Source: Chthoniobacter flavus (GTDB lineage: Bacteria > Verrucomicrobiota > Verrucomicrobiia > Chthoniobacterales > Chthoniobacteraceae). Taken from it: a stretch of 40,281 nt of DNA. Under the pieces are notes generated by a model. That model ran no database searches, was not told the origin of the DNA, and saw only the letters and a list, made by a program, of their open reading frames with translations. The stretch is from contig CAMAUX010000051.1 of NCBI GenBank assembly GCA_945861435.1, positions 1-40,281 on the forward strand, written 5' to 3'. Below are positions 1-40,281 of the stretch, one piece after another. Each line of letters begins with the position of its first letter. The stretch's first letter is position 1. Both the position numbers and the translations under genes were made by a program.

Positions 1-401
1 GCCACCACCTCCGCCTGCTCGAAGCCCGTTCGCAGATCGGCCAGCGACAGCGAAAGAGGATGCTCCACTTTCCCCTGCACGCTCAGCCGGAAGGTCTCCG
101 GATCCACCTCCAGCGGGATATTGGGAAGATGATACCGCACGAAGAAAGCGTCGTTGGGCGTGATCACGCCCTCATTGAAAACCGCAAAGGGCGTCTCCAA
201 CTGCGGCGGCCGCGTCGTCAGCCGGATCAGCGGGCGCTTCTGCGGATAGCGCACCAGCTCGCGCTCCCCGTTGGCAAAGGGCAGCGTCACGGTCTCGGCC
301 GCACCGAGCAATCGCGAGGCACCCGAGGTAACGACGGCAACCGCAGCCCCACCCGCAAGATGCAGGAATCCACGACGAGCGAGCGGTTGCTGGGGGTGCA
401 T
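1..401 (-). CDS. Sulfite-oxidase-type molybdopterin oxidoreductase, N-terminal part
   Basis: Partial gene; translation from the ATG at 401 gives 133 residues and runs off the left edge. The N-terminus has a twin-arginine signal (ARRGFLHLAGGAAVAVV), so the protein is probably exported folded with its cofactor by Tat. The mature part contains the stretches RPPQLETPFAVFNEG, TPNDAFFVRYHLPNIP and DPETFRLSVQGKVEHPLSL, which are typical of the N-terminal molybdopterin domain of SorA/sulfite oxidase family proteins. By family these oxidise sulfite, or a related substrate, and pass electrons to a cytochrome c. An AGAGGA Shine-Dalgarno lies 7 nt before the ATG (409-414), one of the few convincing ones in the window. 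The gene is divergent from the RND operon across 163 bp. The catalytic cysteine and any haem domain lie outside the window, so the exact substrate cannot be judged. Confidence 0.85.
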   Translation of the reverse strand, partial: MHPQQPLARRGFLHLAGGAAVAVVTSGASRLLGAAETVTLPFANGERELVRYPQKRPLIRLTTRPPQLETPFAVFNEGVITPNDAFFVRYHLPNIPLEVDPETFRLSVQGKVEHPLSLSLADLRTGFEQAEVV

Positions 402-564
402 AAGCCGATCCTCTAACACGCACGCAGATCCTGTGGGAGCAGGAATTAACGCCCTCCCTTTGTCCAACCCCTCTGCAACCTGCCGGGGTGTTTGGGGTTT
501 ACTCAGCCCGAGATGGCGGGTGATCCTCCCAACCCGCGGCCAAAAACCCGCACCACCCCACTTC

Positions 565-3500
565 GTGAACCTCGTCGTCACCTCCCTGCGCAGACCGTTG
601 AGCGTGCTCGTGCTGATCGCAGCCGTGCTGCTGGGCGCGGCTTTTGCATGGCAGAAGATGAGCCGCGACATCTTCCCGCCCCTGGGCATCCCGACCATCT
701 ACGTCGCGCAGCCCTATGGGGGCATGGATCCAGCGCAGGTGGAGGGTTACCTCACCTACTACTACGAATACCACTTCCTCTACATCACGGGCATCGAGCA
801 CGTGGAGTCGAAGTCCATCCAGGGAGCCTCGATCATGAAGCTCCAGTTCCACCCCGGCACCGACATGTCCGCCGCGCTCTCGGAGACCGTGGCCTACGTC
901 AACCGGGCCCGCGCCTTCATGCCAGCAGGCACGCCCGGCCCCTTCGTCACACGCTTTGATGCGGGCAGCGTCCCCGTGGGGCACCTCGTGTTCTCCACCG
1001 AAAACCCGCAGCGCACCGTGGCCCAAATGCAGGACGCCGCCCTCAACCAAGTCCGCCCCCTCTTCGCCACGCTGCCCGGCGTCTCCGCTCCCCCGCCCTT
1101 CGGTGGCTCAGCGCGCACGATCGTGATCAACCTCAAACCAGACCGGCTGCGCGCCCACGGAATCTCACCGGACGACGTGGTGCAGGCCATGGCGCAGGCC
1201 AACGTGGTCAGCCCCTCGGGCAACATGAACCTCGGCGACAAGTACCCGATCGTGCCCGTCAACGCCGTCGTCCGGAACATCAAGGACCTCGAAGCCGTGC
1301 CCCTCCGCGTGACTCCGCAGGGAGCCGTGTTCGTGCGCGACCTCGCCACCGTGGACGACCAGGCCGACCTCGTCACCAGCTACGCGTTGGTCAACGGACG
1401 CCGCACCGTCTACATCCCCGTCACCAAGCGCGCCGACGCCTCCACCCTCTCGGTCGTGGAACTCGTGAAGGCCAGCCTCGGGAAGTTCAAGGCCGCCGTC
1501 CCCGACGACGTCAACGTCACCTTCGAGTTCGACCAATCCCCCGTCGTGCGCCGCGCCATGGAGAATGTCCTGCGCGAGGGCGCGCTCGGCGCCGTGCTCA
1601 CGGGCCTCATGGTGATGCTCTTCCTGCGCAGCGCGCGCAGCGCACTCGTCGTCGTCCTCAACATCCCCGTTGCCCTCACCGCCGCTCTCCTCGGCCTCTG
1701 GATCAGTGGGCAGGGCATCAACCTCATGACCCTCGGCGGCCTCGCCCTCGCCGTCGGCATCCTCGTCGATGAAGCCACGGTCGCGGTCGAGAACATCCAC
1801 GCCCACCTCGCACGCGGCGCAAGCCTCGCAAGGGCTGCACGCGACGCCACCCTCGAAACCGCGGGCCCGCGCCTGCTCGCCCTCCTCTGCGTGCTCGCCA
1901 CCTTCATCCCCACTTTCTTCATGACCGGCGCCGCGCGCGCACTCTTCGCCCCGCTCGCGATGGCGGTCGGCTTCGCGATGACGGCCTCCTACCTTCTCTC
2001 CTCAAGCCTCGTGCCCGTGCTCTCCATCTGGATCCTCGGTCGCGACGCCACGAGCCACAATACAGGAACCGACCTCCTGCGAAGCGCCTACACCCGCCTC
2101 CTGCGCCCGGTGCTCGCCACGCGCTGGATTCTTCTGCCCGCCTACGTCGCAGGCGCGCTGCTGCTCGCTTCCGCCATCGGCAGCCTCCTCGGCCGCGAGA
2201 TCTTTCCCAGAACAGACTCCGGCCAGATGGCCCTGCGGATCAAGGCGGCGACAGGCACGCGGGTCGAACTCACCGAGGCTCTCGCATTGCGCACCCTCGC
2301 CCTCATCGAGCGGGAGATCGGCAGGGAAAAGATCGCGCTCACCATGGGACTCGTCGGCGTCCACGCACCCAACTATCCCGTCAATCTCATCCACCTCTGG
2401 AACGGCGGTCCGGAGGAAGCGTGGCTCGCCGTGCAACTCAAGCCCGGCGGCCCCCGCGTGGCGCAGCTTCAGGAAAAGCTGCGTGCAGTGCTCGCACAGG
2501 AACTCCCGGAAGTCCGCGTATCCTTCGAACCCAGCGACATCATCTCGCGCGTCATGAGCTTCGGCTCCAACACTCCCATCGAGGTCGCTGTCGCCGGGCC
2601 CGACCTCGCCGCCAGCCGCGCCCACGCGGAGAAGATCCTCGCAAACCTCGCCAAAATCCCCGCCCTGCGCGACCTCCAGTTCGCCCAGGCTCTCGACTTC
2701 CCCACCATCAACGTCGACGTCAACCGTGAGCGGGCCGGCCTCCTCGGCGTGCGCACTTCGGACGTGACCCGCTCGCTCGTGCCCGCCACCACCTCCAGCC
2801 GCTTCACGCTGGCCAACTACTGGGCCGATGCGAAAACCGGGGTGAGCTACAATCTCCAAGTCCAGATTCCCCAATCCAAGACCACCTCGCTCGACGACCT
2901 TCGCAACCTGCCCGTCGGCACCAATACAGGCACCGGAGGCTCCACGCTCCTGCGCAACGTGGCCACGCTCAATGCCGGCACGGCCGTCGGCCAGTACGAG
3001 CGCTACAACATGGCGCGCGTCATCAGCCTCACCGCGAACATCCACGGCAGCGACCTCGGCTCCGTCGCGAGCAAGGTGCAGAAAGCCATCGACGAGGCAG
3101 GCACGCCGCCTCCCAAGAGCAGCGTCGCACTGCGCGGCCAGGTCCCCGCGCTCAACGAACTGCTCGCGGGCTTCCAATCCGGCTTCCTCGTCGCGGTCCT
3201 CGTGGTGCTCCTGCTGCTCACCGCCTACTTCCAATCCCTGCGGCTCGCACTCGTGGTTCTTTCCACGATCCCCGCAGTGCTCGCGGGTGTGGGAGCCGCC
3301 CTCCTGCTCACCGGCAGCACCCTCAACATCCAGTCGGCCATCGGCGCCATCATGGCCGTGGGCGTTGCAGTCGCCAACGCCATCCTCCTGGTCACCTTCG
3401 CCGAACGCGCGCGCATGGCCGGTGCCACGCCGAAGGAAGCCGCGCTGGAGGGCGCCACCAGCCGCCTACGCCCCATCCTCATGACCACCGCGGCCATGCT

Positions 3501-3726
3501 CGCGGGCATGCTCCCCATGGCTCTCGGCTTCGGCGAGGGAGGTGAACAGACTGCACCTCTCGGACGCGCCGTCATCGGCGGCCTCGCAGCCGCGACGCTG
3601 GCCACGCTCGTCGTGCTTCCCTCGGCCTTCGCACTCCTCGCCGGAACCAACCGCCGCAGCCCCTCGCTGGACCCAGACGACGCTCCCACCGCAGCGCCAG
3701 AACGCACCGCCTCCGAACCCGCATGA
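565..3726 (+). CDS. RND efflux pump, inner-membrane permease (AcrB/HAE-like)
   Basis: Encodes about 1053 residues, the usual length for an RND permease. I chose the GTG at 565 because it gives the standard N-terminus (VTSLRRPLSVLVLIAAVLLG, the first membrane helix); the open frame extends further upstream but that part has no membrane or RND character. Two-fold RND architecture is visible: TM1, a large periplasmic loop, a TM2-6 block with LGGLALAVGILVDEATVAVE, then TM7 and a second loop, and a TM8-12 block with IMAVGVAVANAILLVTFAER. It should use the proton gradient to expel small molecules through the adaptor and channel encoded next. Compared with AcrB, the Asp-Asp pair is Asp402-Glu403 and the TM10 lysine position is Ala937. 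It overlaps the adaptor gene by ATGA. The gene order pump, adaptor, channel differs from the common adaptor-first order. The substrate is unknown. Confidence 0.93.
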   Translation: MNLVVTSLRRPLSVLVLIAAVLLGAAFAWQKMSRDIFPPLGIPTIYVAQPYGGMDPAQVEGYLTYYYEYHFLYITGIEHVESKSIQGASIMKLQFHPGTDMSAALSETVAYVNRARAFMPAGTPGPFVTRFDAGSVPVGHLVFSTENPQRTVAQMQDAALNQVRPLFATLPGVSAPPPFGGSARTIVINLKPDRLRAHGISPDDVVQAMAQANVVSPSGNMNLGDKYPIVPVNAVVRNIKDLEAVPLRVTPQGAVFVRDLATVDDQADLVTSYALVNGRRTVYIPVTKRADASTLSVVELVKASLGKFKAAVPDDVNVTFEFDQSPVVRRAMENVLREGALGAVLTGLMVMLFLRSARSALVVVLNIPVALTAALLGLWISGQGINLMTLGGLALAVGILVDEATVAVENIHAHLARGASLARAARDATLETAGPRLLALLCVLATFIPTFFMTGAARALFAPLAMAVGFAMTASYLLSSSLVPVLSIWILGRDATSHNTGTDLLRSAYTRLLRPVLATRWILLPAYVAGALLLASAIGSLLGREIFPRTDSGQMALRIKAATGTRVELTEALALRTLALIEREIGREKIALTMGLVGVHAPNYPVNLIHLWNGGPEEAWLAVQLKPGGPRVAQLQEKLRAVLAQELPEVRVSFEPSDIISRVMSFGSNTPIEVAVAGPDLAASRAHAEKILANLAKIPALRDLQFAQALDFPTINVDVNRERAGLLGVRTSDVTRSLVPATTSSRFTLANYWADAKTGVSYNLQVQIPQSKTTSLDDLRNLPVGTNTGTGGSTLLRNVATLNAGTAVGQYERYNMARVISLTANIHGSDLGSVASKVQKAIDEAGTPPPKSSVALRGQVPALNELLAGFQSGFLVAVLVVLLLLTAYFQSLRLALVVLSTIPAVLAGVGAALLLTGSTLNIQSAIGAIMAVGVAVANAILLVTFAERARMAGATPKEAALEGATSRLRPILMTTAAMLAGMLPMALGFGEGGEQTAPLGRAVIGGLAAATLATLVVLPSAFALLAGTNRRSPSLDPDDAPTAAPERTASEPA

Positions 3727-4814
3727 ACACGCTATTCTCATCCCGCATGGTCGCCCTGACGGCACTGGCAACGGGCATCGCCACGGCGACGACAACCCTG
3801 TCCGCGGCAGATCCAACGCCCGTAAAAACCGCCATCGCGAGCAGGGGCGACATCACCCGCTACGTCAGCGTCCCCGGTAACCTCCGTGCCCGTCAGCACA
3901 CCACCCTTTTCGCCAAGGTGCCCGGTTATGTGCAGAAGCTCGCCGCCGATACCGGCGACCGCGTCGAGTCCGGCCAGATCCTCGCAGAACTCGAGGTGCC
4001 GGAACTTCAGGCAGACCTGCGCAAGTTTGAAGCCGACGCAAAGATGGCCGATCTCGACCTGCAACGCCTCACCGAGGCACGCAAGAAGGCCCCGGACCTC
4101 GTCCTTCCACAGGCGCTCGACAAGGCGCACGCGACCGCCGATGTGGCGCGCGCAGGCCTCCAGCGCACACAGACCCTGCTCGGCTTCGCACGCATCACCG
4201 CGCCCTTCGCGGGAGTCGTCACCATGCGCTACGTCGACACGGGCGCCTTCGTCCCCGCTGCCGCGGCGGGCAGCACTCCGCAATCCGCCGCGATGTTCAC
4301 CGTGATGGATTTCTCCACCATCCGCGCCCAAGCCGCCGTGCCCGAACTCGACGCCGTGCTGGTGCAGACCGGTCAGCCGGTGAAGGTCGCGGTGGAAGCG
4401 CTCGGTGGAAAAATCGTGGAGGGCAAAGTCACCCGGTTTGCGCACGCCATCGACGAGGCGACGCGCACGATGCTGGTGGAAGCCGAACTGCCCAACGGCG
4501 AACTCAGCCTGCGCCCGGGCATGTACGCCACGATCAAGGTTGGCGTCGAAAAACACACAGGCACTCTTCTCGTCCCCACCGAGGCGCTCGCGATGGAAAA
4601 GGCCAGCGCCTTCGTGTTCAAGGTCGTCGAAGGCAAACTGCGCAAAACCCCCACCACACTGGGTTTCAACGACGGCACCCACGCCGAACTGCTCACCAAC
4701 GTGACAGAGGGCGACACCGTCGCGATCGTCGGCAAGGCCACCTTCGCCGACGGACAGGCCGTCCTGCCTGCCTCCGCAACCACCCCGGCCCCAACTGCTC
4801 CACCCTCCAAATGA
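3723..4814 (+). CDS. RND efflux periplasmic adaptor (HlyD/MFP family)
   Basis: A 363-residue membrane-fusion protein. The N-terminus (MALTALATGIATATTTLSA-type hydrophobic stretch after MNTLFSSR) is a signal peptide, with cleavage probably near LSAADP. The biotinyl-lipoyl-like half motif KVPGYVQKLAADTGDRVESG (about residues 63-82) is followed by a short coiled-coil hairpin (about 95-150) and the returning half motif RITAPFAGVVTMRYVDTGAF (about 157-177). Beta-barrel and membrane-proximal domains follow (LRPGMYATIKVGVE). It bridges the pump at 565-3726 and the channel at 4811-6256. Both junctions are ATGA overlaps, implying translational coupling in one operon. A second in-frame ATG at 3750 is possible but the overlap favours 3723. 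The C-terminus is an Ala/Pro/Thr-rich tail. There is no lipoprotein Cys box. Confidence 0.93.
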   Translation: MNTLFSSRMVALTALATGIATATTTLSAADPTPVKTAIASRGDITRYVSVPGNLRARQHTTLFAKVPGYVQKLAADTGDRVESGQILAELEVPELQADLRKFEADAKMADLDLQRLTEARKKAPDLVLPQALDKAHATADVARAGLQRTQTLLGFARITAPFAGVVTMRYVDTGAFVPAAAAGSTPQSAAMFTVMDFSTIRAQAAVPELDAVLVQTGQPVKVAVEALGGKIVEGKVTRFAHAIDEATRTMLVEAELPNGELSLRPGMYATIKVGVEKHTGTLLVPTEALAMEKASAFVFKVVEGKLRKTPTTLGFNDGTHAELLTNVTEGDTVAIVGKATFADGQAVLPASATTPAPTAPPSK

Positions 4815-6256
4815 AGCTCCCGCACGTACCCGCATCCGGCCATGTGATGGCTGCCCTCGCGGCCGTCCTCCACCTTGGCGCTTCCGCAGTTGCCGCCGAG
4901 AAGGCGCCATCGCCCATCGACCTTCCCACCGCGCTCAAACTCGCCGGAGCCCGCAGCCTTGATATCCAGCTCGCAAAAGAACGCGTCGCCGAAGCCCGCG
5001 CACAGCAGACCGGCGCACTCCTCCAGTTCGCGCCGACCCTCAGCCCGGGCGCAACGCTGCGCAGACACGACAACGCGGCCCAGAATGTCGAAGGCCGCGT
5101 CATCGACGCGGACAAGCGCGGATGGACAGTCGGCCCCGCGCTCAACCTCCAAGTGGACCTTGGCGAATCCGCGTACAAGCTTCTTGCCGCACGCCAACTC
5201 ACCAAGGCTGCCGCTTTCGCCGAGGAAGGCCAGCGACAGGAAAGCATCCTCAGCGCGGCCCTCGCGTATTGCGACCTCGCCAAGGCACAGGCGGCCGAGG
5301 CGATCGCACAGGATGCGGTCGACATCTCCCGCGACTATGAACGCCAGGTCACATCGGCCGTCGAGGCCGGCATCGCCTTCAAGGGCGAGGAACTCCGCGC
5401 CCGTGGACAGATGGAACGCGACCAACTCACCCTGCGCCAGTGCCGCGAAGCCCGGGAAGTTGCGGGTGCACGACTCGTCCATGTCCTGCATCTCGAACCC
5501 GGTCTTCAACTCAAGGCAGACGGGCGCGTCACTCCCGTGGAGTTCGTGAAGAAAGACCAGTCGCTCCCGCAGCTCATCTCCCAAGCTCGCTCCCACCGCC
5601 CCGAACTGGGGCAGAGCGCCGCCCAGATCGAAGCCGCCCGCCAATCCCGCTCTGCCGCAGTCTACGGCCCTCTCTGGCCCACGCTTTCAGGCCAGGCATT
5701 CGGAGGCGCCCTCGGCGGCGGCTTCAACGGCGGCGATTACCAAACCCGTGAGTCCGAAGATTACCAAGTCAGCCTCGGCTGGCGGATCGGGCCCGGTGGA
5801 CTCTTCGATTCCAGCCGCACCAAGGCAGCGGAAGCGCGCCTCGGCATGGCACGGATCAGCGCGGAGAAAGTCAGCGACGACATCGGCCGCCAGATCACCG
5901 AAAGCTGGGCCCGCGTGCGCAGTCTCTCCGACCAGATCACCATCGCTCAACGCACTGTGGAAGCGGCACGCCGGACTCTGGAACTCACACGCGAACGCCG
6001 GGAATTCGCCGTCGGCAGCGTGCTTGAAACCATCCTCTCCGCGCAGGAACTCACACGCGCCCGACTCGAATGGCTGGGCATCGTTGCCGAACACAACAAA
6101 GCCCAGTTCGCACTGAGTCGCGCACTCGGCACCACGCCCAATCCCGCGCCGAAGGAGTCCGCCCCTGCTTCAGCGGGGAGCGAGGATAAAAAGAAAGCGC
6201 CCAAGAACCCGCAAAGTTCAAAGAACTCGAAGGGCTCCAAGGACTCCAAGGGCTGA
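4811..6256 (+). CDS. TolC-family outer-membrane efflux channel
   Basis: A 481-residue protein with a signal peptide (MAALAAVLHLGASAVAA) followed by two repeats of long amphipathic helices and short strands typical of OEP/TolC proteins. One helix starts around IDLPTALKLAGARSLDIQLA; the second half carries SHRPELGQSAAQIEAA and the final EFAVGSVLETILSAQELTRA. In the family, three copies form a periplasm-spanning barrel that completes the efflux path for the two preceding genes, with which it is translationally coupled (ATGA at 4811). The C-terminus is odd: about 35 residues rich in Lys, Ser, Pro and Gly (KKKAPKNPQSSKNSKG and so on) made of near-repeated codons, probably disordered and periplasmic. 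No lipobox cysteine follows the signal peptide. A short hairpin follows the stop. Confidence 0.92.
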   Translation: MKLPHVPASGHVMAALAAVLHLGASAVAAEKAPSPIDLPTALKLAGARSLDIQLAKERVAEARAQQTGALLQFAPTLSPGATLRRHDNAAQNVEGRVIDADKRGWTVGPALNLQVDLGESAYKLLAARQLTKAAAFAEEGQRQESILSAALAYCDLAKAQAAEAIAQDAVDISRDYERQVTSAVEAGIAFKGEELRARGQMERDQLTLRQCREAREVAGARLVHVLHLEPGLQLKADGRVTPVEFVKKDQSLPQLISQARSHRPELGQSAAQIEAARQSRSAAVYGPLWPTLSGQAFGGALGGGFNGGDYQTRESEDYQVSLGWRIGPGGLFDSSRTKAAEARLGMARISAEKVSDDIGRQITESWARVRSLSDQITIAQRTVEAARRTLELTRERREFAVGSVLETILSAQELTRARLEWLGIVAEHNKAQFALSRALGTTPNPAPKESAPASAGSEDKKKAPKNPQSSKNSKGSKDSKG

Positions 6257-6265
6257 CACGCACGC

Positions 6266-6283
6266 GGCAGCAGCCAAGCTGCC
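6266..6283. terminator. Possible bidirectional terminator hairpin
   Basis: GGCAGC, a 6-nt loop and GCTGCC form a perfect 6-bp stem in the 35-bp gap between the convergent tolC-like gene and bioB. There is no T-run on either side, so it would be a weak or atypical intrinsic terminator. The call rests on position and symmetry. Confidence 0.4.
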
Positions 6284-6291
6284 AACGCTCA

Positions 6292-7266
6292 TCAGCAGAC
6301 GCCGGCGGCAGCCCCGGGCAGACAGGCGGCGCGAGGCTCCTGCGGAACCAAATCGAGTTCCTCGAGCAATGCCCGATCCTCATTGGCGCCGGGATTCTTC
6401 GCGGTGAGCAGCTTGTCCCCGTAGAAGATCGAGTTGGCACCGGCAAAGAAGCACAGCGCCTGCCCTTCGCGCGTGAGACGAGTGCGTCCGGCACTCAGCC
6501 GCACCTTGGCCTTGGGCAACGCAATGCGGGTGACAGCGATCAGACGCACCAACTCGAAGATCTCCACCGGAGCCTGCGCCTCCATCGGCGTCCCAGGCAT
6601 CGACATGAGACAGTTGATCGGCACGCTCTCAGGAGCCGGATCGAGTCCGGTCAGCACCTCCAGCATCCGAAGCCGGTCGGTGACGGTCTCGCCCATCCCG
6701 ATGATCCCACCGCAGCACACGTCCATCCCGGCCTTCTGAACAGCTTCAATCGTGTTGAGCCGATCTTGGAAAGTATGCGTGGTGACCACCTGCGGATAAT
6801 ACTCAGGCGAGGTGTCGATGTTGTGGTTGTAAGCCGTGACGCCCGCATCCTTGAGCTTGCGAGCCTCGCCGAGGCTCAACTGGCCGAGGGTCACGCAAAC
6901 CTCCATGCCCAGTTTGCTCACCTCACGGATCGCGCCGAGTACCTGCTCAAAGCGCGGGTCCCCCTCGCGCACACCCTTCCATGCGGCTCCCATGCAGAAC
7001 CGCGTGGAGCCGTTCTCGCGGGCGCGTGTGGCGGCGGCCATGATCTGCTCGCTCTCCATGAGACGCTCGGCCTTCACGCCCGTGCTGTAACGGGCGCTCT
7101 GCGCACAGTAGCCGCAGTCCTCCGAACAACCGCCCGTCTTAATGCTGAGCAGGGTGCAGAGCTGCACCTCATTGTTATTCCAGTGCTCGAGGTACACCGC
7201 ACGACCGCGCGCGATCAGGTCGAAGAAGGGCTGCTCGTAAAGGGATTGGAGTTCGGCGAGGGTCAT
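6292..7266 (-). CDS. bioB: Biotin synthase
   Basis: A 324-residue radical-SAM enzyme that inserts sulfur into dethiobiotin to form biotin, the last step of biotin synthesis. The start at 7266 (MTLAELQSLYEQPFFDL) is chosen because the residues upstream in the same frame are not BioB-like. The radical-SAM cluster motif is Cys47-x3-Cys51-x2-Cys54 in GGCSEDCGYCAQS. Other family stretches are present: YNHNIDTSPEYYPQV, GMDVCCGGIIGMGET and AGANSIFYGDKLLT, covering substrate and [2Fe-2S] cluster regions. No other bio gene is in the window, so it is isolated here. It lies 67 bp downstream of the secreted protein gene 7334-8035 on the same strand and converges with the efflux operon. No Shine-Dalgarno is visible. 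Confidence 0.96.
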   Translation of the reverse strand: MTLAELQSLYEQPFFDLIARGRAVYLEHWNNNEVQLCTLLSIKTGGCSEDCGYCAQSARYSTGVKAERLMESEQIMAAATRARENGSTRFCMGAAWKGVREGDPRFEQVLGAIREVSKLGMEVCVTLGQLSLGEARKLKDAGVTAYNHNIDTSPEYYPQVVTTHTFQDRLNTIEAVQKAGMDVCCGGIIGMGETVTDRLRMLEVLTGLDPAPESVPINCLMSMPGTPMEAQAPVEIFELVRLIAVTRIALPKAKVRLSAGRTRLTREGQALCFFAGANSIFYGDKLLTAKNPGANEDRALLEELDLVPQEPRAACLPGAAAGVC

Positions 7267-7333
7267 CGGGGTGGCGGGTGGCTTCTGGCGAGTCTTCAGG
7301 CGTGTTGCGGCAGGGATTTGAAGCAGGAACCCG

Positions 7334-8035
7334 TCAGCGCGTCCAGCGGCCACGCGCACTCGAAAGCATCGGCAGTTCCTCCGTCTGGTACTGGGTCTTG
7401 CCCACCGCGCCGATCATGGGGACACCCACGGCGGACCGGAACAACTTACTCATGCTCTCCCCGGTATGGCAGCCCCAGCTCTTCACATGCGCATCCGCAG
7501 TGAAGATCCCACGCTGGATGCAGCTCAACTCGGTCTCGTGAAGCCATACCTTCGACGCGCTATCGATGTGGTTGGAATAATCAAAGAGCCAGCACGCCTT
7601 GTTCGAGTGTCCGAAGTACTCCAACCCCACCAACTTGACCCGCTCCCTCGGCTGCCCGGAGTTGAGGTAACTCACCATCTGCTGCGCCCGGTCAAAGTAG
7701 ACCAACCGAATCCCGAACGCCTCGCGCACCGAGTCGATGAGAGCCAGCAAATCCCGCCCATCCTGCTTCGAACGGCTTACATAGGCGGGCCGGTACACCA
7801 GCCATGTCACCGGTTGCCCGGGAGTCTTGGCTTGGATCTCCTCCGTCCGAATCCGGGCCGCCCTCACGAAGTTCATCCACCAATTGTCGTGCGGCGCATC
7901 CTTGAACTTCTCCCACATCCAGAGCGACACCCCGCCGACCACGATCACATATTCGCCGGCAGGTGCGGCCACCGCGGGGCTCGGCGCCGCCAAAACGCCA
8001 AGGCACGCCACCAGAAGAAGCAGGAAGTTTCTCAT
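7334..8035 (-). CDS. Secreted protein with caspase-like His/Cys pattern
   Basis: A 233-residue protein with a clear signal peptide (NFLLLLVACLGVLAAPSPAVA). I do not recognise a named family. The layout suggests alternating strands and helices: YVIVVGG, VTWLVYRPAY, RLVYFDRA, VKLVGLEYFGHS, then VKSWGCHTGESMSKLFRSA. A strand ending in Gly-His143-Ser followed about 45 residues later by a strand ending in Gly-Cys189-His is the arrangement of clan CD cysteine peptidases (caspases, gingipains, CHAT). That reading is inference from pattern only. It lies 94 bp downstream of the giant four-gene operon on the same strand and 67 bp upstream of bioB, so it could be cotranscribed with either. No Shine-Dalgarno is seen. 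It could instead be a non-enzymatic periplasmic protein. Confidence 0.75.
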   Translation of the reverse strand: MRNFLLLLVACLGVLAAPSPAVAAPAGEYVIVVGGVSLWMWEKFKDAPHDNWWMNFVRAARIRTEEIQAKTPGQPVTWLVYRPAYVSRSKQDGRDLLALIDSVREAFGIRLVYFDRAQQMVSYLNSGQPRERVKLVGLEYFGHSNKACWLFDYSNHIDSASKVWLHETELSCIQRGIFTADAHVKSWGCHTGESMSKLFRSAVGVPMIGAVGKTQYQTEELPMLSSARGRWTR

Positions 8036-8129
8036 ACGCGCGCAAAGGATGGCCGAATCCGGATCGGAAACAAGGCCGCGCCACCCCTCCTACAGACCTC
8101 TTAGGGACAGACCCTCCGGCTCTTTATAC

Positions 8130-11100
8130 TCAGAGCACCACCGTCCGGCGCACGGTGTCCGGCGCAAGCGTCGTGACGCCGGTCAGCACCTGAGCAACCG
8201 CGGGGGTGCCGACCGAGAACGATCCAAACTTCTGCGCTACAAAGCCGAACCGGTCCCCTCCCGCCTCGGTCCCCGAGACAGTGCCGGAGATGAGTACGCT
8301 GGCGATCTGGGCGACGATCTTTGCGTTGTTCGATGCCGTGATCAGGCGGTCGTCCTCGTCCCCAAACCCGTCGCCGTCCGCGTCCTCAACGCCCGCCACC
8401 AGATCGCTCGCGGTCCAGTTTCCCGTCACCTTCACCGCACCAATCTGGGCATCGGCATTGGTGGCAAATCCCAGCAGATCATACCCGGCAAGGATGCGCG
8501 ACTCGCTCACGTTGCCAAGGATCGTGAAGCTACCAATGGCGAGATCAACGCTGGCACCGGGAACAGCCTGCCCGCGCGCGCTCACCAGGCTGTGATCCAA
8601 GAGCGCCCCGGCGGAGAAGCTGCCAAGGTCATCCGCCACGCGCAGGATCGTGGAACTCACGGCGCCCTTTGCATAAAAGCTGGCAAGTTTCCCACCGATC
8701 TCAATCCGTGCCCCGGTCACAGTCCCGACCTGCGTTCCGGAGGGACTTCCCACCACAATGGGGCCACAGTTGCCCGAAGCCACGGAACCCGTGCCACTCC
8801 GGATCGATCCGCTGAGACTACCCGGACTTGAAACCCTGCTCACCGAATCCACGATCTTTACTCCAGTGAGGTTTCCCTCGGCCTCGATGGCACCAGAAGA
8901 CCCGCCCGTCCCTCCCTTGAGAAAGCCCGTGATGGTGACCTGACCGAGGTTGCCCGGCAGGTCGAGGCCGCGCCGCAGCGTGTCCCGACTGAGTACTGAA
9001 CCGCTGTACTCTCCTGCTCCGCCGACAAGGTTGCCGCGGATCTCCACACTCGTGGTGCGGCCGTCGCAGACAATGCTGCCAGAGTGCATCTGCGCACCGC
9101 CCTGCACACTGCCCACCAGCAGCACCGCACCGAGATCCGCCCCGGCGAAAATCGTGCCCGAATTATCTCCGGAACCGCCGCGCACCGCCACCGGGTTGGA
9201 GACGGATGCAGCCACAGCAGAGCCGACGCTTAGTGAAGCAATCTTGCCCGTGGAACTGATCGCCCCCGATCCGCCCCCGATCCCTCCCTCGATGCTCAGC
9301 CCCACCTTGACCGCCCCCATGTCGCCTACGAGCCCTGCATTCATCCCGCTGAACACGCTGCCCGATCCCTGCCCCGCCCCGCCGACAAGCGAGCCACCGA
9401 TCACCAACCCTCCAAGTTTGCCGCCAATCTGAAGCGTCGCACCATAGTCACCGCCGCCTCCAGAGATGCTCCCCTGCACGGTGAATACCCCGGCGTTGCC
9501 GTTGCACTTGAAGACGGCGGTGTTCGCGGCCGTCGCGGTGACGGATCCTTTGACGGTCACAGCGCCAAGGTCGGTGCCCGCAAACACATTACCACCACTC
9601 ACCGACGAGAACTCCGTCACCTCCAGCGTGTGCGCCGAGAGAGCGCTAAGAGATGCGGCGTTGGTGAGCGTCAGCCTGGATCCCGTAGTAAAAGTGCCGC
9701 TCGAAAACGCATCCGTCGTGGGCGTGCTCAACGTCACGGTCTTGGCGTCCGTATTCACCGCAGTAATCCGCGTACCCTCGGCGATGCCAGTGCCGGCGAC
9801 ACTCACTCCCACAGAAAGACCAGCGACGCTGGTGAACCCGCTCACAATCGTTTCCCCACTGGCCGCCGTGAGTGAGGAGATCGTCACAGTCACAGGCGCG
9901 GCAGCCGCTGCCACCACATACTCGCTGCCACCGGTTGCGCCCGCAGTCACGTCCCGCACAAGAATGCGTGACCCCGCCCGGATCCCCTGCGCAAGCCAGT
10001 TCCCGCCGTCGGTGCGCGTGATGGTGTCGGCAGAACCGGCATCGGCGAGATCCGCAGTCACGGAGAATTGCGTGGCCTGTGCACCGGCAGTCACCGAACC
10101 GCCAATGGTGAGGCTCGTGATCTTGCCACCAGCCGCCACGATCACCCCTGAGCGTTCGCCGGTGCCTCCGTTCAAGCTCCCATCGATACTCACGGCACCG
10201 ACCGATCCACCCGCTTGCAGCGCACCCGAGTCAGTCCCGTCGCCCCCGATCACACTGCCTTTGATACTCACCGTGCCAATGTCGGCCAGAGCGGTGACAC
10301 GCCCGGAGTTGATCCCGTTGCCACCCAAAAGACTCCCGCCAACGAGCGCCGTGCCCTCCGTCCGCTTCACCAGTGCGAAGCTCGCAATCTTCTGTGCAGC
10401 CACACGCCCGGAAAGCTCCCCATCGCCACCCACCACACTGCCCGCGATGCTCACCGCCCCCATCGCTGCCGAGCAGAGAATCCCCCCGGAATTGAACCCC
10501 GCACCTCCGATCACATCACGCAGCACAGTCACTGCCCCCATAAACCCACTACCCACCTGAACGGAACCGGAATTCTGCCCCGCACCGCCGGTCACCGAAC
10601 CCGTGATCTTGAGCGATGTGAGTTCAGTGGAGGCAAAAATCTTCCCGCTGTCGCTGCCAGCCCCCCCGGTGAGCGAACCACCGAGGGTCACCCCAGCGAT
10701 CTTTCCCGCGCGCGCCGCCACAAGACCGGAGAAATCGCCCGCGCCCCCGATCACATCACCTGTGACGGATACGGCACCCATGGTGGTTCCGGCGTCGATG
10801 GCTCCCGAAAAACTGCCGCCGCCACCTTGGATCTTCCCGCGCACCGCCACGGTGCCAATGGACGCCGCAGCGCGGATGAGGCCGGTACTGTCGCTTGCAA
10901 AGCCGCTATCCGCCTTGCCCACCACGTTTCCGTAAATGGTGATACTCGCGATGGAACCCACCGCCTTGGGGCTCGCACTATTGACGTTGAGAGTGGCGTG
11001 CTTGAAGTCGCCAGAAACCTTGCTCGTTCCAATCACCAGCGCACCGATACCTCCGGTGATCTGGCTCACCAGCGAGCCCCCGGCAGCCTGCGTCTCGAGG

Positions 11101-11654
11101 CCGTGCGCGCCCATGGACTGCACGGTGAGCGACTTGATGGCCACGGCCGTGTTCGCGTTGCCAGCCTCGATCCGTCCAAGATCGCCCTGAATCGACACCG
11201 CACCCAGTGCCAGCGCCATGCTCTTGGCGGGATTCACCGCCTTCAGAAAACCCACGTCCGCGAAACTCGTCCCCGCAGTCCTGCCGTCCATCTTCGTCGT
11301 CGAAATGGTGATCGACACCCCTTCAGCCGGGTTGGGATTGACGTCCTTGAGTGCCGTGAGGTCCAGGAGCTGCAACTGCTGCGGACCGTCTATATTGGTG
11401 AAGGCCGAAGCCACCGTCACCCCGCCCGTGTCGAAGTCGAACACGGCATTGGCACGAGTCTGCGCATCGGCAGCGCTGAACACGGGAGAGGAAAACTTCA
11501 CATTCACCAACTCCCCATCGGCGTTGAGGTAAATCAGAGTGCGGTAGTCGGTGAGAAGGGTCGCAGGCGCGATGCGGTTTTCCAGCGGCTCGATGCCCGT
11601 CACTCGCGACGGTTTTCTATTGGAGGGAGGCAAGCTCATGAAAGGGGGCGTCAT
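8130..11654 (-). CDS. Giant GGxGxxSG solenoid protein B with LExRIAPA tag
   Basis: A 1174-residue protein, last gene of the four-gene operon, coupled to the gene before it by ATGA (11651-11654). The N-terminus is basic and lacks a normal signal peptide. It carries GIEPLENRIAPATLL (residues 20-34), a LEPR-XLL-type tag seen in large surface proteins of Planctomycetes and Verrucomicrobia. After a domain of about 230 residues come some 16 repeats of roughly 20-30 residues with the core GGxGxxSG followed by a short beta strand (AVSIxGSV type), predicting a beta-solenoid. Residues about 525-675 interrupt the array with unrelated repeats (VAGLSVGVSVAGTGI). The C-terminus has an acidic Ca-binding-like loop (DADGDGFGDEDD) and RFGFVAQKFGSF. 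It is homologous to 16300-19233, most clearly at both ends. Likely extracellular; function unknown. A start at 11639 (MSLPP) is also possible. Confidence 0.88.
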   Translation of the reverse strand: MTPPFMSLPPSNRKPSRVTGIEPLENRIAPATLLTDYRTLIYLNADGELVNVKFSSPVFSAADAQTRANAVFDFDTGGVTVASAFTNIDGPQQLQLLDLTALKDVNPNPAEGVSITISTTKMDGRTAGTSFADVGFLKAVNPAKSMALALGAVSIQGDLGRIEAGNANTAVAIKSLTVQSMGAHGLETQAAGGSLVSQITGGIGALVIGTSKVSGDFKHATLNVNSASPKAVGSIASITIYGNVVGKADSGFASDSTGLIRAAASIGTVAVRGKIQGGGGSFSGAIDAGTTMGAVSVTGDVIGGAGDFSGLVAARAGKIAGVTLGGSLTGGAGSDSGKIFASTELTSLKITGSVTGGAGQNSGSVQVGSGFMGAVTVLRDVIGGAGFNSGGILCSAAMGAVSIAGSVVGGDGELSGRVAAQKIASFALVKRTEGTALVGGSLLGGNGINSGRVTALADIGTVSIKGSVIGGDGTDSGALQAGGSVGAVSIDGSLNGGTGERSGVIVAAGGKITSLTIGGSVTAGAQATQFSVTADLADAGSADTITRTDGGNWLAQGIRAGSRILVRDVTAGATGGSEYVVAAAAAPVTVTISSLTAASGETIVSGFTSVAGLSVGVSVAGTGIAEGTRITAVNTDAKTVTLSTPTTDAFSSGTFTTGSRLTLTNAASLSALSAHTLEVTEFSSVSGGNVFAGTDLGAVTVKGSVTATAANTAVFKCNGNAGVFTVQGSISGGGGDYGATLQIGGKLGGLVIGGSLVGGAGQGSGSVFSGMNAGLVGDMGAVKVGLSIEGGIGGGSGAISSTGKIASLSVGSAVAASVSNPVAVRGGSGDNSGTIFAGADLGAVLLVGSVQGGAQMHSGSIVCDGRTTSVEIRGNLVGGAGEYSGSVLSRDTLRRGLDLPGNLGQVTITGFLKGGTGGSSGAIEAEGNLTGVKIVDSVSRVSSPGSLSGSIRSGTGSVASGNCGPIVVGSPSGTQVGTVTGARIEIGGKLASFYAKGAVSSTILRVADDLGSFSAGALLDHSLVSARGQAVPGASVDLAIGSFTILGNVSESRILAGYDLLGFATNADAQIGAVKVTGNWTASDLVAGVEDADGDGFGDEDDRLITASNNAKIVAQIASVLISGTVSGTEAGGDRFGFVAQKFGSFSVGTPAVAQVLTGVTTLAPDTVRRTVVL
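8880..10835 (-). repeat. Coding repeat array, GGxGxxSG units (solenoid B)
   Basis: About 16 units within gene 8130-11654, each with a variant of GGxGxxSG (GGAGDFSG, GGDGELSG, GGNGINSG, GGTGERSG and others) followed by a hydrophobic strand. The array is split by about 450 bp of different sequence at roughly 9630-10085. Boundaries are approximate. Confidence 0.8.
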
Positions 11655-14600
11655 GGATTGGTCACCGGCAGGTCACCCGCCTGCATCCGGTCAAACTTTG
11701 CATCGGTGCTCTGCGCAGGGCCGAGGCGGATGCTGTAGTTCGCCGCGCTCGTGTCTTGGGAGGTGATGGTCAGGCTCTGCCACGTCGACCAATTGGCGGC
11801 TGTGAAGGTGAGCTTGGTGACCTCCGTGCCCACGACAAAAAACTTCACCCGCCCCGCCTGAGTGCAGCTCACAGGCACATCCACCGTCGCTGCCGGCGCC
11901 GCATCCAACCGAACTTGGAAGGACGCGGACGTGGCGGCGGAACTGGCGCTGCCGAGCGCAATCTTGATCCCGCTTGCTGGATCGAATGCCGTGGATCCAG
12001 TGCCATGCTGGATGCCGTTGATGGGGCCGGAAACGAGCACCTTCTCGATCGGCTCAAGATCCGCAATCGGGTCGTTATAGAGCAATTGCACAAGCACGTT
12101 CCCCCCTGTGCACAGGTTGCCCGCCGGAAGTTTGAGCCGGAAATCTGCGTTGGCCCCATTCACGAGGCTGTAGCTGACCGCGTTGCCAGCTGGTAGCGCA
12201 GGCACGCCCGCCTCAGTGAACGGGCCGATCCCCAACGGAGCGGTGTTCGGCAGCGAGGCGTCCGGAGAATAGTAGAAGCGCACCAAGGCCGGCTTAGAGG
12301 CGGCACTGCCCGAGTTGAAGATCGTCAGAACTCCGCCCAGCAGGCTCTGGTTGCCGCTGGTGGTTTTAAGGAGCGGGGCATTCCACCACGCCACAAGACG
12401 CGCCTGCGCAAAGGGCGGCAGATGCGGCGCTGCGGTGAACCCAGTCGCACGGACAAACCCGAAACCCGACGCCTCCTCCACGGCCACGCCCACCGTGCGC
12501 TTGATGCGCACCGTCGTAGGGAAGAGCTCCGGATCAGCGTAGGTGTGCGAGGCGAAGACGGAGAAAAGCCCGTTGCCGTTGCCGACGATCCGTCCCTTGC
12601 TCCATGTGCCGTCGCCCCAGTTCACCAGCGCCTCGTAGGCAGCCACGGCCTGCGGACGCCCATCGCGAAAGGTCGCGACCACACGCTCGGTGAGGGCGGC
12701 GCCGCTGGTCTGCAGGACCTGCGGACGCACGAAAATCGGCTGCAGGCCCGAGGTGCGCGCGGCGGGCGCCACCAGCGCTTCGCTGTAAATCTTGCGGCTG
12801 AGACCGTTGTTATCCCGCACCTCCACGGTCATCTGGTAGAAGCCCGGCTTGGAGTAAGTGTGCGTGCCGAAAACGGCCATCTTGCCCAGGCCCGGAGACC
12901 GGGGGTCGCGACGGACCGAACTGGCATCCACCACCGGCGTTCCATCCCCCCAGTTGATCTTCGCGGAAAGCGTGGTGGCAGAGGCCCGCAGGTCGTTCAA
13001 GCTGAAGCTGGCCACGACTCCAGAAGTGATCGCCGTTCCCGCAACGCCCTCCACCCGCTCGCTCGTCCCGCTAATCGACGCCCCCCCCACACCCACGCGC
13101 ACCACCGCGGAGTCCTGAAAATACACGGGGGCCTCGGTCGACTGGATGGAGTTGTAAGACACGGAACCGACGACGCCCTTGTCGTCGAAAAAGTCGCTGG
13201 CGCGCCAACCGCGCACGGACATGCTGCGGCCCCGCACCAGCACACCCACGTCCACCGGCCCCTTCACGCCCGGACCGCCCACCACACCGATCAGATTGCG
13301 GTCCTGTCCGCTCTGAAAACGGTTTTCAGCGTTATCGAACAGGAAGTGGAGGAAGTCGGGGTAGTCGAACTCCAGATCCACCGCGCTCATCCGGAAGTCC
13401 ACCTCCTGCCCGGGCACTGCGACCTGCCCACCCGGACTCGTCATGAAGGTGGGCGAGTTAAACGCGTCGACCACCGCATCCACGGCGAAGGTGCGCTTTT
13501 CAGAAAGAACCGTCCCGTCCTTCACCTGCACGCTCACGATGGCCGAGCCGTTGGTCGTGGCGCTAAGAATCAGCACCGCGTCCTGACTGTCCTCCACCAC
13601 TTCCGCACGCTCGATGAACACAGGGACGTATCCCGGATTCTGAGTGTCTCGCAGCGGCGCCTCCTCGCACAGACGCATGATGTCGAACCCGCGCACCAAC
13701 TGGCCGAAGACGGTGTGCTTGAAATCCAGATGACGCGGCGATGCCGTGGTGATGAAGAACTGCGAGCCATTCGTGGCCGAAAGCAGCGGCATCCCGGAGT
13801 TGGCCATCGCCAGCTGCCCGCGCCCTGTGAAAATCAGCGAGGGATTGAACTCGTTGTCGAAAGTGAACCCCGGCCCGCCCTGCCCCCAAAGCTCGGGATG
13901 CGTCAGATCCCGGCTGTTCGGGTCGCCCCCTTGAAGCACGAAGCCGGGGACGATCCGGTGAAAGTGCAGACCGTCGTAGAAGCCCGCCTGCGCAAGGCCC
14001 GCGATATTACCCACCGTCATCGGCGCCATGTCCCGGAAAAGCTGCAGCAGCATCTCCCCCCGGAACGCCGCGGCATTGGTATCGCCCGCATAGGATACCG
14101 TCAGCTTCAGATACGGGTTGCCAGTCTTCACCCGGGCCATGATTTTCGGATTACTCGAGGTGACCGTATAAGTGAGAGGACGCCCGCCAGGCTGGCTGGC
14201 ATTGATCGGCACCGTCACCGCCTTGGCCACCGGCACGCGCGTCACCAGCAACTGGCCCGTGCGGGCCGCCGTCCCCCGCACCACAGTGAGCGTCAACGTC
14301 TGCTGCACAGGCCTGTCATCCCCGGTCGCTGCGAAATACGTGAACGTCTCCGTCAACGACCCTGTGCCCTTTGGTGGCGTGTAGCTGTAGGAACCGTCCG
14401 CATTAAGCAGCAACGTTCCGCCCCCGCTGGTCGTGAAAGCTGTGCCAGGCGTGATCGGCGCCACCCCCTGCGTTGCACTGGTCACCCGTGCAATCGGGGC
14501 AAGCGAGGGCGCCGCGGCATTGAGCGCCAACCCCAGAAACACACAGCCCTCCCTGTCCGCACCAGAAAGAGCGATGCGGATCCGGCCGTCATTGCCACCA

Positions 14601-16303
14601 TCAGAATCCCAGGCCGTCACCCGCCCCGTGGAGCCTTCCTGCAGCACGTACCCGCCCTCCGGCACGTTGGTGAAAGCAAAGGTCCCGTCCGCACCCGACT
14701 GCGTCGTGGCAAACAACTCGCCCGCGTCGATCGCACCGTCCTGATCGAGATCGCGGTGCAGTCGAAGCGTGGCGCCAGCGAACGCGGTGTCCGTCGCACT
14801 CACGACCCCGTCCCGGTTCACGTCGGTGAGCACCCTCCCGCGAATGGCGCGCAGGATGGAACCGGTGAACACGAAATCTTTCCCGCCCACATCCGCAGCT
14901 GCCACGCTCGCTGAAAGCTGTGCGGCTCCGGAAACCTGCGCCGAAGAGGGCGCGGTGACCACCAACAGATAGCTGCCCGGAAAGAGCTTCTCAAAACGGT
15001 ACGTGCCATCGACCCCGGTGCGCGTGGTGGCAACCTTCTCGCCGGAAGCCGCCACCCCGTCCTCATTCGTGTCGCTGTAGAGTTTCACCTCCACCCCGGG
15101 CAATTTCACCTCGCTGGGACTGTGACTCACGGCCCCCGAGATGGTTCGCACCACCAGCCCGCTGAGCAGGAAATTCCGCCCGCTCAACGCCGCACCCGAA
15201 ACCGTTAGCACCATGCTGCTCGATCCACTGTCAGCCACCTGCGCACCAGCGGGCAGATCCAGCACGGCGACATAAGCTCCGTCGAGGAGACCGCTGAAAG
15301 AGTAACTCCCATCCACCAAAGTCCGCGTCGTTGCAATCTGCTCGCCTTCGGCGGGCTGTTGGTCGGCGTTGCTGTCGCGAAACAGACGCACCTGCACAAA
15401 CGGCACGGGCGCCAACGTGAGGTCCGTACTGCGATGCCGAACGATGCCGCTGATCCCGTATGCGCTCATTCCGCCGACCAACAGATCTTTTTCAGAAGCG
15501 CTTGCCTGCAGGTCCGCCACTGACAGAACACCCTCACTCGGAATCACAAAGCTCGCTCCGGACAAGAATCCGGAACGGTCCACAGTCACCAGGTAATCCC
15601 CGCGCGGCAGGTCGGTGAACTCATACACGCCCCGCGCCCCGGTGACCACCGATGCGACGAGTTCCCCCACATCTGAGGCGCTGTCGCCATCAAGGTCGCG
15701 ATACAGATTCACCGTGGCACCGTCCACAAACGCATCCCCGCTGCTCACGGCGCTGTTCGCATCGCTGTCATGCCGCACCTTCCCACCAACGGAAAAGAGG
15801 GGGAGCGACCCGAACACAAAATTCTGCGAGACCACGTCTGAACCCGCCACAGTGACTGCCTGTGCGCCGTCCGGGGTCCCGTCCGCCTCTGACAGGAGGC
15901 TGGCACCGTCGGGCTTCAGAAGTTCCACCGCGTATGCACCGTCCACAACGCCTGAGAATGCATAGCCGCCATCGACCGAGGTCAGCTTGCTCTCCACCAA
16001 CGATCCGCTTCCCGTGTCCCGCAACCGCACCACCGCCGCGCGTACCGGACGCGCAGCACCCGTGCCGTCGTCGAGAGTCACCGTGCCGCTGATGGAGGCC
16101 GCATCGGCAGCGCCACACCACCCCGCAAAAACCAACACGCAAAGGATCCATACAGACACCCAAAAGCGCCGCGGAAAAAGCTGCGGACATCTGGGTTCCA
16201 GAGGGGATGACGGGGGACTCATCGGAAGGGAAAAGGAGCTAGGATCGTGCCGCTCACGCAGCGCGGGGCAAAGATTTTTGTCAATCAACGTGGGCGTTCT
16301 CAT
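11651..16303 (-). CDS. Secreted SdrD B-like / cyclophilin / PKD multidomain protein
   Basis: A 1550-residue protein coupled by ATGA to genes on both sides. A signal peptide (FWVSVWILCVLVFAGWCGAA) sits about 47 residues in; starting at ATG 16222 would give a more normal N-region, but the overlap favours 16303. Five SdrD B-like domains follow (ISGTVTLDDG, GGKVRHDSDA, SGIVRHRSTD, SGAVSHSPSE, RGRVLTDVNRDG), each ending in a YxFxxLxxGxY-type strand and several with DxNxDG calcium loops. A VCBS/cadherin-like domain (LNADGSYSYTPPKG) comes next. The cyclophilin domain (about residues 745-905) has catalytic-type Arg783, Phe788 and Gln791 in FHRIVPGFVLQGG, plus MANSG and NGSQFFIT. Two PKD-like domains (NWGDG) and one C-terminal beta domain (LTFTAANWSTWQSLTI) complete it. 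It probably acts outside the cytoplasm as a prolyl isomerase fused to adhesive modules. Confidence 0.87.
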   Translation of the reverse strand: MRTPTLIDKNLCPALRERHDPSSFSLPMSPPSSPLEPRCPQLFPRRFWVSVWILCVLVFAGWCGAADAASISGTVTLDDGTGAARPVRAAVVRLRDTGSGSLVESKLTSVDGGYAFSGVVDGAYAVELLKPDGASLLSEADGTPDGAQAVTVAGSDVVSQNFVFGSLPLFSVGGKVRHDSDANSAVSSGDAFVDGATVNLYRDLDGDSASDVGELVASVVTGARGVYEFTDLPRGDYLVTVDRSGFLSGASFVIPSEGVLSVADLQASASEKDLLVGGMSAYGISGIVRHRSTDLTLAPVPFVQVRLFRDSNADQQPAEGEQIATTRTLVDGSYSFSGLLDGAYVAVLDLPAGAQVADSGSSSMVLTVSGAALSGRNFLLSGLVVRTISGAVSHSPSEVKLPGVEVKLYSDTNEDGVAASGEKVATTRTGVDGTYRFEKLFPGSYLLVVTAPSSAQVSGAAQLSASVAAADVGGKDFVFTGSILRAIRGRVLTDVNRDGVVSATDTAFAGATLRLHRDLDQDGAIDAGELFATTQSGADGTFAFTNVPEGGYVLQEGSTGRVTAWDSDGGNDGRIRIALSGADREGCVFLGLALNAAAPSLAPIARVTSATQGVAPITPGTAFTTSGGGTLLLNADGSYSYTPPKGTGSLTETFTYFAATGDDRPVQQTLTLTVVRGTAARTGQLLVTRVPVAKAVTVPINASQPGGRPLTYTVTSSNPKIMARVKTGNPYLKLTVSYAGDTNAAAFRGEMLLQLFRDMAPMTVGNIAGLAQAGFYDGLHFHRIVPGFVLQGGDPNSRDLTHPELWGQGGPGFTFDNEFNPSLIFTGRGQLAMANSGMPLLSATNGSQFFITTASPRHLDFKHTVFGQLVRGFDIMRLCEEAPLRDTQNPGYVPVFIERAEVVEDSQDAVLILSATTNGSAIVSVQVKDGTVLSEKRTFAVDAVVDAFNSPTFMTSPGGQVAVPGQEVDFRMSAVDLEFDYPDFLHFLFDNAENRFQSGQDRNLIGVVGGPGVKGPVDVGVLVRGRSMSVRGWRASDFFDDKGVVGSVSYNSIQSTEAPVYFQDSAVVRVGVGGASISGTSERVEGVAGTAITSGVVASFSLNDLRASATTLSAKINWGDGTPVVDASSVRRDPRSPGLGKMAVFGTHTYSKPGFYQMTVEVRDNNGLSRKIYSEALVAPAARTSGLQPIFVRPQVLQTSGAALTERVVATFRDGRPQAVAAYEALVNWGDGTWSKGRIVGNGNGLFSVFASHTYADPELFPTTVRIKRTVGVAVEEASGFGFVRATGFTAAPHLPPFAQARLVAWWNAPLLKTTSGNQSLLGGVLTIFNSGSAASKPALVRFYYSPDASLPNTAPLGIGPFTEAGVPALPAGNAVSYSLVNGANADFRLKLPAGNLCTGGNVLVQLLYNDPIADLEPIEKVLVSGPINGIQHGTGSTAFDPASGIKIALGSASSAATSASFQVRLDAAPAATVDVPVSCTQAGRVKFFVVGTEVTKLTFTAANWSTWQSLTITSQDTSAANYSIRLGPAQSTDAKFDRMQAGDLPVTNP

Positions 16304-19233
16304 ACAAGCCGGTGCAACTTCACATCCACAGCGGACACCTCCGGAGAAAGGCTCCCGCCCAACCCCACCGCGGACAACGCAAGAGACACCCCCCTGTATT
16401 TGAAGGAACCCACCTCCTGCGCCACAAAACCAAAGTGGTCCCCATCTGCCGCGGTTCCGCTCAGAAGCCCGCCAATGCTCACCGAACCGATCTTGGAGCG
16501 GATCGTTCCGCTGTCCGAGCCCGTGGCCAATGTGTCACCAACCCCATACCCCTCATCACCCGCCACCGCTCCGGCCACAAGGCTGCTGGCCGACCACGCG
16601 CCCACCACCACCACCGCACCAATCTGCGCGTCGGCATTCGTCGCGACACCGTTGATGTCGTAACCCGCAAGAATCAGGGAACCCGACACGCTGCCAGCCG
16701 AGAAACTCGCGAGCGCAAGATCCACGCTTGCGCCTTGGACAGCCTGCCCCCTGGCCAGAATGCGGCTGTCCGTCACCGCGCCCGAAACCAGCACCCTGCC
16801 GATCGCATCACCCGCCTGCACACGCGTGGCGGAAATCGATCCTTTCACCTCGAGCACGGCAAAATCACCCGACGCCTCCGCGACCCCGGAGTCCGCCCCG
16901 GCACCACCATTGATCGAGCCCAGAACCTTCATCGTTCCAATGGATCCGGTGGATTCGGGATTCAACCCGGCGCGCACCGCCGCGCTTCCCTCACCCAGGC
17001 CGCCGAGCACGCTCCCCGCCTGCAGGGATGCAAGGTTTCCATCCGCCGCCACCATCGCAGACTGCGCCCCCGCGCCTCCGGCAAGCGAACCCGCGATCAC
17101 CACCGAACCGATATTGCCCGGCTTGATCACGCCAGCCAGTTCCATATTCGCGCAATGGACAGCCGCGCTCCAATCTCCCGCTCCACCGATCACGGACCCC
17201 GTGATGTTCACGCGCTGAAGCAACCCGCCGGCCTCGAGCGAAGCAGAGTGCCCGCCCTCACCGAGCGCGGCGCCGCCTCCGCGCACGTCTCCCGCAACAC
17301 TGATGGAGGCGATCGATCCACTCGCATAAATCGCACCGCTGTACACGCCCGCCCCGCCCTGCATCCCCACGCGGGTGACGCCGGCCTTCCCCACCACCAC
17401 GCTGCCGAGCGAGCCCTCCCCCGCATTTAACATCCCGGACTGGTCGCCCGTCCCGCCCACCATTCCAGCCCCCACCACGGCGCTCGTCATCAACTGGTTC
17501 TCCGCAGGATCCACACACTGGAACACCGAACCGCTTCCCGCTCCGGAACCACCCGTCAAAGCACCTCCCACACTCAGCGCCCGCACACCGGAATGAAACA
17601 CGAAGGCCCCCGAATATGCGCCTGCGCCCCCCACCAACGCGCCGCCCACCTGCAAAGTTCCCGGACTGGAGAAAGCCTCCACAGAACCAGTGAAATCCCG
17701 CTCCCCTCCTTGGATGCTGCCCGCCACGAGAAGACTTTCCAAAACTCCATCCGCCAGCAAGGAACCCGAGCGCGCTCCGGCCCCGGCCACCACACCACCA
17801 TAAATCTTCACCGCCCCCATCTTCTCCCCGCTCACGAACGTCCCGCTCCACGCCCCGCCGCCTCCACTCAGCGAATGGGTGAGTTGCCCCGCTTTTCCCA
17901 ACGTCACGGCGCCCAGTGCGCCTCCGGCAAGAATCCCTCCGGAATAACTGCCCGCACCACCAAGCACCGTCCCCCCGATGCTCACGGCCCCCATGTTGGT
18001 GCCCGAACGCAGCGCACCGGATGCCGCGCCTTCTCCCCCACGCAAGTCTTTGGCAATGCTCACCGAGCCAAGGGTTGAGCCCGCGGAAATCTGGCCTGAA
18101 CTCGCTCCGGCAGCGCCCGCCACACCACCCGTGGTCGTCACACCGCCCATGCTGCCACCGGCCTTGAGAACCCCGGAGTCGTCACCCGCTCCACCCACAA
18201 TACCCAGCGCGCCGGACAGCGTCCCCACTCGCACAGAGCCGATGTTCCCAGCCGCCGTGATACTGCCACTGGCGCTGCCTCCGCCGCCAACCAGTTTCCC
18301 CGCAATGGCCACACTCGCGATGTTGCCGCCCGCGATGATCGACCCGGATTTTGCTCCGGCCGCGCCCACCAACCCGTCGGCGGCGGTGGCCCCGACCTTG
18401 ATGGCGCCGATGTTTCCGGAACATTCGATCAACCCTTTTCCGAGCAACTCTCCACCCACGAGCGAGCCGCCGATGGTGATACTGCCGATAGACGCAGCCG
18501 TTGAACCGTCACCCACGTCCACCGATGCGCCCAAGACATCCGAGGCAACATTCAGAGCACCCAGTGCCCCGACCAACGTGCTCTGGAAATTCGCTGAAGC
18601 ACCCTGTGTCCCAGCAACCTTCCCCAGCGAACGCACGCTGATGGACTTCACCGCCACCGCCAAACCGTAGTCCCCACAGTCGATCCGCCCCAGATCTCCG
18701 CCCACAGTCACACTCCCCAGCGATGTCCCAAAGGCGCTGATCCATCCCACATTGGCAAAGCCATCGCCGGCACCCGCCTTCTTCGCACTCACCGTGATCG
18801 ACACCCCGTCAGCCGACAGAGCCACGAGGTTGAGCTTCTGCAGCTGTTGCGGCAGCGCCTTGCCTCCCGCATCCACAGCACCGAAGGCCATCACCGCACC
18901 CTGCGCATCGCCAAAAGTGAATGCCATGGACGGATCCGCCACAGGGACGCCGGCAATCGTTGGGAAAAGATTCTTGGTGAACTTCACCGTCACAAGATCC
19001 CCGTCCAAATCCACATAGGTCACCGTGCTCGGATTCACGAGCGTCGCTGGAGCGATGCGGCCCTCCAGAGCCTCAATCCCTCGGACATCCCGCTGCCGCT
19101 TTCGCGCAGACGGCTCCGGCTGCACACCCGCTTCGGGTCGCAACGAGACGCGCTCGACAGAGGCAGGGACGTCGGCACCTCCCCGCAACCAGCGTTGCCA
19201 AACCCGTTCAATGAGATTGCGGAGGGCGCGCAT
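16300..19233 (-). CDS. Giant GGxGxxSG solenoid protein A with LExRIAPA tag
   Basis: A 977-residue paralogue of 8130-11654. Its ATG lies one base after the TAG of the upstream cyclophilin gene, and its own stop overlaps the next start (ATGA at 16300-16303). The N-terminus has about 50 basic residues, then RGIEALEGRIAPATLV (about residues 51-66), matching the tag in the paralogue; no classical signal peptide is visible. About 18 repeats with GGxGxxSG cores follow (GGGGSASG, GGAGDDSG, GGAGSYSG, GGTGDQSG and others), without the inserted block found in the paralogue. The C-terminal stretch closely parallels the paralogue: ARGQAVQGASVDLAL, ILAGYDINGVATNADAQIGA, DHFGFVAQEVGSF. Predicted beta-solenoid, exported or on the surface. 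Function unknown. Confidence 0.88.
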   Translation of the reverse strand: MRALRNLIERVWQRWLRGGADVPASVERVSLRPEAGVQPEPSARKRQRDVRGIEALEGRIAPATLVNPSTVTYVDLDGDLVTVKFTKNLFPTIAGVPVADPSMAFTFGDAQGAVMAFGAVDAGGKALPQQLQKLNLVALSADGVSITVSAKKAGAGDGFANVGWISAFGTSLGSVTVGGDLGRIDCGDYGLAVAVKSISVRSLGKVAGTQGASANFQSTLVGALGALNVASDVLGASVDVGDGSTAASIGSITIGGSLVGGELLGKGLIECSGNIGAIKVGATAADGLVGAAGAKSGSIIAGGNIASVAIAGKLVGGGGSASGSITAAGNIGSVRVGTLSGALGIVGGAGDDSGVLKAGGSMGGVTTTGGVAGAAGASSGQISAGSTLGSVSIAKDLRGGEGAASGALRSGTNMGAVSIGGTVLGGAGSYSGGILAGGALGAVTLGKAGQLTHSLSGGGGAWSGTFVSGEKMGAVKIYGGVVAGAGARSGSLLADGVLESLLVAGSIQGGERDFTGSVEAFSSPGTLQVGGALVGGAGAYSGAFVFHSGVRALSVGGALTGGSGAGSGSVFQCVDPAENQLMTSAVVGAGMVGGTGDQSGMLNAGEGSLGSVVVGKAGVTRVGMQGGAGVYSGAIYASGSIASISVAGDVRGGGAALGEGGHSASLEAGGLLQRVNITGSVIGGAGDWSAAVHCANMELAGVIKPGNIGSVVIAGSLAGGAGAQSAMVAADGNLASLQAGSVLGGLGEGSAAVRAGLNPESTGSIGTMKVLGSINGGAGADSGVAEASGDFAVLEVKGSISATRVQAGDAIGRVLVSGAVTDSRILARGQAVQGASVDLALASFSAGSVSGSLILAGYDINGVATNADAQIGAVVVVGAWSASSLVAGAVAGDEGYGVGDTLATGSDSGTIRSKIGSVSIGGLLSGTAADGDHFGFVAQEVGSFKYRGVSLALSAVGLGGSLSPEVSAVDVKLHRLV
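16865..18375 (-). repeat. Coding repeat array, GGxGxxSG units (solenoid A)
   Basis: About 18 units in gene 16300-19233, with spacing near 20-30 residues and cores such as GGEGAASG, GGGGAWSG, GGAGAYSG and GGAGADSG. Several late units end in SA rather than SG (GGAGDWSA, GGAGAQSA, GGLGEGSA). Boundaries are approximate. Confidence 0.8.
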
Positions 19234-19234
19234 G

Positions 19235-22200
19235 CTAGTCGTCGTCGAGATTGGTCACGGAAACGCTGCCGCCAAGAACCCCGCTGAAACGCGGATCCGC
19301 GCTGACAGCGGCCCCCACAATGACGCGGTAAGTCTTCGGACCATCGATCACCGAGTCGTCCACCCCGCGCACCGTGATCACCTGATCGGTACTCGCATTC
19401 GTCGCGGCGAAAGTCAGAGTCTGCTTGTCGATCGTCCCCTCCGCAGGATTTTCCACCGTCACACTCACGGTCACATCGGAAGCTGGCAACTGGTCGAACC
19501 GCACCCGGAATTGCGCTCCCGCGAAGGACGGAGCCTCCGATGTCTGCAGAGTCGCAGGCGAGATCGTCATCACCGGTTCGTTGTCCCGGTTGGTCGCGTT
19601 GACCACAAGGCTCGCCAGATTCAAAAAGCGCGGGTCCGTTGTCTTCGCGGGATCCGTATCCACCGAGGCGGTGACTTGATAGCTCTTGTCCCCATCGGGA
19701 AGGTTGTCGTCGACACCCGTCACCAGCACCGTACGAGCCGTGTTCCAGTTGGTGGAATCAAAGGTGAGCATGGCAGGACTCACGACGCCCTCCGCCGTTT
19801 TGGAACTGCTGATGTTCACCACCACCGCCGAACCCGCCGCCGGCGCCTGGCTGAGCTTGAGCGTGAACGAGCCGCTCCCACCGACAGCCTCACGCGTGGT
19901 CAGACTGCTGCGCGAACTCACGAACACCGGATCATCGTCCGTCGATCGCACACTCACCGATACCGGCGAATACTGAAAAAACCGGGGATCCTGCGCCGCA
20001 TCCACAGCCACGGTCACCGTGCAATTGCGGTTACCGGCACCCAGCGCGTCGTCCACCGCAGTCACGGTCACGGACTGCTTTGTGCTCCAATTGGCGGACG
20101 TGAAGGTGAGCGTCTGGGGGGAAATCACCGCCACCGAGGGATCCGAAGATGTGACGCGCAGGCTGCAGGTCTCACCGGCACGCGGCGCCCGATCGATGCC
20201 CACCTGCAGTGTGGCGCTGTGCTGGAGCCCACTCGCCTCCGTCAGCGCGAGACTCCCGGGCGTCACGCTCAGCCCCCCGAAGGGACCGTACACCACCGAC
20301 ATCGCAATGGGCTGCAGGTCGGCCACCGGATCCGCATACTCCAGCACAGCGAGCAGGTTGCAGCCGCTCCCGGTCTCCCCGTCGCGCGAATGCGGACGCG
20401 AATCGATGAATCCCAGAAGCCCCTTCTCGTCGCACAAGACGCGCACCCCGGCGCCGGGCTGCAGGGCCGGCAGATTGATCTCCTTAAACCACCTCCCCAC
20501 GTCGAGCAGGATGTCAGCCGCAGGCACCGGCTCCCCCTTGAACCGGTCCACATCGGTGGAGAGATAGAAGCGCGCCTTCGCAGGCAGGGAGGCAATGTTG
20601 CCCGAATTGATCACCACCATCTCAAACGTGAACACCGCGTGCTGGCTGTCCCCCGTGCCCACCAGCTCGCGCACAGGCTTCGACCCTGCAACCCCGCTCG
20701 CATCGGCAGCCGGCAGCGAAACCGGTCCGATCGACCCCACCAAGTGCGCTTGCGGAAAGGGCGGCAGATACGCCGGCGCAGCCACACCCACCACCCGCAC
20801 CGAGCCCCACGCCGTCGCGTCCAGCGAAGAGGCATCGCCCTGCTTATGCACATGAACCCGCAACGCGTAGACGTCACCGTCCACGTAACGATGGGTCCCC
20901 AGCACCGCAAACCTCCCCGCTCCTAACGCACGCACCACACCCGCGGACGACTCGCCGTCCCCCCAATCCACATGCGCCGTGTACCGCGCCGCGGCCACCG
21001 GCGCCTGGTCGGTGAACGTGGCCACCGTGCGTGCGCTCACCGCAAGCCCGTTCACCACCAGCGACTGACCCTGCGCGCTCAGCGGATTGGCGCTGACCAC
21101 CGCCGTGCTCCTCACCACCGTCCGAGCTCCCTTGCTGCCGGTCACCGTCACCGCCACCGGATACACGCCGGGGTTGGTATACAAATGCGTCCCCTTCACC
21201 TGCATCGCGCCAAAAGCGGGGCGGCCCGTCTCCGCTGCAACAATGCCGCTCGTCGGCGCACTGCCGTCGCCCCAGTTGATAGATGCGCTGAAATTCGCCG
21301 CACCACTGCGGGTCTCACCCGTGCGCACGCGCCCCACCACCACGCCCGCGAGGGAAACCGCCGGCCGCCCCTCGATGACCACCGGCGTCCCTTCCAATGC
21401 CCCGGCACCCACGCCAATCCGCACCAAGCGCGAATCGCCCATCGCAGGCGCAGCACCGTCCACCGCACCACGATAGGAGGGATCGAAAGCCGTGACGCCG
21501 ACCCCGAGGTTCATGGGGCCTTCGTACCCCGGGTTTCCCAACAGCAATATCGAGCCGCCCTGCTGTGCGGTCTGCCCCACCGCGGGCACGTCGATGAGCT
21601 TGCTCCCCATCGTCAGATAGTCGCACTCCAAATCCACCGCCTTCGGCACCGGCACGATGAACACGCGATCCTTTGGCCCGACAGCATCCGGCGGTGCCAC
21701 GACAAACGGAGGCGCGTTGTGGGTGTCACGCCGGGCCGTTGCTGTGAACTGCTTCATTCCCGTCTGCCCACCCGCATCACTCACAGTCACCGTGATCACC
21801 GAGGAACCCTCCGCGATTGCGCTCAGCACCAGCACCGCATCCGTGTACTCGTGCGCACCGTCGTCGTAATTCTCCACGACCCGCGCCGAATCCACCTTCA
21901 CATCCGCAAGCGGCCTGTCCGCCCCGTTGCGCGGTGTGGCCCGCAGCTTGTCCAGGACATCCCACCCGTGCGTGAGCTGCCCAAAAATCGTGTGCTTAAA
22001 ATCCAAATGCCGCGGCCCGCCCTCCTCCCACTCCGCCCCCGCAGAGCGCGGCAGATTGCCGTGCGTGATGAAAAACTGCCCTCCATTGGTCGGCTGATAA
22101 TTGTTCGTGCCCGCGTTGGCCATCGCCAGCTGGCCGCGCCCCGCAAAGATCAGCGGCGCCTGGAACTCGTTCTCAAAGTTAAAAGGCACACTCGCACCAC

Positions 22201-22678
22201 CTTGGTAGATGAAGCTCTCCTGCGACGCGTTCCCCGCATTCAAGTCCGCCAACCGCTGCAGCTGGGCCGCATCAAAAAGCCCGCCCTGCGCAAACCCTCC
22301 GATCAAATCAGCCGTCACCGGAGTCCAGTTCCGGAAAAGCTGGAAGACCACCGTCCCCGTGTAGGCCGGATCACCCGCACCACTGGAGCTATGCCTCAAA
22401 TCCAGCCGCAGCAAAGGATTCCCCGTCCGCACCCGCGCGTAGACCTTGGGATTGCTGCTGGTCACCCGGAAACTCAGACGTCCCTCTCCGTAAGCGACAA
22501 GAGGAAGCACCAGCGCCTTTCCCACCGGAACCACCGGCGCGACGCGGACGGGAGCCGCACCCGGCGCCACCGCGGGCACTGGATCCTCGAGCACAGGCGG
22601 GAGAGCCCATGCGATGCCACTGCACGCCAGGTTACAAAGCAGTGCGGTCAGACAACGGATGAAACCGGTGCGGGCCAT
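19235..22678 (-). CDS. Secreted cyclophilin / PKD / Calx-beta-like repeat protein
   Basis: A 1147-residue protein, first gene of the four-gene operon. It has a signal peptide (FIRCLTALLCNLACSGIAWA). A domain shared with 11651-16303 (VPVGKALVLPLVAYG, VTSSNPKVYARVRTGNPLLR) leads into a cyclophilin domain (about residues 105-270) with QGG, GRGQLAMANAG, GGQFFIT and DFKHTIFGQL. The usual FHR-x4-F segment is altered: LQR (Arg142) and Phe156 are separated by 9 extra residues, with Gln159 kept. Two PKD-like domains (NWGDGSAPTSG, DWGDGESSAG) and three C-terminal Calx-beta-like repeats (LTFxSxNWxTxxxVxVxxVDD) follow, ending in an Asp-rich tail. It probably works outside the cytoplasm, with or on the solenoid protein encoded one base downstream. 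A 19-bp tandem repeat precedes the start. Confidence 0.87.
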   Translation of the reverse strand: MARTGFIRCLTALLCNLACSGIAWALPPVLEDPVPAVAPGAAPVRVAPVVPVGKALVLPLVAYGEGRLSFRVTSSNPKVYARVRTGNPLLRLDLRHSSSGAGDPAYTGTVVFQLFRNWTPVTADLIGGFAQGGLFDAAQLQRLADLNAGNASQESFIYQGGASVPFNFENEFQAPLIFAGRGQLAMANAGTNNYQPTNGGQFFITHGNLPRSAGAEWEEGGPRHLDFKHTIFGQLTHGWDVLDKLRATPRNGADRPLADVKVDSARVVENYDDGAHEYTDAVLVLSAIAEGSSVITVTVSDAGGQTGMKQFTATARRDTHNAPPFVVAPPDAVGPKDRVFIVPVPKAVDLECDYLTMGSKLIDVPAVGQTAQQGGSILLLGNPGYEGPMNLGVGVTAFDPSYRGAVDGAAPAMGDSRLVRIGVGAGALEGTPVVIEGRPAVSLAGVVVGRVRTGETRSGAANFSASINWGDGSAPTSGIVAAETGRPAFGAMQVKGTHLYTNPGVYPVAVTVTGSKGARTVVRSTAVVSANPLSAQGQSLVVNGLAVSARTVATFTDQAPVAAARYTAHVDWGDGESSAGVVRALGAGRFAVLGTHRYVDGDVYALRVHVHKQGDASSLDATAWGSVRVVGVAAPAYLPPFPQAHLVGSIGPVSLPAADASGVAGSKPVRELVGTGDSQHAVFTFEMVVINSGNIASLPAKARFYLSTDVDRFKGEPVPAADILLDVGRWFKEINLPALQPGAGVRVLCDEKGLLGFIDSRPHSRDGETGSGCNLLAVLEYADPVADLQPIAMSVVYGPFGGLSVTPGSLALTEASGLQHSATLQVGIDRAPRAGETCSLRVTSSDPSVAVISPQTLTFTSANWSTKQSVTVTAVDDALGAGNRNCTVTVAVDAAQDPRFFQYSPVSVSVRSTDDDPVFVSSRSSLTTREAVGGSGSFTLKLSQAPAAGSAVVVNISSSKTAEGVVSPAMLTFDSTNWNTARTVLVTGVDDNLPDGDKSYQVTASVDTDPAKTTDPRFLNLASLVVNATNRDNEPVMTISPATLQTSEAPSFAGAQFRVRFDQLPASDVTVSVTVENPAEGTIDKQTLTFAATNASTDQVITVRGVDDSVIDGPKTYRVIVGAAVSADPRFSGVLGGSVSVTNLDDD

Positions 22679-22687
22679 TGGGGTGGG

Positions 22688-22725
22688 GAGAACCTGCAGA
22701 GAGACTGAGAACCTGCGCAGAGACT
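22688..22725 (-). repeat. Two tandem 19-bp repeats before the four-gene operon
   Basis: Plus-strand units 22688-22706 and 22707-22725 (GAGAACCTGCAGAGAGACT and GAGAACCTGCGCAGAGACT) match at 17 of 19 positions and abut exactly. They end 9 bp before the ATG at 22678, in the leader of the 14.5-kb operon. They could be an operator or an RNA-binding site; no promoter is clear nearby. Confidence 0.75.
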
Positions 22726-22761
22726 AGAGCGCAAGGGCACTCCGGGCGAGGTGAAACTTTA

Positions 22762-23616
22762 TCAATCCCGCAGCACAATCGTCCGGTTCCCACTCACAAA
22801 AACCCGCCCTCCCAGATGCCAGCGCACGCTGCGCGCCAGCGCCAGACGCTCGCAATCCCGCCCAATGCGCACCAGATCCTCGGGACTGTGAAAATGCTCC
22901 ACCCGCGTCACCTCCTGATCGATGATCGGCCCCTGATCCAGATCCGCAGTCGCGTAATGGCACGTCGCACCGATGAGCTTCACCCCGCGTTCCCATGCCC
23001 TCTGGTACGGATTGGCTCCCACAAAGGACGGCAGGAACGAGTGGTGGATGTTCATGATCCGCCCCGGATAAGCGGCGCACAGCGTGTCGGGCAGCACCTG
23101 CATGTAACGCGCCAGCACGATGAGATCCGGGCGCACCTCCTCAAACACCGCTCCCAACTGCGCAAACCCAGCCTCCTTCCGCGCGGAGTCGATTGGCACA
23201 TGACGGAACTCCAATCCCTCGCGCTCCACCATCGCACGAAAATCCTCGTGATTGGAAACCACGCACGCGATGTCGAAGGCCAGTTCGCCGCAGCGCCAGC
23301 GCCAAAGCAGATCCGCGAGGCAGTGCCCCAACCGGCTCACCATCAGCACCACCTTCATCCGACTCTCGGCCGCACGGATCGTCCAATCCGCGCGCAACCC
23401 GCTGCCGATCGGCTCGAACGCCGCGCGCAACTCCCCGATCCCCACCGACAGCGTCTCGGTCTCCACCGCCATGCGCGCGAAAAACCAGCCCGAACGCTCA
23501 TCCGTGAACTGGTGCACCTCGAGCAGGTTGCCGCCATGCTGGGCGACAAAACCTGAGAGTTTCGAAAGCAGCCCAACTTGGTCGGGGCAGGAGATCTTCA
23601 GCAGCGTGGTAGCCAT
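22762..23616 (-). CDS. purU: Formyltetrahydrofolate deformylase
   Basis: A 284-residue protein matching the usual PurU length. Start 23616 (MATTLLKISCPDQVGLLSKL) is chosen because the ACT domain begins there. The ACT domain covers about residues 1-85 and the formyltransferase-fold hydrolase domain follows. Active-site stretches are visible: MNIHHSFLPSFVGANPYQRA and GATCHYATADLDQGPIIDQE, containing the family Asn, His and Asp. It hydrolyses 10-formyl-THF to formate and THF, balancing one-carbon pools in the cytoplasm. It is divergent from the thioredoxin-like gene across 96 bp, and 83 bp upstream of the giant operon on the same strand, so readthrough into that operon is possible. Confidence 0.95.
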   Translation of the reverse strand: MATTLLKISCPDQVGLLSKLSGFVAQHGGNLLEVHQFTDERSGWFFARMAVETETLSVGIGELRAAFEPIGSGLRADWTIRAAESRMKVVLMVSRLGHCLADLLWRWRCGELAFDIACVVSNHEDFRAMVEREGLEFRHVPIDSARKEAGFAQLGAVFEEVRPDLIVLARYMQVLPDTLCAAYPGRIMNIHHSFLPSFVGANPYQRAWERGVKLIGATCHYATADLDQGPIIDQEVTRVEHFHSPEDLVRIGRDCERLALARSVRWHLGGRVFVSGNRTIVLRD

Positions 23617-23712
23617 CGGGGTGGAAAAGCCAGAAGACCTTGCCCACGGCGCCGCTGAAGTCAATGCGTTCGGGGGTTGCCTGTCCACGGCATCCCCGCT
23701 CTCAATGACGCC

Positions 23713-24309
23713 ATGGCCGTCTCCTCCACCATGCTCCCTCTTGGCACGCCCGCCCCGCACTTCGCACTCACCGACGTCGCCTCGGGCCGCACCGTCGCGC
23801 TCGCAGACTTCGCCACCGAACGCGCCCTGCTCGTCGTGTTCCTCTGCGCCCACTGCCCGTACGTCGTCCACGTCCAACCCGAACTCGCCCGCATCGCACA
23901 GGATTATGCAGGACGCGGCGTGGCCATCGTCGGCATCACCTCCAACGACACCACACAGTATCCCCAAGACGCGCCCGCACCCACCGCCTCCATGGCCCGC
24001 AGCGCAGGCCTCTCATTCCCCATCCTCTTCGACGAATCCCAAGCCGTCGCCAAGGCATACACCGCTGCCTGCACCCCCGACTTCTTCCTCTTCGGCCCCG
24101 AACGTCTCCTCGCCTATCGCGGCCAGATCGACAGTTCGCGCCCGGGCCGTGGCGAGGACCGTCCAGGACGAGGAACCCTCGACGGACGCGACCTGCGCGC
24201 AGCACTCGACGCGGTGCTGGATGGGCGCCCGGTGGATCCCGCGCAATCCCCGAGCATCGGCTGCAACATCAAGTGGAAGCCCGGCAACGAACCCGCTTAC
24301 TTCGCCTGA
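23713..24309 (+). CDS. Thioredoxin-fold redoxin (AhpC/TSA-like)
   Basis: A 198-residue protein from the ATG at 23713 (MAVSSTMLPLG); an ATG at 23677 is in frame but adds 12 unhelpful residues. It has a peroxiredoxin/thioredoxin fold: LGTPAPHFALTDVASG, strand LLVVFLCAHCPYVVHV with a Cys45-Ala-His-Cys48 pair (the CxHCPYV motif of this subgroup), IVGITSND, and cis-proline region YTAACTPDFFLFG. The C-terminal SPSIGCNIKWKPGN is also typical of the subgroup. No signal peptide is obvious, so probably cytoplasmic. Likely a thiol-disulfide or peroxide-handling protein; the specific partner is unknown. The next gene starts 25 bp downstream on the same strand. Confidence 0.9.
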   Translation: MAVSSTMLPLGTPAPHFALTDVASGRTVALADFATERALLVVFLCAHCPYVVHVQPELARIAQDYAGRGVAIVGITSNDTTQYPQDAPAPTASMARSAGLSFPILFDESQAVAKAYTAACTPDFFLFGPERLLAYRGQIDSSRPGRGEDRPGRGTLDGRDLRAALDAVLDGRPVDPAQSPSIGCNIKWKPGNEPAYFA

Positions 24310-24334
24310 AGACATCCCCTCACCGCCAACACCC

Positions 24335-24781
24335 ATGCACACCCGCATCCTCGTCCTGCTCTTCATCACCCTCGGCTGGCTGCCACTGCGCGCCGCAGAA
24401 CCACCCGCGGCACTGCGCGCAGCCGACGACGCCCGCGTCTCAGCCACACTCGCCGGCGACGCCACCGCTCTCGCACCGCTGCTGTCCGACTCCCTTCACT
24501 ACAGCCACTCCAACGGAAAGCTCGACTCCAAAGCCTCTCTCCTCGAAGCCCTCAAGGCAGGGACGCTCCGCTACTCCCGTCTCGATTACGAGACGCGCGA
24601 GTTCAAGGAAGCCGCTCCAGGCCTCGCTCTCATGACCGGACGCGCCCTCGTCCAAGTGGGCTCCGCAGACGCCCCCGTGCAGATGACCCTCGCTTTCCTC
24701 GCCGTCTGGCGGCTCGAGGAAAGCCAGTGGCGCTTCCTCGCATGGCAGTCCTGCAAGCTGACGCCGCCCCCCCTGAAATAA
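24335..24781 (+). CDS. Secreted NTF2-like (DUF4440/SnoaL-type) protein
   Basis: A 148-residue protein with a signal peptide (RILVLLFITLGWLPLRAA) and a cone-shaped NTF2-like fold suggested by ALRAADDARVSATLAGDATA, LSDSLHYSHSNGKLDSKASL, and the final strand SQWRFLAWQSCKL. The pattern fits DUF4440 proteins, mostly of unknown function; some bind small ligands or have enzyme activity. It follows the redoxin gene by 25 bp and is probably in the same transcript. It is convergent with 24798-25892, with only 16 bp between stops and no hairpin noticed. Confidence 0.82.
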   Translation: MHTRILVLLFITLGWLPLRAAEPPAALRAADDARVSATLAGDATALAPLLSDSLHYSHSNGKLDSKASLLEALKAGTLRYSRLDYETREFKEAAPGLALMTGRALVQVGSADAPVQMTLAFLAVWRLEESQWRFLAWQSCKLTPPPLK

Positions 24782-24797
24782 CCCGCTGCCAGCGCGC

Positions 24798-25892
24798 TTA
24801 CTTACTGGCCTTCGCAGCGCGCTGGTCCATCCGGACGCCACTCTCGGCGGGAACAGCCGCGCCCACTTTCTCCACAGGGCTCATGAACAAGTAACGCCAC
24901 ACCTCCTCGTGGAGGAACTTTCCGTCCGATCCCTTCGCTGCGCTGCCGCCCGGCACCACGCCGCTGTGCGCCTTCTTCGCATCGCCCTTCACATCCGCAT
25001 CCGTAATCAGCCGACGGCTGAAACCAAAAGGCGGCGCGACCGCATCCACCTTCACCAGCGGCCCAAACTGCTGCAGTCCCAGCAGTTGCCATGAACGCGG
25101 GTAATGATCACCGCTCCATCCGCTGTCGAGCACATGGCTGAAGCCGAAGAATCGGTTGCGCGGTGTCGCCGGTTCGAGTCCCTGCCAGTCTTCGTACTGG
25201 TCACGAGGCCCGCAGAACATCACCACCCGGTCCACCTTCTGGTGAATCCCGAAGCGCGCAGCCGTCGTCGCCCCGTGGGAGGAACCAGAGACCGCCACCT
25301 TCTCCCAGCGCAGCCCCTTTCCATCCGCACTCAGGAACTGATCCCAACCGCCCTGCGGATTCTTCTGCGCAAGCCAGCGCACAAACTGATGCGCGCGCTC
25401 CATCATCCCATCGGGCTTCGGGATCGACACCAACGGGCTGAAATCCTCCCCCATCGCCGCCTCGAGGCGGATCCGTCCGAGGTGCTGTGAATCAGCCGGT
25501 GCTGGCTCCTTGCCGAACTGTCCGAACCAACCGTTGGCGTAATGCACCTGGATCGCATGAAGCCCGTAACCGTTGAGCCGCTCAAAGAGAGCGGGTGAGT
25601 GCCCCATCAACCACACCACCAGCCTGCCCTGCGGCGCCACGCGCGTGTCCACCGATGCGTGCTCCACATCCGCAGGCTTGCCGCCCTTCTCAAACACGAA
25701 CTCGATCTCCGGATGCGCTTTCGCAAGAGGATCGATCTCACTCGCACGCGCCGTGAACTCGTAGCGCTGCGGACTCGGATCGACCGCCTGCGCTCCGGAC
25801 ACGAAACCCACAACCGCACACAAAACCGGGATGAAACGGATGACGCAGCGCGCCGTTAAAGACAGGGGGGAGGAGAACATCCCCTCACCCAA
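24798..25892 (-). CDS. Secreted alpha/beta-hydrolase-like protein (BPSS1187-like)
   Basis: A 364-residue protein with a signal peptide (CVIRFIPVLCAVVGFVSGAQA). It has an alpha/beta hydrolase layout: strand LVVWLMGHSP (oxyanion region), strand HAIQVHYANGWFG, and a nucleophile elbow VAVSGSSHGATTAARFG with Ser205 in GxSxG. A later acid and His (FSHVLDSGWSGDHYP, SGDGKFLHEE-like region) could complete a triad but I cannot place them. It resembles the BPSS1187 family as I recall it; this is moderate confidence. It is the last gene of a minus-strand run, starting 6 bp after the ispE stop. A second ATG at 25880 is possible. The substrate is unknown. Confidence 0.83.
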   Translation of the reverse strand: MGEGMFSSPLSLTARCVIRFIPVLCAVVGFVSGAQAVDPSPQRYEFTARASEIDPLAKAHPEIEFVFEKGGKPADVEHASVDTRVAPQGRLVVWLMGHSPALFERLNGYGLHAIQVHYANGWFGQFGKEPAPADSQHLGRIRLEAAMGEDFSPLVSIPKPDGMMERAHQFVRWLAQKNPQGGWDQFLSADGKGLRWEKVAVSGSSHGATTAARFGIHQKVDRVVMFCGPRDQYEDWQGLEPATPRNRFFGFSHVLDSGWSGDHYPRSWQLLGLQQFGPLVKVDAVAPPFGFSRRLITDADVKGDAKKAHSGVVPGGSAAKGSDGKFLHEEVWRYLFMSPVEKVGAAVPAESGVRMDQRAAKASK

Positions 25893-25898
25893 TCACCT

Positions 25899-26741
25899 TC
25901 AGCCTGCGGATGCCAGCGTCCGGCACAGGTGCACCCAGAGGTTGCGCCCAAAGCGCTCCCCAAGCCGCTCGCCAAGCACCGGCCCCTGTTCCTCCGCACG
26001 CAGCACCGCAAACACGGTCGCACCTGAACCGGACATGAGCGCACCCGCGACCTCTGGCTGGTTGAGGAGCCAGCGTTTGAGCTCGGCCAGGAACAGGTAC
26101 TTCTCAAACACAGGCCGCTCGAGATCGTTGACCAGCGCGCCCCATGCAAATTGCTGCGGCCCATAATCAACGCCGGGTACTTCGCGGGAATCGCGCCAGC
26201 GCTGATAAGCCCATGGAGTGGGCACCTCGAACGAAGGCTTTACCAGCAGCAGCGGCAGCACCGGCGCATCTGCCACGGGCTCCACACGCTCTCCGCGCCC
26301 GCGACACACCGCGGCGCTCTGGTGGAGGAAAAAGGGCACATCGGAACCCAGCTGCGCGGCCATCCCCGAGAGAACGTCCACCGGCAGCTGCGTCTCAAAG
26401 AGCGCATTGAGCCCCAGCAATGTGGTCGCTGCATCGCTGCTCCCTCCGCCCAGTCCGGCCCCATACGGGATCGCCTTGGAAAGATGAATATCCAGATGCG
26501 GCTCCAGGCCCACCTCCCCACAGAAGAGCCGCGCAGCCTTCACCACAAGGTTGCCACCGTCAGCGGGCAGCGAAGCATCATCGCACTCAAACCGAAGCCC
26601 CCCCTCCACACGCGCACCGATCGTCAGCCGATCAAACACCGACACCGGACACATCAGCGTCTCGATCTCGTGGAAACCGTCCTCCCGCCGCCCCTTTACG
26701 GAGAGCGAGAGGTTGATCTTGGCGGGAGCCAGCAGTTCCAT
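25899..26741 (-). CDS. ispE: 4-diphosphocytidyl-2-C-methyl-D-erythritol kinase
   Basis: A 280-residue GHMP kinase of the MEP isoprenoid pathway that phosphorylates CDP-ME with ATP in the cytoplasm. The start at 26741 (MELLAPAKINLSLSVKGRRE) gives the normal IspE N-terminus with the conserved Lys in PAKINL. The ATP-binding glycine loop is IPYGAGLGGGSSDAAT (about residues 87-102), and the third GHMP motif is GALMSGSGATVFAV near residue 235. The GSDVPFFL stretch carries the expected Asp. It sits inside an unusual run with a helicase, a glycosidase and two secreted proteins; no other MEP gene is nearby. The spacing to the next gene is 6 bp. Confidence 0.94.
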   Translation of the reverse strand: MELLAPAKINLSLSVKGRREDGFHEIETLMCPVSVFDRLTIGARVEGGLRFECDDASLPADGGNLVVKAARLFCGEVGLEPHLDIHLSKAIPYGAGLGGGSSDAATTLLGLNALFETQLPVDVLSGMAAQLGSDVPFFLHQSAAVCRGRGERVEPVADAPVLPLLLVKPSFEVPTPWAYQRWRDSREVPGVDYGPQQFAWGALVNDLERPVFEKYLFLAELKRWLLNQPEVAGALMSGSGATVFAVLRAEEQGPVLGERLGERFGRNLWVHLCRTLASAG

Positions 26742-26794
26742 GCGTGCGAGCGGTCCGGCACCAGCCCTCAGTTCCTTCAGAACAACCCGCAGTC

Positions 26795-27136
26795 CTAGCG
26801 CAGCTTCGGCCGACGCGCCCGCTCCGCAGCCTTCTCGATGGGGTTCTGCATCACCATACGCGCAACCGTGCCGTCCATCTCCACCTGCAGTCCCGTTTGC
26901 TGACGGCCATCCGCAACAAACGCGGGAGACCAACTCACCACCCAGTGCAACTTCGAGCGCGTGAGCGATGTCGCCTCCTGCGTCACCGAAACCAACTGGC
27001 GTCCCTGCTCCTGCCCGTGTTCGCGCAGGTACTCGTTCGCAATCCGAACCGCCTGCTCAAGGGTGACATCGGGCGCCGCAAACGCCTGAAAACAAAGACC
27101 GCTCGTCACAGTAAGAATTGCCAGAATGGTTTTCAT
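26795..27136 (-). CDS. Small secreted PepSY-like protein
   Basis: A 113-residue protein starting at ATG 27136 (MKTILAILTVTSGLCFQAFA, a clean signal peptide). The rest, VTLEQAVRIANEYLREHG, LHWVVSWSPAF and LQVEMDGTVARMVMQ, matches the helix plus three-strand pattern of PepSY-type domains, which are usually inhibitory or binding modules in the periplasm. The C-terminus is basic (AERARRPKLR). It lies between the glycosidase (89 bp upstream) and ispE (53 bp downstream) on the same strand. Assignment is by pattern; the family is not certain. Confidence 0.78.
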   Translation of the reverse strand: MKTILAILTVTSGLCFQAFAAPDVTLEQAVRIANEYLREHGQEQGRQLVSVTQEATSLTRSKLHWVVSWSPAFVADGRQQTGLQVEMDGTVARMVMQNPIEKAAERARRPKLR

Positions 27137-27225
27137 GGGTGGTGAAGTGTTTCTTAAACAGAGGCTGTACATCAGATCGCCCGTTCAGATGGAAGTCGAA
27201 ACCCCAGCGCCTTCCCGCCCGCTTC

Positions 27226-29313
27226 TCAGCGGATTGAGCCCCGGTACGGCACCGCATCAAACGCATCCACACCGATGACCGGCAGGGCAAACGCCGTCGC
27301 CTCGCCCTCGACATCCGTATCGAGCGCCTTGAACACCGACCACGCACGCTTCTTCTCGCCAAAGGGTTTTCCCGGACTGGCAAGCGTCCGCAATCCCAGA
27401 AGAAGTCCACCCTCGTCCGCCGCGTCAACCCAGCGGTGGTACTGAAAGGCCACGATGCTGCGCAGGGGCCGGATCTTGTGCCATGTGTACGCCAGCGCCG
27501 CCGCCTGCAAACGCTGCGCCTCCTCCCCATAGCCAGCCGTGTGAAATCCCTGCTCGGAAAGCATCACAGATCGCACGCCGCCTGTGGCCGTGCGCATCCG
27601 CCCTTCATGCATGAAGGCGTCGAGCACCTCGATGTTGCGCGGCGTCACCAGTTCCGTGTCGAAACTCCACGCCACACGCCGGTCATTCCATGCCCGCGGA
27701 TCAAACAGACTCTGGGGATAGGGATGATACGCCACCCCCCATCCAAAGTCCCCCTCCCGACTCGATGCATCGGCCAGCCTCTCCAGCAGCCCGCGCACCC
27801 CATACTCGCGGGTCCCATCACCCCTGGGAGGAATCCAACCATGCGTGAGCGAGATGAACACCTCCGCCTCCGGGTTGCGCTCGCGGGCCGCCAGCCACAC
27901 CAGTCGCAGCGAGCGCACATAGTGATCCATGTAGAGCGCCGCCGGTTGCTCACCCATGTTCGTCCACGTCCATCCGTAATCCACCTCGTTGTGCACGATC
28001 CAGCGTCGGATGAACCCGTGCTCCACGCTGCAGTAACGACGCGCCAGCAACGCCAGCACCGCCCGGTACGCACGCACCCCCTCCACCGTCGTAAGATTCG
28101 GCATCGCATAAATCCCGGGCTCACACGCCTCCGGATGCACCATCGCCCCCCGCAACTCCGCCTCGCGCGGAAAACCCACCAGCAAAATCGCCGAAACACC
28201 CATCGCATGGTCGCTGCAAAACTTCACCGTCCGGTCGAGGGACTCCAGCGCTCTGGTCACGGCCCCGTACTGGTGCCCCTCAAACTCAAACACCGGCGCA
28301 CCTGCGTCCGGCCGCATCCTCAACAACTGGGTGAGCACCACGTTCACCGTCACATGCTCCACCCCCAACTCCACCAACTCCTCCAAGGGCGCAGGACCGC
28401 CCAAACCGCCCATCCCCTTCTTGGTCCGCGGCTCCCACTTCGGGAACGGCGCCGCATCGAGTCCGGGAAACTCGAGCGCGTACTTCGCTGCCGAATCCAG
28501 ACACCAAGCCCCGTCCACGCGCCGCGCCACGCACCAACGCGAGCAGATCCGGTCCCGCCCGTCCACACGCCGTGGCAGCGCCAACTCGAAGCGGCCACGA
28601 CTGAGCGGCGCCACTGCGCTGAACTGCGTCATCTTCCACGGCTGCTCATGAGGCTGCACCTCGCAAAGAAAAACCCCGTCCTCTCCCCCTCCACCCACCT
28701 CCCCGCGCACCAGCACGGAAGCGGCTTCCAAGCGAACCGCATCAACCACCGAGGGCCACGGACGACTCCTGTAACCCTCGGCCAGCGCAGCCTCCGCCCG
28801 CTTGCGTTCCACCTCCCGAGCCGCCGATTCCTTGCGCGCCTGCTCCTCCGGACTCGGCGCCCGCAACTGCATCCCGCGCAACTGGAGGTGCACCCCGGAC
28901 TTGGTTCCGAAGTCGATCCGCAGTTGTCGCACCGCCCCTCGAAACTGGGGCGATGCAGCAAGATCCACCGCCACGGGCTGCCACACCTCCGCAGACGCCA
29001 ACCGGCCCGCGCGCACCGAGTTCTCCTCGCGGATCGGAGGACCGAAGAACACCTGCAACGCGTCGATGCCATCCGGGCAGAAGTACTCGAACACCAGCAC
29101 ACACGCGTCCCGCGCAACCTCGGCGCCCGTATCGAGAACAAGGAACGGATCACCGCCTGACATGACCAGTTCAAGCACTCCCCCCCCTGCCTCGCGCATC
29201 TCCAACTCGTGCGGCCTCCCGCGCGCCGGATCAAGAGCCACGAACTCCACCGCCTGCAGCAAAGACCCGCCCCACAGCAGCAGCGCAAGGAGTGTGAGCG
29301 CCCGCACGTTCAT
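27226..29313 (-). CDS. Secreted glycoside-hydrolase-like protein (DUF5722-like)
   Basis: A 695-residue protein with a signal peptide (RALTLLALLLWGGSLLQA). Residues to about 150 look like a beta-sandwich carbohydrate-binding domain (FVALDPARGRPHEL and so on), followed by a coiled stretch (EEQARKESAAREVERKRAEA). The rest reads as a TIM barrel: LVELGVEHVTVNVVL; WIVHNEVDYGWTWTNMG, with Asn442-Glu443 at the strand-4 acid/base position of clan GH-A; and VMLSEQGFHT with Glu587 at the strand-7 nucleophile position. The overall character matches DUF5722 proteins as I recall them. It likely cleaves a polysaccharide outside the cytoplasm; the substrate is unknown. Its ATG overlaps the helicase stop (ATGA at 29310-29313). 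Confidence 0.85.
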   Translation of the reverse strand: MNVRALTLLALLLWGGSLLQAVEFVALDPARGRPHELEMREAGGGVLELVMSGGDPFLVLDTGAEVARDACVLVFEYFCPDGIDALQVFFGPPIREENSVRAGRLASAEVWQPVAVDLAASPQFRGAVRQLRIDFGTKSGVHLQLRGMQLRAPSPEEQARKESAAREVERKRAEAALAEGYRSRPWPSVVDAVRLEAASVLVRGEVGGGGEDGVFLCEVQPHEQPWKMTQFSAVAPLSRGRFELALPRRVDGRDRICSRWCVARRVDGAWCLDSAAKYALEFPGLDAAPFPKWEPRTKKGMGGLGGPAPLEELVELGVEHVTVNVVLTQLLRMRPDAGAPVFEFEGHQYGAVTRALESLDRTVKFCSDHAMGVSAILLVGFPREAELRGAMVHPEACEPGIYAMPNLTTVEGVRAYRAVLALLARRYCSVEHGFIRRWIVHNEVDYGWTWTNMGEQPAALYMDHYVRSLRLVWLAARERNPEAEVFISLTHGWIPPRGDGTREYGVRGLLERLADASSREGDFGWGVAYHPYPQSLFDPRAWNDRRVAWSFDTELVTPRNIEVLDAFMHEGRMRTATGGVRSVMLSEQGFHTAGYGEEAQRLQAAALAYTWHKIRPLRSIVAFQYHRWVDAADEGGLLLGLRTLASPGKPFGEKKRAWSVFKALDTDVEGEATAFALPVIGVDAFDAVPYRGSIR

Positions 29314-32300
29314 TCCGCAAACAGCTCCCGGAGATCCTCCAGCGTGAGACTCTGCGCGAACTGCTCCTCGCCGAGAACACCCTCCGCCAGCGCACGTTTG
29401 CGGGTCTGCAGAGTGCGAATCTTCTCCTCGATGCTGTTCTTGATGAGCAGTCGATACGCCACCACCTTGTTGGCCTGGCCGATGCGGTGGGTGCGGTCAA
29501 TTGCCTGATTCTCCACCGCCGGATTCCACCACGGATCGAAGAGCACCACGTAACTGGCCGCCGTCAGGTTCAGGCCGAAGCCACCCGCTTTCAGCGAAAT
29601 CAGAAACACGGAAGGCCCCTCGGACGCTTGAAACTCGCGCACCAGATCGCCCCGGTTCTCCGTCTTGCCCGCGAGGTAAAACAACGGCCAGCCCCGCTTG
29701 GAAATGGCCTCCTTCAGAAGGTCCAGCATCTGGACGAACTGCGAGAAAACGAGCACCTTCTGCCCCTGCTCCATCAGGGGTTCGAGCTGTTCTATCAACG
29801 CCTCCAACTTCGCGCTGGGCGCCTTGCTGGCGGGCGCCACCAGCCGCGGATCGCAGCAAATCTGGCGCAGGCGCAGCAGAGAGCTGAGCACATGAAATCT
29901 CTGCCCCGCCAACTGCTTCTGCGTGGTCACCTGCAGCAGCATCTGCTGCGCCCGCTTGAGCTCCGCACGGTAAAGCGTCTGCTGCTCCCCCTCCATCGCA
30001 CAATGCAGGTCCTCTTCAATCCGGTCCGGAAGATCCGTCGCCACCTGCCCCTTCGTCCGCCGTAAAACAAAGGGACGGACCCGGGCCGACAGCCGGCGGT
30101 GTGCGTAGGGATCCTCCTTCGACCCGTACAACTTCGCAAACTGCGCGCGCGACCCCAGCGCTCCGGGCATCGCAAACGACATCAGACTCCAAAGGTCCAG
30201 AAGCCGGTTCTCAATCGGCGTGCCGCTGAGCACCAACCGATGCTCAGCCTTCAGGGAACGTGCAATCTGCGCCGTCGCCGACCCGGGGTTCTTGATGAAC
30301 TGCCCCTCATCGAGCACCACCGCAAGGAAAGACGCCTCCGCCAGCGTGCCGCCCACCGCCCGCAGTTGCGCGTAATTGATCACGTGCAAGTCCGCCTCCT
30401 CCAAACTCGCCGACACCTGTGAGAGCTCACCCCCCGCCCAAACACGCACGCGGAATCCGGGCAGGAAACGCTGCGCCTCTGCCTGCCAGTTATCGCACAC
30501 GCTCTTCGGGCAAACCACCAGCGACGGCAGCGACCTGCCGCCGGAGCGCCCCCGCAGCCATGCCAGCCAGGTCAGCGTCTGCACCGTCTTGCCGAGACCC
30601 ATGTCGTCGGCAAGCACACCTCCAAACCCATTCGTGCTGAGGTAGGCAAGAAAGTGAAACCCGTCGAGCTGGTAGGGACGCAGCTGCGCTTGAATCGCCT
30701 CCGGCACCTCCGGCGTCACGCGCGTCTTGAGTTCGTCCCGACGACGCTCAATGCGCTCGCATGTCGCCGCAGGAAGAAACCGGCGCGCCGCCTTGTCTGC
30801 AATCTGGAGCGCGTGCAGCCTCTGCGGCTCGCTGGAAAGCTCCTGCGCACTGAGCCCCAGCCGCGCAAGCTGCTCGTCGTCCTCCTGCGAAAACGCGAAC
30901 TCCAGCCGGCGCCACCCCTTCTCCTCGAGCCGCACCCACCCCCCGCGCGCATCCAGCAACAGCTTGAGCTCCGGCTTGGTGAGCTGCGTGTCCGCCACAT
31001 CCAGCACCACCTTCAGATCAAACCAATCCAGCTCCGCCTCCTCCACCTCCAGCCGGATCGCCCCCTTCAAAGGCGCCTCGCGGAAAGAGGCCAGCTCCCC
31101 TTCCAGATCCAGCGCCAGCCCCGCCGGCAGGGAATGGAGCCAGGCGGCAAACGTCTCGGCAAACTTCCGCGTGAGCTTGAAATGCCAGTGCAGCCGCACA
31201 TCGTCCCACTTCAATGGCAGCGGTTCCAGCAGCACCGCCACGCGCGCCAGCGCCGACCGATCGTAATAGGTCGACTCGTCCGGCGCACCACTCCGCCCCG
31301 TGCTGCGCCACCCCTGCGGCGTGTAGGCCAGCTGCAATTCCCCGTCCTCCGACTCCGCACGCACCTCGATCAAGCAACTCTCCTCGCTCGACCCCGCCCA
31401 TGTGGGTTGCACCGTGCAACGCATCCGCGGACGCACCTCCACCGTCTTCACTCGCTCCCGCAGCCGCTGCGGCAACTCCACCCCCATCCGCCTCAGCAAT
31501 CGCACCCCGTGCCCGCTTTCCAGCGCCTGTGCTGGAATCCGCGTCTCCACCCCGGGATCAATCACCCGCTCATCCACCTCCGGCCCCCTCCAAAGCGCAC
31601 GCCCGGTGAGGTACAGGTTCGGATGTCCCTTGCTGATATGCAGGAAGGGCCCCGCCAGAGCTCCTTCCGGATCCACGATGCGCAATCGATAATCATCGCC
31701 CACCCCACTCGCCGGTTCCACCTGCCAGCGCAACGGCTCTTCGGGACGCTGCAAAGGCAGCCCGCCCTCCCCCACCAACCGGCTCGCCAGCCACGGCAGA
31801 CGCAGCACCTCGGCCAAAATCTCCCGCGTCTCCGGATCCTGATACGGCAGCGTCGGCTCAAAACCAAACGCTCCACGTTCCACGAGCCAGCGCGAAAGCA
31901 ACGCCGCCTCCTCCACCATGCGGTCCGGCCCAATGTGGCTGAGGTCACGAAACTCCCGCAGCTTCATCGGCTCGAAATCCATGTCCCCGGCGCGCTTCCA
32001 CTCCACGGCCACATGCTGGGGAAGGAACCGCAACCTCAGGTCCACCTCCCGTCCGGGCACCTCGGCCGCATCCTCGCGCAGGTTACCCAGCAACCGCGAC
32101 CATCGATCCACCTCACGCGTACGCCGCCACTGCGCCACCTTCTCCCGCGCGGGCCCCGGATCGCCAAGCACCTGCATGGATTCCGGAACGATCCCATGCC
32201 GTTCCTCAAGAAACACCAGCATGTGAAGCCAGAACTCACGCTCATCCATCGGCGGCTTCGCCCATAATTCCAACCGATCCCAGTTGCGCGACTCAAACGT

Positions 32301-32843
32301 CACCCCCAGCACCTTCAGATCCTGCGGCGCCGGGATCCCCCCTTCATGCGCACTCTGATAAGCGGCATTCACCGCCTCACAGTACCGACGCTCCTCCTTG
32401 CTCAACGCCCGCCCAAGCCCCTCCGCCAGCATCCCCTCCAAACCACCCTTTGTCGCCGCCGCACGAGACGAACTTCCCGCCGTCCCAGCACGCTTCGAGC
32501 CCACCTCCACAGCCTCCTCCTCCTCATCCTCCTCCTCCGCACGGGCGATGGGTGCCACGAGCACCGCTTTCATCAGCGCGTAGATGTGCTTGCAATGCAC
32601 TCCAAGGGCGCAACTGCACCGGCCACTCCACACCCCCCGCTTCTCGTCGTACGCAACAGTCGTCTGGTACACCTGCGATCCACTCACCTCCCCGCTGAAC
32701 CCCACCCCCGCTCCCAGCGCCTCCAACTCCTGCACCGCCCCACCCATGAAGTACGCCATGCCACCGTGCACAACACCGGCGGGAAACCCGCCAAGAAACT
32801 TGTAGGCGGCAGACCGCGCGGAGGCCGGGATGTGAAAAGCCAT
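29310..32843 (-). CDS. SNF2-family helicase with SWIM zinc finger
   Basis: A 1177-residue protein. Start ATG 32843 (MAFHIPASARSAAYKFLGG) is chosen over 32879; an AGGA lies 9 nt before it. The N-terminal SWIM finger is Cys76-x-Cys78-x5-Cys84-x-His86 (CSCALGVHCKH). A large middle region of about 600 residues resembles the N-terminal domains of bacterial SNF2 proteins. The ATPase core is at the C-terminus: LADDMGLGKTVQTLTWLAWL (Walker A near residue 745), VLDEGQFIKN (Walker B near 841), VLSGTPIENRLLDLWSL, and motif VI in QAIDRTHRIGQ (near 1110). It should translocate on double-stranded DNA in an ATP-dependent manner; RapA-like remodelling of transcription or repair complexes is possible. No methylase or nuclease accompanies it, so a defence role is not supported. 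Confidence 0.93.
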   Translation of the reverse strand: MAFHIPASARSAAYKFLGGFPAGVVHGGMAYFMGGAVQELEALGAGVGFSGEVSGSQVYQTTVAYDEKRGVWSGRCSCALGVHCKHIYALMKAVLVAPIARAEEEDEEEEAVEVGSKRAGTAGSSSRAAATKGGLEGMLAEGLGRALSKEERRYCEAVNAAYQSAHEGGIPAPQDLKVLGVTFESRNWDRLELWAKPPMDEREFWLHMLVFLEERHGIVPESMQVLGDPGPAREKVAQWRRTREVDRWSRLLGNLREDAAEVPGREVDLRLRFLPQHVAVEWKRAGDMDFEPMKLREFRDLSHIGPDRMVEEAALLSRWLVERGAFGFEPTLPYQDPETREILAEVLRLPWLASRLVGEGGLPLQRPEEPLRWQVEPASGVGDDYRLRIVDPEGALAGPFLHISKGHPNLYLTGRALWRGPEVDERVIDPGVETRIPAQALESGHGVRLLRRMGVELPQRLRERVKTVEVRPRMRCTVQPTWAGSSEESCLIEVRAESEDGELQLAYTPQGWRSTGRSGAPDESTYYDRSALARVAVLLEPLPLKWDDVRLHWHFKLTRKFAETFAAWLHSLPAGLALDLEGELASFREAPLKGAIRLEVEEAELDWFDLKVVLDVADTQLTKPELKLLLDARGGWVRLEEKGWRRLEFAFSQEDDEQLARLGLSAQELSSEPQRLHALQIADKAARRFLPAATCERIERRRDELKTRVTPEVPEAIQAQLRPYQLDGFHFLAYLSTNGFGGVLADDMGLGKTVQTLTWLAWLRGRSGGRSLPSLVVCPKSVCDNWQAEAQRFLPGFRVRVWAGGELSQVSASLEEADLHVINYAQLRAVGGTLAEASFLAVVLDEGQFIKNPGSATAQIARSLKAEHRLVLSGTPIENRLLDLWSLMSFAMPGALGSRAQFAKLYGSKEDPYAHRRLSARVRPFVLRRTKGQVATDLPDRIEEDLHCAMEGEQQTLYRAELKRAQQMLLQVTTQKQLAGQRFHVLSSLLRLRQICCDPRLVAPASKAPSAKLEALIEQLEPLMEQGQKVLVFSQFVQMLDLLKEAISKRGWPLFYLAGKTENRGDLVREFQASEGPSVFLISLKAGGFGLNLTAASYVVLFDPWWNPAVENQAIDRTHRIGQANKVVAYRLLIKNSIEEKIRTLQTRKRALAEGVLGEEQFAQSLTLEDLRELFAE

Positions 32844-33007
32844 AAACGACAATCCTAACCCGGGACGCCCAGTGGGCAAGTGTCAGAGCATCACAATCAA
32901 TCACAACGACATCCACCCCCCGGCATCCCGCCCCCATCCACACCTTGGAAAACACCACCATCCCCCCATCCTCGCACAGCGTCCGCTCCGATCTCCCACC
33001 CCACCCC

Positions 33008-33661
33008 ATGCGCATCCTCCAACTCGACCCGCAATCCATCGCCCTCCGAGCCCGTGCCAGCAGCACCAGCGCACCGTCTCTCAACGAAAGCCTCCTGCGG
33101 GGCATGCTCGGATTCACGCTGGTCAGCGTGGCGGGGTTCGCCCCATGGGCTCTGGCGGGCCGGTGGCTCCAGCACCACCTCGGCGAGGTCGGCCTCTATG
33201 CCGTCTGCCTCCTCGTCTTCCTCGGCCTCAGCGGCCCCGCCCTCCACAGACTGCTCATCGGCCCCGGCTCCCTCGCACGTTTCTCCGCGCTCTTTGCCTG
33301 TGGCTTTAGCCTCTACGCCGCGGCATGGACCAGCGCATGGATGCTTCTGGGCGGCCATGCAGGAAGCCTCCTCGGCTTGGGCACGGGCACCGCTCTTCTG
33401 GCCGCCACGCTCGCCTTCACCTTCGGTGTGCGATCGCAGTGGGCCGCCATATTCGCTCTACTCTTCACCCTCAATTCCGGCGGTTACTTCCTTGGCGGCC
33501 TCCTCGCAAACCACCTCCCCGGCATCAGTGGCAAACTCCTCTGGGGCCTCTGCTACGGACTCGGCTTCGGCGCAGGCCTCGGTTCCGCCTTCTTCGTCTG
33601 CCAGAGCAAGGCGCGTTCCCTCCTCAACTCCGCCGTATCTCCCCATGCCTCAGGAAAATAA
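33008..33661 (+). CDS. Hypothetical six-helix membrane protein
   Basis: A 217-residue protein from ATG 33008 (MRILQLDPQSIALRARASS); an in-frame ATG at 32945 would add a low-quality extension. About six hydrophobic helices are visible: MLGFTLVSVAGFAPWALAG, YAVCLLVFLGLSG, FSALFACGFSLYAAAWTSAW, LGLGTGTALLAATLAFTFG, WAAIFALLFTLNSGGYFLGG and LLWGLCYGLGFGAGLGSAFF. Several have Gly-rich faces. I do not recognise a family. It is divergent from the helicase gene across 164 bp and 98 bp upstream of the HDOD gene. A 12-bp duplication spans its stop codon and provides a second in-frame stop. Confidence 0.8.
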   Translation: MRILQLDPQSIALRARASSTSAPSLNESLLRGMLGFTLVSVAGFAPWALAGRWLQHHLGEVGLYAVCLLVFLGLSGPALHRLLIGPGSLARFSALFACGFSLYAAAWTSAWMLLGGHAGSLLGLGTGTALLAATLAFTFGVRSQWAAIFALLFTLNSGGYFLGGLLANHLPGISGKLLWGLCYGLGFGAGLGSAFFVCQSKARSLLNSAVSPHASGK

Positions 33662-33679
33662 GAGGCAAAATAAGAGGCA
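33656..33679 (+). repeat. Two tandem 12-bp units across a stop codon
   Basis: AAATAAGAGGCA occurs twice in a row. The first copy contains the TAA of the membrane protein gene and the second carries another TAA in the same frame. Confidence 0.8.
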
Positions 33680-33759
33680 GACAACGTCTCCCGCACTCGA
33701 AAAAAGGACTCGCATTAAGAAGCCCCATCAACGATTTGGCATCCCGCCCACCTCACTGC

Positions 33760-34593
33760 ATGTCGTCCACCACCGTTTCACGACAAAGCCTTTTGCAGGC
33801 CGTAAAGACCATGTCCTCGGCACCGCAGATCCTCGCACGGGTGGGCGAGGAACTGGATAAAATGGACTCCAGCCTCGAGGACATCGCGGGGATCATCCGT
33901 CTGGACGCCGCCATCACCACCCGCATCATCCGCGTGGCCAACAGCGCCGCTTACAATACCAGCCGCCAACCCTTTGCCTCTGTGGAGGAAGCTCTCGCTC
34001 GCCTCGGCCTCCTCCAAACCTACCGCATCGTCGGCATCGCCGCCGTCCAGCAGTTCTCAGACCAACACCTCCCCACCTACGGCATCACCGGTGGACGGCT
34101 CCGCGAGAACTCCCTGCTCACCGCCCTCTTCATGGAGGCCATGGCGACTCACACCGATTTCTGCAACAACGCCGCTTACACCGCGGCTCTCCTGCGCTCC
34201 ACGGGCAAGATCGCCATCGACCGGCTCAACCGTGAAAAGGCAACCGATGCCTCTTGGATCAACGCTCCGCTGGCCGACGCCGAAAACTCCTTCGCAGGAA
34301 TCAACAACTGCGAAGCCACCTCGGTCATCCTCACGGAATGGCGTTTCCCTAAAAAAACCATCGGCGCCATTCGCGCACACTACACCCCAGACCAAAACGA
34401 CCCCCTCGCCATCCTGCTCAACCTCGCCTGCGGCGCCGCAGAACGCGAAGGCTACGGCATCCCGGGTGAATCCACCTACTGGGAAATCTCGCCGGAAAAA
34501 CTCGAGGCGGTCCAAATCGATGCAACCGACATCGACTCAGCGATCGGCGCAGGACTCAAGCGCTTCGCCATTCTCCGCGATCTCGTAGCCTAA
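33760..34593 (+). CDS. HDOD-domain protein
   Basis: A 277-residue protein from ATG 33760 (MSSTTVSRQSLLQAVKTMSS). It is almost entirely one HDOD domain: MSSAPQILARVGEELDK, DIAGIIRLDAAITTRIIRVANSAAYN, ASVEEALARLGLLQTYRIVG, and later ALLRSTGKIAIDRLN and ILTEWRFPKKTIGAIRAHY. HDOD domains are related to HD phosphohydrolases but generally lack the metal-binding residues and act in signalling, cell-cycle or motility control. No receiver, GGDEF or other output domain is attached, so it is a single-domain form. It follows the membrane protein by 98 bp and may be cotranscribed. No Shine-Dalgarno is visible. A hairpin follows the stop. Confidence 0.9.
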   Translation: MSSTTVSRQSLLQAVKTMSSAPQILARVGEELDKMDSSLEDIAGIIRLDAAITTRIIRVANSAAYNTSRQPFASVEEALARLGLLQTYRIVGIAAVQQFSDQHLPTYGITGGRLRENSLLTALFMEAMATHTDFCNNAAYTAALLRSTGKIAIDRLNREKATDASWINAPLADAENSFAGINNCEATSVILTEWRFPKKTIGAIRAHYTPDQNDPLAILLNLACGAAEREGYGIPGESTYWEISPEKLEAVQIDATDIDSAIGAGLKRFAILRDLVA

Positions 34594-34610
34594 GCGGCGA
34601 TACCCACTCA

Positions 34611-34635
34611 GGGCGCCCAGACATCCGAGGCGCCC
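34611..34635 (+). terminator. Hairpin after the HDOD gene
   Basis: GGGCGCC, an 11-nt loop and GGCGCCC form a perfect 7-bp GC stem 17 bp after the HDOD stop. No T-run follows; the tandem 10-bp repeats begin inside the right arm instead. Terminator function is inferred from position. Confidence 0.4.
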
Positions 34636-34670
34636 AATGCCTCCCAATGCCTCCCAATGCCTCCCAATGC
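34631..34670. repeat. Four tandem 10-bp repeats
   Basis: Units of CTCCCAATGC, four in a row with the first reading CGCCCAATGC, lie between the HDOD and MFS genes. Being 10 bp, close to one helical turn, they put the same face of DNA at each copy. No known site matches. Confidence 0.85.
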
Positions 34671-34740
34671 CGCCCGAGGCCACTCAGTCCGCGGGAAATA
34701 GGGACAGGCACAGCGCCAAGGTCTCACAAAGTTTCGCTGG

Positions 34741-34758
34741 CAGCCGTCCTCCCGGCTG
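34741..34758 (+). promoter_or_regulatory. Perfect hairpin just before the MFS gene
   Basis: CAGCCG, a 6-nt loop and CGGCTG form a 6-bp stem ending 18 bp before the MFS start codon. It could be an operator or a leader-RNA hairpin; the MFS start has no visible Shine-Dalgarno. Function is inferred only. Confidence 0.35.
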
Positions 34759-34776
34759 GTTAAATGCCGCCCCCCT

Positions 34777-36096
34777 ATGAAACAAGAGCCTCACACCCCG
34801 GGCTCAAAGCCCGCAGGAAATCTCCGCTGGCTCATGGTCTTCATGGCCTTCTCAGCCACCGCGATCAATTACATTGACCGCGCCAACCTCGGTGTGGCGG
34901 CTCCTTACATCGCCAAGGACCTCAACCTCTCCCCGGAAGCCACCGGCGCACTCCTCGGCGCCTTCTTCTGGACCTACGCCGCATTCCAACTCCCCTCCGG
35001 TTGGTTCATCGACAAAGTCGGCGCTCGCCTCGCCTACCTCGTCGCCGTCGTCTGGTGGTCCCTATTCACCGCCACCACCGCCTTCGCCCGCAGCTTCGGA
35101 GCCCTCTTCGGCATGCGCCTGCTCCTCGGCGTCGGCGAAGCCCCCGCCTACCCCTCCAACGCCAAGATCGTCTCTGAATGGTTCCCGCGCCGCGAACGAG
35201 CCTTTGCCACCAGCATCTTCGACAGCGGCAACCGGGTCGGCACCGCCCTCTCGCTCCCCATTGTCTCCGCCATCATCGGCCATTTCGGATGGCGCATGTC
35301 CTTCATCATCACCGGCGCGCTCGGCTTCGTGTGGGCCGCTTTCTGGCTCTGGATCTACAAGCCGCCAGCCCAGCATCCATGGGTCTCCAAGGAGGAACGC
35401 GACTACATCGAGTCCGACCAAACCCCGCCCCCTTCCAACCCCGCCGCACAGCAGGTCCGCTGGCGCGACCTCTTCCGCTACCGGACGATCTGGGGGATGA
35501 TGCTCGGGTTCTTCTGCCTCAACTTCGTCATCTACTTCTTCAGCACCTGGTTCCCCACCTACCTCGTGCAGGCACGCGGCTTTGATCTCAAAAAGATGGG
35601 CCTCGTCGGAATGATCCCCGCGCTCGTCGCCGTCTTCGGCGGCTACCTCGGCGGCTATGTCTCCGACCGCCTCGTGCGCAGCGGCATGCGCCTCACTCTC
35701 GCCCGCAAAATCCCGCTCGTCGGCGGCATGTTCATGTCCTCCAGCATCGGCCTCTCGGTCCTCGTGGAAAGCACCACCGCCGCAATCGCCCTCATGTCCC
35801 TCTCCTACGCCAGCCTCGCCTTTGCCGCCGCAAGCATCTGGTCGCTCCCCGCCGACGTCGCACCCACGCGCAACCACGTGGGATCCATCGGCGGAATCCA
35901 GAACTTCGCCTCCAACCTGGCGGGCGTCTGCATCACCACCTTTGTCGGCGTCATGCTCGCAAAAACCGGCGGCTTTGTGGTGCCGCTCGTCGTCGCCGGC
36001 GGCTTCTCCCTCCTCGGCGCATTCTCCTACCTCGTCATCGTTCCCGAGATCAAACCACTCGAAGCCCTGCCTCCCTCCGGCCTCCCTGAAAAATAA
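34777..36096 (+). CDS. MFS transporter, anion:cation symporter (ACS)-like
   Basis: A 439-residue, 12-helix permease of the major facilitator superfamily. The N-terminal stretch AINYIDRANLGVAAPYIAKD is the family signature of ACS members such as hexuronate, galactonate and glucarate transporters. WFIDKVGARLAYLVAVVWW carries the loop 2-3 motif, followed by MRLLLGVGEAPAYPSNAKIV and EWFPRRERAFATSIFDSGN. The second half has GGYLGGYVSDRLVRSG and a GSIGGIQNFASNLAGV stretch. It most likely imports a sugar acid or related organic anion with protons; the exact substrate cannot be read. It appears monocistronic: tandem repeats and a hairpin lie upstream, and a strong hairpin follows the stop. Confidence 0.92.
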   Translation: MKQEPHTPGSKPAGNLRWLMVFMAFSATAINYIDRANLGVAAPYIAKDLNLSPEATGALLGAFFWTYAAFQLPSGWFIDKVGARLAYLVAVVWWSLFTATTAFARSFGALFGMRLLLGVGEAPAYPSNAKIVSEWFPRRERAFATSIFDSGNRVGTALSLPIVSAIIGHFGWRMSFIITGALGFVWAAFWLWIYKPPAQHPWVSKEERDYIESDQTPPPSNPAAQQVRWRDLFRYRTIWGMMLGFFCLNFVIYFFSTWFPTYLVQARGFDLKKMGLVGMIPALVAVFGGYLGGYVSDRLVRSGMRLTLARKIPLVGGMFMSSSIGLSVLVESTTAAIALMSLSYASLAFAAASIWSLPADVAPTRNHVGSIGGIQNFASNLAGVCITTFVGVMLAKTGGFVVPLVVAGGFSLLGAFSYLVIVPEIKPLEALPPSGLPEK

Positions 36097-36097
36097 A

Positions 36098-36125
36098 GGG
36101 GACGCGAACCCGCCTTCGCGTTCTC
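36098..36125 (+). terminator. Strong hairpin after the MFS gene
   Basis: The core ACGCGAA, a CCCGCC loop and TTCGCGT make a 7-bp perfect stem at 36102-36121. It extends outward by four more pairs (two G-C, two G-T) to 11 bp. It begins 1 bp after the MFS stop codon. No T-run follows. Confidence 0.6.
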
Positions 36126-36272
36126 CAAAGTCACTGCGCAGGCGCCCCTCATCCGGTCGACCCGCTCCTTGGAAACACCCTCGCTCCCCACTCCATCCGC
36201 GACAGAAACCCCGTAGTAAAATGCGCTTGCATTCACCATGGGCGCCCCCCATTTTTCCCACCCTTTCCGATC

Positions 36273-36348
36273 GGGGTCTTAGCTCAGTTGGTAGAGCGCC
36301 TCAATGGCATTGAGGAGGTCAGGGGTTCGAACCCCCTAGGCTCCACCA
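36273..36348 (+). tRNA. tRNA-Ala (anticodon GGC)
   Basis: All four arms fold. The acceptor arm GGGGTCT pairs with AGGCTCC (with two G-U pairs), the D-arm is in AGCTCAGTTGGTAGAGC, the anticodon stem CCTCA/TGAGG encloses the loop ATGGCAT with GGC, and the T-arm is AGGGGTTCGAACCCCCT. The discriminator base is A and CCA is encoded (36346-36348). The anticodon reads GCC and GCT alanine codons. Confidence 0.97.
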
Positions 36349-36445
36349 CCTTTCGGAAATCCACCACCACGCGGCCCCCTCCCAGGGATCACCTGCCACA
36401 GCCTCGGTGGAGAACTCCCTCCACCCCACCCCACCCCGAAGGAAG

Positions 36446-38612
36446 ATGCCAGACGGCGCGTACCACTCTGCAGATTCACGCCGCATCCTCCGCCGCCTCC
36501 TCCTCCTCGTCGGCGCTGCTCTGCTGGCCGCGCTCCCCTCGCCGCTCCCGGCCCAGAACACCAACATCAAGTTCGATGGCCGCTTCGGCTCCGGCACCGT
36601 CCTGCGCGACAGCACCTCCAGCCAATTCCTCATCCCTTCTTCCAAAGGCACTTCGAGAGGCTCCAACCTCTTCCACTCCTTCAGCGAATTCCAAGTCCGC
36701 AACTCCGACTCCGCCGTCTTCCAGACCCCGGCCTCCGTCCAGAACATCCTCGTCCGCGTCACAGGATTCCACTCCTCCACCATCGACGGCACCCTGCGTA
36801 CAGAACTCGAAACCGACTCCTCCAAAACCGGCTCCGCAAACCTCTTCCTCCTCATCCCCAACGGCATCGTCTTCGGCCCCAACGCCAAGCTCGACATCGG
36901 CGGCTCCTTCGCCGCCTCCACCGCCGATGCCCTCCTCCTCACGGACGGCGGTCGCTTCGACGCAGCGACACCCTCCTCCAGCGCCCTCACCTCCGCCTCC
37001 GTCCGCACCTTCGGCTTCGGCACCAATCCCCCGGGCCCCATCTCCCTCAACGGATCCCAGCTCACGGTCCATCCCGGCAAACACATCGCCCTCATCGGCG
37101 GCGAAACCGCACTCTCCTCGGGCACACCAGCCTTCACAGCCGACACCCCGGCCCCCAATCAGCGCGGATCCTCCCTCCTCGCCCCCGGCGGCACCGTCGC
37201 CGTATTCGCGGGCTCCGGTTCGGGCGCGGTCCCGCTCGACCTCGCATCCGCCACCCCAGACTTCGGCACAGTCACCGTTCCGAACCTCTCCCCATTAAGC
37301 ATCAACGCCGGTTCCCTCATCGACTCCAGCGACTCCACCAGCGTCCTAGGATCGCCAGCGCTCAGAATGCGCGTGGGAAACTTCGCTCTCTCCCAATCAG
37401 CCCGCCTTGAATCCAACAGCTTCGGCGCCCACGCCCCGGTCGGCATCGACATCCGATGCACCGCCCTGCGTATCGAAGACCACAGCCGCATCTCCTCCTC
37501 TTCCTCCGTCACGGGCACGGGCACGGGCACTGGCACTGGCACCGGCTCCGGCCCTGGCAGCGCCGTCTCCATCACCGCCACCGGCCCCGTCCAGATGGAC
37601 GCAGGCGAAATCTCCACAACCGCCCTCGCTGGCAGCGCCAACGCAGGCCGGATCCAGATCCGCGCCCAGTCGCTAAGCCTCAGCGCCAGCCACATCACCT
37701 CCTCCTCCGCTGACCCATCCTCCACAGGAAATGCAGGCTCCATCGACATCCAAACCACCAACGACACCACCCTCTCGCTCCAAAACCGCATCTCCTCCCA
37801 AAGCGACGGCCAAGGATCCGCTGGCTCCATCCAGATCAGCTCCGGCGGCACCCTCCTACTCCAGACCGCCTCGGGCATCGCATCATCCAACACCAGCACC
37901 ATTGGCTCCTCCACCGCTGACGCCGGCAACGTCTCCCTCCATGGATCCACCGTCATCCTGCGCGATTCCAGCTTCGCATCGGCAAGCTCTCTCAAAGCCA
38001 ATGCCGACACCGTCACCCTTCATGCCACCTCCTGGCTCCACATCGAGTCCGGCAGCCTCGTCCACTCCTCCGCCTCAGCACGCGCCGGTGGAGTCCGCCT
38101 CATCGCCCCACAGGGCATCCGCATCTCCGACAGCCTTGTTCTTACGGGCTCGGGCAACGCCGCTGCCACCGCCGCAAACGACGACTTCAGCTCCTTCTCC
38201 AACGCCCAACTCCGCGCCCTCGCCTCCAACTACCGGGGCGCAGGCTCGGGAGGTAACATCTTCATCGACCCCCCAAACGATTGTCATTGAACGCAGCATC
38301 CTCAGCGCTAACGCCGCCGCAGGACTCGGTGGCCAAATCACCCTCATTGCAGACCACCTCCTCAACTCCTTGTCCTCATTCACCGCCACCGGCGGGCAGC
38401 AAGGCACCACCGTGATCCAATCTCCCGCCCTCAACATGGCCCCTGTTCTCGCCACACTCCCCGGCGGCCTCCCCGACGACTCCCCCCAACTGCGCCCACT
38501 CTGCTCCCAACGCATCGGCTCCGACTTCAGCAGCTTCCTCATCCTCGGCCGTGGCGGACTCACGCAATCCAAGGAAGACTTCGCACTCCTCCTCCCGAAC
38601 AACGCGCCCTGA
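36446..38612 (+). pseudogene. Filamentous-haemagglutinin-like TpsA protein, frameshifted
   Basis: The first frame (start ATG 36446; 36407 also possible) has a signal peptide (RRLLLLVGAALLAALPSPLPA). A TPS secretion domain follows, with the NPNGI-type motif IPNGIVFGPNAKLDIGGSF (Asn139), then beta-helix-like repeats rich in Ser, and a Thr-Gly run. It stops at 38290 right after GGNIFIDPP. The protein family normally continues as GGNIxIDPxxVVLxxSxISANA, and exactly that continuation (PQTIVIERSILSANAAAGLG) is found in the next frame to 38612, ending with the family-like SSFLILGRGGL tail. Removing one C from the C6 run at 38269-38274 would restore a single frame of 721 residues. By family it would be exported through a TpsB partner, which is not in the window. 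It could be a true pseudogene, a phase-variable gene or an assembly error. Confidence 0.8.
37511..37546 (+). repeat. Six tandem hexamers encoding Thr-Gly
   Basis: Three copies of ACGGGC, two of ACTGGC and one of ACCGGC encode (Thr-Gly)6 at residues 356-367 of the TpsA-like protein. Copy-number change would alter length but not frame. Confidence 0.85.
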
Positions 38613-39304
38613 CGGCACGCATCGCACACCGCCGCCGCGCGTCGCAACGCTCCCACACGTGCGGAACACGGCATCCCTCCACTTCCACACCCCGCACCCG
38701 TTGCCCTTGCGGAGCGCCTCTGCACCCCATGGGACGCCGGGCCAGTTCCGATCGGCACTGATCGAGGATCGCGCAACAGGGTGTCACGCCACGCCCGGAA
38801 CCTGAGCCCCGTCCAAGTTTCGCTGTAATGTGCTACACCCAATGGTAAGGGCATCGCTCATTCCTCGGCGCGCGCAAAACCTCAGCATCGGATCGAGCGA
38901 CGGGGATCGCGCCCTGTGCCCCTTCCACACCACTGGAAGTGCGCGCTTCCACATCCGGCGGTTGAACAAAGCGGGAGTCACTCATGTGCTTCAACGAACT
39001 CCCTCCGAATGCTGACCCCATATCGGCTCAGCACCGAGTGCTTCAGAGCCTGGCGTAGTGCCCTCCCATGCACCATGCGCCCCGGCAGCAGTACGCGTCT
39101 CCAAGGGCGCGCCCGCACACCCCCAGTCGCCTACGCGCTCAGCCGCCCTCGCCCCATGCACCATCGTTTCCAGAATCACCAACCACCCGCCCCTCTCCAT
39201 TCCCTCCCGGTGCTGCGAACGCAAAAGCGACCCCCTGCCCACAGACAGCAGGCCGACACCCCACAGGCATCTGCCGCGGCCGCGCTTCTCGATTAAGGGG
39301 GGAG
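38613..39304. other. 690-bp gap without a recognisable gene
   Basis: Between the TpsA-like gene and mlaE I see no open frame with convincing protein character on either strand and no tRNA. Short minus-strand frames around 38784-39021 are rich in Arg and look like GC-rich noise. It does contain hairpins: CGATC/GATCG at 38749-38764 and the three-arm structure at 38922-38951. The composition is somewhat less C-biased than neighbouring plus-strand genes. It may hold a decayed gene or the promoter region of the mla operon. Confidence 0.6.
38922..38951. other. Three-arm alternating hairpin
   Basis: CTTCCA, 6 nt, TGGAAG, 6 nt, CTTCCA. The central TGGAAG can pair perfectly with either outer arm, giving two mutually exclusive 6-bp hairpins with equal 6-nt loops, about 350 bp before mlaE. 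Confidence 0.6.
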
Positions 39305-40093
39305 ATGGCTCTCTACGCAAACCGCCTGCACGCCCTCCTCGCCCACCTCTCCAGTGTCGGCTGGATGCTGCATGGTGCCGGAGCCGAGATCCGCGATGGA
39401 TTCGTCCGCCGAAGGAGCCCCCTGCGCTTCTCCCATCTCCTCAACCAAGCCGACCGCGTCGGGTTTGGCTCCCTCCCCTTGGTCGCTCTCGTGTCTTTTT
39501 TCATCGGCCTCACCATGGCCCTGCTCACCGGCCATCAACTGCGCACCTTCGGCCAGGAGGAACTCGTCCCCGCCCTCGTCTCCATCTCCTTCACCCGCGA
39601 ACTGGGCCCCCTGATGACCGGCATCGTACTGGCCGCACGCATCGGGGCCGCATTCACCGCGGAACTCGGCACGATGACTGTGAACGAGGAGGTGGAAGCG
39701 CTCGAAGCAATGGGCCTCGGCGCGCTGCGCCTCCTCGTCGCGCCACGTGTGCTAGCTGTCGTCCTGCTCATGCCCTCCCTCGTGGTGGTCAGCGACCTCT
39801 CGGCACTGCTGGGTGCCACGACAATCAGCCACTGGGCCTTCGGCATGAACCATCGCTTCTTCTTCGAAAACGCACTCGAAAGCCTCATCCTGCGCGATCT
39901 GGTTTCAGGCGTCCTCAAGAGCCTCCTCTTCGGACTCATCGTCGGCGCGGAGGCCTGCTTTCAAGGGCTCACCGTGCGCGGTGGCGCAGCCGGCGTCGGC
40001 GGTGCCACCACGTCCAGCGTCGTCGCAGCAATCACCAGCGTCATCGCCTGCGACAGCCTCTTCAACATCATCCTCGTCGCCATCCCCGAATGA
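39305..40093 (+). CDS. mlaE: MlaE-family ABC transporter permease
   Basis: A 262-residue membrane protein of the MlaE/YrbE permease family, which with an MlaF-type ATPase and an MCE-domain protein moves phospholipids or other lipids across the envelope. Family stretches are visible: LVALVSFFIGLTMALLTGHQLRTFG, ISFTRELGPLMTGIVLAARIGAAFTAELGTM and VNEEVEALEAMGLGALRLLV, and a C-terminal GLTVRGGAAGVGGATTSSVV. The start at ATG 39305 is preceded directly by AGGGGGGAG (a purine-rich run with very short spacing). The stop overlaps the mlaF start by ATGA at 40090, so the two are coupled. Confidence 0.94.
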   Translation: MALYANRLHALLAHLSSVGWMLHGAGAEIRDGFVRRRSPLRFSHLLNQADRVGFGSLPLVALVSFFIGLTMALLTGHQLRTFGQEELVPALVSISFTRELGPLMTGIVLAARIGAAFTAELGTMTVNEEVEALEAMGLGALRLLVAPRVLAVVLLMPSLVVVSDLSALLGATTISHWAFGMNHRFFFENALESLILRDLVSGVLKSLLFGLIVGAEACFQGLTVRGGAAGVGGATTSSVVAAITSVIACDSLFNIILVAIPE

Positions 40094-40281
40094 CCCCCAT
40101 GCAGGACTCCCCCACCACCCACGCAATCATCCACCCGCCCCCCCTCGTCTCCCTCGAGAATATCCACCTCGGCTTCCGAGATCGGGAAATCCTCAGCGGC
40201 GTCAACCTCCAGATCCTTCCAGGCGAACGCCTCGTCGTACTCGGCCGCTCCGGTGGCGGCAAAAGCACCCTGCTGCGCGTC
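40090..40281 (+). CDS. mlaF: MlaF-like ABC transporter ATPase, N-terminal part
   Basis: Only the first 64 residues are in the window; the gene runs off the right edge. SLENIHLGFRDREILSGVNL is the usual start of an ABC ATPase domain with the A-loop region, and Walker A is GRSGGGKST at residues 52-60. It is coupled by ATGA to the mlaE gene, which supports MlaF over other ABC ATPases. The signature motif and Walker B are outside the window. An alternative start is the ATG three codons later. Confidence 0.88.
   Translation, partial: MTPMQDSPTTHAIIHPPPLVSLENIHLGFRDREILSGVNLQILPGERLVVLGRSGGGKSTLLRV

Follow-up and report, generated by a model that had tools for sequence, protein, structure and literature searches.

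A conserved cyclophilin and beta-helix gene cassette in Chthoniobacteraceae and its association with proteins bearing an N-terminal LExRIAPA tag

What would an exported cyclophilin be doing in one operon with a giant repeat protein that carries a short N-terminal tag in place of a signal peptide? The question is raised by a stretch of Chthoniobacter flavus DNA of 40,281 nucleotides (hereafter the window), which is one whole contig of a draft genome of 5.35 Mb. Four minus-strand ORFs of 977-1550 aa alternate in it as cypA (19235..22678, 1147 aa), solA (16300..19233, 977 aa), cypB (11651..16303, 1550 aa), and solB (8130..11654, 1174 aa), and form two pairs, cypA-solA and cypB-solB, each of a cyclophilin protein (cyp) and a repeat protein (sol). 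The genes cypA and solA are separated by a 1-bp gap, and the solA-cypB and cypB-solB junctions are 4-bp ATGA overlaps. This alternating, tightly packed layout had been proposed in a sequence-only reading of the window and was confirmed, coordinates included.

Both cyp proteins have a signal peptide or a hydrophobic signal-type N-terminus, and neither solA nor solB has one. In cypA, the Sec signal peptide is followed by a pre-cyclophilin domain (VTSSNPKVYARVRTGNP; 22379..22531, minus strand, as for all cyp and sol features) that is kept also in Planctomycetota homologues, a cyclophilin domain (PF00160; 21878..22360, aa 107-267; Pfam E 3e-19, 70 bits against a cut-off of 21.7), two WGDG (PKD-type) domains (20759..21406; from Pfam, the cypA-cypB alignment, and the structure model), and C-terminal Calx-beta-like repeats, which were named by eye. 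The cypB protein begins with a signal peptide or anchor and five SdrD_B/CarboxypepD_reg-type repeats detected by Pfam (14504..16096, approximate limits), and continues with the pre-domain, a PF00160 cyclophilin domain (13601..14062, aa 748-901; E 6e-36, 124 bits, same cut-off), two WGDG domains (12434..13081; from Pfam and the alignment), and a C-terminal domain. The PKD matches given by Pfam are partial in both proteins. The two proteins align at 34% identity over ~830 aa, including the VTSSNPK..ARV(K/R)TGNP pre-domain and both WGDG domains, and the common architecture of pre-domain, cyclophilin, and two WGDG domains claimed for them is thus borne out by alignment and, for the cyclophilins, by Pfam. 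The structure predicted for cypA is a string of beta domains, and its cyclophilin matches solved cyclophilins at Z 19.

Equivalents of the cyclophilin residues R55, Q63, A101, N102, Q111, F113, and H126 are kept in nearly all cyp proteins, and those of R55, Q63, Q111, F113, and H126 are invariant or nearly so among 15-16 cyp homologues, with the cyp of locus L069 being without the Q111 equivalent. Judged by these residues, the cyp active site is mostly intact, and the domain would be expected to be catalytically active. The genome of the window encodes five cyclophilins, and only cypA and cypB are of the cyp type. A secreted cyclophilin fused to other modules had at the outset been regarded as unusual in itself; giant multi-domain cyclophilins are, however, not unique to the cyp-sol system.

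The sol proteins each consist of a tag, an N-terminal domain, a region of GGxGxxSG repeats, and a conserved C-terminus. In solA, the tag reads LEGRIAPA (19045..19068, aa 56-63) and the repeats form a predicted right-handed beta-helix (16381..18810, about aa 142-951, from the structure model); in solB, the tag reads LENRIAPA (11562..11585, aa 24-31) and the repeat region spans 8892..10826 (aa 277-921). The GGxGxx(SG/SA) unit occurs 13 times in solA and 14 times in solB, and the two proteins align at 37.5% identity over ~530 aa of tag, N-terminal domain, and repeats, in agreement with the shared tag and repeats noted before. Cassette sols (L059, L060, L063, L067, L069, and L072, as well as aa 1-20 of the window's solA) have in common a basic, amphipathic segment ahead of the tag, for example MKRPLLTRILDKLKHRKP, and this segment is rarer in other tagged proteins.

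No Pfam family matched solA or solB at E 0.1, so no TPS N-domain, RTX repeats, or autotransporter C-terminal barrel was detected in them, and with no Pfam match a Type I, TPS, or autotransporter assignment of sol was rejected. The solA protein is predicted to fold as one continuous long beta-helix (mean pLDDT 85, pTM 0.77). The sol model had no significant match by Foldseek alone. When the Foldseek candidates were scored with VIA-align, the best structural match was MpAFP, an antifreeze domain with a Ca-dependent beta-helix from an Antarctic bacterium (3p4g, Z 19.1, rmsd 3.2 over 285 residues), followed by the HMW1 secretion domain (Z 14.7) and the hemopexin-binding protein (Z 12.8). In its predicted beta-helix of GG-rich repeats, a surface-protein fold, sol resembles MpAFP and RTX adhesins, HMW1/HxuA, and the S-layer protein RsaA; it differs from them in that no clear sequence relation was found and in that Pfam detects no TPS, RTX, or autotransporter domain.

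The two copies of the cassette share 34-38% overall protein identity, and DNA similarity between them is left only in patches, which indicates that the duplication is ancient and not recent. In the cyp tree, the window's A copy groups with L059 (genome G389) and its B copy with L070 (G390). Both groupings are fully supported and both relatives belong to the same genus, which makes the A and B copies older than the split of these species. A recent tandem duplication was therefore rejected, as the DNA similarity is patchy and A-type and B-type copies each have their own relatives in the genus; by these sequence comparisons the duplication is old and precedes divergence within the genus. Of the two copies, only one seems to have been retained in each of G389 and G390. 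The purU-like gene upstream of the window's cassette (formyltetrahydrofolate deformylase with ACT and formyl transferase domains; 22762..23967, minus strand), which lies outside the system, is also found directly upstream of the B-type cassette L070.

Trees of both families gave a mixed answer to whether the members of a pair descend together. The cyp and sol trees have 7/12 splits in common, the sol tree also places the window's A copy with L059, and cyp and sol distances correlate at 0.82 (0/20000 permutations); on the deep branches alone, however, the correlation falls to 0.14, and the B copy is placed with L070 in the cyp tree only. The agreement between the trees stems mostly from close relatives. 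On the sol tree, the cyp-adjacent sols are grouped in one region (2 label changes vs 11 in shuffles).

A search with the post-cyclophilin region of cyp retrieved a match in only 1/387 genomes sampled across the phylum, namely the window's own. Within the order, cyp was found in 15/213 genomes, all of them Chthoniobacteraceae, with one further, 16th match being marginal. A sol gene lies directly after cyp in 15/17 visible cyp genes, and, genome G411 aside, in 13/13 of the relatives' loci that extend into the next gene; for clearly placed starts, the spacing is -4 to +14 bp. The G391 contig stops within cyp. This adjacency is kept at 35-50% identity despite changed flanks. G411 (L066, 5759-11012) has two tandem cyps without an adjacent sol, followed by an unrelated GAF-like gene (named by eye), and its genome has only two tags. 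As to whether homologues would be found mostly apart, cyp never occurs apart from sol except in G411, but sol-type proteins do: the window's genome encodes four, and 2/4 lie elsewhere without a cyp beside them. Due to sol-type proteins also occurring without cyp, the coupling is one-sided.

A third gene is part of the cassette in most relatives. In eight loci, it encodes a protein of 813-910 aa with a second cyclophilin and an N-terminal tag like that on sol. Nine genomes have a full-length copy, and all nine also have cyp-sol, with the third gene adjoining it in eight and ~20 kb away in one. Its cyclophilin belongs to another subfamily than that of cyp and has E at the Q111 position. The third gene is absent from the window and from the rest of its genome, and a small ORF downstream of solB (7334-8035) that was considered for the role is unrelated.

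The tag itself is not private to the cassette. A search of the window's own genome with the LExRIAP DNA pattern returned nine sites, each of them N-terminal on a large ORF of up to >3300 aa, and the tag heads many giant proteins in the relatives. Further tagged giants of this genome (996 to >3300 aa) are located at L031:7837-15162, L032:7095-10085, L033:4362-16665, and L030:1-10035; some have FG-GAP repeats, and L033 has a pair of them back to back. The 51 distinct matches give the consensus [IVF]-E-P-L-E-x-R-I-A-P-A, after which come hydrophobic residues. We would like to note that the search pattern was the core LExR(I/V/L)AP(A/S), so that the preceding E-P, the basic stretch, and the following hydrophobic residues lie outside it; there, E is found at -2 in 50/51 tags and P at -1 in 31/51. 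Nearly all of the 51 lie within 70 aa of a start, with two background matches (L140 and L143) lying deeper. No conserved C-terminal signal was seen on 54 tagged ORFs.

Tag and cyp occur together from genome to genome. The 15 cyp-positive genomes of the family have 1-29 tag matches each, typically heading giant proteins, vs 0 matches in 21 and 1-2 in 4 of the 25 cyp-negative genomes, where none of the five matches heads a long ORF. In a Mann-Whitney test, which ignores kinship, on these 40 genomes, many of them drafts, the difference gave p 2.7e-8, and p 2.9e-8 when the cassette's own tags were removed. The joint presence does not reflect one clade, as cyp status is mixed within genera (1/5 positive in g200 and 7/10 in g204).

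In other families, third-gene homologues mostly start with a signal peptide at the position taken by the tag in the cassette copy. The converse is seen in Planctomycetota, Singulisphaera acidiphila among them, whose cyp homologues carry a LEPR-XLL-type tag in place of the cyp signal peptide. That the exchange goes both ways is the strongest indication that the tag probably serves as a targeting signal. In the Planctomycetota loci L186, L192, L193, L203, L185, L274, and L275, the LEPR-XLL-type tag is followed directly by a related cyclophilin, and five have the same pre-domain. LEPR-XLL-type tags recur across the Planctomycetota loci seen, and tagged cyclophilin homologues are sporadic there (5/199 genomes at E 1e-45); the tag thus needs no such cyclophilin in general, and a role of the tagged cyclophilin as general companion of tags in that phylum is not supported.

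The components of the cassette are of known kinds, and we found no description of the cassette or of LExRIAPA in the open-access literature searched. The nearest relative of the tag is LEPR-XLL (NCBIfam NF012209, LEPR-8K), likewise a short E-x-L-E-x-R motif at the N-terminus of very large repeat proteins: model positions 3-10 align with the tag LEQRIAPA, and the Planctomycetota cyclophilin homologues carry its LExRxLL form. NF012209 nevertheless matched only 1/7 tags, at 12 bits and below the curated cut-off of 17, and gave no match among 13 sol N-termini. The tag described here differs from LEPR-XLL in having IAPA in place of xLL and in being tied to a cyclophilin cassette. We know of no function or reader for LEPR-XLL-like N-terminal tags on the giant proteins of Planctomycetota and Verrucomicrobiota. 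Extracytoplasmic prolyl isomerases include PpiA, SurA, and PrsA, and SlrA is a surface cyclophilin; cyp is like these in being an isomerase of predicted export, outside the cytoplasm, and unlike them in being fused to Ig/PKD modules, 750-1550 aa long, and operon-coupled to one beta-helix protein.

We favour, with about as much confidence as doubt, the reading that the cassette is a dedicated extracytoplasmic folding or assembly companion of the whole class of tagged proteins, with sol as its constant structural member. In such a scheme, cyp would be exported by Sec, its cyclophilin borne on a string of Ig/PKD-like domains; sol, as a long beta-helix, would reach the cell surface via its N-terminal LExRIAPA tag in place of a signal peptide and would serve as a fibre or scaffold, the conserved structural part; and in most relatives a second, tagged cyclophilin would be added. 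Beyond the inner membrane, cyp and, where present, the tagged cyclophilin would help LExRIAPA proteins to fold, dock, or be retained. We infer from sequence that the tag would drive export of tagged proteins, that cyp may act on these, and that cyp and sol partners may be in contact. The sequence-only reading had suggested a dedicated folding, anchoring, or matrix system; the conserved pair (15/17) makes a folding or assembly role a fair proposal, but the tag is genome-wide. More sweeping, and in our view doubtful, is the claim that LExRIAPA, together with LEPR-XLL, replaces the Sec signal peptide on giant surface proteins, and that the cassette of cyp, sol, and tagged cyclophilin exports, folds, or anchors them in Chthoniobacteraceae. 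The question of what the tag does nevertheless becomes testable, with homologues that swap tag and signal peptide and with a conserved cassette whose presence coincides exactly with use of the LExRIAPA form. If the companion reading is true, the tag would be an N-terminal sorting signal with a cyclophilin-based partner, unlike the C-terminal tags of sortase systems.

Several observations count against a dedicated companion: sol is poor in proline (1.1-2.5%) and offers few sites to a prolyl isomerase, G411 has two cyps without an adjacent sol, and the tag in Planctomycetota does not generally depend on such a cyclophilin. The low proline content suggests that sol is not the main substrate of cyp, which fits action on the wider tagged class and a structural view alike. 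The main rival is accordingly a purely structural pair, in which cyp would be a surface adhesin or scaffold with the cyclophilin as a binding module, forming one fibre or coat with sol, and the other tagged giants would reflect a shared surface-attached lifestyle. This is a real possibility, if a somewhat improbable one. It would account for the mostly Ig/PKD-like make-up of cyp, the SdrD_B-type adhesin repeats on cypB, the few prolines in sol, the likeness of the predicted sol fold to adhesins and S-layer proteins, and cyp adjoining only sol and the third gene and no other tagged giants. It explains less well why the active site has been kept over deep divergence, why the same cassette holds a second cyclophilin of another subfamily, and why cyp is found in none of the 25 family genomes without a genuine tag.

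That same coincidence of tag and cyp could instead point to cyp as the reader of the tag, with its cyclophilin binding or isomerising the Pro of I-A-P-A (or of E-P-L-E) during export or anchoring, as a many-to-one receptor comparable to the sortases for C-terminal tags. Many tagged proteins per one or two cyps in a genome, jointly present or absent, is the pattern behind the discovery of exosortase and rhombosortase (PMC3237569). PEP-CTERM/exosortase and GlyGly-CTERM/rhombosortase are alike in this respect; they differ from the present case, known here from sequence, in which the tag is N-terminal and the partner a cyclophilin and not a membrane protease. The E at -2 and the P at -1 (50 and 31 of 51) are conserved outside the search pattern, and the Pro of IAPA, as part of the pattern, is no evidence by itself. 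We nevertheless consider such a reader unlikely, as binding of the tag by cyp is putative, the LEPR-XLL-type tags of Planctomycetota mostly occur without a cyp-type protein, and some different gene could be the reader. Finally, the cassette might be an inherited operon of one family that coincides with the tag by chance, in keeping with its confinement to that family and with deep cyp and sol branches that lack clear co-descent; given that its distribution within genera is patchy and still follows the tag from one genome to the next, and that adjacency survives 35-50% identity with changed flanks, we regard this as highly improbable.

Elsewhere in the window, three overlapping plus-strand genes (271-6256) encode an RND-type efflux pump (AcrB family, HlyD-type fusion protein, and outer-membrane efflux protein) and have no apparent link to the cassette. 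A DUF5722 protein, on the minus strand at 27226-29313, adjoins an SNF2 helicase.
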